Part shown: positions 1 to 64,000 of the stretch, piece after piece | Layout of the letters: the number at the start of each line of letters is the position of its first letter | How positions within the stretch are numbered: the first letter of the stretch is position 1 | Assembly: GCF_900113805.1 (NCBI RefSeq) | Contig: NZ_FOQT01000001.1 | Location: 62,001 to 126,000 of the forward strand | Direction: 5' to 3' | Source of the DNA: Halpernia frigidisoli | GTDB taxonomy: Bacteria; Bacteroidota; Bacteroidia; Flavobacteriales; Weeksellaceae | DNA: 64,000 nt | Translations under genes and position numbers: made by a program | Notes under the pieces: model-generated | Told to the model about the DNA's origin: nothing | What the model saw: the letters and a program-made list of their open reading frames with translations, nothing else | The model's database searches: none

Positions 1-1
1 A

Positions 2-886
2 TGTGTGCATTTCAGACAGGCTTTTCACGGCAGATCTGGTTATACATTATCATTGACGAATACTGCTGATCCACGAAAACACCAGTATTTTCCAAAATTT
101 AACTGGCCTCGTATCGAAAATCCAAAGCAATATTTTCCCATTGATGAAGCTTCTTTAGCCAAAACAATGAAGTATGAAAATGTAGCAATTTCTGAGATTA
201 AAAAGGCGATACTTGAGAAACCCAATGAAATTGCCTGTATAATCATTGAACCAATTCAGGCGGAAGGTGGGGATAATCATTTTAGAGATGAATTTTTTGT
301 TGAATTGCGTAAGATCTGTGATGAAAATGAAATTCTCTTGATTTTTGATGAAGTACAAACCGGCGTTGGTTTGACGGGAAAGATGTGGGCTTTTGAGCAT
401 TTTAGTGTATCACCGGATATTATTTCTTTTGGTAAAAAAACCCAGGTTTGTGGGATTTTAGCCAACAGAGAAAAATTAGATCAAATTCCAAATAATGTTT
501 TTAAAGAAAGTTCCAGAATTAATTCCACATTTGGCGGAAACTGGGCAGATATGCTTCGTTTGCAGTTAATTTTAGAAGTGATCGAGAAAGAAAATTTAGT
601 TGAAAATGCCAGAAATATGGGTGTTTTTTTGCTGGATGGTTTAATAAAAATTGAGCAAAAATTTCCTATTTTAATTACAAACGCGAGAGGTCGCGGTTTA
701 ATGTGCGCATTTGATCTTCCAACACCTGAACTGAGAAATGCTTTACAAAAAGTTCTTTATGATCATAAATTGATCGTTTTAACCTGTGGCACGCAAAGCA
801 TCAGGTTTCGTCCGCACTTAAATGTTTCTTCGGAAGATTTGCAAAAAGCCTTAAATATTATTGAAAACGTTTTAGAAACGATGTAG
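2..886 (+). CDS. lat: L-lysine 6-transaminase (lysine epsilon-aminotransferase), 5'-truncated by window edge
   Basis: PLP-dependent class III aminotransferase that moves the epsilon-amino group of lysine to 2-oxoglutarate, giving 2-aminoadipate 6-semialdehyde. The reading frame is open to the window edge and the first visible residues (HFRQAFHGRSGYTLSLTNT) belong to the middle of the family, so about 140-150 N-terminal residues lie outside. In the visible 293 residues, IIEPIQAEGGD (79-90) and IFDEVQTGVG (113-122) carry the usual class III cofactor-binding acidic residue, and SFGKK (141-145) carries the PLP lysine. The GTG at base 5 is not a real start. Identification as the lysine enzyme rather than another class III transaminase rests on family-typical HGRSGYTLSLTNT and FNWPRIENP wording; fairly sure. 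Confidence 0.85.
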   Translation, partial: CVHFRQAFHGRSGYTLSLTNTADPRKHQYFPKFNWPRIENPKQYFPIDEASLAKTMKYENVAISEIKKAILEKPNEIACIIIEPIQAEGGDNHFRDEFFVELRKICDENEILLIFDEVQTGVGLTGKMWAFEHFSVSPDIISFGKKTQVCGILANREKLDQIPNNVFKESSRINSTFGGNWADMLRLQLILEVIEKENLVENARNMGVFLLDGLIKIEQKFPILITNARGRGLMCAFDLPTPELRNALQKVLYDHKLIVLTCGTQSIRFRPHLNVSSEDLQKALNIIENVLETM

Positions 887-895
887 ATTTTATTT

Positions 896-920
896 TTTGT
901 TTATTTTTTTCGTAAATTTG
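896..920 (+). promoter_or_regulatory. possible promoter of the DUF2007 gene
   Basis: A TAAATTTG element at 913-920 matches the Bacteroidota -7 consensus TAnnTTTG, with a TTTG at 896-899. The 13-base spacing is shorter than usual, so only the -7 element is persuasive. It lies 22 bases before the ATG at 943. Confidence 0.35.
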
Positions 921-942
921 AAGTGAATTAAAAATTAATGTA

Positions 943-1182
943 ATGGAAGAAATGACAAGAGTTTCAGTTTTTGAAAGCACAAATCAACAGGAAGTTCAGC
1001 TTATAAAATCAAAATTAGAGGAAAAAAATATCACTGCAACTGCAGAAAACTCTTATTTAACTTTTTTGAGTACGCCTACGGCAAATAATATAAAGTTGAT
1101 GGTAAGTTTGAAAGACGAGCAGGACGCATTTAAAATCATAGATGCTTACATACAGCAAAGCGATCTGGACATAAAAAACTAA
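943..1182 (+). CDS. DUF2007-family small protein (putative signal-transducing protein)
   Basis: A 79-residue soluble protein of the DUF2007 type: a single ferredoxin-like alpha/beta unit starting VSVFESTNQQEVQLIKSKLEE, followed by a ligand-like strand and a closing helix (DAFKIIDAYIQ). Members are common in Bacteroidota; their function is not established, and PII-like sensing is only suggested by the fold. It is a monocistron, followed directly by a rho-independent terminator (1203-1231). I see nothing unusual in length or composition. Confidence 0.75.
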   Translation: MEEMTRVSVFESTNQQEVQLIKSKLEEKNITATAENSYLTFLSTPTANNIKLMVSLKDEQDAFKIIDAYIQQSDLDIKN

Positions 1183-1202
1183 ACAATAGATTTTATAAAT
1201 GA

Positions 1203-1231
1203 AAGTAACTTTTTTAAGTTGCTTTTTTTTT
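1203..1231 (+). terminator. rho-independent terminator after the DUF2007 gene
   Basis: Nine-base-pair stem (1203-1211 with 1216-1224, one G-U pair), four-base loop, then a run of T. It separates the DUF2007 gene from the efflux operon. Confidence 0.75.
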
Positions 1232-1237
1232 GTCCTT

Positions 1238-1274
1238 TTGGTTCGGTTTGTTTAGAACCAATTTCTTAGATTTG
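1238..1274 (+). promoter_or_regulatory. promoter and possible operator of the efflux regulator gene
   Basis: TTTG (1247-1250) and TAGATTTG (1267-1274), 16 bases apart, resemble a Bacteroidota promoter. The -33 part lies inside an inverted repeat, TTGGTTC (1238-1244) and GAACCAA (1255-1261) with a 10-base spacer, which would suit autoregulation by the GbsR-like protein encoded just downstream. The binding is inference. Confidence 0.45.
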
Positions 1275-1293
1275 CTTCTTGAAAAAAATAGTA

Positions 1294-1770
1294 ATGGTAA
1301 AAACCTTAGAAATTGATGATCAGATTTTCCACAAGCTGGTCAATTTTTCCATGAACAATTTTCAGCTTCCGCCTTTAGCGGCAAAAATCTACGCGTATCT
1401 CACTTTTGATTTCGAAATGAACGGTGTTTCTTTTGAAGAACTCGTTGAAGATTTGAAAGCAAGCAAAAGTTCCATTTCTTCTAATCTGGAAATTCTTCTA
1501 AAAAGCAAATACATCACAACACTAAATAAAATCGACGAAAGGAAAAGATATTTTACCTTAAATCCTGATTATGTGAAAATTAGATTTGGTGGAATAATTG
1601 ACAGGCTGGAAAGGGAAGTTGATATATTAGAAGACCTTCAGGTTTTGGTAAAAAGCAGAAAAGTTGAAGAAAATTCCAGTTTTTATATTAACAAAATGGA
1701 CATTTATACTGAACTATTGAAATCAAATATAATTCAGTGCACCAATACTTTAGATGCATTGTACAAATAA
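1294..1770 (+). CDS. GbsR/MarR-family transcriptional regulator of the efflux operon
   Basis: Winged-helix regulator of the GbsR type, about 158 residues from the ATG at 1294 (an upstream in-frame TTG at 1279 would add only MKKIV and lies too near the promoter). An N-terminal helix is followed by the wHTH (AAKIYAYLTFDFEMNGVSFEELVEDLKASKSSISSNLEIL) and the wing (YITTLNKIDERKRYFTL); the C-terminal half is a helical dimerisation region. Its position directly ahead of the adaptor, pump and outer-membrane genes suggests it controls them, as related regulators do for RND pumps in Flavobacteriia. No terminator separates it from the next gene (89-base gap). Confidence 0.8.
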   Translation: MVKTLEIDDQIFHKLVNFSMNNFQLPPLAAKIYAYLTFDFEMNGVSFEELVEDLKASKSSISSNLEILLKSKYITTLNKIDERKRYFTLNPDYVKIRFGGIIDRLEREVDILEDLQVLVKSRKVEENSSFYINKMDIYTELLKSNIIQCTNTLDALYK

Positions 1771-1859
1771 TTAAAATTAAAAAAATGTAAAATAGAAGTT
1801 TAAAAAACTGAAAAATTTTTACTCTGCTTGATTACAAATTAAAAAAATAAATAACAAAT

Positions 1860-3047
1860 ATGAAATCTCATTTAATTTTATTTGCGACTGCTTTAGTCCT
1901 CTTTACTTCTTGTAAGAAAAAAGAAGCACCAAAGGATACGGGCCCAAAACCTTTTCCGGTAGTACAGGTTGAAACAAAAAATTTAACAGGTTACCAAACT
2001 TTTCCGGCGAGTATTGAAGGTAAAACAAATAATGACGTTCGCGCAAAAATTCAGGGTTATATTACTCAGGTTTTAGTTAATGAAGGTGAATTTGTTACAA
2101 AAGGACAACCCTTATTTCGTTTAGAAACCAATGTTCTCTCGCAAAATGCATCTGCTGCAAAATCCGGCGTTTCCGCTGCACAAGCAAATGTTTCTGCCGC
2201 AAATGCTTCTGTAAATGCTGCAAAAGTTGAGGTTAATAAATTAAGACCTTTGGTTGAAAAAAATATAATTAGTGATGTACAATTGCAGACCGCACTTGCA
2301 GATTTAGCTAAAGCAAATGCCGGAGTTCAGCAGGCAAGAGCAGCGCAATCACAAGCGCAGGCAACTTATAACGGTGCCGCGGCAAATGTGGATTATTCCG
2401 TGATCCGTGCGCCGATAAGTGGCGTTGTTGGTAAATTACCTTTAAAGGTAGGAAGTTTAGTTGGCCCGACGGATGCGATTCCATTAACAACAATATCAGA
2501 CACATCCAGCGTATTTGCATTTTTTAGTATGAACGAGAAGCAGTATTTCGACTTTTTAGAAAAAGCAAAAGGCGCAACTGTTAATGAAAAACTGAGAAAT
2601 CTTCCCATGGTTGATCTGGAACTGGCTAATGGTAGCAGCTACGGCGAAAAAGGAAAAATAGAAACTGTAACCGGACAGGTTGATCCTGAAACCGGAACTA
2701 TTCAGTTTAAAGTGGCTTTTACAAATCCACAGAAACTATTGAGCAATGGTAATTCCGGTGTGATAAAACTGCCAAAAGCTTACGATCAGGTTTTGGTTAT
2801 TCCTGAATCTTCTACTTATGAAGAGCAGGGTTTAATTTATGTTTACAAAGTTCAAAAAGACTCAGCCGTAAATTCAATAGTTGAATTACAAGACAGGGTA
2901 GACAATTACGCGATCATAAAATCCGGATTAAAGAAAGGCGATAAAATTATTGCCTCTGGTTTTACTGGTTTAAAATCAGGAACAAAAATTAAAGAACAGC
3001 CCGTGAAAATGGACGATATGGTAAAATCTATAAAACCAATATTTTAA
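1860..3047 (+). CDS. RND efflux periplasmic adaptor lipoprotein (AcrA/MexA family)
   Basis: Membrane-fusion protein linking an inner-membrane RND pump to its outer-membrane channel. The N-terminus is a lipoprotein signal (hydrophobic stretch ending LFTSC, Cys18). Then come the barrel-sandwich halves (IQGYITQVLVNEGEFVTKGQPLF and later YSVIRAPISGVVGKLPLKVGSLV), a long alanine-rich coiled-coil hairpin between them (about residues 95-175), and a beta-barrel plus membrane-proximal domain. The length of 395 is normal. The stop codon overlaps the start of the pump gene (TAATG), so translation is coupled. Substrate specificity cannot be read from the sequence. Confidence 0.9.
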   Translation: MKSHLILFATALVLFTSCKKKEAPKDTGPKPFPVVQVETKNLTGYQTFPASIEGKTNNDVRAKIQGYITQVLVNEGEFVTKGQPLFRLETNVLSQNASAAKSGVSAAQANVSAANASVNAAKVEVNKLRPLVEKNIISDVQLQTALADLAKANAGVQQARAAQSQAQATYNGAAANVDYSVIRAPISGVVGKLPLKVGSLVGPTDAIPLTTISDTSSVFAFFSMNEKQYFDFLEKAKGATVNEKLRNLPMVDLELANGSSYGEKGKIETVTGQVDPETGTIQFKVAFTNPQKLLSNGNSGVIKLPKAYDQVLVIPESSTYEEQGLIYVYKVQKDSAVNSIVELQDRVDNYAIIKSGLKKGDKIIASGFTGLKSGTKIKEQPVKMDDMVKSIKPIF

Positions 3048-6000
3048 TGATAAAGAATTTCATAAACAGGCCCGTTCTTTCTACCGTAATATCCATTATG
3101 ATAGTGATTTTGGGCGTTTTGGGTTTACAAAAACTTCCTGTGACACAATATCCGGATATTGCGCCGGCTACTGTAAAAGTTTCTGCAAGTTACTCTGGTG
3201 CCAATGCAGAAACAGTGATGAAAAGTGTCGTGATCCCTTTAGAGGAACAGATCAACGGTGTGGAAGGAATGGATTATATTCAGTCAACTGCCGGAAATGA
3301 CGGATCTGCGAGTATCAATGTATTTTTCAAACAAGGTGTTAATGCAGATATTGCAGCGGTAAATGTTCAGAATAAAGTAGCACGTGCAACACCACTTTTA
3401 CCAAGTGAAGTTACACGATCTGGTGTAATTACGCAAAAACAGAACAGTAGTGCCTTAATGTACCTTACCTTTTACACTGCTAATAAAGATTTAAATGATA
3501 CCTGGTTGCAGAATTATTTGAATATCAACGTTATACCAAGTTTAAAAAGGGTAAATGGAGTAGGTGATGCCAACGTTTTTGGAGGTAAAACTTATGCCAT
3601 GAGAATCTGGCTTGATCCGGCAAAAATGGAGGCTTATGCTCTCGAACCAAGCCAGATAACAGCGGCAATTAATTCCCAAAGTAGGGAAGCAGCTGCCGGC
3701 TCAATTGGCGCAAACAGTGGAAGTTCCTTTGAATATACCATTACCTATCAAGGGAAATTTAGTGATCAGGGACAATATGATAATATTGTTATAAAAGCAC
3801 TTGGAAACGGACAGTTTTTAAGGCTAAAAGATGTGGCCAAAGTAGAACTTGATGCACTTTCTTATTCTGGAATCGGAGAAAATGGTGGAAATCCTTCCAT
3901 CAGTATGGGGATATTTCAAACGCCGGGTTCCAATGCACAGCAAATTATTGATGATATCAAAGTTTATCTTGATGGTGCCAAAAAGACCTTTCCAAAAGGT
4001 GTAGGTTACGTCGTGAATTTTGATACCAATGAATTTTTAGATGCTTCGATTGAAAAAGTTTTAACGACTTTATTTGAAGCTTTTGTTCTGGTATTTATTG
4101 TAGTTTTTATCTTTTTACAGGATTTTAGATCAACTTTGATTCCGGCGATCTCAGTTCCGGTTTCAATTATCGGTACTTTTTTCTTCTTAAATTTATTTGG
4201 ATATTCCCTTAATTTACTGACGCTCTTCGCCTTGGTTTTAGCGATCGGTATTGTCGTCGATGATGCGATTGTCGTCGTCGAGGCTGTCCATGCAAAATTG
4301 GAGCAAGGTATATCGGATAGTAAGCAGGCAACTGTTGCTGCGATGGATGAGATTACGGGGGCGATTATTTCTATAACTTTGGTAATGTCTGCCGTTTTTA
4401 TTCCGGTAACTTTTATCACAGGTCCAACCGGCGTATTTTATCAGCAGTTTGGTATTACTTTAATTATTGCGATCTTAATTTCAGCAGTTAATGCCTTGTC
4501 TTTAAGTCCTGTTTTATGTGCTTTATTTCTTAAAGGAAATGACCACGATCAGGCTTATAAGGATAAAAATATTTTTCAAAAATTCTTTTATAAATTTAAT
4601 GTTGGTTTTAATACGGCCACAAAAAAATACGGGCAGGGTTTCATTTTTCTATTACGTCACAAATGGGTAACACTCATTATTTTTGGAGTTGCCGGTGGTT
4701 TATTCTGGTGGGCGAATTCCAAAATGCCTGCAGGTTTTGTACCTAAAGAAGACCGTGGGATCATCTTTGCAGACGTGCAGCTGCCAGCTGGTTCCTCAAT
4801 GGAAAGAACTTATACTGTTTTAAAAGAATTGCAAACAAAAGTTGTAGGTGTTCCCGGAGTTAAAGGCATGACCATTTCCACTGGTCGTGGTTTTCTTTCC
4901 GGCAACGGTAGTAATTATGGATTGGCCTTTATTAAATTGGCAGATTTTAAAGAACGTGCAAAGGATTCTGACCAGTCTGTAGAAAGTATTACCAAAAAAT
5001 TATTTGGCGCTTCATCAGGAATTTCAGAAGCAAAACTTGTGTTTTTTCAACCGGGATCTGTTCCGGGTTATGGCTCAAGTTCTGGTTTTAGTCTGGTTCT
5101 TTTAGATAAATCGGGCGGAGAATTATCAGCTTTAGATGCCAATACTCAAAAATTTATCGGCGCATTAAGTAAACGTCCGGAAATAGAATTTGCACAATCA
5201 TCATTTAATACCAAATTCCCACAGTTCACGCTGTCTGTAAATGTTGCCAGAGCACTGGAAAGTGGCGTTTCAGTGGATGATATTTTATCAACTATTCAGG
5301 GTTATGTCGGTGGTGTTTATGCCGCAGATTTTACGAAATACGGAAAACAGTTTCGTGTGATCGTACAAGGCTTACCGGATATGCGAAAAAGCGTGGCAAG
5401 TTTAAACAGTATTTACGTTAAAACTGGTTCCGGTGTAATGGCGCCGTTGTCTCAGTTTGTTACTTTTGACCGGTCTTTTGGTCCGCAATCCGTCAGCCGA
5501 TACAATCTTTTTACCTCTGTGGATGTCACGGGTAATAATGCCGTGGGTTACAGTTCCGGTGATGCGATTAAAGCTGTGCAGGAAGTTGCTGCGCAAAATT
5601 TACCGCCAACTTACAGTGTAGAATTTACGGGCTTGTCGCGTGAGGAAATCAGTTCAACATCGCAAACTGCCATTATCTTTATTTTAAGTTTGGTCTTTGT
5701 TTACTTCATTTTAGCGGCGCAGTATGAAAGTTACGTTTTGCCTTTCGCAGTCGTTCTTTCTTTGCCTTTAGGTGTTTTCGGAGCTTATATTGGTCAAAGT
5801 ATCGCTGGTTTGGAAAATAATATTTATTTCCAGATCGCCTTAATAATGCTCGTTGGTTTATTGGCAAAAAATGCGATTTTAATTGTCGAGTTTGCCGTTC
5901 AGCGTAGAATGCATGGTGAAAGTATTGCTTTATCAGCCATTAATGCTGCAAAAGCAAGGCTTCGTCCGATCTTGATGACCTCTTTTGCGTTTATTTTTGG

Positions 6001-6193
6001 AATGTTGCCTTTGGTCTTCGCCAGCGGAATTGGTTCCGTAGGTAACCGTTCGATTGGTACAGGTGCGGCAGCAGGTCTGTTTTTTGGTACTTTCCTCGGT
6101 TTATTTGCAATTCCGGTATTGTTTGTGATTTTTCAGACTTTGCAGGAAAAAATTAAACCTTTAAAACAGGAAGACTTAAACTTAGCCGAATAA
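3047..6193 (+). CDS. RND efflux pump, inner-membrane transporter (HAE1/AcrB family)
   Basis: Proton-driven multidrug exporter of 1048 residues, the usual length of the HAE1 family. The N-terminal MIKNFINRPVLSTVISIMIVILGVLGL is the first membrane helix; a large periplasmic porter domain follows, then the cluster of helices with the paired aspartates in AIGIVVDDAIVVVEAVH (about residue 400-415) that relay protons, a second porter domain, and a second helix cluster with GLLAKNAILIVEF and the R-P-I-L-M-T-S motif. TAATG overlap with the adaptor gene. It acts as a trimer with the adaptor and the outer-membrane factor encoded next. Likely substrates are hydrophobic drugs or dyes, which is family knowledge only. 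Confidence 0.95.
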   Translation: MIKNFINRPVLSTVISIMIVILGVLGLQKLPVTQYPDIAPATVKVSASYSGANAETVMKSVVIPLEEQINGVEGMDYIQSTAGNDGSASINVFFKQGVNADIAAVNVQNKVARATPLLPSEVTRSGVITQKQNSSALMYLTFYTANKDLNDTWLQNYLNINVIPSLKRVNGVGDANVFGGKTYAMRIWLDPAKMEAYALEPSQITAAINSQSREAAAGSIGANSGSSFEYTITYQGKFSDQGQYDNIVIKALGNGQFLRLKDVAKVELDALSYSGIGENGGNPSISMGIFQTPGSNAQQIIDDIKVYLDGAKKTFPKGVGYVVNFDTNEFLDASIEKVLTTLFEAFVLVFIVVFIFLQDFRSTLIPAISVPVSIIGTFFFLNLFGYSLNLLTLFALVLAIGIVVDDAIVVVEAVHAKLEQGISDSKQATVAAMDEITGAIISITLVMSAVFIPVTFITGPTGVFYQQFGITLIIAILISAVNALSLSPVLCALFLKGNDHDQAYKDKNIFQKFFYKFNVGFNTATKKYGQGFIFLLRHKWVTLIIFGVAGGLFWWANSKMPAGFVPKEDRGIIFADVQLPAGSSMERTYTVLKELQTKVVGVPGVKGMTISTGRGFLSGNGSNYGLAFIKLADFKERAKDSDQSVESITKKLFGASSGISEAKLVFFQPGSVPGYGSSSGFSLVLLDKSGGELSALDANTQKFIGALSKRPEIEFAQSSFNTKFPQFTLSVNVARALESGVSVDDILSTIQGYVGGVYAADFTKYGKQFRVIVQGLPDMRKSVASLNSIYVKTGSGVMAPLSQFVTFDRSFGPQSVSRYNLFTSVDVTGNNAVGYSSGDAIKAVQEVAAQNLPPTYSVEFTGLSREEISSTSQTAIIFILSLVFVYFILAAQYESYVLPFAVVLSLPLGVFGAYIGQSIAGLENNIYFQIALIMLVGLLAKNAILIVEFAVQRRMHGESIALSAINAAKARLRPILMTSFAFIFGMLPLVFASGIGSVGNRSIGTGAAAGLFFGTFLGLFAIPVLFVIFQTLQEKIKPLKQEDLNLAE

Positions 6194-6209
6194 TTTTTAA
6201 CAGAAAAAA

Positions 6210-7733
6210 ATGAAATTATCAAATATAAATTTTAGGAGAATTTTTGGGGCAACTCTTCCGCCTTCCGTTCCCAATCTTTTTGTAAGCTCACAAAAAGGAT
6301 TTCCACTCAAGTCGGGTTGCAGATTTTTGCGCTTAAGAAATGTTGCATCAGTAGTTGCTTTTCTGCTTATTGCATTGTCGCTTAGTTCATGTTTTACGAG
6401 AGAAAAATACACGAAACCTGCAGAATTTAATGAAAATATATTCCGCAGTGATATGTTGCCGAAAGACAGTAACACAATTGCAAAAATATCCTGGAAAGAG
6501 TTTTTTAAAGATCCAGTATTGCAAGGTCATATTTCAAAAGCGCTTGAAAATAACTTGGATATCAGAGTGGCGGTTCAAAATATTATTGCCGCTGAAGCTT
6601 CATTAAAACAAAGTAAAGCAGCGCTATTACCAACATTATCTGCCGGACCGGGTTATTCATTTCAAACACAGTCTATAAATACACAATTTGGTAGCATCAT
6701 CGGCAGCAGACGATATGTCAATCAGTTTGATCTTACGGCTAATATGTCTTGGGATGTTGATATTTGGGGAAGATTAAAATCTCAGGAAAAAGCACAATTA
6801 GCTGCCTATCTTGGGACTGTCGCAGCACATAAAAGTGTGAAAAGTGAACTTGTTGCAGCAATCGCTAATAATTACTATCAGCTCTTGACTTTAGATGAGC
6901 AGAAAGACATTATTAACAGAACGATAGCAATAAGAAATAAAAATCTTGAAACAACTAAAGCCCTAAAAATTGCCGGGATTTTGACTGAAGTAGCAGTGCA
7001 GCAAAGTGAGGCACTGGTTTTTAATGCGCAGGCACTTTTAGTTGATATTGACGTACAAATACAGTTACTGGAAAATTCTACGAGCGTTTTATTGGGTGTA
7101 GCACCGCAGGCAATTGCGAGAACATCTTCCAAAGATCAAACGTTTCCAAATGGAACTTCTACCGGTTATTCTTCTCAATTGCTATCCAACAGACCGGATG
7201 TTTTGCAGGCAGAATTTAACCTAATGCAGCAGTTGGAATTAAAAAATGCTGCAAGAGCAGCTTTTTATCCTTCCTTGCAACTGACGGCAAGTGGCGGTTT
7301 ACAAACTGTTGATGTTGACAAATTTTTTACTGTAAACTCACTTTTTGCGAGTGTGATTGGTGGTTTAACGCAACCGATCTTTAATGGAAGACAGATCAGA
7401 TCAAATTATGAGATCAGCAAAGCCAATCAACAGATCGCTTATCTCAATTTCCGAAAAACTTTTTTAACGGCGGGTCAGGAAGTATCTGATGCTCTAAAAA
7501 GATTTCAATCTCAGGACGCTTTTATCGGTTATAAAATCCAGGAAAAAGACGCGTACCAAAAATCAGTTGACGATTCTCAGGAGCTCGTAAATTATGGCCT
7601 CGCCAATTATCTGGAAGTGTTGAACGCAAGTGAAAGATTACTTACGGCAGAATTAAATATCTCAACAGCAGAACTAACGAAAATGCAGGCAAACATAGAA
7701 TTATACCGGGCTTTAGGCGGCGGCTGGAGATAG
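6210..7733 (+). CDS. RND efflux outer-membrane factor lipoprotein (TolC/OprM family) with a repeat-derived N-terminal insert
   Basis: Outer-membrane channel of the NodT/OprM type, third gene of the efflux operon (16 bases after the pump). Two similar TolC repeats are visible (FFKDPVLQGHISKALENNLDIRVA and the LSNRPDVLQAEFNLMQQLELKNAARAAFYPSLQLTASGG region). A lipoprotein signal ends LSLSSC, but that cysteine is residue 61 counting from the ATG at 6210, far too deep for a normal signal peptide. Residues 11-41 or so are encoded by a dispersed repeat (see 6241-6333). Either a TTG at 6327 (giving a 22-residue signal) is the true start, or the ATG start is used with a displaced signal. Otherwise the gene looks intact. 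Confidence 0.88.
   Translation: MKLSNINFRRIFGATLPPSVPNLFVSSQKGFPLKSGCRFLRLRNVASVVAFLLIALSLSSCFTREKYTKPAEFNENIFRSDMLPKDSNTIAKISWKEFFKDPVLQGHISKALENNLDIRVAVQNIIAAEASLKQSKAALLPTLSAGPGYSFQTQSINTQFGSIIGSRRYVNQFDLTANMSWDVDIWGRLKSQEKAQLAAYLGTVAAHKSVKSELVAAIANNYYQLLTLDEQKDIINRTIAIRNKNLETTKALKIAGILTEVAVQQSEALVFNAQALLVDIDVQIQLLENSTSVLLGVAPQAIARTSSKDQTFPNGTSTGYSSQLLSNRPDVLQAEFNLMQQLELKNAARAAFYPSLQLTASGGLQTVDVDKFFTVNSLFASVIGGLTQPIFNGRQIRSNYEISKANQQIAYLNFRKTFLTAGQEVSDALKRFQSQDAFIGYKIQEKDAYQKSVDDSQELVNYGLANYLEVLNASERLLTAELNISTAELTKMQANIELYRALGGGWR
6241..6333. repeat. dispersed ~95-bp repeat, copy 1 (inside the outer-membrane factor gene)
   Basis: Shares with 24903-24991 and 52129-52250 the blocks GGGC..CT.TT.CCG.CTTCC, CCAATCTTTTT and AAAAAGGATTTCC.CTCA, ending with GGG.TGCAG-like bases. 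The inner blocks CTTTTTG and CAAAAAG are complementary and flank a variable loop. This copy keeps the reading frame open for 31 codons. Confidence 0.85.
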
Positions 7734-7861
7734 AAAATTATTTCACAAGAATATGTCAACTGTGAATTTTAAAAATTGACAATTATTCATTTATTAAAAA
7801 TTCACAATTTTTCACCTTCAGTAATTCACAAATATTTGCTATTATTGCAAAACCAATTTTT

Positions 7862-7935
7862 GGGGGATTAGCTCATCTGGCTAGAGCGTTTGACTGGCAG
7901 TCAAGAGGTGGTCGGTTCGATCCCGATATCCTCCA
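7862..7935 (+). tRNA. tRNA-Ala (anticodon GGC)
   Basis: Full cloverleaf: acceptor GGGGGAT with ATCCTCC (one G-U), D stem GCTC/GAGC, anticodon stem TTTGA/TCAAG with loop CTGGCAG giving anticodon GGC, T arm GTCGG-TTCGATC-CCGAT, discriminator A. The CCA end is not encoded. Followed by a terminator. It borders the accessory restriction region, but I see no attachment-site duplication. Confidence 0.93.
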
Positions 7936-7950
7936 CAATTTTTAAAATAA

Positions 7951-7979
7951 AACTCCCGATTTTTTCGGGAGTTTTTTTG
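7951..7979 (+). terminator. rho-independent terminator after tRNA-Ala
   Basis: Nine-base-pair stem AACTCCCGA/TCGGGAGTT with a five-base loop, followed by seven T residues. Confidence 0.85.
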
Positions 7980-8049
7980 TCATATATAATTTTTCAACTA
8001 TTTTATTTTTAAAAATTGTACTTAAAGTATCTTTAAATTTACTTATTAC

Positions 8050-8094
8050 TTACGGTTTCCCGTAAAGATGCACATAATTTTTTGGCTATATTTG
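8050..8094 (+). promoter_or_regulatory. probable promoter of the restriction-modification operon with an inverted repeat
   Basis: A consensus -7 element TATATTTG lies at 8087-8094, 17 bases before the ATG at 8111. No TTG is seen at the -33 position; instead a 6-bp inverted repeat TTACGG (8050-8055) / CCGTAA (8060-8065) sits there, a possible operator or activator site. Confidence 0.5.
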
Positions 8095-8110
8095 AGCATC
8101 TTAACAAAAA

Positions 8111-8374
8111 ATGATACAAATGATTAATTATAATGGAGACTTAGCAATCGATCTTGACACTGTAAAAGCAATTAAGATGGTGTTTCTTCCGCAAGGTGGT
8201 AATCTAATTTTTGAATTTAATAACATGATAGTCCCAATTAAAAATGAAGATACAGGTGAAATGGAATTAAAGTCATTCAGAAATGATGCTATATCTCACT
8301 ACATTGATATGCGAGATAGTCTTCGGGCTTATTTTGATGAATGGGTGGAGTTTTGGCAGGAAAGTAAAAAATAG
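8111..8374 (+). CDS. small unknown protein leading the restriction-modification operon
   Basis: An 87-residue acidic protein I do not recognise. It begins with a beta-rich half (MINYNGDLAIDLDTVKAIKMVFLP, NLIFEFNNMIVPI), then a short charged turn and a C-terminal helix with several aromatic residues (YFDEWVEFWQES). It has no signal peptide or membrane segment. It ends 22 bases before hsdM, with no terminator between, and starts just after the presumed operon promoter, so it is likely cotranscribed with hsdM. A regulatory or anti-restriction timing role is conceivable but not shown by the sequence. Confidence 0.65.
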   Translation: MIQMINYNGDLAIDLDTVKAIKMVFLPQGGNLIFEFNNMIVPIKNEDTGEMELKSFRNDAISHYIDMRDSLRAYFDEWVEFWQESKK

Positions 8375-8396
8375 TTAAGTGATTTAAAAATAATAA

Positions 8397-10877
8397 ATGG
8401 CCATAAAAAAAACAGAACTCTACCGCTCACTTTGGGCGAGTTGTGACGAATTACGCGGCGGAATGGACGCCTCTCAATATAAAGATTATGTACTCACGAT
8501 GTTATTTGTGAAGTATATTTCAGACAAAGCAAAATCAGATAAGGATTTTGCCATCGAAATTCCAGATGGTGCCTCTTTTGAGGATATGGTGAACCTGATC
8601 GGGAATACCGAGGTTGGTGATAAAATCAATAAGCAAGTTTTGAATCCGATTAAAGAAGCCAATGGTCTGAATGATTTTCCCGATTTTAATGATGAAAGCA
8701 AATTAGGCAAAGGAAAAGATTTGGTGGAAACCGTTTCTAACCTGGTCAGAATCTTTAATGACAACAGTTTAGATTTTTCTAAAAACTCGGCAGAAGGCGA
8801 TGATATTTTGGGCGATGCATATGAATATCTAATGCGGCATTTTGCGACAGAATCAGGTAAATCGAAAGGTCAGTTTTATACGCCTGCCGAAGTTTCCAGG
8901 ATTTTAGCAAAGGTGATTGGAATTACTTTTAATAACGCGACAACGCAAACTACGGCTTATGATCCGACGTGTGGATCGGGATCGTTGCTGTTAAAAGTGG
9001 CAAACGAAGCCGGAAAAGCCATTACGCTTTACGGTCAGGAAAAAGAAACCACCACCGCCAACTTGGCGCACATGAACATGATTTTGCATGGTGCGGAAAC
9101 GGCAGAGATTGTTGCCGATAATACGTTGACAAGACCCGCGTACAAAGAAGACGACGGCAGTTTGAAACGTTTTGATTACGTGGTTGCCAATCCGCCTTTT
9201 TCATTAAAAAGTTGGAGCAATGGTGTTAATATCGAAAGTGATGAATTTGAGCGATTTACTTTAGGCGTTCCGCCCGAGAAGAATGGCGATTATTCTTTTC
9301 TGCTGCATATTTTGCAATCTATGAAAGCCAAGGGAAAAGCCGCAGTGGTTTTGCCACATGGTGTTTTATTTCGTGGAAATGCAGAAGGTGAGATCCGTAA
9401 AAATATTTTAAAGAAAGGCTATATCAAAGGGATTATCGGTTTGCCGGCGAACTTGTTTTATGGTACGGGAATTCCGGCCTGTATTATTATTTTAGATAAA
9501 GAAAATGCAGAACATCGGAAAGGGATTTTTATGATGGATGCCAGCAAAGGTTTCCTGAAAGATGGTAACAAAAACCGTTTGCGGGAACAGGATTTGCGTA
9601 AGATCACGGATGTATTTACCCAAATGCAGGAAGTTCCCAAATATAGTCGCATGGTTCCGATGAGCGAAATCGCCGATGCTAAAAACGATTACAATTTAAA
9701 TATTCCGCGCTATATCGATACGCAGGAAAGCGAAGATATTCAAGATTTATTGGCGCATTTGCAAGGTGGAATTCCGCAGCGTGATCTGGAAGCCATGCAA
9801 ACTTATTGGAACGCTTATCCAAAACTTAAAAATGAACTTTTTTCGTCTTTGCGTGAAGGTTATTTACAATTAAATTATGAGCCTTCAGATATTAAGCCGA
9901 CGATTTTTGGACATTCAGAATTTAAAGCCTTTAATGAAACTTTAAACCAAACTTACAACCATTGGTTGAGCGACCAGTTTGAAATTTGGGAAAAACTGGA
10001 AGTTCATTGCAACGGAAAGGATCTGATTGCGCAAATGAGTGAAAGTCTGCTCAAAGCCTTTGAAAATAATACTTTGGTGAATGGTTATGATTTGTATCAA
10101 CATGCGATGACCTATTGGCAGGAAACGATGCAGGACGATGTGTATTCTATTTCTTTGGATGGCTGGAAAGCCGGAAATGAATGGGAACGCACCATTATTA
10201 AAGGAAAGAAAGGCAAAGATGGAAAGGCTGGAAAAGATAAAGAAGTTTCTGGTTTGACAGGAATTGAAGGTAGAATGATATCTCCTGATCTATTGATAAA
10301 TTTTTATTTTAATGATTTGGTGCAGGAAATTTATGCTCTTAAAAATGAAGCAGAAAACGCGCAGATTTTAATTGCGGAAATTGAAGAAGAGCAAAGCGGC
10401 GAAGAAGGTTTGTTTGCAGATCTGGAAAAAATAAATGCCGGGGAAGTATTAAAATTATTAAAAGCCAGGCAGAAAGAAGACCTTAAAATGGTGGCAGAAC
10501 CAAATAGCAAGTACGGCACTCAAACCATAAAAAGTGATCTGGAAATTTTGGAAGATTATCTTTCTGCGTCCAGTACCATTAAAGAAAACAATGCGACTGT
10601 AAAAATTTTAGAAGCGCAACTGGAAGAAGAAGTCATTGCGAAATATCCTGAATTGACTGAAGACGACATAAAAGAATTAGTTATTCAGCATAAATGGATG
10701 GCGCATCTTACAAGTACATTACACCAGGAACAGGATAAAATCTCGCAGGGTTTGACCCAAAGAATAAATGCTTTGGCAGAACGGTATGCGACGACATTGG
10801 CAAGTTCGCAAACGGAATTGGCAGCAGCCGAAACCAAAGTGATGGCTCATTTAGAAAAAATGGGATTGGTATGGTAA
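8397..10877 (+). CDS. hsdM: type I restriction-modification system methyltransferase subunit
   Basis: N6-adenine methyltransferase subunit of a type I enzyme, forming a complex with HsdS (methylation) and HsdR (restriction). HsdM N-terminal helical domain (ELYRSLWASCDELRGGMDASQYKDYVLTM split over residues 6-35), AdoMet site AYDPTCGSGSLLLKVA (about 189-204) and catalytic NPPF (about residue 264). The 826 residues exceed the roughly 500-540 of classical HsdM: after the methylase core there is an extra C-terminal region of about 300 residues with a glycine/lysine-rich linker near 600 and predicted coiled coils (residues 655-820). Such long HsdM forms occur in Bacteroidota. The stop overlaps the next start by seven bases. 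Confidence 0.95.
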   Translation: MAIKKTELYRSLWASCDELRGGMDASQYKDYVLTMLFVKYISDKAKSDKDFAIEIPDGASFEDMVNLIGNTEVGDKINKQVLNPIKEANGLNDFPDFNDESKLGKGKDLVETVSNLVRIFNDNSLDFSKNSAEGDDILGDAYEYLMRHFATESGKSKGQFYTPAEVSRILAKVIGITFNNATTQTTAYDPTCGSGSLLLKVANEAGKAITLYGQEKETTTANLAHMNMILHGAETAEIVADNTLTRPAYKEDDGSLKRFDYVVANPPFSLKSWSNGVNIESDEFERFTLGVPPEKNGDYSFLLHILQSMKAKGKAAVVLPHGVLFRGNAEGEIRKNILKKGYIKGIIGLPANLFYGTGIPACIIILDKENAEHRKGIFMMDASKGFLKDGNKNRLREQDLRKITDVFTQMQEVPKYSRMVPMSEIADAKNDYNLNIPRYIDTQESEDIQDLLAHLQGGIPQRDLEAMQTYWNAYPKLKNELFSSLREGYLQLNYEPSDIKPTIFGHSEFKAFNETLNQTYNHWLSDQFEIWEKLEVHCNGKDLIAQMSESLLKAFENNTLVNGYDLYQHAMTYWQETMQDDVYSISLDGWKAGNEWERTIIKGKKGKDGKAGKDKEVSGLTGIEGRMISPDLLINFYFNDLVQEIYALKNEAENAQILIAEIEEEQSGEEGLFADLEKINAGEVLKLLKARQKEDLKMVAEPNSKYGTQTIKSDLEILEDYLSASSTIKENNATVKILEAQLEEEVIAKYPELTEDDIKELVIQHKWMAHLTSTLHQEQDKISQGLTQRINALAERYATTLASSQTELAAAETKVMAHLEKMGLVW

Positions 10878-12103
10878 AGGAAGCGAAGATGAAGCAGACG
10901 GAGATTGGTTTGATTCCGGAGGATTGGGAAGTTGTAATTCTTGGTGAAAATTGTTTGTTAAAAGCAAGAATAGGTTGGCAAGGACTTACCACTTCAGAAT
11001 ATTTATCTTCTGGAGATTACTTTTTAGTTACAGGAACTGATTTTAAAAATGGATACATTGATTGGAATAATTGTGTTTATGTAGAAAAAATGCGATTTGA
11101 CCAAGATAGAAATATCCAATTAAAAGAAAATGATGTAGTTGTTACGAAAGATGGAACAATTGGAAAAGTTGCTTTTATAAATAAAATTTTAAAACCTACT
11201 ACTTTAAATAGCGGTGTTTTTGTTTTAAGATCAAAAAATAATAAAATTTCCAATAGGTTTATTTATTATATATTGATGTCTTTCTACTTTGATGAATTTT
11301 TAAATAAAATCACAGCAGGATCTACAATTACACATTTATATCAAAAAGATTTTGTCCACTTTAATTTCATTTGTCCACCACTCGCCGAGCAAGAAGCCAT
11401 TGCAACGGCCTTAAGTGATTGCGATTCCTGGATTGACAGCATAGAAGAAGTTTTAGCCAAAAAACGCCTCATCAAACAAGGTGCAATGCAGGAATTGTTG
11501 ACGCCAAAAGAGGATTGGGAAGTGAAGAATCTAGGAAAAGTGATTGATGTTTTTAGAGGTGGATCACCGCGTCCAATTCAAAATTATATGACTGATAAAA
11601 ATGACGGTATCAATTGGATAAAAATCGGTGATACTTCGTCAACAGGAAAATATATTTTTGAAACTAAAGAAAAAATAATTCCAGAAGGCGCTAATTTCTC
11701 TAGGAAAGTTTTTAAAGGTGATTTCCTATTATCTAATTCAATGAGTTTTGGTCGTCCGTACATTTTAAAAATTGATGGTTGCGTTCATGATGGTTGGTTA
11801 GTTTTATCTAATTATCAATCAACCTTTAATACTGAATTTCTATATTATTTTCTACTTTCAAAAATAGTAATCGATCAGTATAAAAGTAAAGCGGCAGGAA
11901 GTGGCGTATTAAATTTGAATAAAGTTTTGGTAAGTAGCGTTGAAGTATATTTTCCATCACTTTCGGAGCAAACGCGCATCGCCACGATCTTATCGGATAT
12001 GGATTTAGAAATCGAAGCGCTGGAAGAAAAACTGCACAAAGCCCGTCAAATCAAACAAGGTATAATGCAGGAATTGCTGACGGGGAGAGTGAGGTTGGTT
12101 TAG
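10871..12103 (+). CDS. hsdS: type I restriction-modification system specificity subunit
   Basis: DNA-recognition subunit with two target-recognition domains, each followed by a conserved helix: LAEQEAIATALSDCDSWIDSI..KQGAMQELLT (residues about 176-215) and LSEQTRIATILSDMDLEIEAL..KQGIMQELLTGR (about 370-408). This internal duplication is diagnostic. The 410 residues are normal. The ATG at 10871 overlaps hsdM; an internal ATG seven codons in (MKQTEIGLIPEDWEVV) matches the common family start and may be the true one. The recognition sequence should be bipartite and cannot be predicted by eye. Confidence 0.95.
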   Translation: MVKEAKMKQTEIGLIPEDWEVVILGENCLLKARIGWQGLTTSEYLSSGDYFLVTGTDFKNGYIDWNNCVYVEKMRFDQDRNIQLKENDVVVTKDGTIGKVAFINKILKPTTLNSGVFVLRSKNNKISNRFIYYILMSFYFDEFLNKITAGSTITHLYQKDFVHFNFICPPLAEQEAIATALSDCDSWIDSIEEVLAKKRLIKQGAMQELLTPKEDWEVKNLGKVIDVFRGGSPRPIQNYMTDKNDGINWIKIGDTSSTGKYIFETKEKIIPEGANFSRKVFKGDFLLSNSMSFGRPYILKIDGCVHDGWLVLSNYQSTFNTEFLYYFLLSKIVIDQYKSKAAGSGVLNLNKVLVSSVEVYFPSLSEQTRIATILSDMDLEIEALEEKLHKARQIKQGIMQELLTGRVRLV

Positions 12104-12132
12104 GGGAATTTAAATAAAAACGAAAATAAATT

Positions 12133-12984
12133 ATGGCACTATTCGAAGGAACTCTTGAAGAGTTTGAGAAATTTATTGGACCAGCAACCAATAAAGTCGT
12201 TACCAGATTGGGAAAGCAATTAAAGAAAACTCAAAAAAGTTGCCAGAATCATATTATTGGCGATAAAACATGTGGGGTTTGGAAAAGTCTAGACGCCGGT
12301 CATTTTTCGCATCTTGGCAATGATAGGAAATCAATGATTCAAGAAATATTAAAAAAGTATTTGATAAAAAATGGACTTATTTATCATGTTGATTTAATGT
12401 TATTCTTAGATGAATTTGAGAAAGCTCATTCTCCTTTAAATAAAAACCTCATTATGTTGTGCAGACAGCATCATATAAATTATGATTTAAAGAATAGAAT
12501 TAAAGATAAAAAAATCACTATTGAACAAAATTATAATGACACTGAAATCTCTGAAAATGATATCCAAGAACCTATTTTAATATCACAAGAAATACTGTTG
12601 AATAATTTAGCTACAAGAGTTGATAAAAAAGTAGTAAAAGATAAAATTATTTTTCTCTTAGCTCATCTAAATATATCTACAGAAAATTGCGCTTTTGCAA
12701 AATATACAAATAAGAAATGGCAGTTTGATATAGCGGAAAAAAAACTCGATCAAGATTACAACTTTATTTTTTATAACAGTTTAAATTATTCTTTTGATGT
12801 GGGAAAAATAAGTAGATACGCAATTCAAAAAATAATCCCAAAGCTTAAATCAAAGACATATAAAGACAGAAATAATGAAAAATCATTTAATATTATTTTT
12901 GATGGGACTGATTATGTCGAAATTGGAAGTGATCAGATATTTGAAATAATTTATAGTGGTAAACTAGATTTAAAAATAATATAA
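12133..12984 (+). CDS. HNH-nuclease-like protein between hsdS and hsdR
   Basis: A 283-residue protein with an HNH-like zinc-finger core: C37 and C47, then DAGHF (54-58) with H57 and H60, a helical insert, and NLIMLCRQHH (105-114) with C110, H113 and H114. The pattern Cys-Cys-(D..GH)-(N..LC..HH) is that of beta-beta-alpha metal nucleases. The C-terminal 150 residues are unrecognised. It starts 29 bases after hsdS. Composition is visibly more AT-rich (many ATA, AAT and TTA codons) than hsdM/hsdS/hsdR. It is probably a DNA-cutting defence component; the family name is not certain. Confidence 0.6.
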   Translation: MALFEGTLEEFEKFIGPATNKVVTRLGKQLKKTQKSCQNHIIGDKTCGVWKSLDAGHFSHLGNDRKSMIQEILKKYLIKNGLIYHVDLMLFLDEFEKAHSPLNKNLIMLCRQHHINYDLKNRIKDKKITIEQNYNDTEISENDIQEPILISQEILLNNLATRVDKKVVKDKIIFLLAHLNISTENCAFAKYTNKKWQFDIAEKKLDQDYNFIFYNSLNYSFDVGKISRYAIQKIIPKLKSKTYKDRNNEKSFNIIFDGTDYVEIGSDQIFEIIYSGKLDLKII

Positions 12985-12994
12985 TTTGTGAAAG

Positions 12995-14422
12995 TTGGAA
13001 AATATAAAATTAAATAATGAAGCAGATATTATTTCAATCTCTAAATTTCTAGAACTGAATGATATGCGTATTCCTGAATACCAAAGATCTTACAAATGGA
13101 CAGATAAAAATGTGATGCAACTGCTTAATGATATTTTCACCCATAAAAATAAGAGTAGGTATCGGTTAGGTACAATTGTAATTCACAGAAATTATATAGC
13201 CTCCGAAAAAAAGGTGTATAATGACATTGTAGATGGACAGCAACGATTTACAACTTTGAGAATAATATTATATGCAATAGGAAAATTGTTAGAGGAAAGT
13301 AAAGAAAATTTTGAGCCATATATTATAAATCAAACTACTGAACTTATTCAGAAAGTTGATAAAATTCCCATTTATTACAGCAGTAAAGAAAGTGTTAAAA
13401 GAATATATAACAATTTTCAAACTGCTTTTAGAATTATAAGCAAATATGATACACTTACCATCAAAGCATTTTTAGAAAAGTGTGAAGTAGTGATATTTTA
13501 TATTTCAGACATAACTGAAGCATTTCAATTTTTTGATTCTCAAAACTCCCGGGGTAAAGATTTATATCCGCATGATTTATTAAAAGCATATCACTTACGA
13601 GAATTTGATGAAAATGAGCAAAAGCAACAGGTTGAGATAGTAACTAATTGGGAGAATTATGAATCTGATGAATTAGCGTATGTTTTTTCAGATTATTTAT
13701 ATAGGATAAAGGGTTGGGCAGATCAAAACTCCTCACGTAAATTTTCTAAGCGAAATGTTGATATGTTCAAAGGTGTTAATGTATCAAAGGAAAAATCATA
13801 TCCTTATATTAAATCTTTACACATCGCACATCGGTTTGTAGAAAATTATAACAATAATTTTGAAAGACAAATTGATAAGCAAGAATTTGAATATCCTTTT
13901 CAGTTAGATAGCATAATGATTAATGGAAGAAGGTTCTTTGAATATACTGCGCATTATAAGAATATTATAGGAGGTTTTAAATTAAAATATGAAATAAAAG
14001 AATGGTCTGATGAATTATCGTCATCACAAAAAATATTTTTTTTAGTTTATTATAATCAAAAAAAGCACAGAGACGGAGAACAATATTTAAAAGCACTTTT
14101 CGAATGTCTGGTTATTTACTATATTGATAAATTTGGTTTCGAAGAATTTGATTATTTTCTTGAAAAAGCATTTGTATGGGTATTTTCTATGCGCTTTCAT
14201 TACCAAAGATTAGGTTTTGATTCTGTCGATAATCACGTTATTCAAAACACCAATTTATTTAATGTGATTAAGCGAGCAATTTACCCTGAGCAAATAATTA
14301 ATGCAAATATTTCTGGTGTTTTACCAAGTAAACAACAAGTAGATAATTATTCAGTTAAGAATGATCGTATGGATAGTAGAATAGGAATTTTTTTTAAAAG
14401 CAAATTGTATTATGCAAATTAA
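12995..14422 (+). CDS. DUF262 protein (GmrS-like NTPase/ParB-type domain), first of a tandem pair
   Basis: 475 residues with the DUF262 signature: RIPEYQRSYKW (25-35), DGQQRFTTLR (80-89) and the F..QNSRGKDLYPHDLLKA segment (about 177-195). In GmrSD-type modification-dependent restriction enzymes this domain hydrolyses nucleotide and resembles a ParB-like fold. The C-terminal part lacks an obvious HNH/DUF1524 motif. The frame has no ATG before the signature except M24, so a TTG at 12995 is the likely start. It begins 10 bases after the HNH-like gene and overlaps the next gene by 11 bases. AT-rich. Role in modification-dependent restriction is inference from the family. Confidence 0.8.
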   Translation: MENIKLNNEADIISISKFLELNDMRIPEYQRSYKWTDKNVMQLLNDIFTHKNKSRYRLGTIVIHRNYIASEKKVYNDIVDGQQRFTTLRIILYAIGKLLEESKENFEPYIINQTTELIQKVDKIPIYYSSKESVKRIYNNFQTAFRIISKYDTLTIKAFLEKCEVVIFYISDITEAFQFFDSQNSRGKDLYPHDLLKAYHLREFDENEQKQQVEIVTNWENYESDELAYVFSDYLYRIKGWADQNSSRKFSKRNVDMFKGVNVSKEKSYPYIKSLHIAHRFVENYNNNFERQIDKQEFEYPFQLDSIMINGRRFFEYTAHYKNIIGGFKLKYEIKEWSDELSSSQKIFFLVYYNQKKHRDGEQYLKALFECLVIYYIDKFGFEEFDYFLEKAFVWVFSMRFHYQRLGFDSVDNHVIQNTNLFNVIKRAIYPEQIINANISGVLPSKQQVDNYSVKNDRMDSRIGIFFKSKLYYAN

Positions 14423-16472
14423 CCACTCCGATTTAAAATCGCTCAATATAAAGGATTTACTCTTAAATGATGATAAATATATAATTCCAGTTTATCAAAG
14501 AAATTATGAATGGAAAAAAGAACAAATAGAGCAACTACTCATAGATATCAAAGATTATTTTATTGAGGAAAACGATAAAAATTATTATATCGGAACATTG
14601 ATAGTAGATAAGAAGAAGACAAAAAATAATGTTTACGAAACTATTGATGGACAACAGAGGTTAACTACAATCAACATTCTTTGCTGTGCTATGAAAGAAT
14701 TAAATATTGATATTCATCAATACTTTAAAGAACCTATAATTAGTTTTGAAAGTAGAAAAAATTCGGATGAAACTATTGATTATATCTTTAATAATGGAGG
14801 TAAAGAAGAACCGAAATTCCTTAAATATAACGTTGGTATTTTTGACGGAATAGTGATATCCAAGGATTTGCTTTTAAAACTAAAGAATGAATTATCTGAA
14901 AAATTTGATCAATTTATAATTTATTTTTTTAAAAGAGTATTTATCCTACGAGCGCAAGTACCAGAAGATACAGATATGAATCATTATTTTGAAATAATGA
15001 ATTCTAGAGGGGAACAGCTTGAAAAGCATGAGATATTAAAGGCTCGTTTAATGAAGGAACTTAATACCGGAGATAATCCAATGCAGTTAAGACAGCATTT
15101 TAATTTTATTTGGGAAGCCTGTTCCGATATGATTACCAATGTACAGCTGCATTTTCAAAAAGAATATAGAAATAATATTTTTGGAGAAAACTGGTTTGAT
15201 TTTGTCATTAAAGATAGTGAGGAACTTTTTAATACATCAATATATGCTATTAAAAATAATGGAAAGGCACCTTCTTTAGGAGCTGAATTTAAAACAATAA
15301 TTAAAGCTACAGATATAAACTTAGTTTTAAATGAAATGTTTGATTCACAATCTGTAAACGAATCAGAAGGAGAACAATTCCAGCCAATAATTAATTTTGA
15401 AAATTTCTTGTTACATGTTTTAAAGATACAAGAGCAAAGTTATGATGTAAGTTTAGACGACAAGAGACTGCTGTCATTTTTTGAAAACATTTTGAATCAA
15501 AAAGAAGATAAAGTAAAATTTGTTAAAGACTTGACTTATACACTTCTTCAAACAAGATTTCTGTTAGATCAATATATCGTAAGTAGAAAGTACACTAATT
15601 CTAGTGATAGTTGGAGTTTGCAATGTCTGAAGTTTTACAGTAAAGATGATACACGTGAAAAAGATAGCTATAGCTATGTAAATACATTTACAGACCAAAA
15701 TAACGGCAAGTTAATTATGTTACTATCTATGTTTCATGTTTCTACGCCAACCCAAATATATAAATACTGGCTTTTTGCAGCACTTAATTATTTAGTTCAG
15801 AACCTTTCCATAGAAACTTTTGATGAAGGCGAGAAATCAACTCAGATACAAGGTGACGATTTTATAACCTTTCTTGAAAATATAGCTCAAAAATTCATGT
15901 TATATAGGCACTTAGCAAATAGTGTTGAAGATTATAATAAAATAATTTTATCACCGCATTTATTGGAAGATATAAAACCATTTAATTTTGAAAATAAAGT
16001 TAGTTATGGAAATATTGAAAGTAATTTAGTTTTCAATTATTTAGATTATATACTGTGGAACGAAAACCAGACAGAATATAAAGATTTTGAGTTTAGTTTT
16101 AGAAGCTCTGTTGAACACTATTATCCACAAAATCCTATTACAGGAGAATTTTTAACCAAAGAGTTAATCAAGGATGTGAATATATTAAAATTAAAAGATA
16201 AAAATGTAAGTTTTGATTTTCTTAATTGTTTAGGTAATTTATGTCTTATAACTCATAATAATAATTCTAGATTGAGTAATCATATGCCTAAAGCGAAAAA
16301 AGATTATTATGTTCAAGCTAAGTCGAAAGATAGCATTAAGCAATTATTTATGATGAATGACCAAAAGTATCCAAATTGGAAAGCAGATGAAATTTTTGAA
16401 CATCATAATGAAATGATTAGTAAATTATCAAATACTCTATTTATGGAGGAAGATGAATTAGCATTCTCATAA
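14412..16472 (+). CDS. DUF262-DUF1524 protein (GmrSD-type modification-dependent nuclease)
   Basis: 686-residue two-domain protein. N-terminal DUF262: IPVYQRNYEW (25-34), DGQQRLTT (79-86) and MNSRGEQLEKHEILKARL (about 195-212). C-terminal DUF1524 HNH nuclease: EHYYPQNP (about 561-568) and LGNLCLITHNNNSRLSN (about 607-623). This is the architecture of single-chain GmrSD/type IV enzymes, which cut DNA with modified cytosines, and of other DUF262-DUF1524 defence proteins. It overlaps the preceding DUF262 gene by 11 bases, so the two are translated together. AT-rich relative to the flanking hsd genes, suggesting later insertion into the type I operon. Confidence 0.87.
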   Translation: MQINHSDLKSLNIKDLLLNDDKYIIPVYQRNYEWKKEQIEQLLIDIKDYFIEENDKNYYIGTLIVDKKKTKNNVYETIDGQQRLTTINILCCAMKELNIDIHQYFKEPIISFESRKNSDETIDYIFNNGGKEEPKFLKYNVGIFDGIVISKDLLLKLKNELSEKFDQFIIYFFKRVFILRAQVPEDTDMNHYFEIMNSRGEQLEKHEILKARLMKELNTGDNPMQLRQHFNFIWEACSDMITNVQLHFQKEYRNNIFGENWFDFVIKDSEELFNTSIYAIKNNGKAPSLGAEFKTIIKATDINLVLNEMFDSQSVNESEGEQFQPIINFENFLLHVLKIQEQSYDVSLDDKRLLSFFENILNQKEDKVKFVKDLTYTLLQTRFLLDQYIVSRKYTNSSDSWSLQCLKFYSKDDTREKDSYSYVNTFTDQNNGKLIMLLSMFHVSTPTQIYKYWLFAALNYLVQNLSIETFDEGEKSTQIQGDDFITFLENIAQKFMLYRHLANSVEDYNKIILSPHLLEDIKPFNFENKVSYGNIESNLVFNYLDYILWNENQTEYKDFEFSFRSSVEHYYPQNPITGEFLTKELIKDVNILKLKDKNVSFDFLNCLGNLCLITHNNNSRLSNHMPKAKKDYYVQAKSKDSIKQLFMMNDQKYPNWKADEIFEHHNEMISKLSNTLFMEEDELAFS

Positions 16473-16574
16473 TTTATCTTTGAATTGCATAAATTTAAAA
16501 AATATACATATGTATTTTTACTGTCTTATAGAAAGCTACAAAATATATTTAATCTTCAGATAAAAAAATATAAC

Positions 16575-19500
16575 ATGATTAACCCCATAGAACGCATTAC
16601 CCAAAACCGCATCATTAAATTGTTTACCGAGCAATTGGGTTATATCTTTTATGGTGACTGGGAAGATCGTCTCAACAACAGCAATGTAGAAACAACCTAT
16701 CTGCGGAAATTTTTAAAGAAGAAAGAATATTCCGATACTTTGGTAGAGAAAGCGATTACGGAAGTGACGCAATTAGCCAGTTCTAATACAGGTAATTTAT
16801 ATGAACGCAACCAAAAGATGTATAATCTCTTGCGTTATGGCGTAAAAGCGAGACCGGAACTGGGCGAACAGTTTGAAACCATTTTCCCCATCGATTGGAA
16901 AAATTGGGAAGACAATGAATTTGGAATTGCAGAAGAAGTCACGCTTTATAATGACAAACACAACCGCCGCCCAGATATCGTGCTTTACATCAATGGAATT
17001 GCTATCGGGGTTTTAGAACTAAAAAGAGGAACTGTAGATATTGCGGAAAGCATCCGCCAGAATATTTCAAACCAACAGGAATTGTTTTCGCAACGGTTTT
17101 TCACAACTGTCCAGTTAATAATGGCTGGAAATAATACGCAAGGTTTACGATATGGAACTACCGATACAAAACAGAAATATTACCTTTCCTGGAAAGAAGA
17201 GGACCAGGATAATGAAGATTACAAACTTGATAAATACCTGAAGAAATTATGTGAGAAATCCCGCATGATTGATTTACTCTACAACGGTGTTATCTATGAT
17301 GCTGGAGTTAAAAAATTACCACGTCCTCATCAATATTTTGGTTTGAAGGCGGCGCAAGATTTTGTGAAACGCAGAGAAGGTGGCATTATCTGGCATACAC
17401 AAGGTTCGGGAAAATCCTTAATGATGGTGATGATTGGAAAGTGGATTTTAGAAAATATTCCCAATTCCAGAATTGTAATTCTTACGGATCGTACGGAATT
17501 AGACGACCAGATCGAACGGGTTTTTAATGATGTTGGCGAAACAGATATTGCAAAAATAAAATCTGGAAAAGAATTGATGCATTATTTGCAGGCTTCTAAA
17601 CCGCGATTAATCTGCTCTTTGATTCATAAATTCGGTAATAAAGGGGAAGCAGATTTTGATGTTTTTATTAAAGAATTAAAAGAAAATCCGATTACGACCC
17701 AAGGTGAAATATTTGTTTTTGTAGATGAGTGTCACCGTACGCAAAGTGGGAAACTGAATGAAGCCATGAAAGCCATTTTGCACAATGCAGTATTTATGGG
17801 TTTTACCGGAACACCTCTGTTGAAAGTCGATAAGAAAACCACGATGGATGTTTTCGGTCGTTATATTCATACTTATAAATTTAATGAAGCCGTTCAAGAT
17901 GGTGTCGTAAAAGATTTAATGTATGAAGGAAGACAGATTGAGCAAAAATTAACTTCTCAGAAAAAAGTAGATGAATGGTTCAACATCAAAACAAAAGGAC
18001 TGAATGATTTCCAACGGAATGAGTTGAAAAAGAAATGGGGAACCATGCAAAATGTGCTAAGTTCGAAAGGACGAATGGAGAAAATAGTGGCAGATATTGT
18101 AGTTGATTTTAGCACAAAACCACGTTTAGCCAGTCAAAATGGAAATGCCATTTTGGTCGCAGGAAGCATCTATGAAGCCGCCAAATATTACAGTCTTTTT
18201 CTGCAAACCGAACTTAAAGGAAAGTGTGCATTGATTACTTCTTACAATCCAAATGCAAGCGATATTTCCAAAGAAGATACCGGTGCAGAAACGGAAACAG
18301 ACAAAGAATTTATTTATAAAATCTATAGCGAATTACTAGAAAAGATAAGCGCAAAAGGCAATAAAACTAAAACTGAAACCTATGAATCTGATGTAAAAGA
18401 ACTTTTCAGAAAGCAACCTGCAAGAATGAAACTGCTGATCGTAGTTTCTAAATTATTGACTGGTTTTGACGCGCCGCCTTGCAGTTATATTTACATCGAT
18501 AAAAAAATGCAGGATCATACTTTGTTCCAGGCGATTTGCCGCGTAAACCGTTTAGATACCGATGATAAAGATTACGGTTACATTATAGATTACATGGAAT
18601 TATTTGGAAATGTAACTGACGCGATTGATGTTTATACATCAGAATTGGATAGTGAAGGTTTTAGCAAAGAAGATGTTTCTATACAGTTGAAAGACCGTTT
18701 AAAAGTTGCAGCAGAACGATTAGAAGTTGCCTTGGAAACCGTAGAAGCCTTGTGTGAAAATGTCCCAAATAAAAAAACTGATTTAGATTTTATTAAATAT
18801 TTCTGCGGGAATACCGAAAAGGAAGAAGATTTAAAAGCGAACGAATATAAACGAATGGCTTTGTATAAAGCGATTGTAGAATATATCCGGGCGTTTGCTA
18901 ATATGACGACTGACTTTGAAATTGCTGGTTACAAAGAGAAACAGATTAAACATTTTAAAGAGCGTCTGGATTTCTATCTTAATGTTAGAGAAGTAATAAG
19001 AATTGCAAGTAATGAAATCATTGATTTGAAAGTCTATGAAGCAGATATGCGTTTTCTTTTGGATACTTATATTAGAGCCGAAGAATCTGAAAAGATATCG
19101 CCATTTGAAGATATTTCTTTATTAGATTTAATAGATACCGATATGGATAAAGCAATTGATTCCCTACCCAAATCTTTAAAAGGAAGTAAAGAAGCCGTCG
19201 CCGAAGTAATTGAAAACAACGTACGAAGTAAAATTGTAGAAGAGCATTTGCTTGATCCGAAATATTTTGATGAGATGTCTGTGCTTTTAACGGAACTTAT
19301 TGAGGCAAGAAATCGAGAGTCAATTTCATACCAGGACTATTTAATGAAAATAGCGGAGTTGATCAGGATGGTCAATAAGGGTCAGAAAGATGATGTTCCA
19401 AAATCGTTGAATACAAAAGGTAAAGTGGCATTATACCATACTTTGGAAAATGAAGAATTAGCATTGGTCTGTGATCGGGAAGTTCAGTATGCAAAACAGG

Positions 19501-19625
19501 AAGGTTTCAGGGATAATTTGATGAAGCAGCGAAAAGTGAAGAATGCAATCAATCGTGTTGTCGAAGATGAGGTTTTAGCAGAACAGGTTTATCAAATTAT
19601 AGAGCAGAATAAAGAAGATTACTAA
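16575..19625 (+). CDS. hsdR: type I restriction endonuclease subunit R
   Basis: Motor and nuclease subunit of the type I system, 1016 residues from the ATG at 16575 (MINPIERITQNRII matches family starts; the frame stays open upstream to a TTG at 16485, giving 30 unconserved residues). PD-(D/E)xK nuclease: RRPDIVLYINGIAIGVLELKRG split across about 131-152. SF2 translocase: TQGSGKSLMM (Walker A, about 274-283), DECHR (about 384-388), TGTP, GFDAPP and QAICRVNR (motif VI). A helical C-terminal region binds the methylase. It is separated from hsdS by three foreign-looking genes. All catalytic motifs are intact, so the system looks functional. Confidence 0.95.
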   Translation: MINPIERITQNRIIKLFTEQLGYIFYGDWEDRLNNSNVETTYLRKFLKKKEYSDTLVEKAITEVTQLASSNTGNLYERNQKMYNLLRYGVKARPELGEQFETIFPIDWKNWEDNEFGIAEEVTLYNDKHNRRPDIVLYINGIAIGVLELKRGTVDIAESIRQNISNQQELFSQRFFTTVQLIMAGNNTQGLRYGTTDTKQKYYLSWKEEDQDNEDYKLDKYLKKLCEKSRMIDLLYNGVIYDAGVKKLPRPHQYFGLKAAQDFVKRREGGIIWHTQGSGKSLMMVMIGKWILENIPNSRIVILTDRTELDDQIERVFNDVGETDIAKIKSGKELMHYLQASKPRLICSLIHKFGNKGEADFDVFIKELKENPITTQGEIFVFVDECHRTQSGKLNEAMKAILHNAVFMGFTGTPLLKVDKKTTMDVFGRYIHTYKFNEAVQDGVVKDLMYEGRQIEQKLTSQKKVDEWFNIKTKGLNDFQRNELKKKWGTMQNVLSSKGRMEKIVADIVVDFSTKPRLASQNGNAILVAGSIYEAAKYYSLFLQTELKGKCALITSYNPNASDISKEDTGAETETDKEFIYKIYSELLEKISAKGNKTKTETYESDVKELFRKQPARMKLLIVVSKLLTGFDAPPCSYIYIDKKMQDHTLFQAICRVNRLDTDDKDYGYIIDYMELFGNVTDAIDVYTSELDSEGFSKEDVSIQLKDRLKVAAERLEVALETVEALCENVPNKKTDLDFIKYFCGNTEKEEDLKANEYKRMALYKAIVEYIRAFANMTTDFEIAGYKEKQIKHFKERLDFYLNVREVIRIASNEIIDLKVYEADMRFLLDTYIRAEESEKISPFEDISLLDLIDTDMDKAIDSLPKSLKGSKEAVAEVIENNVRSKIVEEHLLDPKYFDEMSVLLTELIEARNRESISYQDYLMKIAELIRMVNKGQKDDVPKSLNTKGKVALYHTLENEELALVCDREVQYAKQEGFRDNLMKQRKVKNAINRVVEDEVLAEQVYQIIEQNKEDY

Positions 19626-19626
19626 T

Positions 19627-20322
19627 ATGCGGACAGAGCATTTACAAATTGGTAGTTTAGAGGTTGAAGTAAAATTTAAACCTATTAAAAACCTGCACTT
19701 AAGTGTGCATCCACCTTTCGGAAATGTAACAGTTTCTTCACCAGAATTTTTTGATCTGGATAAGATTAAAGTTTATTTAATCACAAAAATCTCTTGGATA
19801 AAAAGAGAGCAGAATAAAATAGCAAGTCAGGAAAGAGAAGGTGAAAAATTAATGATTACGAGAGAAAGTCATTATTTTTTAGGGAAAAGATATTTGCTGA
19901 AAATTACAGAAGCCAAAAGAGCGTCTGTTAAAATTCACCATCAAGTCATAGAATTATTTTCTCCTGAACATTACACCACAGAACAGAAGCAGAAACAACT
20001 TAACAATTGGTATCGAAGAGAATTAAATACGGTTTTAGGTAAACTGCTAATGCACCATCTGCGAATCATGAATCTCACACTCGATACCTACTGTGTGCGA
20101 AAAATGAAAACTAAATGGGGAAGTTGCAACAATGAAAACAGCACACTCAATTTTAATATCGAATTAATTAAAAAACCAATGGATTGCATCGAATATATAG
20201 TTGTTCATGAATTGGTTCATTTGTTAGAAAGAAATCACAATAAGAATTTCATTATTTTGATGGATAAATATTTGCCAAATTGGAGAACACAGAAAAAAAT
20301 TCTAAATGATTTGCCTTTATAA
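19627..20322 (+). CDS. YgjP-like M48-type metallopeptidase linked to the type I system
   Basis: 231-residue protein of the YgjP/DUF45 family with HELVHLLERNHNKNF (about 196-210): the HExxH zinc site and a third ligand histidine. The upstream KMKTKWGSCN is the family's typical W-G-S-C segment. It starts one base after hsdR, so it is the last gene of the operon. Members are very often found next to hsdR; a role in protein turnover of the restriction complex is assumed but unproven. Confidence 0.88.
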   Translation: MRTEHLQIGSLEVEVKFKPIKNLHLSVHPPFGNVTVSSPEFFDLDKIKVYLITKISWIKREQNKIASQEREGEKLMITRESHYFLGKRYLLKITEAKRASVKIHHQVIELFSPEHYTTEQKQKQLNNWYRRELNTVLGKLLMHHLRIMNLTLDTYCVRKMKTKWGSCNNENSTLNFNIELIKKPMDCIEYIVVHELVHLLERNHNKNFIILMDKYLPNWRTQKKILNDLPL

Positions 20323-20340
20323 TTTAAATATATTTATTCT

Positions 20341-21102
20341 ATGCACCAAACCTACCGCATCGCCCTTCTCGAAGACAACACCAAACGACTGGATAAATTA
20401 GAATCTTACCTAAGTAAAATTCCCAATGTAGAAATTGTTTTAAAAAGCAAAACTTCTGATTATTTTCTTGATGAGGTTGGTTCTGCGCATCCCGATATTT
20501 TAATTGCAGATCTCAATTTAGGAAATGACAGCATGACAGGCATTGAAGTAGCGCAAGAAATCAAAATCCCGGTATTTTTTACCAGCAATAATCCTGAAAA
20601 ATATGTGCGACAAATAGAACAATTAAAACGGGATGCCGATATTTGCGTAGATCATCTCACAAAACCTTTTAAAGAAGAAGAGTTTTCAAAAAGTTTCAAG
20701 CGTTTTTTGCAGGAAGTATCATTTTTCAATTCCCTTCAATATGTTTATCTGGATTTTAATAAAACCAAAAGAAACGCCATTGCTATTCACGAAATTGTGT
20801 ATCTCTGTGCAGATAAAATGGCAGGTTCAGAATCCAACAATAAACAAATTCATTTTATCAATCGCGCCGCAGAAAACCTAATTGATTTTTCCTTTTCAAA
20901 AATGGAGCATAAAGGATTTTTAAAAACCCAGTTTGTTACTATTCACAAATCATTTAGGGTTAACAAAAAATACATCAAATGTTATCACAGAAAAGATGAA
21001 GAAGTAGAAATTACCATTTACGATGAGATTGGCAAGACAAAAAGTCACAGATTACCTGTGTCCGAAAATTACCATATTGTCATTAAAAAAGAGTTTGGTT
21101 AA
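20341..21102 (+). CDS. LytTR-family response regulator, orphan
   Basis: 253 residues. Receiver domain: acidic pair E11-D12, phospho-acceptor D57 in ILIADLNLG, switch Thr/Ser in FFTSNNP and the lysine of HLTKPF. C-terminal LytTR-type DNA-binding domain (about 140-250) with the usual TIHKSFRVNKKYI and LPVSENY segments. No histidine kinase lies beside it. It sits 18 bases after the metallopeptidase and before a terminator, so it may be transcribed with the restriction operon, which would be an unusual tie. Confidence 0.8.
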   Translation: MHQTYRIALLEDNTKRLDKLESYLSKIPNVEIVLKSKTSDYFLDEVGSAHPDILIADLNLGNDSMTGIEVAQEIKIPVFFTSNNPEKYVRQIEQLKRDADICVDHLTKPFKEEEFSKSFKRFLQEVSFFNSLQYVYLDFNKTKRNAIAIHEIVYLCADKMAGSESNNKQIHFINRAAENLIDFSFSKMEHKGFLKTQFVTIHKSFRVNKKYIKCYHRKDEEVEITIYDEIGKTKSHRLPVSENYHIVIKKEFG

Positions 21103-21138
21103 CCGCTCTTATTCTTCAAAAAAAACCTTTTGTTCCTG

Positions 21139-21174
21139 CGCTTCCGATGTTATTCTCGGAAGCGTATTTTTTTT
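21139..21174 (+). terminator. rho-independent terminator after the LytTR regulator
   Basis: Nine-base-pair stem CGCTTCCGA/TCGGAAGCG (21139-21147, 21156-21164) with an eight-base loop and a T-rich tail. It closes the restriction-modification operon. Confidence 0.8.
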
Positions 21175-21231
21175 ATTTTCTGGATTTTGTTTTGCTAATA
21201 ATTATGTATAACTAAAACAATAAAAATAATT

Positions 21232-22278
21232 ATGGAAACGACAAGAAGTCAAAGAACTTCAAAATCTCAATCTCAAAAAAAGGGTAACATCATGATTGAT
21301 TTTTTTCTAGATCAACATTTAGAAGATATAAAGAATAAAATTGCAGTGGATCTTCTATTTAAAATTGAAAAAGATTTTGAGCAAAGATTGAGAAGTAATT
21401 TGGGCAGAGTAAACAGCGAAATAAAAAAACTGATAACAAATAAAGATCTTATTAATGAAGATAGAAAAAATCTTCACAAGGAAATTGTTGATTTGAAGAC
21501 AAAACTAGACTCAATTAGAAATTATAAAACAATAAGCATAAAAATACAGCATGATGATCAATTAAAAGATTTAGGTGCTCAGCATTATCAGTTTTCAAAA
21601 TTACTACAATATGTGCAGACGAAAAATAATGTTTTTATGGTAGGTTCAGCGGGATCTGGTAAAACAACAGCTGCAGAAAATATTGCGAAAGCCCTTAATT
21701 TAGAATTTTATTTCACTGGTGCCATTACAAGTGAATTCAAATTAACTGGTTTTATGAATGCTCATGGTCAAATTGTTTCAACGCAATTTAGAAAAGCGTA
21801 TGAAGAAGGAGGTGTGTTTCTTTTTGATGAAATTGATGCGAGTTTTCCTCAAGCAATTTTAGCATTCAATGCAGCATTGGCGAATAAGTTTATGGATTTT
21901 CCTGATGGGAGAATTAATAGGCACAAAGATTTTTATTGTATTGCGGCAGCAAATACTTTTGGTACTGGTGCAGATAGAAAATACGTGGGAAGAAATCAAT
22001 TGGACGCTGCGAGTTTGGATCGATTTATTTTTCTATCATGGGAAATTGATGAGAACTTGGAACATCAATTAGCAAATAATACGGAATGGACAAACTATGT
22101 GCAAAAAGTAAGAAAAGCAGTCGCGAAAATTAGCGAAAGAGTAGTAGTAAGTCCAAGAGCTTCAATGATTGGTGCAGAATTATTACAACTAGGTATCAGT
22201 AGAGAAGAGGTCGAACAGGATGTTCTCTGGAAAGGACTTGATGCATCCAGAATTAAAATGATTAAAAATAATATTTAG
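21232..22278 (+). CDS. MoxR/CobS-like AAA+ ATPase
   Basis: 348 residues. A charged N-terminal tail and coiled coil (about 40-100) precede an AAA_5-type ATPase: Walker A GSAGSGKT (138-145), Walker B VFLFDEID (195-202), sensor-1 region IAAANTFGTG (about 237-246) and arginine finger in LDAASLDRF (about 256-264). This matches MoxR/CobS-type chaperone ATPases that act with a dedicated partner, usually encoded next to them. The partner here is the gene starting two bases after this stop. An internal ATG (MIDFFLDQHL, residue 21) is an alternative start. Function unknown; similar pairs are found in phages and accessory regions. Confidence 0.8.
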   Translation: METTRSQRTSKSQSQKKGNIMIDFFLDQHLEDIKNKIAVDLLFKIEKDFEQRLRSNLGRVNSEIKKLITNKDLINEDRKNLHKEIVDLKTKLDSIRNYKTISIKIQHDDQLKDLGAQHYQFSKLLQYVQTKNNVFMVGSAGSGKTTAAENIAKALNLEFYFTGAITSEFKLTGFMNAHGQIVSTQFRKAYEEGGVFLFDEIDASFPQAILAFNAALANKFMDFPDGRINRHKDFYCIAAANTFGTGADRKYVGRNQLDAASLDRFIFLSWEIDENLEHQLANNTEWTNYVQKVRKAVAKISERVVVSPRASMIGAELLQLGISREEVEQDVLWKGLDASRIKMIKNNI

Positions 22279-22280
22279 TT

Positions 22281-23078
22281 ATGAACAAATATGTACAATT
22301 TGATGACTTGCAGGACTTTTGGGATTTTTCCTTTAGAGAAAGTTCATCTCGCAATAAAAGTTCGCGAAATGCTGATTCTGATTGGTATGGTGATGTTTCT
22401 TGGACTGAAGCAAAAGTTTTGGCAAACTCAGGATGGATTGAAGGAATGAACGAAGTAAAAAAGATGAGCGTAGAATTATCTGAAATAATATGTTCTAAAA
22501 TTGAAAAATGGATACCTGAATACACGTATGCAGGAAATATAATTGATATAGGAATGTTTCTAAGCAATTCACCAGAATACTTTATAATTAAAAATCCTAC
22601 AGAGCAAGAACTAAGTGGCAAAATTGTGAAGTTAGTTTGTTCAATATCTTTTTTATGGCAAATAACACCACAAATTATAATTCAGAGAGGGGCGATGATT
22701 TGCGCATTGGTAGATGCATTAGAAATTTCGGGATATAGTTGCGAAATCATTATAAATCAAACAGCTACTTCTTATGGTGGAAAGTTTGAGGTGGATGTAT
22801 GCGTAAAAAAAGCGCATCAATCTTTAAACATTACTGAGGTTGCATTTTGCTTGGCTCATCCAGCCATGTTGAGAAGATTTATGTTTTCGGTTGCAGAACT
22901 CGAAGGTTGGGCGGATTACGCTACGGCTTATGGATGTCCTGCAACAGCTACAGAAAAAGGTGATGTGTATATTGATGAAATATTTAGTTTGGTAGTTCCT
23001 AATTCAGAAGCTATAGAGTGGGTAATCACACAATTAAAAAAACAAGGAATTCAGATCAGCGATAATATTATTAATTAA
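22281..23078 (+). CDS. unrecognised partner protein of the MoxR/CobS-like ATPase
   Basis: 265-residue soluble protein that I cannot place in a named family with confidence. The N-terminal third contains WTEAKVLANSGWIEGMNEV; the C-terminal two thirds alternate hydrophobic strands and helices (QIIIQRGAMICALVDALEISGYSCEIII, then a strand and AFCLAHPAMLRRFMFSVAE), an arrangement like a VWA/Rossmann fold but without a clear metal-site DxSxS. MoxR-type ATPases usually pair with VWA proteins, so this may be a divergent one. Start is two bases after the ATPase stop; operon certain in layout. The region is AT-rich. Confidence 0.6.
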   Translation: MNKYVQFDDLQDFWDFSFRESSSRNKSSRNADSDWYGDVSWTEAKVLANSGWIEGMNEVKKMSVELSEIICSKIEKWIPEYTYAGNIIDIGMFLSNSPEYFIIKNPTEQELSGKIVKLVCSISFLWQITPQIIIQRGAMICALVDALEISGYSCEIIINQTATSYGGKFEVDVCVKKAHQSLNITEVAFCLAHPAMLRRFMFSVAELEGWADYATAYGCPATATEKGDVYIDEIFSLVVPNSEAIEWVITQLKKQGIQISDNIIN

Positions 23079-23093
23079 TTTAATTTTTAAACA

Positions 23094-23234
23094 ATGAAAC
23101 AAAAAATCACACCTCAAGAAAATGCTGCCAATATGCAAAATAAAAACAAAGGCACAAACGGCGTCAATGTCCAAAATGCTAAAAACGAAAGTAATAAAGC
23201 AAAACAATTAGAAGAAAATCGTAAAAAGAAATAA
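23094..23234 (+). CDS. 46-residue hydrophilic protein
   Basis: Short ORF starting MKQKITPQENAANMQNKNKG and ending ENRKKK, extremely rich in Asn, Lys, Gln and Glu, with no hydrophobic core. It starts 15 bases after the ATPase partner gene and is followed at once by a good terminator, so it looks like the third gene of that operon. Such low-complexity small proteins are common in Flavobacteriia; function unknown. Confidence 0.5.
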   Translation: MKQKITPQENAANMQNKNKGTNGVNVQNAKNESNKAKQLEENRKKK

Positions 23235-23240
23235 CAACCA

Positions 23241-23268
23241 AGCCTGAGAAAATTTCTCGGGCTTTTTT
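23241..23268 (+). terminator. rho-independent terminator of the AAA+ operon
   Basis: AGCCTGAGA paired with TCTCGGGCT (one G-U), short AT loop, six T residues. Confidence 0.8.
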
Positions 23269-23345
23269 ATAAGTGTATAGAAGATAATTTTACATTTGGA
23301 TAAACTCAAATTTTCACTAAATTTACCCATCTTTTAAAAAATTCT

Positions 23346-23882
23346 ATGAAAAAAATACTTTTCCTTTTACCGCTCATTTTATTTCTCGCATCCTGTGGAA
23401 GTTCCAGCAAAGTGGTAAAACGCACACCGTATAAAAAGTCAGTGGTAAAAGAAGAAGGTTTAAAAACATTCAATTCCACTTTCCGTGGCGCTTTGGATGC
23501 ACGGCGAAATGAACTTTTAAAAGATTCCGAAAAATACATTGGCGCGCCTTACAAATACGGCGGCAACACAAGTTCCGGCTTCGACTGTTCCGGCTACACC
23601 GTAAAAGTTTTTACCGAAAATAATGAGAATTTACCGCGCCGTTCGCAGGATCAGGCACAGGCAGGCGAGTCAGTTTCCGTACGACAAGTAGAGCCTGGAG
23701 ACCTCGTTTTCTTTGCCACAGCCGGCGGAAACAATGTCACACATGTTGGAATTGTTCACGATATCGGCGATGACGGCGAGATAAAATTTATTCACGCGTC
23801 CACTTCAAAAGGCGTGATGATCTCTTCGCTCAATGAAAAATACTGGAACAAAGCCTTTCTTTTTGCACGCAGAGTGCTTTAA
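23346..23882 (+). CDS. NlpC/P60 (C40) cell-wall endopeptidase lipoprotein
   Basis: 178 residues. Lipoprotein signal ending LFLASC (Cys17), a short linker, and an NlpC/P60 catalytic domain: GFDCSGYTVKVF (Cys about 81), THVGIVHD (His) and FIHAS (third residue of the triad). Members cut D-glutamyl-diaminopimelate bonds in peptidoglycan stem peptides, similar to Spr/MepS. It sits alone between the accessory region and dapD, with no operon partner evident. Confidence 0.9.
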   Translation: MKKILFLLPLILFLASCGSSSKVVKRTPYKKSVVKEEGLKTFNSTFRGALDARRNELLKDSEKYIGAPYKYGGNTSSGFDCSGYTVKVFTENNENLPRRSQDQAQAGESVSVRQVEPGDLVFFATAGGNNVTHVGIVHDIGDDGEIKFIHASTSKGVMISSLNEKYWNKAFLFARRVL

Positions 23883-24072
23883 ATTATATATAAAAGCAGG
23901 ACTATTGAGAAATATAATTTACTGAAAAACTTTTAAAATAAAACCAAATTATTTGACAAAGTCAAAACCTTTGCAAACTCAAAAATGCCTTATAAGCAGT
24001 ATGTTTTTAAATAAATCTTTGCGATATTTGCGCTTGAAATTTACAGAACTGAAATATTAAAATAAAAAATAA

Positions 24073-24885
24073 ATGTCATTACAGGAAAGCATAGAAAATA
24101 TCTGGGAAAATCGTGAATTATTAAAAGATTCAGATAGTCAGGCAAAAATCAGAGAAGTCATAAAAGCCTTGGATTTAGGCGAATTACGCGTTGCCGAACC
24201 AACAGAAAACGGCTGGCAAGTTAACGAATGGGTGAAAAAAGCCGTCGTAATGTATTTCCCGATTCAAAAAATGGAAACCATCGAAGTTGGCCCTTTTGAG
24301 TACCACGACAAAATGCCCTTAAAAAGAAATTATGCCGAAAAAGGCGTTCGCGTTGTGCCCAATGCAGTGGCCAGAGAAGGCGCTTTCATCGCGTCAGGCG
24401 TTATTTTGATGCCGTCGTACGTCAATATTGGCGCCTACGTAGATTCTGGAACCATGGTCGATACCTGGGCAACAGTGGGAAGTTGCGCGCAGATCGGTAA
24501 AAATGTGCATTTAAGCGGCGGTGTCGGTATTGGCGGCGTTTTAGAACCACTTCAGGCTGCGCCCGTAATTATTGAAGATGATGCGTTCATTGGTTCAAGA
24601 TGTATCGTCGTAGAAGGCGTTCGCGTTGGGAAGGAAGCCGTTTTGGGCGCCAATGTTTGCCTTACGATGTCCACCAAAATTATCGACGTTACAGGAGATT
24701 CGCCGGTTGAAACGAAAGGTTACGTGCCGGAACGTTCGGTTGTCATTCCCGGAAGTTACACCAAAACTTTCCCCGCGGGAGATTTCCAGGTGCCGTGCGC
24801 TTTGATCATTGGAAAAAGAAAAGAATCAACCGATAAAAAAACTTCGTTAAATGACGCTTTACGTGAAAATAACGTCGCAGTTTAA
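24073..24885 (+). CDS. dapD: 2,3,4,5-tetrahydropyridine-2,6-dicarboxylate N-succinyltransferase
   Basis: Transfers succinyl from succinyl-CoA to tetrahydrodipicolinate in the succinylase branch of diaminopimelate and lysine synthesis. 270 residues, the family norm. A helical N-terminal domain precedes the left-handed beta-helix of hexapeptide repeats (GAYVDSGTMVDTWATVGSCAQIG, then VHLSGGVGIGGVLEP and AFIGSRCIVVEGVRVG). Active-site segments RVVPNAVAREGAFI and the terminal LIIGKR are present. Monocistronic; followed by dispersed repeat copy 2. Confidence 0.95.
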   Translation: MSLQESIENIWENRELLKDSDSQAKIREVIKALDLGELRVAEPTENGWQVNEWVKKAVVMYFPIQKMETIEVGPFEYHDKMPLKRNYAEKGVRVVPNAVAREGAFIASGVILMPSYVNIGAYVDSGTMVDTWATVGSCAQIGKNVHLSGGVGIGGVLEPLQAAPVIIEDDAFIGSRCIVVEGVRVGKEAVLGANVCLTMSTKIIDVTGDSPVETKGYVPERSVVIPGSYTKTFPAGDFQVPCALIIGKRKESTDKKTSLNDALRENNVAV

Positions 24886-24902
24886 GATTTAAAGAAGATT
24901 TA

Positions 24903-24991
24903 TTTGGGCAGCTTTTTCCGTCCTCCACTCCCAATCTTTTTTTCAAATGCAAAAAAAGGATTTCCGTTCAGGCCGGGCTGCAGATCGTCGC
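24903..24991. repeat. dispersed ~95-bp repeat, copy 2 (after dapD)
   Basis: Same blocks as at 6241-6333 and 52129-52250, with CTTTTTTT and AAAAAAAG arms around a short loop and the GGATTTCCGTTCAGGC, GGGCTGCAG tail. It is intergenic here. Confidence 0.85.
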
Positions 24992-25037
24992 TGTTTTTAA
25001 AGTGATTTTATAAAAACAAATATTTTCATCCAAAGAA

Positions 25038-26210
25038 ATGTTGAAAGAGAAATTTCTAAAATTCATATCAAATCCCAAAATTATTTTTGGGATTTATTTG
25101 GTAGTTTCTTTAATTTCCGCCGTCGCAAAATACTTCCGCGGACCGATTGCTTACAACAATTATCTTTTATTCAAGAACGTTTTTCTCAGCAGTTTAAGAT
25201 CCGAAAATATTTTCCAGCAGCACCAGGATCTTTTTTTTGATTCCAATCATTACGGTGTTTTTTTTGGTGTGCTCATAGCACCGTTTGCTTTGTTGCCGGA
25301 TTGGCTCGGCATGCCACTTTGGAATGTCGCGAATGCTTTTGTTTTTGTTTTCGCCTTAAGCAAATTACCCATTTCAAATATTAAAAAATCCTTCGTCGCC
25401 TGGCTTTGTCTGCAGGAATTTATTACGGCAGCCTTAAGCGTTCAATTCAACATCGCTTTAACTGGTTTGCTCGTTTTATCAATGGTTTACATTTATGAAA
25501 AAAAAGAAACAAAATCTGCACTGGCAATTCTGATCGGGTTTTTCGTTAAACTCTACGGCATTGTTGGGCTTTCCGGCTTTTTCTTTATCAAAAACAAATG
25601 GAAATTTATATTGTCATTTGCCGTAATTTTTCTCGTCTTTCTAATTTTGCCAATGTTGTATTCCAGTCCACATTTTGGCTTGCAGTCTTATCAGGATTGG
25701 TACATTTCGTTATCCGGTAAAAATATTGAAAATGAGTCACTAACCTCGATGCAGGATTTTTCTTTAATGGGAATTGTACGCCGTGTTTTAGGTGATGCAA
25801 CTATTTCAAATCTTTATTTTTTAATTCCTGGCGTTATTATTTTTGCCTTGCCTTATTTAAGGATCAAACAATACAAAGAAGTCGCGTTTCAGTTGATGAT
25901 CTTATGTTCTACGCTTTTGTTCATCGTTTTATTTAGTTCAAGTTCAGAATCGCCAACATTTATAATTGCAGTCACCGGCGTAATGATCTGGTTTATCATT
26001 CAAAAAGAAAAAACACCATTTGTAATTTTCCTTTTGATCTTCGTTCTGATTTTAACCTGTTTTTCAACTTCAGATCTTTTTCCAAAAAATATTAAGCAAC
26101 TTTATATCAAAAAATATTCATTAAAAGCCTTACCATGTGTATTCGTTTGGTTCCGAATAATTTATGAATTAATGGTAAAAAATTTCCGCAAAGATTACAG
26201 TTTAAATTAA
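25038..26210 (+). CDS. DUF2029/GT87-type membrane glycosyltransferase-like protein
   Basis: 390-residue polytopic membrane protein with roughly ten hydrophobic segments (for example IIFGIYLVVSLISAVA, YGVFFGVLIAPFALLP, FILSFAVIFLVFLILP). Layout and the early periplasmic loop YNNYLLFKNVFL..HQDLFFDSNHYGVFF fit polyprenol-phosphate-mannose-dependent GT87 enzymes (DUF2029). It heads a four-gene group with a GT2, a polysaccharide deacetylase and a GT4, suggesting a role in a surface glycan or glycolipid. Specific sugar unknown. Confidence 0.7.
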   Translation: MLKEKFLKFISNPKIIFGIYLVVSLISAVAKYFRGPIAYNNYLLFKNVFLSSLRSENIFQQHQDLFFDSNHYGVFFGVLIAPFALLPDWLGMPLWNVANAFVFVFALSKLPISNIKKSFVAWLCLQEFITAALSVQFNIALTGLLVLSMVYIYEKKETKSALAILIGFFVKLYGIVGLSGFFFIKNKWKFILSFAVIFLVFLILPMLYSSPHFGLQSYQDWYISLSGKNIENESLTSMQDFSLMGIVRRVLGDATISNLYFLIPGVIIFALPYLRIKQYKEVAFQLMILCSTLLFIVLFSSSSESPTFIIAVTGVMIWFIIQKEKTPFVIFLLIFVLILTCFSTSDLFPKNIKQLYIKKYSLKALPCVFVWFRIIYELMVKNFRKDYSLN

Positions 26211-26227
26211 TTTTATTAAAATCACTG

Positions 26228-27157
26228 ATGAAAAAAATCTCAATTGTAATTCCGGCTTTTAATGAAGAGCAAAATATTCCGCTTATTCATCAAAAAATAA
26301 GCGAAGTTTTTTCTGCTTTGCCGACTTATAATTTTGAAATTATTTTCGTTAATGACGGCAGCAGAGATCAGACACAAAATGTTTTAGAAAATCTCTCATC
26401 ACAATTTCCTGAAGTTAAATATTTAGAATTTTCCCGTAATTTTGGTCATCAGCCGGCCGTAAAAGCTGGAATTGATTATTCGAATTCGAACGCGGTAATT
26501 TCTATGGACGCAGATTTACAACATCCGGCTGAGTTAATTCCTGAAATGATATCTGCCTGGGAAGAAGGTTTTGATATTGTTTACACAATTAGGAAATATC
26601 CGAAAGAAATTTCCAGATTTAAAAGAAAAACGTCAGATTATTTTTACAAATTTTTATCGAAAATCTCAGATGTCGATATGACGACCGGTGGCGGCTCAGA
26701 CTTTCGTTTAATGGACGCTTCCGTGGTTGATGTCATGAGAAATATGCAGGAATCTGATCTGTTTTTACGCGGACTTTCCACCTGGATGGGTTTTAAACAA
26801 AAAGGCATAAAATTTACCGCTAATGAAAGATTTCATGGTGAAAGCAGTTACAATTTAAATAAAATGATGAAATTTGCTTTTACAGGAATCACAGCTTTTA
26901 GCGTAAAACCTCTTTACCTAGCAGCTTATTTGGGTTTTTTCTTTTCACTTTTATCAGTCGTTATTTATATTCCTTACGTTTTACACGCTTTTTTTGCCGG
27001 CACAGAAATTTCCGGTTGGGCTTCACTGATCATGACCGTCGTTTTCTTTGGCGGATTACAATTGGTTATTTTGGGGATTTTCGGCATTTATTTAGGAAAA
27101 ATTTTTAAACAGGTTAAAGAAAGACCAAACTATATTATCCGCAGTAAAAATTTTTAA
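26228..27157 (+). CDS. GT2 family glycosyltransferase with C-terminal membrane helices (GtrB/DPM1-like)
   Basis: 309 residues. GT-A fold: ISIVIPAFNEEQNIPLI, FVNDGSRDQT and the DxD-type MDADLQHP; then HGESSYNLNKMMKFAFTGI, followed by two membrane helices (YLGFFFSLLSVVIYIPYVL, SLIMTVVFFGGLQLVILGIFG split here). This layout is that of polyprenyl-phosphate glycosyltransferases, which would supply the lipid-linked sugar to the GT87-like neighbour. Spaced 17 bases after it. Confidence 0.87.
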   Translation: MKKISIVIPAFNEEQNIPLIHQKISEVFSALPTYNFEIIFVNDGSRDQTQNVLENLSSQFPEVKYLEFSRNFGHQPAVKAGIDYSNSNAVISMDADLQHPAELIPEMISAWEEGFDIVYTIRKYPKEISRFKRKTSDYFYKFLSKISDVDMTTGGGSDFRLMDASVVDVMRNMQESDLFLRGLSTWMGFKQKGIKFTANERFHGESSYNLNKMMKFAFTGITAFSVKPLYLAAYLGFFFSLLSVVIYIPYVLHAFFAGTEISGWASLIMTVVFFGGLQLVILGIFGIYLGKIFKQVKERPNYIIRSKNF

Positions 27158-27159
27158 AA

Positions 27160-27933
27160 ATGGTCTTATTATCCTTTGACATTGAAGAATTTGATATGCC
27201 TTTTGAATACAAAGGCGAAATTTCTTTTGAAAAACAAATAGAAATTTCAAGAAATGGCTTAATTTCAATTTTAGAACTTTTGAAAAAACACAATGCAAAA
27301 GCCACATTTTTTTCTACCGTTATATTTGCCAAAGAAAATCAGGATTTAGTTAAAAAATTACTTTCCGAAGGACATGAATTGGCTTCTCACACTTGGTTTC
27401 ACTCAAAATTTGAAGTTGAAGATTTAAAAAAATCAAGATTAGAATTAAGCCAATTATTTGAAACAGAAGTAAAAGGTTTGCGAATGCCAAGATTATCGCC
27501 AGTTGCTGTAAAAGATGTGGTAGAAGCAGGTTATTCTTATAATTCTTCCATAAATCCGACTTATTTGCCAGGAAGATATGATAACAGAAAAGTGTCTCGA
27601 ACTTATTTTAAAGAAAATAATTTATTGCAAATTCCAGCCACAGTTTCTACCTATTTTCGCATTCCTTTATTTTGGTTGAGTTTTCACAATTTTCCTTTAA
27701 GTATCTATAAAATTTTATCTAAAATAGCCTTGAAAAAAGACGGCTATCTAAATCTTTATTTTCATCCGTGGGAATTTTCAGATATAAAAAATCCTGAATT
27801 CAAATTACCAAATTTCACCACAAAAAACACTGGAAATCAAATGATAGAAAGGTTTGACAATTATTTATCTTTTCTAAATAATATTGGTGAAACATTTTCA
27901 ACACTTCAGGAATTTCAAAATAAAGTTAAATAA
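27160..27933 (+). CDS. polysaccharide deacetylase (NodB-type)
   Basis: 257 residues with the CE4 deacetylase start LLSFDIEEFDMP (catalytic Asp and metal Asp), ATFFSTVIFAKEN, and the metal-binding histidines in GHELASHTWFHSKFE. The later RMPRLSP and LNLYFHPWEF segments are the usual Arg-Pro-Pro-like and final histidine motifs. No signal peptide, so it acts in the cytoplasm or on lipid-linked intermediates. It starts two bases after the GT2 stop and overlaps the next gene (TAATG). Confidence 0.87.
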   Translation: MVLLSFDIEEFDMPFEYKGEISFEKQIEISRNGLISILELLKKHNAKATFFSTVIFAKENQDLVKKLLSEGHELASHTWFHSKFEVEDLKKSRLELSQLFETEVKGLRMPRLSPVAVKDVVEAGYSYNSSINPTYLPGRYDNRKVSRTYFKENNLLQIPATVSTYFRIPLFWLSFHNFPLSIYKILSKIALKKDGYLNLYFHPWEFSDIKNPEFKLPNFTTKNTGNQMIERFDNYLSFLNNIGETFSTLQEFQNKVK

Positions 27934-29036
27934 TGAAAATTGCTTTTGACGCCAAACGTTTTTTTCACAACAATTCAGGTCTGGGAAATTATTCCCGCGA
28001 TCACGTTCGTATTTTAGCGGAACATTTCCCTGAAAATCAATTTGTACTTTTAGAGCAAAAAAAATCAGAGCGCGGAAAAGCAATTTTAAATTTTAAAAAT
28101 GTTTTTTTTCATCAAATAAAATCTGGGAAATTTGCCCGTCAATTGAAATTCGGTAAAACTTCACAGGAAATCAATTCAGATATTTTTCATGGTTTATCTG
28201 GCGAATTACCTTTAAAATGGAACAAAAAACCAATCAAAAAAATTGTCACAATTCACGATTTAATTTTTGTTCGTTATCCTCAATTTTATTCTTTTTTCGA
28301 TCGTAAAATTCACTTTTGGAAGTTTAAAAATGCCTGCGATCAAGCCGATTTAATCATTGCAATTTCCGAGCAAACAAAACGCGATATTATTGAATTTTTG
28401 AAAATTCCCGCAGAAAAAATTAAAGTCGTTTACCAAGGTTGCCACCAGACTTTTAAAGAAAAAAAATCAGAAGAATTTTTAACAGAAACCAGATTAAAAT
28501 TTAATTTACCCGAAAAATTTATTTTAAACGTCGGGACGATCGAACCAAGAAAAAATCTATTAAACATTGTAAAAACAATTCTTGGAACAAAAGTGAATTT
28601 GGTAGTTATCGGCAAAAAGACGAAATATTTTAATAAAATTGAGCAGTTTATTTTAAAAAATAATCTTAAGAATCAGGTCTATTTTTTAGAAAATGTTTCG
28701 ATGGAAGAACTCTCTGCAATTTATCAATTAGCCGATATTTTTGTTTATCCAAGTTTATTTGAAGGTTTCGGAATTCCGGTTATAGAAGCCTTATTTTCCA
28801 AAACTCCCGTTATCACAAGTAATTCCAGTTCGCTTCCAGAAGCAGGCGGAAAAAATTCCCTTTATGTAAATCCGGAAAGTGTAGAAGATTTAAGATCAAA
28901 AATTTCATTTCTCTGGAATAATGAATCCGAGCGACAACGCCTTTCAGAAAATGGATTTGAATATGTTCAAAAATTCACAGACGAAAAAATTGCGGCAAAT
29001 TTAATGAAGGTTTACTTGGAAGTTTTAGAAAATTAG
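27933..29036 (+). CDS. GT4 family glycosyltransferase
   Basis: 367 residues, GT-B fold. N-terminal acceptor domain with NNSGLGNYSRD; C-terminal nucleotide-sugar domain with NVGTIEPRKNL, VFVYPSLFEGFGIPVIEAL (EGFGIP-E motif) and ITSNSSSLPEAGG. Last gene of the glycan group, translationally coupled to the deacetylase. Substrate unknown. Confidence 0.9.
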   Translation: MKIAFDAKRFFHNNSGLGNYSRDHVRILAEHFPENQFVLLEQKKSERGKAILNFKNVFFHQIKSGKFARQLKFGKTSQEINSDIFHGLSGELPLKWNKKPIKKIVTIHDLIFVRYPQFYSFFDRKIHFWKFKNACDQADLIIAISEQTKRDIIEFLKIPAEKIKVVYQGCHQTFKEKKSEEFLTETRLKFNLPEKFILNVGTIEPRKNLLNIVKTILGTKVNLVVIGKKTKYFNKIEQFILKNNLKNQVYFLENVSMEELSAIYQLADIFVYPSLFEGFGIPVIEALFSKTPVITSNSSSLPEAGGKNSLYVNPESVEDLRSKISFLWNNESERQRLSENGFEYVQKFTDEKIAANLMKVYLEVLEN

Positions 29037-29047
29037 TAAGAAATTAG

Positions 29048-29078
29048 TTGTCAGTTAAAAAATTATTTTTCATCTTTG
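29048..29078 (+). promoter_or_regulatory. probable his operon promoter
   Basis: TTG at 29048-29050 and CATCTTTG at 29071-29078 (20-base spacing) match the Bacteroidota pattern except for C in place of T at the first position of the -7 element. The start would lie about 10 bases before the leader ATG. Confidence 0.45.
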
Positions 29079-29093
29079 CCAAAGAATTTACAA

Positions 29094-29150
29094 ATGAAAG
29101 TAACAACAGTTTTAAACCATCATCATCATCTTACCAAAAAGGCGAGTTGA
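29094..29150 (+). CDS. hisL: his operon leader peptide
   Basis: 18-residue ORF, MKVTTVLNHHHHLTKKAS, with four consecutive CAT histidine codons, followed 33 bases later by a rho-independent terminator and then hisG. This is the arrangement of a ribosome-mediated transcription attenuator sensing charged tRNA-His. Confidence 0.88.
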   Translation: MKVTTVLNHHHHLTKKAS

Positions 29151-29183
29151 TTAGTTATGTTTTAAAAACAAAATAATAATATT

Positions 29184-29237
29184 AAACCGTCTGAACAAGA
29201 TGGTTTTTTTATTTAAAGATCAAAAATTTGTTCAGAC
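29184..29237 (+). promoter_or_regulatory. his attenuator: terminator hairpin plus competing pairings
   Basis: Terminator stem AAACCGTCT (29184-29192) with AGATGGTTT (29198-29206), then T residues to 29210. Two competitors exist. AAACCATC inside the leader's His codons (29114-29121) is perfectly complementary to GATGGTTT of the terminator's 3' arm, and GTCTGAACAA (29189-29198) is perfectly complementary to TTGTTCAGAC downstream (29228-29237). Which pairings matter needs RNA folding. Confidence 0.8.
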
Positions 29238-29252
29238 ACATTCTTAAAATAA

Positions 29253-30110
29253 ATGAACAAATTAAAAATTGCCATTCAAAAAAGCGGCAGACTCAGCGAA
29301 AAATCTTTAGAACTTTTAAGGGAATGCGGAATTAATTTCCCTGATTTTAAAAGTAAGCTAAAAAATTCTGCAACCAATTTCCCTTTAGAAATCCTTTTTC
29401 TTCGCGATGATGATATTCCAAAATATGTGGAACAAAACATCGTAGATATCGGCATTATCGGTGAAAATGAAGTATTAGAGCAGGATAAAAATATTAATGT
29501 CATTAAGAAATTAGGTTTTGCGAAATGCCGTTTATCTCTTGCCGTTACAAATGATTCATCCTGCGAAGATTTAAGTTATTTTAAGGGAAAAAAAATCGCC
29601 ACAAGTTATCCCAACATTTTAGCGAAATTTTTTGAAAAAGAAGGATTTGTTCCGGAGATCACTGAAATTTCTGGCAGTGTGGAAATCGCGCCAAGTATTG
29701 GTCTTGCAGACGCAATTGCAGATCTGGTAAGTTCCGGCGGAACACTTTTGCACAATGGTTTAAAGGAAGTTTTTGAAGTTTTAAAAAGTGAAGCCGTGAT
29801 GGTTTCTAATCCAAATTTGAAACCTGAAGTTTTAGAAATTTTAGAAAAATTATTATTTAGAATTCAGGCGGTTTTAAATTCGCGCGAGAATAAATACATT
29901 TTGCTAAACGCACCAACCAAATCATTGCCGGACATCATCAAGGCTTTACCGGGAATCAAATCACCAACAGTTTTGCCTTTGGCAGATCCGGAGTGGAGTA
30001 GTATTCATTCTGTTGTCCGCGAAAGTGATTTTTGGGAAGTAATCGATGAACTGAAAAAATATGGTGCAGAAGGAATTTTAGTAATTCCTATTGAAAAAAT
30101 GGTGCTTTAA
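29253..30110 (+). CDS. hisG: ATP phosphoribosyltransferase
   Basis: First step of histidine synthesis: ATP plus PRPP to phosphoribosyl-ATP. 285 residues, the long HisG form with a C-terminal ACT-like regulatory domain (about 215-285) for feedback by histidine, so no HisZ is needed. Visible motifs: LKIAIQKSGRLSEKSLELL, VDIGIIGENEVLE and the PRPP-binding GLADAIADLVSSGGTL. First gene of the operon after the attenuator. Confidence 0.95.
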   Translation: MNKLKIAIQKSGRLSEKSLELLRECGINFPDFKSKLKNSATNFPLEILFLRDDDIPKYVEQNIVDIGIIGENEVLEQDKNINVIKKLGFAKCRLSLAVTNDSSCEDLSYFKGKKIATSYPNILAKFFEKEGFVPEITEISGSVEIAPSIGLADAIADLVSSGGTLLHNGLKEVFEVLKSEAVMVSNPNLKPEVLEILEKLLFRIQAVLNSRENKYILLNAPTKSLPDIIKALPGIKSPTVLPLADPEWSSIHSVVRESDFWEVIDELKKYGAEGILVIPIEKMVL

Positions 30111-30117
30111 AATATTA

Positions 30118-31419
30118 ATGATGACACAAAATATATTTAAATTTCCGGCAAAAAGTGAATGGCAAAGTTTGTTAACAAGACCGACTTTGGAAAAGAAAAA
30201 TCTACGGGAATTGGTTCAGGATATTTTTTCAGAAGTAAAATTAAATGGTGATTCTGCTTTACAAGATTTTTCTGAAAAATTTGATGGAGTTAAAATTGAG
30301 CAATTTTCAGTTTCAAATGAAGAAATCGAGAATGCATCGGCTGAAGTTTCTGAAGATTTAAAAAATGCCATCAAACAGGCAAAAGATAATATTTTAAAAT
30401 TTCACAATTCTCAAAAAAACGAAATCAATAAAATTGAAACCCAACCCGGAATTTCCTGCTGGCGAGAAAGTCGCGCAATTGAAAACGTCGGTTTGTATAT
30501 TCCTGGCGGAACCGCGCCACTTTTTTCCACGATTTTAATGTTGGCAATTCCGGCTAAAATTGCTGGTTGTAAAAATATTATTTTGTGCACGCCACCACAA
30601 AAAGACGGAAAAATTAATCCAGTGATTTTGTTTACGGCACAACTTTGCGGAGTCGAAAAAATATATAAAGTTGGTGGTGCGCAAGCAATCGCTGCTTTAA
30701 CTTTTGGAACTGAAACTGTTCCTAAAGTAGATAAAATTTTTGGTCCGGGAAATCAATATGTAACCGCTGCCAAAGAATTGGCCGTTGACAATGGAGTTGC
30801 GATCGATATGCCTGCAGGTCCAAGTGAAGTTTTGGTCATCGCAGATTCTTCTGCAAATCCGGAATTTTGTGCGGCAGATCTATTGTCTCAGGCGGAACAT
30901 GGAATTGATTCTCAAGTTATTTTTATTGCGACAGATGAGACTATTTTTGAAAAAACTTTAGAAGAAATAAATTTACAGGTTGAAGAATTACCAAGAAATG
31001 AAATTGCTAAAAAAGCCTTAGAAAACAGTCGGTTTATTTTGTTAGATTCTGTTGAAAATGCTTTGGAGTTTAGTAATCTTTATGCGCCTGAACACTTAAT
31101 TTTATCAATAGAAAATCCGGAAAATTACATCGATTTGATCGTTAATGCAGGTTCTGTTTTTCTTGGAAATTACAGTCCGGAAGCAGCCGGTGATTATGCA
31201 ACCGGAACTAATCACACTTTGCCAACAAACGGTTTTGCGAGAAATTACAGCGGCGTTTCCCTCGATAGTTTTGTGAAAAAAATCACGTTTCAAAATTTAA
31301 CAGAAATTGGTTTAAAAAATATTGGAAAATCTGTAGAATTAATGGCCGAGGCGGAAGGTTTATTTGCCCACAAAAATGCAGTTTCACTTCGATTAAAATC
31401 ATTAGAAAATGGAATTTAA
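30118..31419 (+). CDS. hisD: histidinol dehydrogenase
   Basis: Last two steps: NAD-dependent oxidation of histidinol to histidine. About 433 residues from tandem ATGs at 30118/30121 (MMTQNIFKF; the upstream TTG at 30091 lies inside hisG). Signature segments YIPGGTAPLFSTILMLAIPAK, KVGGAQAIAALTFGTE, DKIFGPGNQYVTAAK, MPAGPSEVLVIAD, SQAEHGIDSQ (zinc and catalytic residues) and PEHLIL are all intact. Overlaps hisC by 11 bases. Confidence 0.95.
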   Translation: MMTQNIFKFPAKSEWQSLLTRPTLEKKNLRELVQDIFSEVKLNGDSALQDFSEKFDGVKIEQFSVSNEEIENASAEVSEDLKNAIKQAKDNILKFHNSQKNEINKIETQPGISCWRESRAIENVGLYIPGGTAPLFSTILMLAIPAKIAGCKNIILCTPPQKDGKINPVILFTAQLCGVEKIYKVGGAQAIAALTFGTETVPKVDKIFGPGNQYVTAAKELAVDNGVAIDMPAGPSEVLVIADSSANPEFCAADLLSQAEHGIDSQVIFIATDETIFEKTLEEINLQVEELPRNEIAKKALENSRFILLDSVENALEFSNLYAPEHLILSIENPENYIDLIVNAGSVFLGNYSPEAAGDYATGTNHTLPTNGFARNYSGVSLDSFVKKITFQNLTEIGLKNIGKSVELMAEAEGLFAHKNAVSLRLKSLENGI

Positions 31420-32437
31420 ATTAGAAAATTTTGTTCGTCCAAATATTTTGGATCTGAAACCTTATAACAGCTTACGCGAAAGTTTTACCGATGAAGATTT
31501 AATTTTACTTGAAGCCAACGAAAATCCTTTTGGAAAATTTAACCGTTATCCGGATTCTAAAAGTGTGAAATTAAGACAAAAATTTTCAGAAATTAATGAC
31601 GTAAAACCAGAACAGATTTTTATCGGAAATGGAAGCGATGAATTGATTGATTTAATTATTAGAGCATTTGGAATTCCCGGTAAAGATTCAATAATGGTGA
31701 TGAATCCGAGTTTTGTGATGTATGAATTTTATGGGAAAGTAAATGATTTAAAAGTTGAAAAATTGAATTTAAATCAGGATTTTCAAATTGATAAGGAAGA
31801 TTTTGATTCACAAATTAAAACTTCAAAATCGAAACTTTTATTCCTCTGTTCACCGAATAATCCGACAGGAAATTCTATTGCAAATTTAGAATACTTTATT
31901 TCAAATTTCAATGGAATCGTCGTTGTTGATGAAGCGTACATTGAGTTTTCAAAAGAGATTTCAGCGGTATGTTTATTAGATAAATATCCAAATCTGATTG
32001 TTTTAAAAACCTTGTCAAAAGCCTTTGGTATGGCGGGTTTAAGAATTGGAATTGGGTTTGCGTCCAAAGAAATTTCAGATTTAATTACGACGATGAAACC
32101 TCCTTATAACGTAAGTTCAGAAAATCAGAATTTAGCATTAGAAAATCTTTCTAACGATGAAAATTTTGAGGAAAATCTTAATTTAATTTTAAGCGAAAGA
32201 GATCAATTAAAGGAGGAATTAGTAGATTTAAAAATTGTGAGCAAAATTTATAATTCAGACTGTAATTTTTTGTTGATCGAATTTGAAAATGTAGAATTGG
32301 TCTATAAAAAGCTGTTGGAAAATAAAATTTTTACCAGTTTGCGCCATCCAGCTATTGAGAAATGTTTAAGAATTAATGTAGGAAATCCATCGGAAAATGA
32401 CAGTTTAGTATCAGTTTTAAATCAATTAAGTAAATGA
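31409..32437 (+). CDS. hisC: histidinol-phosphate aminotransferase
   Basis: Class I/II PLP aminotransferase, 342 residues, converting imidazole acetol phosphate to histidinol phosphate. ANENPFG near the N-terminus, [35 protein letters not shown] and the PLP lysine in [15 protein letters not shown] are present. Overlaps hisD (11 bases) and hisB (4 bases). Confidence 0.95.
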
Positions 32438-33528
32438 AAAAAGTATTATTTATAGACCGCGACGGCACAATAATTTTAGAACCGCCAACAGATTTTCAGG
32501 TAGATTCTCTTGAAAAATTAGAATTTTATCCTAAAGTTTTACAAAATTTAGCAAAAATTGTCAATGAACTGGATTATGAATTGGTGATGGTAACCAATCA
32601 GGATGGTTTGGGAACGGAAAGTTTTCCACAAAAAGATTTTGATTTGCCACACCAAAAAATGCTTGACACTTTAAAAAATGAAGGAATTTTGTTCTCAGAA
32701 CAATTAATTGATGATAGTTTTGAAAAAGACAATTCTCCGAACAGAAAACCACGTTTGGGAATGTTGCAAAAATACATTCACGGTAATTATGATTTAGCAA
32801 ATTCTTACGTGATTGGCGATAGAAAAACGGATGTCGAATTAGCAAAAAATTTGGGTTCAAAATCAATTTTTATTGGTGTAGAAAATTTTGCAGAAGCGAC
32901 ATTAACTACGAATTCCTGGAACCAGATTTACCAATATTTAAAAGAAATTCCACGCAGATCTAAAGTCATTAGAAACACCAATGAAACTAAAATTGAGATT
33001 GAGTTAAATCTTGATGGTTCAGGAAAATCCAATATTAATACAGGTTTAGCGTTTTTTGACCACATGCTCGAACAAATTTCAAAACATGGAAATTTTGATT
33101 TAAATGTAAAAGTTGACGGCGATTTGCAGGTTGATGAACACCACACAATTGAAGATACCGCGATAGTTTTAGGCGAATGTTTTTTACTGGCTTTAGGAAC
33201 TAAAAAAGGTATTGAAAGATATGCGTTTTTGTTGCCGATGGATGATTGTTTGGCACAAATTGCACTCGACTTTGGTGGTAGAAACTGGCTGGTTTGGGAC
33301 GTTGAATTTAAACGGGAAAAAATTGGTGAGATGCCGACAGAAATGTTTTATCACTTTTTTAAATCATTTTCTGATGCGTCAAAATCGAATATTAATATCA
33401 AATGTGAAGGCGAAAACGAACACCATAAGATTGAATCAATTTTCAAGGCTTTTGCTAAAGTTTTAAAAGCAGCAGTGAAAAAAGATGAAAATAATTTTTC
33501 AATTCCAAGTACTAAAGGTTCTTTATGA
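32434..33528 (+). CDS. hisB: bifunctional histidinol-phosphatase / imidazoleglycerol-phosphate dehydratase
   Basis: 364-residue fusion. N-terminal HAD phosphatase (about 1-165) with [14 protein letters not shown] and the zinc-loop region, final [15 protein letters not shown]-terminal IGPD (about 170-364) with [26 protein letters not shown] and [17 protein letters not shown]. The fused form is usual in enterics and Bacteroidota. ATGA overlaps at both ends show translational coupling. Confidence 0.95.
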
Positions 33529-34106
33529 TCGCAATAATTGATTACGGCGCTGGAAATATAAAATCTGTGCAAAACGCCGTAGAAAAGTTGGGTTTTGAAA
33601 CCATCTTAACCTCAGATTTTGATGAAATTAGAAATGCTGAAAAAGTTATTTTTCCCGGTGTTGGAGAGGCTTCCACGGCTATGAAGTTTTTAAAGGAGAA
33701 AAAATTGGAGCAGTTAATTCCGACTTTAAAACAACCATTTTTAGGAATTTGCCTAGGTCAGCAATTACTTTGTCAATTTTCTGAAGAAGGCGAAACTGAG
33801 TGTTTGGGGATTTTTGATGTAAACGTTAAAAAATTTCCTACAACTCAAATTGTTCCGCACATGGGTTGGAATAATTTAGAAAAAACTGACAGCAAAATAT
33901 TAAAAAACGTTTTAAACGAAGACAATTTTTACTTTGTTCACAGTTATTATTGTGAAATTGGAAAAGAAACAAGTTCAGTTTGTGATTATATTTTACCGTT
34001 CAGCGCGACATTAGAGAAAAATAATTTTTATGGAACTCAGTTTCATCCGGAAAAATCTGGTGATGTTGGGTCTAAAATTCTTGAAAACTTTTTAAATTTA
34101 AATTAA
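33525..34106 (+). CDS. hisH: imidazole glycerol phosphate synthase, glutamine amidotransferase subunit
   Basis: Class I amidotransferase of 193 residues supplying ammonia to His[11 protein letters not shown] at the start, nucleophile Cys in GICLGQQLL, and the His-Glu pair in QFHPEKSG. The oxyanion PGVGEA loop is visible. Overlaps hisB by four bases; hisA begins at the next base. Confidence 0.95.
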
Positions 34107-34820
34107 ATGCGAATAATTCCTGCAATCGACATTATCGACGGAAAATGCGTTCGTCTTTCAAAAGGCGATTACGATACAAAGAAAATTTACAATGAAAATC
34201 CGGTCGAAGTCGCCAAAGAGTTTGAAGCAAACGGAATCAAATATCTTCACTTAGTTGATTTGGATGGCGCCAAATCTGGCAAAATTATTAATGCAGCAGT
34301 TCTTGAAAATATTGCTAAAAACACTAATCTAATTATTGATTTTGGTGGCGGCATAAAATCGGACGAAGCCATTGAAACTGCTTTTAATGCAGGTGCAAAT
34401 CAAATTACGATTGGAAGTGTTGCCGTTGCAGACCAAGAAAAATGTATTAGTTGGATTGCAAAATACGGTGCAGAAAAAATTATTTTGGGTGCTGATTGTT
34501 TGGACAGAAAAATTAAAACTTCAGGTTGGCTAGAAAGTTCAGATTTAGATGTAATTGATTTTATAAAGAACTATAAAAATTTGGGTTTAAATGATGTAAT
34601 TTGTACCGATATATCGAAAGACGGAATGCTTGAAGGTGCTTCGAATGAGTTATATAAAGAGATTTTGAGTCATGTTGAAATTAATTTAATTGCAAGTGGC
34701 GGTGTTTCTAATATTGAAGATTTAGAACAATTAAAAATAATTGGTTGTAGTGGTGCAATTGTTGGAAAGGCTTTCTATGAGGGAAAAATCACTTTTAAAG
34801 ATCTTCAAAAATTCCTTTAA
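34107..34820 (+). CDS. hisA: ProFAR isomerase (phosphoribosylformimino-AICAR-P isomerase)
   Basis: 237-residue TIM barrel. Start [18 protein letters not shown] contains the catalytic Asp; the two phosphate-binding loops [10 protein letters not shown] and [11 protein letters not shown] and the second catalytic Asp in [10 protein letters not shown] are in place. Abuts hisH, two bases before hisF. Confidence 0.95.
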
Positions 34821-34822
34821 AT

Positions 34823-35575
34823 ATGTTAAAAAAAAGAATAATTCCATGTTTGGATATTAAAGATGGAAGAACCGTGAAAGGAATTAATTTTGTTGGACTT
34901 CGTGATGCGGGAAATCCAGTGGAATTGGCAAAAAAATATTCTGAACAAGGTGCAGATGAATTGGTTTTTTTAGATATTTCTGCAACAGATGAAAAACGAA
35001 AAACTTTAATTCATTTAGTCGAAGAATTGAGTATAGAAATCAATATTCCGTTTACAGTTGGTGGTGGAATTTCAACATTAAATGATGTCGATCTTTTGCT
35101 AAAAGCAGGTGCAGACAAGGTTTCCCTAAATTCTTCAGTGGTTAAAAATCCAAATTTAATTAAAGAAATTTCTCAGAGATTTGGAAATCAATGTGTAGTA
35201 GTCGCGGTCGATTCTAAACAAATTGAAGATCAGGATTTTGTTTTCGTCAATGGTGGAAAAATTAAAACTGAACTTCATACTTTAGACTGGGTCAAACGAG
35301 CGGAAGAACTTGGCGCAGGTGAAATTCTTTTGACTTCAATGGATTTTGATGGCACGAAGCAAGGTTTTGATGTTAGACTTTTAAAACAAGTTTCGGAAAT
35401 TTGTAATCTACCTTTAATTGCTTCCGGCGGTGCAGGAAAAATTGAAGATTTCACGGAAGTTTTTACCCAAACAAATGCAACAGGTGCTTTGGCTGCAAGT
35501 ATTTTTCATTTTGGAGAAATTGAAATTCCTGACTTAAAATTAAATTTAAAAAATAATAGAATAGCAATAAGATGA
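34823..35575 (+). CDS. hisF: imidazole glycerol phosphate synthase, cyclase subunit
   Basis: 250-residue TIM barrel partner of His[17 protein letters not shown] (catalytic Asp), [26 protein letters not shown] (second catalytic Asp) and [11 protein letters not shown] are intact. Four-base overlap with hisIE. Confidence 0.95.
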
Positions 35576-36162
35576 ACATAGATTTTGAAAAAGGAGATGG
35601 TTTAGTTCCTGTGATTGTGCAGGATTCTGCGAGTTTACAGGTTTTGATGTTAGGTTACATGAATAATGAAGCCTACGAAAAAACGCTTGATGATGGCAGA
35701 GTTCATTTTTTTAGCAGAAGTAAAAATAGATTATGGCTAAAAGGCGAAACTTCAAATAATTTTCTTTATGTAAAAGAAATTAAAAAAGATTGTGATTCTG
35801 ATGCGCTGCTGATTTTAGCCAAACCAACCGATGTTGTTTGTCACACGGGAAGTTTTTCTTGTTTTGGAGAAAAAAATACCAAAGGTTTTGTTTATGAGTT
35901 AGAACAGAAAATTTCACAAAGAATCGACGACAAAACTGAAAACTCTTATACTTACGATTTATTTAAAAGAGGTATCAACAAAGTCGCCCAGAAAGTAGGA
36001 GAGGAAGCCGTAGAACTTGTTATAGAAGCAAAAGACAATAACGATGATTTATTTTTAAACGAAGCCGCAGATTTGATGTACCATTATTTAATATTGCTGA
36101 AAGCAAAGAATTTTAAACTGGAAGATGTTGAGAAAGTATTGCTAGAACGCAATAAAAAATAG
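35572..36162 (+). CDS. hisI: bifunctional phosphoribosyl-AMP cyclohydrolase / phosphoribosyl-ATP pyrophosphatase
   Basis: 196-residue HisIE fusion. Cyclohydrolase half: [24 protein letters not shown] and CHTGSFSCF (zinc cysteines). Pyrophosphohydrolase half: [13 protein letters not shown] and [17 protein letters not shown]. Last gene of the operon; a separate promoter-like element follows it. With it the operon holds all the histidine steps. Confidence 0.95.
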
Positions 36163-36181
36163 AGAAAATTAAAAATTTTTG

Positions 36182-36189
36182 TAGATTTG
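36182..36189 (+). promoter_or_regulatory. -7 promoter element before the small secreted protein gene
   Basis: TAGATTTG fits TAnnTTTG, 18 bases before the ATG at 36207. No clear -33 TTG. Confidence 0.4.
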
Positions 36190-36206
36190 AAAATAAATGA
36201 TCTTTT

Positions 36207-36644
36207 ATGAAAAAACTATATACATGTTTAATATTTTTTAATTCTGTTTTTATTCTTGCTCAAAATTTAGAGGCTCAAAAAGCCGCAATCAATGCTGCAT
36301 CTATAGCTGGTAACAATGAATTAGCTTCGGAAATCACGCTTAATACACTCCAAAGAAAAGCCAATGAAAATAAAAGTGCGAATATGAGAATTTTAGATGA
36401 TGGTTTTGAACTTAATTTTTCTCAAAAGGCTCGCTTAGATAATAATTTAAAAGCAAAACTTGAAGAGCAAAAAAACTTAAACGAGAAAGTTAAAAGTAGT
36501 ATCTCTAGTTCTGAAAAAGAACAGTTAGAATCGAAACTTAAAAAAAACAATTTAAAAATTTCTGAATTATCTTCTAAACTTGAAAAAAATAGTTCGGAAC
36601 TACTTGATTTGCAGAAAGAATATAATAGACTTAACTTAAAATAA
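36207..36644 (+). CDS. secreted coiled-coil protein, unknown
   Basis: 145 residues. A Sec signal peptide (hydrophobic to about residue 18, LIFFNSVFILAQ, likely cut after Ala-Gln) is followed by a wholly helical, charged region with leucines in heptad spacing from about 75 to the end (LEEQKNLNEKVKSSI, LESKLKKNNLKISELSSKLEK), so a periplasmic coiled coil is likely. No known family recognised. It stands alone between hisIE and a bidirectional terminator. Confidence 0.65.
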   Translation: MKKLYTCLIFFNSVFILAQNLEAQKAAINAASIAGNNELASEITLNTLQRKANENKSANMRILDDGFELNFSQKARLDNNLKAKLEEQKNLNEKVKSSISSSEKEQLESKLKKNNLKISELSSKLEKNSSELLDLQKEYNRLNLK

Positions 36645-36672
36645 AATAGTATTCAGCAAATAATGAATATTA

Positions 36673-36702
36673 AAAATCCCCGAGAAAACTCCGGGATTTT
36701 TT
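36673..36702. terminator. terminator between convergent genes
   Basis: AATCCCCGAG and CTCCGGGATT form a stem with one mismatch and a four-A loop; A-rich on one side, T-rich on the other, so it can serve both the upstream plus-strand gene and the minus-strand peptidase gene. Confidence 0.75.
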
Positions 36703-36721
36703 GTTGTTTACAAGTCAAAAA

Positions 36722-37975
36722 TCATTTTTGGATAACTACTGTTTCAAAAACACTTTGTTTTGATGTCTTTAGAATTACATAATAAATACCGTTTTTTAAT
36801 TTTGAAGTATTTATTTGTTTTTTGTTATTATCTTTTATCAAGACCTTTCCACTAGGTTCTATAAGGGTTATTTCATATTTGTCTGTGTTAGGAACAGTGA
36901 TATTTATAACTTCTTTCGCGGGATTAGGATAAATCTTGAAATTGTTAAAATCTTTAGCTTCAGTTGTTGCTAACACTGCACTATTTGTGTCAGCTTCAGA
37001 AAAATGTTGCATTGCCCCTAAAGCTGCTTTTGTAGTTTGAACTAAATACGGATAGGAAACATTTGCTGCAATGTCGGTACTTTTATGATAAGTTGGGTTA
37101 GGTTCAATTACTCCGCCACTCGCGTCAGTCATCCTTTCATAAAAACCGGTAATCACAAATCCTTTATTTTCAAAAGGCATATAATCTGATGAGTAGGCGT
37201 TGGAGAATAAACCGGTAAGATTTGAATATAAAGGTACACAATTCTTTAATTGTGTCGTCATTACTAAACTTTCTGCATCGTTTGAACTTTGTGTACCGGT
37301 TGTAACATTATTATATTTATCTGCTTCACAAGTGATACTGTTATTTGTTAAAGAGGTGTTACCACCAACCATATCAAGATTAAACATTACTTTTATACTT
37401 GTGCCGTTTGGTAAACTGTTGGCGTACTGTGTACTTCCAAACAAGCCGCCTGATACGCCATTGTAAGTTCCGGATTCTTCTGCATTAAAAAAAATAAATT
37501 TCACAGTGTAGTTCGTATTTACATTTTTTAAGATCCTTGCCGTTTCCAAAATTGCAGCGACCCCACTCAAGTTGTCGTTAGCACCAACTCCCGCAGCAAC
37601 GCTGTCAAAGTGTCCACCCATTATGACAAAAGTGTTTTTCTTTTGGGCATCAACACCAATTTTGGTCAAAATCAAATTTAGAATTGGCTTTGCCGTTGTT
37701 CCAACATTTTGAATAACCATATCTGCATCAGTGTAGCCAAAAGTTTTGAGTTTTGCCACAATGTAATCTAAAGCTGCTTTATTATTACTGTAGTAATTAG
37801 TATAGGAAGCAGTGCTTCCAAGATGTCTTATGCCTTTGGAAACCAAATCTGCGTTATAAGTTTGTAAGTTTGTTTGCAATACAAGATCAGCCCTGTTTTT
37901 ATATTCCTGTGTGAATGTTTGAGAAAAACCCATTACTGATAATGCCAAAAGTGAAGGGTATAGAATTTTTTTCAT
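36722..37975 (-). CDS. secreted M28 family metallopeptidase with T9SS C-terminal sorting domain
   Basis: 417 residues. Signal peptide (MKKILYPSLLALSVMGFSQ), then a zinc aminopeptidase domain with the M28 ligands: GGHFDSV (His and nearby Asp), GANDNLSGVAAILE (bridging Asp), FNAEESG (catalytic Glu-Glu) and NLDMVGG. The last about 75 residues are a type A sorting domain (FKIYPNPAKEVINI ... GKVLI ... LKNGIYYVIL), which sends the protein through the type IX secretion system to the surface or medium. Likely extracellular peptide digestion. Confidence 0.92.
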   Translation of the reverse strand: MKKILYPSLLALSVMGFSQTFTQEYKNRADLVLQTNLQTYNADLVSKGIRHLGSTASYTNYYSNNKAALDYIVAKLKTFGYTDADMVIQNVGTTAKPILNLILTKIGVDAQKKNTFVIMGGHFDSVAAGVGANDNLSGVAAILETARILKNVNTNYTVKFIFFNAEESGTYNGVSGGLFGSTQYANSLPNGTSIKVMFNLDMVGGNTSLTNNSITCEADKYNNVTTGTQSSNDAESLVMTTQLKNCVPLYSNLTGLFSNAYSSDYMPFENKGFVITGFYERMTDASGGVIEPNPTYHKSTDIAANVSYPYLVQTTKAALGAMQHFSEADTNSAVLATTEAKDFNNFKIYPNPAKEVINITVPNTDKYEITLIEPSGKVLIKDNNKKQINTSKLKNGIYYVILKTSKQSVFETVVIQK

Positions 37976-38166
37976 TTAATTAATTTTCATCAAATGTAGT
38001 AAAAAAACTTAAATAACTATTTATTATTATTAAATTGATAATAATCATTTTCATATATTTATGTAATTTAAAAATCGTTTATTTTAAAAATAAATTGAAT
38101 ATTCAAAGCATTTTTACGTGAATATTACTTTAAAAAATATCAATAAATTTTCTAACTAAAACAAAA

Positions 38167-38194
38167 AAAATCCCGAAGAAAACTTCGGGATTTT
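38167..38194 (-). terminator. rho-independent terminator after rplT
   Basis: Perfect 12-bp stem, AAAATCCCGAAG with CTTCGGGATTTT, four-base loop; on the minus strand a T run follows. It lies 27 bases beyond the rplT stop. Confidence 0.88.
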
Positions 38195-38220
38195 TTATAT
38201 TGATAACAAAAATTCTTAAT

Positions 38221-38565
38221 TTATTTTACTTGATCTACGATTGCTTTGAAAGCTTCAGGATGATTCATTGCTAAATCTGCTAAAACTTTTCTGTTCAACT
38301 CAATGTTGCTCTTTTTCAAAGCGCCCATAAACTGGCTGTAAGACATTCCGTATTCTCTTGCACCCGCGTTGATACGCATGATCCAAAGGCTTCTGAAATT
38401 TCTTTTCTTCTCTTTTCTACCACGGTAAGCATATTCCATTGCTTTGTGTACCGCATTCTTGGCAACAGTCCATACATTCTTTCTTCTACCGAAAAAACCT
38501 TTGGCTTGTTTCATTAATTTTTTTCTACGCGCTCTGGACGCTACAGAATTTACTGATCTTGGCAT
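38221..38565 (-). CDS. rplT: 50S ribosomal protein L20
   Basis: 114 residues, typical start [30 protein letters not shown] with the basic N-terminal extension that contacts 23S rRNA, and [22 protein letters not shown]20 is needed for 50S assembly and in many bacteria represses its own operon. Second gene of rpmI-rplT; the 121-base gap to rpmI is longer than usual and shows no obvious hairpin to me. Confidence 0.97.
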
Positions 38566-38686
38566 AATTAAATTTGTTTTTTTGAAAAGGGCGGCAAACT
38601 ATTTCATTGCACTTATTTGCACCGTTTCAGGGTTAAATTTTATTGAAATTTTTGAATTTCTATAAACCGGTTGAGATTTATAAAAA

Positions 38687-38884
38687 CTACTTTAAAGCTA
38701 ATTGACGTAAAACACTTTTCGTATCCACTTTCGCAACGTAAGAAGTCTGCGTAAGATTTCTCTTTTGCTTCGTTTCTTTTTTAGTTAAAATGTGGCTTTT
38801 AAAAGCACCTTTTCTTTTAATTTTACCAGTTCCGGTAAGCTTAAAACGCTTTTTAGCACCTGATTTAGTTTTTAATTTTGGCAT
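38687..38884 (-). CDS. rpmI: 50S ribosomal protein L35
   Basis: 65 residues, [31 protein letters not shown] (family-typical) and a lysine-rich body. Forms the classic infC-rpmI-rplT order, but a terminator and a long gap lie between infC and rpmI, and a promoter-like element is present in that gap. Confidence 0.97.
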
Positions 38885-38968
38885 TTTGCTTAATTTATAT
38901 ATTTGTTATCAATATCTCTTCACGATGCAAACGCCTTCAAACAGAAATGTTCACATTTTTTCAGACTG

Positions 38969-39001
38969 CAAAAGTACAAAAATTTGTGCAACTTTCTGCA
39001 A
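38969..39001 (-). promoter_or_regulatory. probable promoter of rpmI-rplT
   Basis: On the minus strand TACTTTTG (38976 down to 38969) fits TAnnTTTG, with a TTG at 39001-38999, 22 bases away. This predicts an mRNA leader of about 80 bases before rpmI. Confidence 0.45.
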
Positions 39002-39094
39002 CATCTGCCACACTTTTACATTGAAATTTAAGTCAATTCTTAATATTAGAATATTTTTGGAGCAAGCAAGTTTGTCAATTGTTCGAAGATCAGT

Positions 39095-39159
39095 CCGGCT
39101 TTCCACTATATCTTTTTCTTTTTTGGCAAAAAAAAGAAAAAGATATAGTGGAAAGCCGG
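39095..39159. repeat. perfect 30-bp inverted repeat (hairpin element) between infC and rpmI
   Basis: Bases 39095-39124 are the exact reverse complement of 39130-39159, with a five-base loop (GGCAA). The arm includes CCACTATATCTTTTTC. The right arm shares AAAAGATATAGTGGA with the element at 42070-42155. The rest of the 38885-39285 gap holds the promoter and terminator listed separately; I see no gene in it. Confidence 0.9.
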
Positions 39160-39238
39160 GCTAAAAAGAAGAGTTATGTTTCTTTGAAAGTAAGAGAAAA
39201 CTAAGATTTTATGAAAATCATTTATATTTTAAAACAAA

Positions 39239-39263
39239 AAAGAGACCCAAAAAAAGTCTCTTT
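39239..39263 (-). terminator. rho-independent terminator after infC
   Basis: AAAGAGAC (39239-39246) pairs with GTCTCTTT (39256-39263); on the minus strand a T-rich tract follows. It lies 22 bases beyond the infC stop. Confidence 0.75.
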
Positions 39264-39285
39264 AAATATTTATAAAAGCAAAAAT

Positions 39286-39846
39286 TTATTTTGCTGGTTT
39301 CTTTGGGCTCATCATCATGATCATTCTTTTTCCTTCCAGTTTAGGAAGTTGATCAACTTTGCCAATATGTTCTAATTCCTGAGCTAGTTTCAATAGTAAA
39401 ATCTCACCCTGATCTTTAAAAACAATTGAACGGCCTTTAAAGAAAACGTAAGTTTTCAGTTTAGAACCTTCTTCCAAAAATTTCTCAGCGTGTTTTTTCT
39501 TGAAATCGTAATCGTGATCATCCGTTTGTGGACCGAAACGTATTTCTTTTACAACAACTTTTACCTGCTTGGCTTTAAGTTCTTTGGTTTTCTTTTTTTG
39601 TTCGTAAAGAAATTTCTTATAATCTAAAATCCGACTGATGAATGGTTCAGACTTATCTGAAATCACTACTAAGTCCAATTCCTGATCTCTCGCAATTTGC
39701 TTTGCTTTTTCCAGTGGATAAACACCTGGTTCCACATTATCGCCAACAAGACGTACTTCTCGTGCTCGGATTTTATCATTTATTTGATGTAAATCTTCCT
39801 GTACGCGTCTCTGTGGACCTCTGCTATTAAATCGTTTTAGTGCTAT
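39286..39846 (-). CDS. infC: translation initiation factor IF-3 with a non-canonical AUA start
   Basis: 186 residues if read from ATA at 39846-39844. The first ATG/GTG/TTG in frame is a GTG at 39735, which would remove the first 37 residues, yet those encode the conserved IF-3 start ([13 protein letters not shown], then [21 protein letters not shown]). An in-frame TAA lies five codons upstream of the ATA, leaving ATA as the only plausible start. Rare start codons on infC are known to let IF-3 control its own synthesis (AUU in Escherichia coli). N-domain, KKK-rich linker ([20 protein letters not shown]) and C-domain are intact. Downstream of thrS, gap 101 bases. Confidence 0.93.
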
Positions 39847-39871
39847 GGTTGTATAATTTTAAAGTTAATTC

Positions 39872-39902
39872 TTGTCATTGCGAGCGTAGCGAAGCAATCC
39901 GT
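39872..39902. repeat. short dispersed palindromic element between thrS and infC
   Basis: The sequence TTGTCATTGCGAGCGTAGCG followed by AAGCAATCC is imperfectly palindromic (TTGC.GAGC ... GC.AA) and is a wording seen as a dispersed repeat in many genomes. Only one copy in this window, so the repeat status is from general knowledge. Confidence 0.5.
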
Positions 39903-39947
39903 TACAACTCTCTTTATATGTCTTTTTTTTTTAAAAATTGCGAAAAT

Positions 39948-41867
39948 CTAAACTTTCGCTTCTTTTAAAAAATAATTTGCGAAGTCTTCTATGCTCATTT
40001 CGCCTAGATCGCCTTCGCCGCGTTTTCTAACAGAAACCGTGCCGTTTACCTCTTCATTTTCGCCTACTACAAGCATAAATGGTAACTTCTGCAATTCTGC
40101 GTCTCTTATCTTTTTTCCGGTTTTCTCATTTCGGTCATCAATAAGTCCGTAAATATCGTGATTTTCTAACAATTGTGAAACTTTTTTCGCATAATCTACA
40201 TATTTTTCACTAATTGGTAAAATCGTAAACTGATCCGGCGCCAACCAAAGTGGAAAATCACCCGCTGTATTTTCTAATAAAATCGCGATGAAACGTTCCA
40301 TAGAGCCAAACGGCGCTCTGTGAATCATCACCGGACGGTGTTTTTCATTATCACTTCCATTGTACCAAAGATCAAAACGTTCGGGTAAATTGTAATCAAC
40401 CTGAATGGTTCCCAACTGCCATTTTCTTCCCAAAGCATCTTTCACCATGAAATCTAATTTTGGTCCGTAAAATGCTGCTTCACCGTATTCTATAACTGTG
40501 GTCAGATTTTTCTCTTTTGCTGCGGTAATAATTGCAGTTTCGGCTTTTTCCCAATTTTCATCAGAACCGATGTATTTTTCTTTATTGTCAGGGTCACGCA
40601 AAGAAATTTGAGTCACGAAATCTTCAAATCCTAAAGATTTAAATACATAAAGTGTCAAATCGATTACTTTTTTAAACTCTTCCATCAGTTGATCCGGCGT
40701 ACAGAAAATATGCGCATCATCCTGAGTAAAACCACGAACTCTCGTTAAACCGTGTAATTCACCAGATTGTTCATATCTATAAACTGTTCCAAATTCTGCG
40801 TAGCGTTTCGGCAGATCTTTGTAAGACCATTGTGAAGTTTTGTAAATCTCACAATGGTGCGGACAATTCATGGGTTTCAGCATAAATTCTTCACCTTCGT
40901 TTGGTGTTTTAATGGGCTGAAAACTATCTGCGCCATATTTATCCCAATGTCCGGAAGTGACATATAATTCCTTCGAACCAATGTGCGGCGTCATTACAAA
41001 TTCGTAACCGCCTTTTTTCTGTGCTTTTGAAAGAAATTCTTCCAGTTTTTTTCTTAAAGCCGTTCCTTTTGGTAACCACAAAGGCAAACCTTGTCCCACT
41101 TTTTCTGAGAAAGCAAAAATGCCTAATTCTTTACCTAATTTTCGGTGATCGCGGCGTTTCGCTTCTTCTAATCTTTCTAAATATTCTGTTAGATCTTTTT
41201 GTTTTGGGAAAGAAATACCGTAAACTCTTGTTAGTTGTTTGTTTTTTTCACTTCCTCTCCAATATGCGCCCGCTGCATTCAACACTTTTACCGCTTTTAC
41301 AATTCCAGTTCCTGGAATGTGACCGCCACGACAGAGATCAACAAAATCTTCGTGTTTTACAAAAGTAATTTCACCATCATTTAAATTGGTAATTAATTCC
41401 TCTTTATATGGATTGTCAGCGTATTCTTTTAAGGCGTCCGCTTTAGAAACCGGATATTTTTCAAACGTTGAATTTAATCTTGCGTGTTCAAGCATTTTCT
41501 TTTCGATCTTTTCAAAGTCTTTTTCAGATAAAACTTCGTCACCAAAATCTACGTCATAATAGAAACCTTGCTCAATTGCAGGTCCGATCGTCAGTTTTGC
41601 ATTTGGATAAAAATCTAAAATCGCTTGCGCTAAAAGATGCGCTGAAGAATGCCAGAATGCTTTTTTTCCTAAATCATCATTCCACGTTAAAAGTTGCACC
41701 GTAGAATCTTCTGTTATTGGCGTCGTCGTTTCTACCTGCGTTCCGTCCACAATAGCGGATATTACGTTTCTCGCCAAACCTTCACTGATGGATTTTGCGA
41801 TGTCGATAGGCGTTGTGGCCTGGTCAAATTCTCTGATGCTTCCGTCTGGAAGTGTGATCTTAATCAT
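39948..41867 (-). CDS. thrS: threonyl-tRNA synthetase
   Basis: 639 residues, the full family length. N-terminal TGS domain ([24 protein letters not shown]), editing domain with [11 protein letters not shown] and the zinc-type HIPGTGIVK region, class II catalytic core with [14 protein letters not shown] (zinc Cys), [27 protein letters not shown] (motif 2, split) and [17 protein letters not shown] (motif 3), then the anticodon-binding domain ([10 protein letters not shown] onward). Heads the thrS-infC group. Confidence 0.97.
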
Positions 41868-41884
41868 ATATAATTATTGAAGCG

Positions 41885-41892
41885 CAAATTTA
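41885..41892 (-). promoter_or_regulatory. -7 promoter element of thrS
   Basis: Minus strand TAAATTTG, matching TAnnTTTG, 18 bases before the thrS start. No clear -33 element. Confidence 0.4.
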
Positions 41893-42069
41893 CGAAAATT
41901 CTTTAGTTAAAATCGGGTGGAAATTTGAGTATTGTTATCACAATTTGCACTGAAAAATTCTCTACCTCGAATGAGACAAATTTGTAATACTTATCAATAT
42001 TTTGTTTTCCTGAATAATAATGCTTGCTTAAAGTTTTTATGAAAAATTTTCAATTTCGCGAAACTTGTA

Positions 42070-42155
42070 ACTAGCCCCGATGGGAACGGCATCCTTTTTT
42101 GACGCGAGCGAAGCGAGCGCCAAAAAAGATATAGTGGACAGCGGGATTAGCTTCT
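42070..42155. repeat. dispersed imperfect palindrome upstream of purA
   Basis: Outer arms CTAGCCCCG (42071-42079) and CGGGATTAG; inner arms CTTTTTTG and CAAAAAAG around GCGAGCGAAGCGAGCGC, itself nearly palindromic. The right half shares AAAAGATATAGTGGA with the hairpin at 39095-39159. This wording is typical of a repeat family in Chryseobacterium-like genomes (general knowledge). The remaining part of the 41868-42251 gap holds promoters only. Confidence 0.75.
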
Positions 42156-42193
42156 AAAAATCTGACAAATAATTTAAAAATTATCAACTCTAA

Positions 42194-42225
42194 TTTGCCG
42201 ACTTTATATATTAAAACTAAATTTG
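42194..42225 (+). promoter_or_regulatory. purA promoter
   Basis: TTTG (42194-42197), 20 bases, TAAATTTG (42218-42225): a good Bacteroidota promoter. It predicts a transcript start near 42231, which rules out the in-frame start at 42195 and supports the ATG at 42252. Confidence 0.6.
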
Positions 42226-42251
42226 TAGAAATCCAAAAAATAAAGGAAAAT

Positions 42252-43538
42252 ATGGCAACTTATGTGGTAGTTGGTCTTCAGTACGGCGACGAGGGAAAGG
42301 GTAAAATTACCGATGTTCTTTCTGCTAAATCTGATTATGTAGTGCGTTTTCAGGGCGGTGACAATGCGGGACACACCGTTTATGTAGGCGAGGAAAAGTT
42401 TGTGCTGCATCTTTTGCCATCCGGCGTTTTGCAGTGTAAAGGAAAATGCGTGATCGCAAATGGAGTGGTGGTGAACCCGAAAGCGTTTCTTAGCGAAATC
42501 AAGCAAATTGAGGACAAAAATATGAGAACGGATCACGTTTTTATTTCCCGAAGAGCGCATGTAATTATGCCATATCACATATTATTAGACACTTACCGCG
42601 AGGAAGAAGAGGGTGGCACTTTTATCGGGACGACGAAAAAAGGAATTGGACCTTGCTACGAAGATAAAATTGCAAGGGTTGGAATAAGAATGATCGATCT
42701 TTTGAATCCTGAAGTTTTAGCGGAAAAAATTAAGAAAAATCTGAAGATTAAAAATTCGCTTTTCGAGAAATATTTTGAGAAACCGACGTTGGATTTTAAT
42801 ACGGTTTATAAGGAATTTTTAGAATTAGGTGAAAAATTAAAAGACCGAATCGTAGATACCGAATTTGAATTAAATGAAGCGATCCACGACGGTAAAAATA
42901 TTTTATTTGAAGGCGCGCAGGCGGCAATGCTTGATATTGATTTTGGAACTTATCCTTTTGTAACGTCATCTTCGCCTACAACTGGCGGCGTTTGTACGGG
43001 TGCAGGCGTTCCGCCAACAAGTCTGCAAAATTTAATTGGTGTGGCAAAAGCGTACACAACCAGAGTTGGCGAAGGACCTTTTCCAACGGAATTAGATAAC
43101 GAATTAGGCGAAAAAATCAGACAAATTGGTTTTGAATTTGGTGCCACAACTGGAAGACCGAGAAGAACGGGTTGGTTGGATTTAGTTTCGCTAAAACACG
43201 CGTGTATGATCAACGGAATTAATAATTTAGTGATCACAAAACTGGATGTTTTATCAGGAATTTATCCTTTAAAAATAGCGACTAAATACAAAACTGAAGA
43301 TGGAAAAATCATAGATTATTTTACTTCTTCTACGACAAAACTTTACAATTACGAACCGATTTTTGAAGAATTGGAAGGTTGGGAAGAAGATCTTACAAAA
43401 GTGACTTCTTATGAAGAATTACCGAAAAATGCGCAGAAATATATTGAGTTTATTGAGAAATATTTAGGAATTAATGTTTATCTGGTTTCTGTGGGACCGG
43501 AAAGAAATCAGAATATTATTCGGAAGGAGTTGTTTTAG
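42252..43538 (+). CDS. purA: adenylosuccinate synthetase
   Basis: Joins IMP and aspartate with GTP to adenylosuccinate, first step from IMP to AMP. 428 residues from MATYVVVGLQYGDEGKGK (P-loop GDEGKGK). NAGHTVY, GTTKKGIGPCYEDK, FEGAQAAMLDIDFGTYPFVTSS, TGRPRRTGWLD and the final YLVSVGPER are present. The start is preceded by AAAGGAAA and supported by the promoter position. Confidence 0.97.
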   Translation: MATYVVVGLQYGDEGKGKITDVLSAKSDYVVRFQGGDNAGHTVYVGEEKFVLHLLPSGVLQCKGKCVIANGVVVNPKAFLSEIKQIEDKNMRTDHVFISRRAHVIMPYHILLDTYREEEEGGTFIGTTKKGIGPCYEDKIARVGIRMIDLLNPEVLAEKIKKNLKIKNSLFEKYFEKPTLDFNTVYKEFLELGEKLKDRIVDTEFELNEAIHDGKNILFEGAQAAMLDIDFGTYPFVTSSSPTTGGVCTGAGVPPTSLQNLIGVAKAYTTRVGEGPFPTELDNELGEKIRQIGFEFGATTGRPRRTGWLDLVSLKHACMINGINNLVITKLDVLSGIYPLKIATKYKTEDGKIIDYFTSSTTKLYNYEPIFEELEGWEEDLTKVTSYEELPKNAQKYIEFIEKYLGINVYLVSVGPERNQNIIRKELF

Positions 43539-43568
43539 CATCTTAATTTTAGAAATAATCCGAAAATT

Positions 43569-43943
43569 ATGAAAAAAGTTATTTTTAAAAATTTGTGTTT
43601 TTTTTATGGATTAATTATTTTCATAATAATTCTTTTACTTCTAAATCTTGTTACAATTTTTTCAACTTTTGAAATAAAAATCTTATTACCAATTATTATA
43701 CAGACTTTACTTTTAGTATTAATATTTGAAAAACATATAATTTTAAAACTAATATTGAAAATTTGGAGTGGGATCTTTTTTATTGCTGCATTTGGAATGA
43801 AGCTTTTTGGAATGTTTTTAAAAGATATTTCTTACGATTTTCAAACTTTTAATATCCAAAAGTATCTTTTGCCAACTTTTATGTTACTGATTGGAGTATT
43901 AATTTTCGTTTTAACTGACAAAACTGTTGAAAAAGTAAAATGA
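43569..43943 (+). CDS. small membrane protein, unknown
   Basis: 124 residues with about four hydrophobic segments (FYGLIIFIIILLLLNLVTIF, LLPIIIQTLLLVLIF, IWSGIFFIAAFGMKLFGMF, LLPTFMLLIGVLIFVL). No family recognised. Its end overlaps the cryptochrome start by four bases (ATGA), so the two are probably cotranscribed and coupled. Confidence 0.6.
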   Translation: MKKVIFKNLCFFYGLIIFIIILLLLNLVTIFSTFEIKILLPIIIQTLLLVLIFEKHIILKLILKIWSGIFFIAAFGMKLFGMFLKDISYDFQTFNIQKYLLPTFMLLIGVLIFVLTDKTVEKVK

Positions 43944-45328
43944 AAAAAGGTCTCGTCTGGTTTAAAAATGATCTGCGGCTTCACGATAATGAAGTCTTGA
44001 TAAAAGCCATAGAAGAATGTGACGAACTTATTTTCTGTTATAGTATTGAGAGAACTCTTTTTGAAAAAATCATTTATGGTTTTCGAAAAGCAGACATCAA
44101 TCGCTTTAAATTTTTAGAACAATCGCTTTTAAATCTGCAGGAAAATCTGGAAAAATTAGACGGCCATTTAATTATTGGTGAAAATTCTGCTTTGGAAACT
44201 TTGCCAGAATTGGTTGAGAAATATAAGATCAGCAATATTTATGCGGAAGAAGAATATGCAAGTGAAGAATTAAATTTAATTAAGGAAATAAAAGCAAAAA
44301 TTCCTGATGTCAATTTTAATTTTTTTTGGGGCAAAACGCTTTATCATAAAGATGATATTCCGTTTACAATTGATAAAATTCCTTTAACTAGTAAGGCCTA
44401 CAGAATTCCTGCAGGCAAAGAATCTGAACCGCGGAAAACTTTTGACAGCCCAAAAGAATTAAAAGCTTTTAAAAAAGTAAAAAGCACGAAATTCCCTTCC
44501 TATAAAGATTATGGTTTTACGAAAAAGGAATATGATTCCGCAAAACCATTTCTGGAAGGTGGCGAAACTTTAGCCTTGGAAAGACTTCAATATTATACTT
44601 TTAAATCTGAACTTTTAACCGGTTATCGATGGAGCAGAAACCGATCTGACGGTTTGGATTACAGTTCAAAATTCTCACATTATTTAGCTTTGGGTTGTAT
44701 TTCGCCACGACAAATTTTTAGAACTGTAAAAGAGTACGAAGAGAAGATAAAGAAAAATCAAAGTACTTGGTGGTTGATTTTTGAATTGGTTTGGCGGGAT
44801 TATTTTACCTTTAAAGGAATGCGTTTCGGCGATGAAATATTTTTTACAAAAGGTTATAAAAATAAAGAAATTGAATGGGAAAATGATCCCGAAAAGTTTA
44901 AAAGATGGTGCGATGGAACGACAGGAATTCCTTTTATTGATGCGCATATGCGACAGTTAAATGAAACTGGATATATGAGTAATCGCGGAAGGGTAAATTG
45001 TGCGAGTTATTTCGTCCACGACTTAAAAATCGACTGGACTTGGGGCGCTTCTTATTTTGAAAGTAAATTGATCGATTACGACGTGAGCTCCAACTGGATG
45101 AATTGGCACATGCAGGCGTTTGAGATTTGGTACACCAATCCTGTTCATCAACAAAATAAATATAAAGCGCAGGATTTTATTAGAAAATGGATCCCTGAAT
45201 TAAAAGATACCAATAATATTGAAGCATTAATTCCGTGGCAGTTTAATTTTCCTGATTATCCACAACCAATTGAAGTTTTTAAAAAATGGACAAGAGCCAT
45301 TAATTTAATTGAGAAATTGAAACCTTAA
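43940..45328 (+). CDS. cryptochrome/photolyase, probably DASH family
   Basis: 462-residue FAD flavoprotein. N-terminal alpha/beta antenna domain (GLVWFKNDLRLHDNEVL) and C-terminal FAD-binding helical domain: LTGYRWSRNRSDGLDYSSKFSHYLALGCISPRQI (split), LVWRDYFTFKGMRFGDEIF, CDGTTGIPFIDAHMRQLNETGYMSNRGRVNCASYFVHDL, and SNWMNWHMQ. The WRDYF.F..M..GD.IF wording and LYHKDDIPF favour cry-DASH, which repairs single-stranded cyclobutane dimers, over classical photolyase. No MTHF/8-HDF assignment is possible by eye. Confidence 0.88.
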   Translation: MKKGLVWFKNDLRLHDNEVLIKAIEECDELIFCYSIERTLFEKIIYGFRKADINRFKFLEQSLLNLQENLEKLDGHLIIGENSALETLPELVEKYKISNIYAEEEYASEELNLIKEIKAKIPDVNFNFFWGKTLYHKDDIPFTIDKIPLTSKAYRIPAGKESEPRKTFDSPKELKAFKKVKSTKFPSYKDYGFTKKEYDSAKPFLEGGETLALERLQYYTFKSELLTGYRWSRNRSDGLDYSSKFSHYLALGCISPRQIFRTVKEYEEKIKKNQSTWWLIFELVWRDYFTFKGMRFGDEIFFTKGYKNKEIEWENDPEKFKRWCDGTTGIPFIDAHMRQLNETGYMSNRGRVNCASYFVHDLKIDWTWGASYFESKLIDYDVSSNWMNWHMQAFEIWYTNPVHQQNKYKAQDFIRKWIPELKDTNNIEALIPWQFNFPDYPQPIEVFKKWTRAINLIEKLKP

Positions 45329-45329
45329 A

Positions 45330-45584
45330 TTACAAAGGTTTTTTAAGTCGAAGTCGAATCGGACCAATTAATTTTGAAATATTTTGATTTTTAATTTCGC
45401 CTTTTTGTGAAACTTCAATCAAATTTTCATTAATTAATTCTTGCGCAACATTGCGAACTTCATCCATTTTTTCCCGCCAAATATCAGGAAATAATTCACG
45501 CGCAACTTCCGATGGACAAAATGTTTTCTCAAAACCGCGATCTTTTGCAAATTTTAGATGAGCATTTCTTATAATTTCAGACAA
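45330..45584 (-). CDS. DUF3253-family winged-helix protein
   Basis: 84 residues. FCPSEVARELFPDIWREKMDEVRNVAQELINENLIEVSQKGE is the DUF3253 pattern, a small winged-helix-like domain; the end GPIRLRLKK is typical. Function not established. Convergent with the cryptochrome gene (two-base gap) and 24 bases after the DUF2945 gene on the same strand. Confidence 0.8.
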   Translation of the reverse strand: MSEIIRNAHLKFAKDRGFEKTFCPSEVARELFPDIWREKMDEVRNVAQELINENLIEVSQKGEIKNQNISKLIGPIRLRLKKPL

Positions 45585-45608
45585 TGTTGTTAAATTTAGA
45601 TTAGAAAA

Positions 45609-45821
45609 TTAATCTGCTTTTTCAACTTCACTTTCCAGCTTCAAAACTTTGTCGCCATCTTCCTGCTCAATAAGCAAAGCTTTATTATCTTTTTCGCCTT
45701 TTCGTGTAATTTTAGAACCTTTTATAGTTTTGGTGATTTCTTCTGTATGTGTTTCAATCACTTTTCCTGTCGCCGTTCCGCTTCCCCATTTCCACTGGAC
45801 TTTTGTTCCTTTTTTGATCAT
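45609..45821 (-). CDS. DUF2945 (HVA1/TUDOR-like) protein
   Basis: 70 residues, KKGTKVQWKWGSGTATGKVIETHTEEITKTIKGSKITRKGEKDNKALLIEQEDGDKVLKLESEV in layout: a small all-beta SH3/Tudor-like fold named after a fungal hypervirulence-associated protein. Common next to DUF3253 genes. Bacterial function unknown. Confidence 0.85.
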   Translation of the reverse strand: MIKKGTKVQWKWGSGTATGKVIETHTEEITKTIKGSKITRKGEKDNKALLIEQEDGDKVLKLESEVEKAD

Positions 45822-45879
45822 AATTTTTTATTTTAAAGGTAATAAAAATATTAAATAATTTTAAAAAATCCACAAAAAA

Positions 45880-45907
45880 AAGCACCTTTCTCAAGATGCT
45901 TTTTTCA
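45880..45907 (-). terminator. terminator after the acyl-CoA dehydrogenase gene
   Basis: AAGCACCTT (45880-45888) pairs with AAGATGCTT (45893-45901), one G-U; T-rich on the minus-strand side. Confidence 0.7.
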
Positions 45908-45922
45908 TTTATTTAATAAATA

Positions 45923-47062
45923 CTATTTCGTAATTTCTCTTCCGATCACCAATCTCTGGATTTCAGAAGTTCCTTCACCAATTGTGCAAAGTTTTGAATC
46001 TCTGTAATATTTCTCAGCCGGGAAATCTTTCGTATAACCGTATCCACCAAAAATCTGAACGGCATTATTTGCAATTCTCACACACGCTTCTGACGCGTAA
46101 AGTTTTGCCATTGCGCCTTCTTTCGTCATTTTTTGCTTGGCATTTTTCATGTCAGATGCGCGGTTGATCAATAATTCTGCAGCGTCGATTTCTGTTGCCA
46201 TATCGGCTAACATAAAACTAATTGCCTGAAAACTTGAAATCGTTTTTCCAAACTGTTTTCTTTCTTGTGCATATTTTAAAGCCGCTTTATAAGCACCTTT
46301 TGCAATTCCCAAACTTAAAGCGGCGATAGAAATTCTTCCACCATCCAAAATTTTCATCGCTTGTTTAAAACCACTTCCAACTTCGCCTAATCTGTTTGCA
46401 TCTGGAACTCTTACGCTGTCGAAAATTAATTCTGCAGTTTCAGAAGCGCGCATTCCCAGTTTATTTTCTTTTTTACCAGAGGTAAATCCTGCCATTCCTT
46501 TTTCTAAAACGAATGCTGTTGAATTATCTTTTGCGCCTTTTTCCCCGGTTCTTGTCATTACGACTGCAATATCACCGGAAATAGCATGTGTGATAAAGTT
46601 TTTCGCACCATTTATGATCCAGTCATCACCATCTTTCACCGCAGTTGTGCTCATGCCACCAGAATCTGAACCTGTATTGTGTTCCGTCAATCCCCAGGCG
46701 CCCAAAACTTTACCGGAAGCCAAATCTGGCAACCATTTCATTCTTTGCTCTTCATTTCCAAATTCGTAGATGTGATTTGTACACAAAGAATTATGCGCTG
46801 CAACAGATAAACCAATTGATGGATCAACCTGTGAAATTTCATCTAAAATTGTCACGTATTCATGATAACCTAAACCGGAACCGCCATATTTTTCAGGAAT
46901 TACGATTCCCATAAAACCCATATCACCTAACTGGTGGAAAAGATCTACGGGGAAAGTTTGACTTTCATCCCAATCCATAATGTGGGGTCTGATATTTTTT
47001 TCAGCGAAATCCTTTGCAGTTTCGGCGATCATCTGAATATTTTGTACTGTTTCTAAAGTCAT
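45923..47062 (-). CDS. acyl-CoA dehydrogenase
   Basis: 379-residue FAD enzyme introducing the first double bond in fatty acyl-CoA (or branched-chain acyl-CoA) breakdown. ENIRPHIMDWDESQTFP start, GAWGLTEHNTGSDSGGMSTTA (FAD/substrate loop), ITHAISGDIAVVMTRT, KLGMRASETAELIFD, QIFGGYGYTKDFPAEKYYRD and the terminal IGEGTSEIQRLVIGREI. Chain-length preference cannot be read. Monocistronic. Confidence 0.95.
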   Translation of the reverse strand: MTLETVQNIQMIAETAKDFAEKNIRPHIMDWDESQTFPVDLFHQLGDMGFMGIVIPEKYGGSGLGYHEYVTILDEISQVDPSIGLSVAAHNSLCTNHIYEFGNEEQRMKWLPDLASGKVLGAWGLTEHNTGSDSGGMSTTAVKDGDDWIINGAKNFITHAISGDIAVVMTRTGEKGAKDNSTAFVLEKGMAGFTSGKKENKLGMRASETAELIFDSVRVPDANRLGEVGSGFKQAMKILDGGRISIAALSLGIAKGAYKAALKYAQERKQFGKTISSFQAISFMLADMATEIDAAELLINRASDMKNAKQKMTKEGAMAKLYASEACVRIANNAVQIFGGYGYTKDFPAEKYYRDSKLCTIGEGTSEIQRLVIGREITK

Positions 47063-47205
47063 AAAAATTATTTGGGTAAATATAAGAAAATTAGATATAA
47101 ATTTTCACTAAAAAATTATGTATTCTCAATTTAAAATACGATGAAATAAACAAAATAGATTACATTATAAGATCTTTTCACTAAAAATTTTTACCTTATT
47201 TTTTG

Positions 47206-47213
47206 TATATTTG
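47206..47213 (+). promoter_or_regulatory. -7 promoter element of gyrB
   Basis: TATATTTG fits TAnnTTTG exactly, 26 bases before the gyrB ATG. No clear -33 TTG. Confidence 0.5.
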
Positions 47214-47236
47214 TAGGTATTTTTTAAAACAAATAA

Positions 47237-49174
<1,938 letters not shown>

Positions 49175-49195
49175 ATAAATTTCGATAATTAATAT

Positions 49196-49224
49196 AAAGT
49201 CTGCTTTTTTAGCAGGCTTTTTTT
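49196..49224 (+). terminator. terminator after gyrB
   Basis: AAAGTCTGCT with AGCAGGCTTT (one G-U), five-T loop, T tail. Confidence 0.8.
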
Positions 49225-49278
49225 GTTTAAAATCTTAGGACTGTTTTTTGTATTTAAATTGTCTTAAAAAATAACCCT

Positions 49279-50082
49279 ATGAAAAATATTATCGCTGCAA
49301 GTTTTCTAATTGCAACACTTTTTAGTTGTAAAAAAACCGAAACTACAATTGACAATTCGAAAATAACTAAAGATTCTGTAAAAGTTGAGGAAGTAAAATT
49401 TAGTGTAGATTCCGTTAAAGTGAGTGATTCAACAAAACTTACTGCGAAAATTACAGAGAGTTTTGATGCATCTGTTTTACAATTTCCGTCAATAAAAGAT
49501 AAAACTTTGCAGGACAGTATTTATTCTAAAACCAACTTGAAATTAGCAAGTTACTCGAAAGAAGATTTGCAAAAAGGTTTACAGGATCAAAAGCAAAAAT
49601 ATTTTGCCGATAACAAGAAAAATATTGGAGATTATTTAGGAGATTTTAAGCAAACCTGGAATCAAAATTCTTCTATGAAACTTTTCAATAAAGATGAAAA
49701 TTTAATGACTTTGCAATATACCGGCGATGGTTTTTCTGGCGGCGCGCACGGTTATTACTATGAATTCTACAAAAACTTTGATTTAAAAAATAATAAAACA
49801 ATTCAATTAAAAGATGTTTTAACAACGACTGATGCCAAAATCTGGGATCCGATCATGATGAAGAATTTTTTGAAAAATAAAAATTACACAAAAGAATTAC
49901 TTTTTGATAAAAGAATTCCGCTCAATAATAATTTTTATTACGATAAAACTAGTCTTCACTTTGTTTACGGTCAATATGAGATCGCACCTTACGTGGCCGG
50001 AACAATAAATATTGATGTTCCATTTTCTGAAATATCTAAGTATTTAACGCCTGGGTTTAAGCAAATGAATAATATTAAATAA
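49279..50082 (+). CDS. DUF3298/RsiV-like lipoprotein
   Basis: 267 residues. Lipoprotein signal ending ATLFSC (Cys16), a Lys/Ser/Val-rich linker with SVDSVKVSDSTK, then a DUF4163-DUF3298 type body: QYTGDGFSGGAHGYYYEFYKNFDLKNNKTIQLKDVL is the typical segment, and the C-terminal LHFVYGQYEIAPYVAGTINIDVPFSEI closes it. Related domains occur in RsiV anti-sigma factors that bind lysozyme, but no anti-sigma part is present here. Probably an outer- or inner-membrane lipoprotein of unknown task. Confidence 0.8.
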   Translation: MKNIIAASFLIATLFSCKKTETTIDNSKITKDSVKVEEVKFSVDSVKVSDSTKLTAKITESFDASVLQFPSIKDKTLQDSIYSKTNLKLASYSKEDLQKGLQDQKQKYFADNKKNIGDYLGDFKQTWNQNSSMKLFNKDENLMTLQYTGDGFSGGAHGYYYEFYKNFDLKNNKTIQLKDVLTTTDAKIWDPIMMKNFLKNKNYTKELLFDKRIPLNNNFYYDKTSLHFVYGQYEIAPYVAGTINIDVPFSEISKYLTPGFKQMNNIK

Positions 50083-50087
50083 AAATT

Positions 50088-50114
50088 AAAGTCGGTTTTG
50101 TAGCCGACTTTTTT
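50088..50114 (+). terminator. terminator after the DUF3298 gene
   Basis: AAAGTCGG (50088-50095) pairs with CCGACTTT (50104-50111), T run follows. Confidence 0.8.
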
Positions 50115-50117
50115 ATG

Positions 50118-50139
50118 TAAAAACACGCTTTTGCGCGTT
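50118..50139 (-). terminator. terminator after the S24 regulator gene
   Basis: Minus strand AACGCGC, four-A loop, GCGTGTT with one G-U, then T residues; seven bases beyond the gene's stop. Confidence 0.7.
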
Positions 50140-50145
50140 CAAATT

Positions 50146-50907
50146 TTAAACCCCATTCTGCTTTTTCACCAAAGAATGAATATTCCGCAGCGTGCTCATA
50201 ATAACCTGAGTATCCAAAACATCCTTCTCAAATTCCTTTGTATTAATACTGCACGCGTAAGACCAGATTTCCAGAATTTCAGAATATTTAATATCGTAGG
50301 GTTCATAAAAAGTATTGTCGGATGCGACAGTCAAACTGTTTTCAGATTTTTCGACCAGTCTTTTATAAACAATACCTTCATTTCTCGTGATGAAAATGTA
50401 GGTTTTTTTCTTTTTAAGATCATTTAAAGATTCCAGATATTTCCCCACGATATAAGTTCCTTCACCGTAAGGCGGCATGGAATCGCCACTACTTGGGAAC
50501 GCGCGGTATTTTCCATTACGCAAAAAAGGCAGCGTAATATTTTGTAAACTTTCAATATATTCAGGATCATTATAGCCACTCAAATAACCCATCTGCGCTT
50601 TATGTGGGATAATTTCAATCATATTTTCCCCCGCTGAATCTACATTTACCGGAAGCACAATCCTGTTATCCGGCAATTTCATTATTTTATCCAAAGGATA
50701 TTTCCGAACATTCACAGACACCAAAAGATCAATGCTGATATGGAAATATTTTGAAATTCTTATCAAAATTTCCAAAGGCGGTTCAGATGCGCCATCTTCA
50801 TATTTCGCATACCTTCCGCGCGTGATCAAAAGATTGTCCGCCGTTTTTTGCTGAGAATATTCTAACTGCGCTCTCAGATACCGCATGTTTTCTGCTAAAA
50901 TTGACAT
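50146..50907 (-). CDS. XRE-S24 regulator (LexA-like) of the mutagenesis cassette
   Basis: 253 residues. N-terminal XRE helix-turn-helix (LRAQLEYSQQKTADNLLITRGRYAKYEDG), C-terminal S24 peptidase with the Ser-Lys dyad: Ser143 in SSGDSMPPYGEG and Lys182 in GIVYKRLV. Like LexA and UmuD, such proteins cut themselves when RecA is activated. The expected cleavage pair sits in KAQMGYLSGY (103-112); the usual small residue before Gly is Met here. Divergent from dinB with 62 bases between, so it probably represses dinB and itself in an SOS-like circuit. Confidence 0.87.
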   Translation of the reverse strand: MSILAENMRYLRAQLEYSQQKTADNLLITRGRYAKYEDGASEPPLEILIRISKYFHISIDLLVSVNVRKYPLDKIMKLPDNRIVLPVNVDSAGENMIEIIPHKAQMGYLSGYNDPEYIESLQNITLPFLRNGKYRAFPSSGDSMPPYGEGTYIVGKYLESLNDLKKKKTYIFITRNEGIVYKRLVEKSENSLTVASDNTFYEPYDIKYSEILEIWSYACSINTKEFEKDVLDTQVIMSTLRNIHSLVKKQNGV

Positions 50908-50925
50908 TGCTATAATTTATAACAA

Positions 50926-50964
50926 CAAATATACAAAAAATTGATACAAAACGTAATAATTTTG
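50926..50964. promoter_or_regulatory. divergent promoters of the S24 regulator and dinB
   Basis: Minus-strand TATATTTG (50933-50926) and plus-strand TAATTTTG (50957-50964) both match TAnnTTTG. The dinB element lies only five bases before its ATG, suggesting a very short or absent 5' leader. The 23 bases between the elements (with TAC....GTA at 50945-50955) would hold a shared operator. Confidence 0.5.
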
Positions 50965-50969
50965 TCCTC

Positions 50970-52124
50970 ATGGAAAGAGCAATTGTACACATGGATTTAG
51001 ATGCATTTTTTGTATCCTGCGAAAGACTGAACAACTCTAAATTCAACGGAATTCCTTTAATTGTAGGAGGTGGAGATCGTGGTGTCGTGGCGTCATGTTC
51101 CTATGAAGCAAGGAAATTTGGTGTGCGTTCCGCTATGCCTATTAGGATGGCTTTAAGGCTTTGTCCGGATGCAAAAGTGGTAAAGGGAGATTATGAACTG
51201 TATTCCAATTTGTCCCATTTGGTAACCGAAGTTATCCAGGAAAAAGTACCATTAATGGAAAAGGCAAGTATTGATGAATTTTACCTCGACCTTTCCGGGA
51301 TGGATCAGTTTTTCGGGTGTTACAAATGGACTCAGGAAATTGCTGCAGCAGTTACGAAAGAAACCGGTCTTCCGATAAGTTTTGCGCTTTCTGCTAATAA
51401 AACAGTTGCAAAAATCGGAACAGGGGAAGCAAAACCAGTTGGAAAATTAGAAATAAAAGATTTAGATATTAAGTCATTCTTAAATCCATTATCGGTAAAA
51501 AAAATCCCGATGGTAGGCGATAAAACGTTTCAGCTTTTATCTAGAATCGGTATTCGAACTATTAAAACTTTATCAGAAGTACCAGTTTTGGTTCTTCAGC
51601 AGATGATCGGAACCAATGGAAAAGAACTTTGGAAAAAAGCCAACGGTATTGATGAAAATCCCGTAGTTCCTTTTTCAGAAAGAAAATCCATTTCCTCAGA
51701 ACACACTTTTTCTGTGGATACAATTGATGTAGAAAACATAAAAGCTTTGATCACCGGCATGGTAGAAGAACTGGCCTTTAAACTCAGAAGCGAAAAATGG
51801 CTCGCTTCCGTCGTCTTAATAAAAATTCGGTATTCAAATTTTGATACAGAAACCAAACAACTCAAAATTGCTTACACTTCTGCAGATCATACACTTACGC
51901 GGGTCGCGCTGGAACTTTTTAAAAAACTCTACACACGAAGAATGAGATTGCGATTAATTGGCGTAAAATTTACCGGTTTAGTTCACGGAAACCACCAGAT
52001 GAACCTTTTTGAAGATACCGAAGAATTAATGAATCTCTATCAAACGATGGACAAAATTAAGAACAGATTTGGCGAAAATGCGGTTGGAAAAGCGCTTGGC
52101 TATAAATATGATATTTCGGTTTAA
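50970..52124 (+). CDS. dinB: Y-family DNA polymerase IV
   Basis: 384 residues. Catalytic MDLDAFFVSCE and ASIDEFYLDLSG (palm carboxylates), SANKTVAKIGT, helix-hairpin-helix region KIPMVGDKTFQLLSRIGI, and little-finger domain. A beta-clamp motif QMNLFE lies near residue 342, followed by a UmuC-like tail. Translesion synthesis; the neighbouring LexA-like gene and DnaE-type polymerase suggest a damage-induced mutagenesis cassette. Confidence 0.93.
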   Translation: MERAIVHMDLDAFFVSCERLNNSKFNGIPLIVGGGDRGVVASCSYEARKFGVRSAMPIRMALRLCPDAKVVKGDYELYSNLSHLVTEVIQEKVPLMEKASIDEFYLDLSGMDQFFGCYKWTQEIAAAVTKETGLPISFALSANKTVAKIGTGEAKPVGKLEIKDLDIKSFLNPLSVKKIPMVGDKTFQLLSRIGIRTIKTLSEVPVLVLQQMIGTNGKELWKKANGIDENPVVPFSERKSISSEHTFSVDTIDVENIKALITGMVEELAFKLRSEKWLASVVLIKIRYSNFDTETKQLKIAYTSADHTLTRVALELFKKLYTRRMRLRLIGVKFTGLVHGNHQMNLFEDTEELMNLYQTMDKIKNRFGENAVGKALGYKYDISV

Positions 52125-52128
52125 TATT

Positions 52129-52250
52129 TTTTTTGGGCGCCTTTATCCGCCTTCCGTTCTCAATCTTTTTGCTTTGAAAAATTTTCATAAATCGAAAGAT
52201 TGTTTTAAGCAAAAAGGATTTCCACTCAAGTCGGGGCGCAGTAATCGCCT
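52129..52250. repeat. dispersed ~95-bp repeat, copy 3, with enlarged loop (after dinB)
   Basis: Same flanking blocks as 6241-6333 and 24903-24991 (GGGCGCC, CCGCCTTCCGTTC, CAATCTTTTTGC, GCAAAAAGGATTTCCACTCA, GGGGCGCAG). The loop is expanded by about 30 bases that are themselves palindromic (CAATCTTT..AAAGATTG-like, ATCGAAAGATTG). Confidence 0.85.
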
Positions 52251-52311
52251 GGAATTAAAATTTTAAAATAATTTAGAAGATGTTTTTAGTGAATAGAATC
52301 TCAAAAACATT

Positions 52312-52362
52312 TTTGTCATTCCGTAGGAATCTAAACTGCTGAGATTCCTACGGAATGACAAA
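52312..52362. repeat. perfect 21-bp inverted repeat between dinB and the DnaE-type gene
   Basis: Bases 52312-52332 (starting TTTGTCATTCCGTAGG) are the exact reverse complement of 52342-52362, with a nine-base loop. The GTCATTCCGTAGGAATCT wording is common as a dispersed element in Chryseobacterium-like genomes (general knowledge). The rest of the 52125-52442 gap shows no gene. Confidence 0.88.
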
Positions 52363-52442
52363 TACTGGAAAAATTCATATTCAAATGTTGTTTAAATAAA
52401 TCAGAATTAATAATTTTTTGAAAATCAATTCACTAATTTCAA

Positions 52443-55400
52443 ATGTTTCTCAATTGCCATTCCTTTCACAGTCTTCGCTACGGCACTTTATCAGTCACAG
52501 AACTGGTGAGACAAGCCGACGAATTAGGTATTAAGGAATTGGTTTTAACCGATATCAATACCGTAACCGCTATTTATGAATTTAAAAAAGAATGCGAAAA
52601 ATTTGGCATAAAACCCATCGCCGGCGTTGAGGTCAGAAAAGAAAATAAACTGCTTTACATCGCCGTTGCCAAAGAATTCAGCGGAATAAGCGAAGTAAAT
52701 AAAATGCTCACCGCTCATAATTGCGATGGCGTTGAACTTTCTGAAACAGCACCGGAATTTGAGCAGATTTTTATCATTTATCCTTTAAGCAACATTCCGG
52801 AAAATTTAAAGGAAAATGAATTTATAGGAATTCGTGAAGAGGAATTAAATTTATTGATCCGTTCGGAATTTAAAGATAAAATTCATAAAATGGTGGTGCT
52901 GCATCCGGTAACATTCAGTACCAAAAAAGAGTACAATCTGCACAGAATTTTAAGAGCCATCGACAACAATACGATTCTTTCAAAACTCAGTGAAGATGAT
53001 GTCTGCAGAAAATCTGAGTATTTCACTTCGGAATTAAATTTAATAAAAGCATTCGTACACCATCCTGAAATCATCAACAATACAACAGAAATTATATCGG
53101 CATGTAGTTTTGATTTCAAATATAAAGAGCGAGGAAGCACAGAAAATAAGAATAAAAAATACTATTTAAATTCCCGGGAAGAAGATATATTATTCCTTAC
53201 GAAACTCGCTTTTGAAGGTCTGGAAAAACGATATGGTAAAGATGAAACTGCAAAAAAAAGAGTTGAAAAAGAGCTGAAAGTTATTGGTGATCTCAATTTT
53301 TCCGCTTATTTTCTTATCACCTGGGATATTATTCAGCACAGCAACAAAATGGGCTTTATGCACGTAGGCAGAGGAAGCGGCGCCAATTCTATCGTAAGTT
53401 ACTGTTTGGGAATCACAGATATTTGTCCCATAGAACTTGATCTTTATTTTGAACGTTTTTTAAATCTTAACCGAACAGCACCGCCCGATTTTGACCTCGA
53501 CTGGAGTTGGCAAGACCGTGATGCTATGCTGGAATATATTTTTAAAAAATACGGCAAAGATCACGTTGCTTTTTGCGGCACCAACGTACAATTTAAATAC
53601 AAATCAATTTTTCGGGAAGTTGGGAAAGCTTTTGGTTTGCCTAAAGAAGAGTTGGATAATTTAGCGGGAAAATCAATGGAAACGCATGATACCAATTCTG
53701 TGGTAAAATTGGTTCATAAATATGGAATATTGCTGGAAAAATTTCCAAATCAAAGAAGTATGCACTCTTGTGGAATATTGATTTCAGAAGAACCGATCAC
53801 TACTTATTCTGCACTGGAAATGCCGCCAAAAGGATTTCCCATTGTTCAGTTTGATATGTATGTGGCGGAAGATATTGGACTGGAAAAATTTGATATTCTT
53901 TCCCAAAGAGGGCTCGGAACGATCAATGACACCGTAAAACTCATTAAAGAAACAAAAGGTATTGATGTTAATATTCGGGATACGACGCTCTCAAAAAATG
54001 AAGCCGTTTGCAACGAATATCTGGCTGTTGGTAAAACCATCGGCTGTTTTTACATCGAAAGTCCTGCGATGCGAGGACTTTTGCGACGGTTAAAATGTGA
54101 AAATTATATCACTCTGGTTGCGGCATCATCCATCATTCGTCCGGGTGTTGCTCAAAGTGGAATGATGCGTGAATATATTTTCCGGCACAACAATCCCGAT
54201 CAGTTTGAATATTTTCATCCAATTTTTGAGGAACATCTCAACGATACCTACGGAATTATGGTCTATCAGGAAGATGTTCTCAAAATTGCACAATATTTTG
54301 GTGGACTTAGTTTAGGCGATGGCGATATTCTGCGAAGAGCAATGAGCGGAAAAGGAAGGTCTCTTTCGGCGCTTCAGAAAGTAAAAACGCATTTTTTTAA
54401 ATCCTGTATTGCCAAAGGTCATTCTATCGAACTTACGACGGAAGCTTACCGACAAATTGAATCTTTCGCAGGATATTCTTTCTGCAAGGCACATTCAGCT
54501 TCTTACGCGGTGGAAAGTTATCAGAGTTTGTATTTAAAAGTCTATTATCCTTTAGAATTTATGGTTTCTGTGATCAATAATCAGGGCGGTTTTTACCGTA
54601 CCGAAGTTTACATCCACGAAGCCAGAATATCGGGCGGAATTGTGCAAAATCCCTGTGTGAATACGAGTGAATTTCAAACGGTTTTAAAGGAAAAAGAAAT
54701 TTATCTGGGTTTTATGCTTTTGCAGTCTTTGGAAACCAGAATTGCCGAAATTATTTCTGAAGAAAGAAAAATTAATGGCAATTACAGATCTCTGGAAGAC
54801 TTTGTGAGACGAATTCCGATTGGTATTGAAACGCTTCAAACTCTCATTTTTATTGGCGCTTTTAGATTTACGGGAAAACAGAAAAATGAACTTTTAATTG
54901 AAGCGCGATTGTTGCTGATCAATTTTAAACCGGAAAACCGTAATTTAACGCTTATCGAAGAACCGATGCAGGATTACAAACTTCCGGAACTTCGGCGGGA
55001 ACACTTTGAAGACGCTTTTGATGAGCTCGAAATCATTGGGTTTCCCGTATCATGCAGTCCGTTTGATCTTTTAGAAACCAAATACAGAGGTTCTGTTTTT
55101 GTAAAAGATTTGCTTAAAAATTATAAAAAGCAGGTGAAAATGTTGGCTTATCTTATTTCCAGAAAACACGTTCCGACTAAAAAAGGAACGATGTTTTTCG
55201 GAACCTGGATCGATGTGAACGGTGATTATTTTGATACCGCGCATTTTCCGGACAGCTTAATTAAATACAATTTTCAGGGTGGCGGTTGCTATCTTTTGCT
55301 CGGAACTGTAGAAGTTGATTATCATTTTCCCACCATCACCATTCATAAAATGGCAAAAATGCCAATGATCCCTGATCCGAGATATGCGTATGATGAACAG

Positions 55401-55508
55401 AAAAAATTTGATGCCCACCGATTGGTTCGCGAAGATGTGAGCATGACTTCCCGAAAGCCTTATCCGCAGGAACACGAGATTGGTTTGCCAAGGCATAAAA
55501 TGAAGTGA
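52443..55508 (+). CDS. DnaE-type DNA polymerase III alpha subunit (probable error-prone DnaE2/ImuC-like)
   Basis: 1021 residues, in the 1000-1080 range of error-prone DnaE2-type enzymes rather than the longer replicative DnaE. N-terminal PHP domain (starts NCHSFHSLRYGTLSVTELV); polymerase palm with HVGRGSGANSIVSYCLGITDICP and APPDFDLDWSW (catalytic aspartates), FCGTNVQFKYKS; fingers SGKGRS and FCKAHSASYAVESYQSLYLKVYYP; C-terminal OB-fold (MLAYLISRKHVPTKKGTMFFGTW). Next to dinB and a LexA-like gene, so I infer a translesion role, comparable to the imuA-imuB-dnaE2 cassettes; the chromosomal replicative dnaE is expected elsewhere. Confidence 0.88.
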   Translation: MFLNCHSFHSLRYGTLSVTELVRQADELGIKELVLTDINTVTAIYEFKKECEKFGIKPIAGVEVRKENKLLYIAVAKEFSGISEVNKMLTAHNCDGVELSETAPEFEQIFIIYPLSNIPENLKENEFIGIREEELNLLIRSEFKDKIHKMVVLHPVTFSTKKEYNLHRILRAIDNNTILSKLSEDDVCRKSEYFTSELNLIKAFVHHPEIINNTTEIISACSFDFKYKERGSTENKNKKYYLNSREEDILFLTKLAFEGLEKRYGKDETAKKRVEKELKVIGDLNFSAYFLITWDIIQHSNKMGFMHVGRGSGANSIVSYCLGITDICPIELDLYFERFLNLNRTAPPDFDLDWSWQDRDAMLEYIFKKYGKDHVAFCGTNVQFKYKSIFREVGKAFGLPKEELDNLAGKSMETHDTNSVVKLVHKYGILLEKFPNQRSMHSCGILISEEPITTYSALEMPPKGFPIVQFDMYVAEDIGLEKFDILSQRGLGTINDTVKLIKETKGIDVNIRDTTLSKNEAVCNEYLAVGKTIGCFYIESPAMRGLLRRLKCENYITLVAASSIIRPGVAQSGMMREYIFRHNNPDQFEYFHPIFEEHLNDTYGIMVYQEDVLKIAQYFGGLSLGDGDILRRAMSGKGRSLSALQKVKTHFFKSCIAKGHSIELTTEAYRQIESFAGYSFCKAHSASYAVESYQSLYLKVYYPLEFMVSVINNQGGFYRTEVYIHEARISGGIVQNPCVNTSEFQTVLKEKEIYLGFMLLQSLETRIAEIISEERKINGNYRSLEDFVRRIPIGIETLQTLIFIGAFRFTGKQKNELLIEARLLLINFKPENRNLTLIEEPMQDYKLPELRREHFEDAFDELEIIGFPVSCSPFDLLETKYRGSVFVKDLLKNYKKQVKMLAYLISRKHVPTKKGTMFFGTWIDVNGDYFDTAHFPDSLIKYNFQGGGCYLLLGTVEVDYHFPTITIHKMAKMPMIPDPRYAYDEQKKFDAHRLVREDVSMTSRKPYPQEHEIGLPRHKMK

Positions 55509-55580
55509 TAAAATCCTTTTATTTAAAACTAATAAAAAGAGATTTAAGAAAAATCCTGAGAGATAATTTCGTCAGTTCTT

Positions 55581-55994
55581 TTATTTAAATAATTGCTGTT
55601 CATCTTTTAACATTTTAAATTCTATCGGATTTCCGCTAAAATCAAATATAAACATTGTGGTTTGTTCGCCAGTTTTTCCGGTATATCTCAATTGTGGTTT
55701 TATTAGAAAATCAATATCAGAGTTTTCTAATTTTCCCTGAATTTCTTTAAAGGTAATTTCATCCAAAACACATCCAAAATGTGGAATCGGGACTTCAGTT
55801 CCATCCACTTTTCCACAAAAATCCAAAGTCGGAAAATCGTTGTTGATATGCACAGAAAGTTGGTGTCCGAAGAAATTAAAATCAACTCAGGTTTCGGTAG
55901 ATCTACCTTCTTCACAGCCTAATAAATCGATATAAAATTGTCGTGTCGATTCTAAATCTTTTACTTTAAAAGCATAATGGAAAGGGAAGTTCAT
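55581..55994 (-). pseudogene. VOC (glyoxalase/dioxygenase superfamily) gene interrupted by a TGA codon
   Basis: Read from the ATG at 55994, the frame gives 137 codons starting [35 protein letters not shown], then a TGA at 55889-55887 (codon 36), then VDFNFFGHQLSVHINND and a complete VOC C-terminal half to the stop at 55581. The family normally has Trp at this point (ETWVDFNFFGHQ), so a single TGG-to-TGA change explains it. The ORF starting at 55853 alone would be only half a VOC protein. Otherwise intact, so a recent lesion or a sequencing error. Confidence 0.85.
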
Positions 55995-56063
55995 GATAAT
56001 TAAATAAGAAATGGAAAAGACAAAATTAATTAAAAATTAAACTTTGAAGTATTTGATAATGAA

Positions 56064-57410
56064 TTATTTTTTATTCCATTTATCGTAAAAATTGCTTGAA
56101 AGAAAACTTGTTTTTTCACTATGATAAGGATCAAATCTTTTTTCATTTGGGAATTTTTTTTCTAAAATTTTATCATTAAAATTTAAAGAAGAAAGATCAA
56201 AATAACTTTTAAAACCACGATCGATATTATACTTTGTGGCAATGCCGCCCCAGTTTATGAAACTGCAAACTAAGATTGTTCCGTAGAAATACCAGATCAT
56301 TTGGTTAAAAAGATAAGCGTTGGTTTTCTGATTTTTTATTTTTAAATAGGTAAAAATTAAACCAATAATCGCTAAACTAAGGAACGCATAAACGCCCAAT
56401 CTTTTGTAGGTTAAACCTAAATTTAAAATGTATTCTGAGTTTTTTGCGAAGGCAGAAAGAATTAAAATACCGTTTAAAATAATCCAGATCTTTGCTAATA
56501 TTTTAAGGGATTTCGCTTCTTTATCAAAGTTAAAATTTCCTTTAAAATAAAACATGATCACAGCAATTGCCATTATTATCGATAAAATAACAGCATTTAC
56601 ACGTTCGTGAGTTTCTGCCGAAAGATTTTGGTCAATTTTTATGGTTTGGAAAAACTGTTCGTAATTAAATGTAAAAATAAAAGTGATTAACAAAATATTT
56701 AAAGCTAAAAAAGAAATGATGCCACTTTTTCGTTCTGCAGAAAGATCTAAAAATGAAAAAGTTGGTTTCTGAATTTTGTTTTCATTAATAAAGTCATTTT
56801 TTAGGTCGTTATTTTTTAAGTAAAAGAAACTGTAGATTTTGAAATTCCAGATGCTGAAAGCGATAAAGAAGCCAAAACAGGTTAAAAACAAAAATCCCCA
56901 CCCATTTAAATCAAGTTCATAATCTGTAAATAAACCTGAAAAATGCGAACTTCCATTGGCATATATTGCCAAAAAAACTGAAATAAAAATTAAGGGAATT
57001 AATACAACTGAAATAAATTTTTGCCAAAAACCAGACGCATTTCTTTTGGGCAACCAATCTTCAAATTTAAATAATCTTCCGAAAAATGTCACAAAATTTA
57101 AAATAAAAACCGGAATTGCCAGAATTGATTTTAAATTTCTATTTTGAGATTTAAAGGCTAATAAAAACACCGAGAAAAATACTGCTAAAAATGAAGGGAA
57201 ATCTGCGTAGTAAGCAAATGCTAAACTTGAGAAAATGCTTAAAGCAAAAAGTATAAAAAAAGTTTTGGTTTGATTTATTTTCTGAGTATAAAAAAATAAA
57301 AGTATGGAATAAGAAATTCCTAAGAAACCGAGATTTATTCCGATTTCTTCTTCGTAGAAAAGTGCAATAAATAGGGAAGTAGAGAGCAGTATCAATTGTG
57401 ATTTTTTCAT
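56064..57410 (-). CDS. DUF4153/DUF4173-like multi-pass membrane protein
   Basis: 448 residues, about twelve hydrophobic segments, with the ending typical of the DUF4153/DUF4173 group: a DLSAERKSGIISFLALNILL segment about midway, QNLSAETHERVNAVILS, and the C-terminal NIDRGFKSYFDLSSLNFNDKILEKKFP soluble tail. Function unknown. Last gene of a minus-strand group with the Coq4-like and wHTH genes; 25-base gap to the Coq4-like gene. Confidence 0.7.
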   Translation of the reverse strand: MKKSQLILLSTSLFIALFYEEEIGINLGFLGISYSILLFFYTQKINQTKTFFILFALSIFSSLAFAYYADFPSFLAVFFSVFLLAFKSQNRNLKSILAIPVFILNFVTFFGRLFKFEDWLPKRNASGFWQKFISVVLIPLIFISVFLAIYANGSSHFSGLFTDYELDLNGWGFLFLTCFGFFIAFSIWNFKIYSFFYLKNNDLKNDFINENKIQKPTFSFLDLSAERKSGIISFLALNILLITFIFTFNYEQFFQTIKIDQNLSAETHERVNAVILSIIMAIAVIMFYFKGNFNFDKEAKSLKILAKIWIILNGILILSAFAKNSEYILNLGLTYKRLGVYAFLSLAIIGLIFTYLKIKNQKTNAYLFNQMIWYFYGTILVCSFINWGGIATKYNIDRGFKSYFDLSSLNFNDKILEKKFPNEKRFDPYHSEKTSFLSSNFYDKWNKK

Positions 57411-57435
57411 GAATGTTTGTTTTTAAGAGTTTGAT

Positions 57436-57921
57436 TTAAAGTTGAGCGACAGTTTGTTTTTGATAAATAAATGCGTTGATCTTTTCGAAATTTTGAGAAA
57501 GAAGTTCTTCAAAATCAATATTGTAAAATGGGATCATTTTTTTACCTTTTTTGTAGGCTTTTAAATAAATCGGGAAATATTCCGGCAAAATCAAACTTCC
57601 GAGAATGATGGCTGCTAAAAGATGCGCGTTGAGTTTTCCGTTACCTAAAAGCAAAAACTGCATCGCAATTTCGTCTTCAAAGTTGGTTCCGCATTCCGTT
57701 ATTAAATGATGAACATCGTGGTTTTCCATTTTTGCAATCATTGTGAAGCCATGTTTTTTATAAAAATCACCCAATTTTCTACCTAATGTATCTTCTTTAA
57801 AGCTTAGCAATTGCTGTTCATTAAATTGCCAGCTTCTTTTCTTTTTTTTAAAATATTTCCTGTATTGTTTTTGGGTTTTTTCATAGATGAAAAGTAGAAA
57901 TTGGACGCGTTGTTTTTTCAT
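57436..57921 (-). CDS. Coq4-like protein
   Basis: 161 residues. NHDVHHLITECGTNFEDE contains HDxxH followed by eleven residues and Glu, the metal-binding signature of the Coq4 family. ILGSLILPEYFPIYLKAYKKGKK resembles the family's C-terminal helices. Coq4 organises ubiquinone synthesis in eukaryotes, but this phylum uses menaquinone, so the role must differ. Between two membrane-protein genes in the wHTH-regulated group. Confidence 0.8.
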   Translation of the reverse strand: MKKQRVQFLLFIYEKTQKQYRKYFKKKKRSWQFNEQQLLSFKEDTLGRKLGDFYKKHGFTMIAKMENHDVHHLITECGTNFEDEIAMQFLLLGNGKLNAHLLAAIILGSLILPEYFPIYLKAYKKGKKMIPFYNIDFEELLSQNFEKINAFIYQKQTVAQL

Positions 57922-57934
57922 ATTTAGTTTTTAT

Positions 57935-58234
57935 TTAGTTTAAAATTGAGAGACCGATCCAAGCATATAGAAATGCAAAGGGAATATTTAGAAGTAGTAG
58001 AAGTGCAGAATTTAAAGATTCTTTGTAGTTTTCTTTGTGAAAAAATCCGTATGTAAGTATTGCTGCAAAAACAATTAGATTAATCACAGTACCGAAAAGT
58101 AGTAGAAAATATCCGGCAAAAGCAAAGTAAAAACTATCAGAAAAAAGATAACCAAAAAAACAAATATTTCCGAGAGCGAAACTGAGCAGAAAAAGCCATT
58201 TGGCGATTGGGTTAATTTTAAGATTTGTAAGCAT
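57935..58234 (-). CDS. small membrane protein, unknown
   Basis: 99 residues with three hydrophobic segments (WLFLLSFALGNICFFGYLF, FAGYFLLLFGTVINLIVFAAIL split, ALLLLLNIPFAFLYAWIGLSIL split). No family recognised. An operator-like array lies 30-54 bases before its ATG. Thirteen bases before the Coq4-like gene, so the two are cotranscribed. Confidence 0.6.
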   Translation of the reverse strand: MLTNLKINPIAKWLFLLSFALGNICFFGYLFSDSFYFAFAGYFLLLFGTVINLIVFAAILTYGFFHKENYKESLNSALLLLLNIPFAFLYAWIGLSILN

Positions 58235-58263
58235 TTTATTTATTTTTAATTGTTATAATTTAA

Positions 58264-58291
58264 GTCAAAGTGCTTTGAAAAACAAAGTATA
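58264..58291 (-). promoter_or_regulatory. operator-like array, copy B (ACTTTG/CAAAG)
   Basis: Minus strand: ACTTTG, five bases, CAAAG, one base, ACTTTG. The same array with the same spacing occurs at 59231-59257. Plus strand reading shows CAAAGTGCTTTG palindrome at 58266-58277. Confidence 0.7.
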
Positions 58292-58311
58292 AGTATAAAA
58301 AAATAGATTTT

Positions 58312-58602
58312 TTATTTTCCTATTAATTTTTCTAAAGCATTTAAATGATCTTCAAAAGATTTTCTACCGGAATTGGTAACTCTGTAAGAAGTTTTTGTTT
58401 TTTTACCCACAAATTCTTTTTTAATTTCAATGTAATTTGATTTTTCCAAGGCCGAACTGTGACTTGCCAAATTCCCGTCCGTCACTTCTAAAAGATTTTT
58501 CATTTCCTTAAAATCAACCCAATCGTTTACCAGCAGAACGGACATAATGCCCAATCTGACGCGGCTTTCAAATTCTTTATTAAGTTGGTTGATGTTGATC
58601 AT
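58312..58602 (-). CDS. HTH_34-type winged-helix regulator
   Basis: 96 residues: LNKEFESRVRLGIMSVLLVNDWVDFKEMKNLLEVTDGNLASHSSALEKSNYIEIKKEFVGKKTKTSYRVTNSGRKSFEDHL in layout, the MarR/PadR-related PF13601 form with recognition helix TDGNLASHSSALEKS. Members act as dimers on palindromic operators. It lies between two promoters carrying the same palindrome and is the natural candidate to bind both. Ten bases after the upstream membrane gene. Confidence 0.85.
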   Translation of the reverse strand: MININQLNKEFESRVRLGIMSVLLVNDWVDFKEMKNLLEVTDGNLASHSSALEKSNYIEIKKEFVGKKTKTSYRVTNSGRKSFEDHLNALEKLIGK

Positions 58603-58612
58603 TACCTAAAAA

Positions 58613-59230
58613 TTATTTATACTTTCTATACATTATCAATCCATAAAAAATATGCAAAACTCCAAAACCGATCATCCAGAAAACCAAACCCCAGCCGAGA
58701 AAAAACATGGATAATAATCCCAAAACGATCTGACAATAACCTAAATACTTCACATCTGAAAATGTATATTTTTCTGCATTGACCAAAGCCAAGCCATAAA
58801 AAATCAATGTTGCGGGTGCGATAAAAACAAATGAATGGTGGTAAAGCAAAGCCAGACAGAAAATACCGCCCGTTGCTAATGGAACAGCAAAGTTAAACAG
58901 TAATCTTTTTGTGGTCGAGTTCCACATTTGAGAATTTGTTTTACGGCTTTTTTTGGCTGTAAATAAATAACCGGAAATGATTGCGAGAACTGCAATTGCA
59001 AGACCTGTGAAAAATAATTTTTTAACAAGATCATCTGTGAGAATGATAGTTTTGCCTTCAAAATAATTAAAACCAGCTTGTTGAAATAGATAATAAACAA
59101 AACCTCCGCCTGCTAGAGCGATCAATCCTGCAACAACACCGGAAAGTCCGCTGAGTGAAATGAATTTAGAACTTCGCTCCATCATATTGCGGATGTGCGA
59201 AAGATCTTCATTGTAATTTTTTGTTTCCAT
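58613..59230 (-). CDS. membrane protein upstream of the winged-helix regulator
   Basis: 205 residues from METKNYNEDLSHIRNMMERS (the in-frame TTG at 59251 falls inside the operator, so the ATG at 59230 is preferred). Soluble N-terminal 25 residues, then about five membrane segments, among them SGVVAGLIALAGGGFVYYLF, AIAVLAIISGYLF and YCQIVLGLLSMFFLGWGLVFWM split. No family recognised; such proteins often precede HTH_34 regulators in Bacteroidota. Confidence 0.7.
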   Translation of the reverse strand: METKNYNEDLSHIRNMMERSSKFISLSGLSGVVAGLIALAGGGFVYYLFQQAGFNYFEGKTIILTDDLVKKLFFTGLAIAVLAIISGYLFTAKKSRKTNSQMWNSTTKRLLFNFAVPLATGGIFCLALLYHHSFVFIAPATLIFYGLALVNAEKYTFSDVKYLGYCQIVLGLLSMFFLGWGLVFWMIGFGVLHIFYGLIMYRKYK

Positions 59231-59257
59231 ATAAAGTACTTTGAATTGCAAAGTTAA
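59231..59257 (-). promoter_or_regulatory. promoter -7 element overlapped by operator-like array, copy A
   Basis: Minus strand: TAACTTTG (fits TAnnTTTG) begins an array ACTTTG, five bases, CAAAG, one base, ACTTT directly ahead of the ATG at 59230. The first half-site coincides with the -7 element, so a bound regulator would block the promoter. Confidence 0.7.
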
Positions 59258-59358
59258 ATTTTATTTTGGAATGGCGAAATTTTTTTGAGTTTTTTTTAAA
59301 TTTCACAAAAAAAGCACGACCAAAAAGTTTTGCTTCAATATTTTAAATCAAAAAGATT

Positions 59359-60738
59359 TTACAAACCAAACTGCATTGCAAATAAATCCGGGTAAACGCC
59401 TAAAGAGATAATTGCTGCGATAATAAAAACTGCGACAATGTTGTAAGTTAAACTTACTTTTTCGCTGGTGTTGAAAGTGCTTTCTTCGTGGAAAAACATG
59501 GCAATAATCAATCTTAAGTAATAGGCAATTGAAATTGCAGAACCTAGCACCGCGATAATTACCAAAATTGGTGCTGCTTCCATTGCTTGAGCGAATAAAC
59601 TGAACTTCCCAACAAATCCTGCAGTTAAAGGAATTCCTGCCATTGAAAGTAAGGAAATGGATGCGGTAACTGCCAATATTGGTTCTGAACGTCCTAAGCC
59701 GTTAAAGGCTTTAAAGGAAGATTCTCTTTTTATTTTTTCAACATAAATCAAGCACATCATTACGCCAACTGACGCTAAAGAATATGCGAAAAGGTAAAAT
59801 GCTAAGTTGTAAGTTGAAAGATTATTAATACCAAAAAATATTAAACCAATATAACCGGCATGAGAAACGGAAGAATAGGCAAGCATTCGTTTTGCGTTGC
59901 TTTGCGCGAGTCCCATAAAGTTGGCTAATAATAAAGTTATAATTACAAGTACTGCTAAAATATTGATCCATTCTCCGAAAACGCCGTAGAACCCGATCGT
60001 CATTAATCTAAATAATGCGACAAATCCTGAAATTTTTACAACCGTCATCATGAAAGTTGTGATCAAAGATGGCGATCCCTGATAAACATCCGGGCTCCAC
60101 ATATGGAAAGGTGCGAGGGAAACTTTAAATGCTAAAGCGGTCAACATTAAAACGCAACCCATTGTAAACATAAGGTTTTTCGGGTTTGCTATTCCAAATT
60201 CGTGAATGGCGTAAAGGTCAAAACTGCCGGAACTTCCGTAAATTAAAGCCACGCCAAATAATAAAAATCCTGTGGCGAAAGCGCCCATCAGAAAATATTT
60301 TATCGAAGCTTCGGTTGATTTTAAATCGCTTTTTCTGGCGCCTGCCATTACATAAAGTGGTATAGACAAGATCTCAATTCCTAAAAATAAAGTAACTAAA
60401 TTTTGAAAGGAAAATAAAACAATTCCGCCTGTGAGAGAAAATAATATTAAACTATAAAGTTCAGATTGATGACTTCTGTGATTGCTTAATGCAAAACCGC
60501 CGAGGAAAAATAAAATTAAAGTGATTACAATTGAGATTTTTGTGAAAAGCGCTGCGTTTTCTCCAAAGATAAACATGGAATTATATTTTGCGAAAAACTG
60601 ATGTTCAGGCAAAAATGCAACATAAAAAGCTACTAAAAGACCGGCAATTCCAATATATCTTGCCCATTTTCCCTGTTCAAAAACGCCGGAAAATAAGGCT
60701 ATCACAGCGGTAAGGAAAATAATAATTATAACACTCAT
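59359..60738 (-). CDS. nuoN: NADH:quinone oxidoreductase subunit N
   Basis: 459-residue antiporter-like membrane subunit of respiratory complex I, about 14 helices. SLILFSLTGGIVLFSFQNLVTLFLGIEILSIPLYVM contains the conserved membrane Glu; EASIKYFLMGAFATGF, the discontinuous-helix lysine region TALAFKVSLAPFHMWSPDVYQGSP, and AQSNAKRMLAYSSVSHAGYIG are present. Last gene of the minus-strand nuo operon; 64 bases after nuoM. Confidence 0.95.
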   Translation of the reverse strand: MSVIIIIFLTAVIALFSGVFEQGKWARYIGIAGLLVAFYVAFLPEHQFFAKYNSMFIFGENAALFTKISIVITLILFFLGGFALSNHRSHQSELYSLILFSLTGGIVLFSFQNLVTLFLGIEILSIPLYVMAGARKSDLKSTEASIKYFLMGAFATGFLLFGVALIYGSSGSFDLYAIHEFGIANPKNLMFTMGCVLMLTALAFKVSLAPFHMWSPDVYQGSPSLITTFMMTVVKISGFVALFRLMTIGFYGVFGEWINILAVLVIITLLLANFMGLAQSNAKRMLAYSSVSHAGYIGLIFFGINNLSTYNLAFYLFAYSLASVGVMMCLIYVEKIKRESSFKAFNGLGRSEPILAVTASISLLSMAGIPLTAGFVGKFSLFAQAMEAAPILVIIAVLGSAISIAYYLRLIIAMFFHEESTFNTSEKVSLTYNIVAVFIIAAIISLGVYPDLFAMQFGL

Positions 60739-60802
60739 ACTTAATATTTGAAAATTTATTATCCAGGATTTTAAAAAAACCTGACTTTTTTATCAATTTG
60801 TT

Positions 60803-62299
60803 TTAAAAAACCAAAGAACCGTAGATCAGTTTTAAAGAACTGTTTGCCATATCCAAAATTGGTTGTGGAAAAACACCCAAAAGAATTACGAAAACCGCTA
60901 AACTCGCCAAAACTGAAAATTCTACACCTGAAATATCTTTTACTGAAGATAAAATTACTTTATCACCTTCGCCAAACATGGCTTTTCCGTAAAATCTTAA
61001 AAGATAACCAGCAGCTAGAATCATTGTAAAACCGGAAATCACACCAAGCAAACTGCTGTAATCGTAAATTGATTTTATCAAAATAAACTCGCCAATAAAA
61101 CCATTCGTTAAAGGCACTCCGAGAGATCCAAATAAAATGATCATAAATAAAATAGCAAATTTTGGCGCAACGCTTGCCAAACCGCCCATTTGACGAATAT
61201 CACGCGTTTTGAATTTTTTAAATAAAATATCAGCGCAGTAAAATAGACCAACAACGTTGATTCCGTGAGCAAATGCTAAGATAACTGCACCTTCGCCACC
61301 TTCAATGGTGAAGTTTCCTTTTAAAGTTAATAAAGCAGAAGCGAAAATTCCCGCTGCAATTAAACCAATGTGAGAAAGTGAAGAATAAGCAATAATTCGT
61401 TTTGAATCGTTTTGAATCAAAGCAATTAAACCTCCAAAAACCACGGTAAATACGCAAAGCATTAAGACAATTCCGCCAGAGGTTCCGGCAATTGCTAAAG
61501 GTGTAATTGGCAGTAAATATCTTAATAGACCAAAAACAGCCATTTTAGCCATAATTCCGGAAAGCAGCATTGAACCTTGTGTCGGCGAATAAGTATAAGT
61601 ATCTGATTGCCAGTTATGGAAAGGAAAAATCGGGAATTTCACCGCGAACGCTAAGAAAATAGCCCAGAATACAAAAGTCTGTTCTGTGGTTGTTAAAGTA
61701 GAGTTATAAAGATCAATTAAAGCGAATGACGCAGAATGATTGTAGACATAAATTAATCCAGCAAGCATAAATAAAGACCCTACAAATGTGAAGATAAAAA
61801 ACTTAGTCGTAAATTTTAATTTCTGATCTTCCTGTCCCCAAAGTCCGCAAATAAACCAAATAGGGATTAAAGTAATTTCCCAGAAACCGTAAAAAACAAG
61901 TCCGTCCAATGAGGTAAAAACCCCAAGTAGACCAAACTGCATTAATAAAATTAAGCCGTAAAATTTATTACTGTAAGCACGTTTTTCATTAAATGAAGAC
62001 AGAATGATAAGTGGTACTAAAATATTAGTAAGAATCAACATGATCATGCTTAATCCGTCGATACCAAAATGAAGATTACTTCTTAGAACTCCCGAAAAAG
62101 GAACGTTAATTTCATATTGTAATTTCTGCCCGACTGTAGGTCCAAAATTAAAATAAGCCAAAGCGTAAAATGCCAGAACCATCGAAATAAGGGAAAAACC
62201 AAGCGCAACATCATTGCTGAATTTGTTGTTCTTCCAAAAGAAAGTAAAAACTGAACCTATTAAAGGTAATAGCAATAATGCTAATAAAACTCCAGACAT
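60803..62299 (-). CDS. nuoM: NADH:quinone oxidoreductase subunit M
   Basis: 498 residues, proton-translocating membrane subunit. FYGFWEITLIPIWFICGLWG (conserved Glu), AFAVKFPIFPFHNWQSDTYTYSPTQGSMLLSGIMAKM (split; central Lys), and NDSKRIIAYSSLSHIGLIAAGIF. Its ATG follows the nuoL stop with no gap. Complete. Confidence 0.96.
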   Translation of the reverse strand: MSGVLLALLLLPLIGSVFTFFWKNNKFSNDVALGFSLISMVLAFYALAYFNFGPTVGQKLQYEINVPFSGVLRSNLHFGIDGLSMIMLILTNILVPLIILSSFNEKRAYSNKFYGLILLMQFGLLGVFTSLDGLVFYGFWEITLIPIWFICGLWGQEDQKLKFTTKFFIFTFVGSLFMLAGLIYVYNHSASFALIDLYNSTLTTTEQTFVFWAIFLAFAVKFPIFPFHNWQSDTYTYSPTQGSMLLSGIMAKMAVFGLLRYLLPITPLAIAGTSGGIVLMLCVFTVVFGGLIALIQNDSKRIIAYSSLSHIGLIAAGIFASALLTLKGNFTIEGGEGAVILAFAHGINVVGLFYCADILFKKFKTRDIRQMGGLASVAPKFAILFMIILFGSLGVPLTNGFIGEFILIKSIYDYSSLLGVISGFTMILAAGYLLRFYGKAMFGEGDKVILSSVKDISGVEFSVLASLAVFVILLGVFPQPILDMANSSLKLIYGSLVF

Positions 62300-64000
62300 T
62301 TATTGTAATATAAAGTTAACAATTAAAATTATTCCTATCGCTAAAGACATGATTAGCACATAGTTTTCGACGTTTCCGTTTTGGAATCGTTTCATAGATT
62401 TACCGGTATCTTCGGCACCAATTCCAACAAAATCTGTGAATGGTGTCAAAATTTCTTTGTCAAACATTTTACCGGCTCTTCCTAAACCTTCCACGGGTTT
62501 TACAACTGTTGCCTGATAAATTTCGTCGATAAATAATTTTTTATTGGAAAGTCTTTCCCAGCCAAGATATTCTCTTTCCGGTAAAGCCATTTTTCCTTTT
62601 TTTACATACATTTGATAAAGGACGAAAATAATTACCAAAACTACTAAAACAGTAACCGCCATTAAAGAAAGTTCTTTCCATAAAGGGATTTCTGCGGCCT
62701 GGACATCAAATAAATAGATGCTGTGAAGCCATTTTTCCAGTTTTAAAGATATATTTTCACCCACGAAATGTGGTAAATTAATAGATCCGCCGATCAAAGA
62801 TAAAACTGCTAAAACAACCAAAGGAATTGTCATTGTAGCCGGACTTTCATGCATATGATCTGCCTGTTCTTTTGTTCCCCTAAATTCTCCAAAGAATGTT
62901 AGGAATAATAATCGGAACATGTAAACTGCTGTTAAAGCCGCGCTGAACAAAGTTAAAAACCAAATAATCGGGCTTTTATTCCACGTTGCAGAAAGAATTT
63001 CGTCTTTCGAGATCATTCCTGAAAAGAAAGGGATCCCGGATATTGCTAGCGTTCCTATTAAAAAAGTAATGTATGTTAATGGAATTTTCTTTCTTAAACC
63101 ACCCATTTTACGCATATCCTGTTCATCACTCATAGCGTGAATTACAGAGCCTGCACCTAAAAATAAAAGTGCTTTGAAGAATGCGTGCGTCATTAAATGA
63201 AACATTGCTGTTGTATAAGCGCCTGCGCCAAGTGCAATGAACATAAAACCGAGTTGCGATACCGTGGAATAAGCCAATACTTTTTTAATATCATTTTGAC
63301 GTAAACCGATAAACGCCGCGACTAACGAAGTCGTTAAACCAATAAATAAAATAATATCTAAAGTTGTTGGCGCCAAAGAATAAAGGAAATTACTTCTCAC
63401 AACTAAATAAATCCCTGCAGTAACCATCGTTGCCGCGTGAATCAACGCAGAAACCGGCGTTGGACCCGCCATTGCATCCGGAAGCCAGGTAAATAATGGA
63501 ATCTGTGCAGATTTTCCTATTGCGCCAATAAATAAACTTAAGGTAATGAAAACGACAACCGGTGAATTTAATTCAAACTTCGCTGCGTTTTGAGAAACGG
63601 TCATATAATCGATCGCGTTCATTTGCTGGGCAATAACGAAAATACCGACTAATAAAGCCAAATCACCAATTCTATTCATGATAAAGGCTTTTCTCGCGGC
63701 TTTACCGTAATCTTCATTTTTATACCAAAATCCAATTAACAAATAAGAACAAACTCCAACACCTTCCCAACCGATAAATAAAATTAAATAATTACTTCCC
63801 ATTACCAAAAGTAACATTGAGAAAATAAATAAATTTAAATAAGTAAAAAACTTGTAAAACCCTTTGTCGTGGCTCATGTAGCCGATAGAGTAGAGGTGAA
63901 TTAATGAGCCAATTCCTGTAATGATCATGATCATCATTAAAGACAACTGATCGATCTGAAACGCGAAATTGATCTGCATTCCGTTGACTTTAAACCATTC
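62300..64000 (-). CDS. nuoL: NADH:quinone oxidoreductase subunit L, 5' end outside the window
   Basis: Frame is open to base 64000 (visible start EWFKVNGMQINFAFQIDQLS), so the N-terminal helices lie beyond the edge; the ATG at 63979 is internal. Conserved segments: FIGWEGVGVCSYLLIGFW (Glu), SAQIPLFTWLPDAMAGPTPVSALIHAATMVTAGIYL (split; Lys/His), and NDIKKVLAYSTVSQLGFMF. The C-terminal lateral helix region is present. Transcribed towards nuoM and nuoN. Confidence 0.96.
   Translation of the reverse strand, partial: EWFKVNGMQINFAFQIDQLSLMMIMIITGIGSLIHLYSIGYMSHDKGFYKFFTYLNLFIFSMLLLVMGSNYLILFIGWEGVGVCSYLLIGFWYKNEDYGKAARKAFIMNRIGDLALLVGIFVIAQQMNAIDYMTVSQNAAKFELNSPVVVFITLSLFIGAIGKSAQIPLFTWLPDAMAGPTPVSALIHAATMVTAGIYLVVRSNFLYSLAPTTLDIILFIGLTTSLVAAFIGLRQNDIKKVLAYSTVSQLGFMFIALGAGAYTTAMFHLMTHAFFKALLFLGAGSVIHAMSDEQDMRKMGGLRKKIPLTYITFLIGTLAISGIPFFSGMISKDEILSATWNKSPIIWFLTLFSAALTAVYMFRLLFLTFFGEFRGTKEQADHMHESPATMTIPLVVLAVLSLIGGSINLPHFVGENISLKLEKWLHSIYLFDVQAAEIPLWKELSLMAVTVLVVLVIIFVLYQMYVKKGKMALPEREYLGWERLSNKKLFIDEIYQATVVKPVEGLGRAGKMFDKEILTPFTDFVGIGAEDTGKSMKRFQNGNVENYVLIMSLAIGIILIVNFILQ

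Follow-up and report, generated by a model that had tools for sequence, protein, structure and literature searches.

A probable TgvAB-type DUF262 gene pair and an HNH-like cargo gene between hsdS and hsdR of a Halpernia frigidisoli type I restriction operon

A type I restriction operon with three genes between hsdS and hsdR

The window analyzed here is a 64,000-nt stretch of Halpernia frigidisoli contig NZ_FOQT01000001.1 (GCF_900113805.1, positions 62,001-126,000). Its span 8111-21102 carries a predicted type I restriction-modification operon, with an 87-aa ORF 5' of hsdM and, 3' of hsdR, genes for a YgjP-like protein and a LytTR regulator. The features are as follows:

8111..8374, + strand: 87-aa ORF before hsdM, function unassigned (ORF list)
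8397..10877, + strand: hsdM, type I N6-adenine methyltransferase subunit (Pfam N6_Mtase, 1.6e-105; HsdM_N, 2.1e-12)
10871..12103, + strand: hsdS, specificity subunit (Pfam Methylase_S, 2.5e-40, two stretches)
12133..12984, + strand: orfA, HNH-like, 283 aa, extra cargo gene (spaced residues and relatives)
12995..14422, + strand: orfB, TgvA-like, 475 aa, TTG start (N-terminal DUF262 and DUF7834)
14412..16472, + strand: orfC, TgvB-like, 686 aa (N-terminal DUF262 and C-terminal DUF1524 His-Me nuclease)
16575..19625, + strand: hsdR, type I restriction subunit (TIGR00348, 2.7e-150, above cut-off)
19627..20322, + strand: YgjP-like metallopeptidase gene (Pfam YgjP-like, 3.8e-57)

The initial annotation had described intact hsdM, hsdS and hsdR genes with three genes between hsdS and hsdR, and both ORFs and domains bear this out: all three hsd genes are intact, their HsdM, HsdS and HsdR domains score above cut-off (as does TIGR00497 for hsdM), and orfA, orfB and orfC occupy 12133-16472. 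The gaps of 29 bases (hsdS-orfA) and 10 bases (orfA-orfB) and the 11-base overlap of orfB and orfC, also given there, are correct by coordinates, and this spacing suggests that the genes are co-transcribed. The hsdR ORF (16485-19625) opens at a TTG at 16485. Because a 75%-identical homologue starts at the point corresponding to the ATG at 16575, this ATG is more likely the start, and the distance between orfC and hsdR would therefore be 102 bases. The 87-aa ORF, for which no family match, no plasmid match and no relative among the compared loci was found, is possibly the first gene of the operon. At the other end, ygjP follows hsdR in 9/9 regions examined and is the usual follower in this operon family.

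orfB and orfC resemble TgvAB in layout, motifs and position

Pfam searches identified GmrSD_N/DUF262 (2.3e-30) and DUF7834 (5.9e-68) in OrfB, and GmrSD_N (6.9e-33) and GmrSD_C/DUF1524 (3.6e-10) in OrfC, in agreement with the proposal that a GmrSD-type pair is embedded in the type I operon. DUF7834 had no match in 14 control genomes. The best PADLOC models for orfB and orfC were HEC-06 and Orf5, which are DUF262 proteins, and each protein weakly matched SspE and PDB 9jfl, another DUF262 protein. The DGQQR motif was present in 85 of 86 aligned OrfB proteins including that of the window, the remaining row having a gap at the motif. In OrfC, DGQQR and the nuclease residues H, N and N (H569, N609 and N618) were invariant in 76/76 frames of at least 560 aa, a set that includes the window and plasmid loci and leaves out nine of the 78 scored loci without a frame of that length. 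The H-to-N spacing of OrfC (569 to 609) is longer than the 22-23 residues in eight homologues measured, and the insert follows the catalytic His, as it also does in the nearest relative, L034.

TgvAB is a type IV restriction system of two proteins, encoded within the type I operon that Vibrio cholerae carries on VPI-2 (PMC11411939; review PMC12409362). Like TgvAB, orfB and orfC are two adjacent genes with an N-terminal DUF262 in both products and a C-terminal DUF1524 in the second; they carry DGQQR in both proteins, retain the His-Me residues (His, Asn) in OrfC, and lie between hsdS and hsdR, while many homologues are placed elsewhere. Unlike in TgvAB, an HNH-like gene here separates hsdS from the first of the DUF262 genes, and OrfC has the insert that lengthens its H-to-N spacing. 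By layout, motifs and position, the features compared, orfB-orfC thus appears to match the type of TgvAB (VC1767/VC1766). GrwAB from WASA V. cholerae is likewise a two-protein GmrSD-like system, and it is reported to require both genes (PMC12137116). However, its nuclease protein is GrwA, and the partner GrwB carries a C-terminal extension described as unlike TgvA (PMC12137116), whereas OrfB has DUF7834. The DUF262 plus DUF1524 architecture of OrfC is also that of BrxU, GmrSD, Eco94GmrSD and SspE, but these are mostly single-protein systems, whereas orfC has a DUF262 partner gene.

The pair occurs both inside and outside hsd operons

Among 80 loci, 78 were scored; L051 was dropped (no hsd, orfB or orfC frame called) and L112, inside an hsd operon, was left unscored with orfB split in two frames. 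orfC immediately followed orfB in 75/78 scored genome-contig loci and lay within three ORFs in 76/78. With hsd genes sought on the same strand up to six ORFs upstream and eight downstream, they were found on both sides of the pair in 16 loci, on one side in 13 and not at all in 34, and the flanks were too short in 15; the search profiles had been built on the hsd genes of the window itself and may miss type I families unlike these. Matches to orfB were found in 938 of 72,556 plasmid records, 874 of them covering at least 80% of orfB, and no hsd genes were found near the pair in five of six plasmid regions examined. Pairs with no hsd genes found close by are therefore common, contrary to the absence of stand-alone copies that, according to the initial annotation, would have argued against insertion of a separate module. 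The order hsdM-hsdS-orfB-orfC-hsdR was found on an E. coli IncY plasmid, where an IS breaks hsdR, and in contigs of Pseudomonas, Yersinia, Rahnella, Serratia, Shewanella and Hymenobacter. The Shewanella contig L059 has this five-gene order with orfC in two frames, and Shewanella is among the genera named in the TgvAB paper (PMC11411939).

On a tree of 87 rows built by a quick method, 28 of them without an inside/alone label, a minimum of 12 changes in this label is needed, of which at least eight are forced by starred branches. Shuffled labels gave a mean of 16.4 changes, and 2/500 shuffles were as low as observed. These comparisons show that the pair moves into and out of type I operons.

Its position between hsdS and hsdR, like that of Campylobacter RloF (PMC4619093), would also fit OrfB and OrfC being R-linked subunits accessory to the type I enzyme rather than an independent restriction system. 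However, no hsd genes were found near the pair in the 34 loci and five plasmid regions above, and TgvAB is reported to protect independently of HsdR nuclease activity (PMC11411939), making such a role very improbable. A function as mere type I subunits was rejected, since the pair often occurs without hsd.

The hsdS-hsdR gap holds variable cargo

Nine related regions were examined. In seven of the eight with both hsdS and hsdR seen (L142, without hsdS, was excluded from this count), at least one ORF of at least 100 aa lies in between; G099 also matched but was left out, its hsdR being close to the contig start. The cargo differs among related operons and is often defence-like, so homologous hsd operons do not always carry the genes found in the window but hold other cargo at the same site. 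Extra genes beside the pair are likewise frequent and differ from locus to locus. Cargo at the hsdS-hsdR gap, made up of other genes, is also known from Campylobacter hsd loci, with RloF and further R-linked ORFs (PMC4619093), and from a type I system of E. coli, with DarTG2 (PMC12255303). A glycosylase-like gene is present in other loci; its structure model (pLDDT 41.2) was too poor for fold search.

The three inserted genes share a low GC content

The GC content of orfA (.268), orfB (.275) and orfC (.270) is below that of hsdM (.395), hsdS (.333) and hsdR (.359), or 27% for the three against 36-40% for hsdM/hsdR, in line with the AT-richness noted in the initial annotation. The 4.3-kb block (.271) is lower than each of the 510 sliding windows of block size that lie clear of it in the 64 kb, which overlap one another at 100-base steps (minimum.302). 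GC3 is also alike in the three genes (.200-.215). This common composition would also fit their joint arrival. Of 16 loci with the embedded pair, two of them (L031 and L034) with broken hsd genes, 13 have a pair that is AT-richer than hsdM/hsdR (mean difference in GC, -3.5 points); the window is the GC extreme among them (-10.2) and second to L100 in GC3. The proposed compositional distinctness of 12133-16472 is thus real, but the AT-richness of the window pair is partly general to embedded pairs. A joint module was not accepted on AT-richness alone, since the pairs embedded in other operons are AT-richer too.

orfA was not found in other pair loci

No family was found for OrfA in Pfam, PADLOC, NCBIfam or PHROGs, none among PDB sequences, and comparison with HNH family models gave no significant match. 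Because of this, the earlier HNH assignment is kept only as "HNH-like", on the basis of spaced Cys/His/Asn residues (C37, C47, H57, N105, C110, H113 and H114) and two distant relatives, one of which shows a weak resemblance to HNH_2 (E 0.18). A single-sequence structure model (mean pLDDT 35.5) was too poor to be read for a beta-beta-alpha metal fold or used in a fold search. The frame is not due to chance: it has 284 open codons, a length that none of 1000 shuffles of the bases in this stretch attained, the longest being 106.

orfA was not found in the 80 pair loci searched, with at least 1 kb 5' of orfB available in 73 of the 78 scored, in seven additional pair loci (six plasmid regions and L027) or in 394 other genomes of the same phylum. 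L034, the closest locus by orfB (66%), is uninformative on the former presence of orfA because the region 5' of its pair is lost. One of the two clear relatives lies on a conjugative plasmid, and no DUF262 gene is near either in the 16-18 kb read of each. Scans seeded on short peptides, which may miss distant relatives, recovered neither orfA nor its plasmid relative from phage records or IMG/VR, and in GTDB contigs (two-row alignment) 76 stretches fitted a pattern, of which 0 were confirmed.

The three-gene module that had been proposed is thus reduced to a recurring pair: orfB-orfC travel alone and inside hsd operons, while no second case of the triplet with orfA was found, and orfA-orfB-orfC as a module known elsewhere was rejected for this reason. 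The three genes could still encode one three-protein system, a TgvAB variant with the HNH protein as a second nuclease or targeting step, as the 10-base gap, the 11-base overlap, the equal GC and GC3 and the plausible zinc and HNH residues retained in OrfA would suggest. However, the failure to find orfA in the 80 and seven other pair loci, the lack of DUF262 genes beside its clear relatives, the variability of genes adjoining the pair, and the reported function of TgvAB in E. coli without an orfA-like gene (PMC11411939) make this improbable. We give similarly little credence to a three-component TgvAB relative, fixed in the type I operon, in which an HNH-like zinc protein from a family without a name works with the DUF262 pair, for example as a second nuclease or modified-DNA selector.

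A selfish or decaying passenger, such as a free-standing HNH homing-type gene with no defence role, is a possible but rather unlikely identity for orfA. The family is rare and patchy, one relative is on a conjugative plasmid, and the relatives have no neighbouring DUF262 genes; on the other hand, orfA is an uninterrupted frame that has kept its zinc and HNH residues, and the direct repeats sought around the inserted block, the sole mobility sign looked for, amounted to a single 25-base pair at 80%, judged to be chance. The simplest reading is that orfA is separately acquired cargo at the hsdS-hsdR hot spot, next to the TgvAB-type pair, and it may encode a small nuclease of independent function. 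The unusual element of the locus is orfA, not the DUF262 pair, which is a known kind of system.

Proposed function and implications

On the basis of the observed genes and domains, the invariant motifs, the pairing and mobility of orfB-orfC, the cargo site and the contrast in composition, we consider the locus probably an hsdM-hsdS-hsdR-ygjP operon with a TgvAB-type pair in the hsdS-hsdR gap and orfA as separate cargo. By analogy with known systems, HsdMS would methylate the host's own sites and HsdR would cut unmethylated foreign DNA, while OrfB and OrfC, as in TgvAB, GrwAB and BrxU, may work jointly as a modification-dependent nuclease, presumably requiring both proteins. Nucleotide binding and hydrolysis would fall to their DUF262 domains, as would the sensing of bulky modifications on bases, for example sugar-modified cytosines. 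The modified DNA would be cut by the His-Me finger of OrfC. Together the two layers would cover unmodified and modified phages. Such combined cover, put forward in the initial annotation, is plausible, and as an idea it is already published for TgvAB (PMC11411939). The same report gives 10- to 100-fold better protection by the five-gene cluster than by tgvAB alone against several phages, an advantage that its authors attribute to expression (PMC11411939).

The H. frigidisoli locus adds a probable TgvAB-type pair that is remote from the Vibrio system already published. It also directs the search for undescribed defence genes to hsdS-hsdR gaps, with orfA and the glycosylase-like gene as candidates.

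Organization of the hsd operon

As described in the initial annotation, hsdM, hsdS and hsdR are intact and three ORFs occupy the hsdS-hsdR gap, in the following order:

8397-10877, + strand, hsdM, intact, family match
10871-12103, + strand, hsdS, intact, family match
12133-12984, + strand, orfA, between hsdS and hsdR
12995-14422, + strand, orfB, domains DUF262 (GmrSD_N) and DUF7834
14412-16472, + strand, orfC, domains DUF262 and DUF1524 (GmrSD_C)
16485-19625, + strand, hsdR, intact, family match, likely start 16575

Upstream of hsdM, an 87-aa ORF (8111-8374) was found, for which no relatives were found; its place matches, in position only, that of the small repressor gene rptR before hsdM in E. 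coli (PMC12255303). After the metallopeptidase gene YgjP, positions 20341-23078 carry, in order, a LytTR response regulator, an AAA ATPase with weak likeness to IetA, and a DUF7192 protein.

orfB and orfC resemble the TgvAB system

TgvAB, reported by Vizzarro and colleagues, is encoded by a gene pair that sits between hsdS and hsdR in the type I system of Vibrio cholerae VPI-2, with DUF262 in both proteins and DUF1524 in the second; in 41,142 genomes the five-gene cluster formed with the hsd genes gave 79 hits and tgvAB 1,341 (PMC11411939). Both genes are required, the system acts on Tevenvirinae with modified cytosines, and alteration of the catalytic His or the metal-binding Asn of TgvB, its nuclease protein, abolishes activity (PMC11411939). 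The same layout and motifs were found in orfB and orfC, and it is on layout and motif that the link to the V. cholerae proteins rests. Of 86 aligned orfB proteins, 85 carry the motif DGQQR (the remaining row is gapped there), as do all 76 aligned orfC proteins, whose nuclease-domain His and two Asn are likewise invariant. Identity to sampled homologues is 38-45% (four for orfB, three for orfC). These features indicate that orfB and orfC encode an already known kind of system, of the TgvAB type. GrwAB is another two-protein system (PMC12137116). In genome G000, a weak DUF7834 match containing internal stop codons (C6:158900-159316) is perhaps the relict of a second copy.

The pair occurs inside and outside hsd operons

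A GTDB contig scan with the orfB alignment confirmed at least 410 relatives, of which the best 80 were kept and 78 scored. Among these 78 loci from the best 80, orfC immediately follows orfB in 75, and hsd genes were found on both sides in 16, on one side in 13 and on neither in 34 (same strand, up to six ORFs upstream and eight downstream), the flanks being too short in the other 15. In plasmids, orfB matched 938 of 72,556 records, 860 of them from Klebsiella; of six matching regions read, one is inside an hsd operon and five lack an annotated hsd gene; two of these carry an IS within or between the two genes of the pair, and one lies beside hhe. The question raised initially, whether these genes travel alone or only within hsd operons, is thus answered for the pair, which is found in both settings. 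A tree built by a quick method from 87 orfB proteins requires at least 12 changes of the inside/alone label, no fewer than eight of them forced by starred branches; shuffled labels gave a mean of 16.4 changes, and 2 of 500 shuffles were as low as observed. Because pairs are found in and out of hsd operons and the labels change on the tree, the pair moves from one context to the other, with some clustering.

The closest pair (orfB 66%), from Sphingobacterium alimentarium (L034:5538-9643), is preceded by a truncated hsdM and no hsdS, reflecting either a deletion or an assembly fault. At another locus (L035:7183-16226), the pair is flanked by two gene pairs judged by eye, an ATPase with an HNH-type gene, presumably Septu-like, and an OLD-like with a UvrD-like gene, which we take to be Gabija-like.

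The hsdS-hsdR gap as a cargo site

Of 148 same-phylum genomes searched, 11 contain an HsdR relative, counting the genome from which the window comes. Nine related hsd regions were read; hsdS and hsdR were both seen in eight, seven of which carry at least one ORF of at least 100 aa between them.

Content of the hsdS-hsdR gap in related operons
L134: different DUF262 pair, 611 and 851 aa (5158-9535); HsdR 75% identical to the window's
L135: three genes, then a TgvAB-type pair (orfC match 3e-187)
L136: KilA-N protein
L137: ATPase-like gene (by eye) and others; KilA-N relative instead between hsdM and hsdS
L138: AAA protein, DUF262 protein and one further
L139: nuclease-like gene (11967-12890, weak NucS_C match) and a second gene
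L140: empty of such ORFs
L141: two genes, one (14472-15398) 61% identical to the L139 nuclease-like gene

Among the pair loci, L066 and L072 have Schlafen-AlbA genes in the gap. These arrangements show that cargo genes are accommodated between hsdS and hsdR, in line with the proposal that defence systems may recombine at a hot spot in this gap (PMC12255303) and with the location of Campylobacter RloF there (PMC4619093).

In Marinomonas vulgaris, a TgvAB-type pair is separated from hsdR by a stack of DarT and macro-domain (DarTG-like) genes (L057:14163-15883). A gene of about 210 aa lies immediately upstream of the TgvAB-type pair at three loci (L078:1684-2310, L085:3652-4317, L135:9454-10098); it has a weak, below cut-off match (E 2e-6 to 6e-6) to TIGR04274, a model for DNA-deoxyinosine glycosylase, and is possibly a glycosylase partner of the pair, or cargo.

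Composition and distribution of the block

The block (12133-16472) is, as initially noted, more AT-rich than the hsd genes, with GC of.268 (orfA),.275 (orfB) and.270 (orfC) versus.395 (hsdM),.333 (hsdS) and.359 (hsdR), and the GC of these 4.3 kb lies below that of all 510 non-touching sliding windows of equal size within the 64 kb. As a control, 16 embedded loci were compared, the window counted in; hsd genes are broken in two of them. The pair is AT-richer than hsdM/hsdR in 13 of 16, by a mean of 3.5 points, the window's 10.2-point difference being the extreme in GC and its GC3 contrast ranking second, behind L100. When codon usage was compared with that of the remaining window, the distances of the module (.169,.160 and.152 for orfA, orfB and orfC) did not set it apart from hsdM (.142), hsdS (.116), YgjP (.155) and AAA (.162). 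The contrast is real and compatible with a foreign origin of the block, and part of the AT-richness is usual for this pair.

In the same-genus genome G001, the efflux genes and tRNA-Ala are kept, but the gene that comes next differs, and the counterparts of the genes to the right sit on another contig. Since, in addition, the DNA comparison, in which 40 of 342 candidates were scored, listed no match to the hsd block, and neither orfA nor orfB gave a protein match in G001, the hsd block seems variable within the genus; no exact boundaries of it were located.

orfA is a rare gene

The open frame of orfA is far beyond chance length, and no match was found in four family libraries or among solved structures. 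The searches gave two clear relatives. One is an ORF of plasmid pKAZ2 that carries no annotation (33% identity over residues 1-121); about 7.7 kb separate it from a type I hsdM annotated on the opposite strand (L023:1-307 and 8001-8714). The other is an ORF of genome G101, two genes past two genes resembling, by eye, cytosine methyltransferases. In all three, the spacing of Cys, His, Cys and H-Y-D resembles that of a zinc-site HNH domain; orfA retains C37, C47, H57, N105, C110, H113 and H114, the Asn is not conserved across the three, and the pKAZ2 relative shows weak HNH_2 likeness (E 0.18).

In overlapping sets, orfA matched none of 58 related and none of 394 other same-phylum genomes; a two-row profile matched one of 295 genomes (G101), and a three-row profile recovered, in 394 genomes, G101 again with three marginal partial matches. 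The initial annotation had regarded the three genes as one module, of which no second case was found among same-phylum genomes and pair loci, nor a description in the accessible parts of the open-licence literature. Because neither sequence nor profile searches detected orfA in the 80 pair loci (at least 1 kb upstream of orfB in 73 of 78 scored), and no DUF262 gene lies within the 16-18 kb read around either relative, the triplet, with one known example, cannot on these comparisons be called a unit.

Overall, the original observation is sound and the biology mostly known, with orfA as one rare unexplained gene in the locus. The locus most likely comprises two complementary restriction layers, in which the type I system would restrict unmethylated DNA and orfB and orfC would provide TgvAB-type restriction of modified DNA, an idea already published for TgvAB (PMC11411939), with orfA probably as extra cargo.
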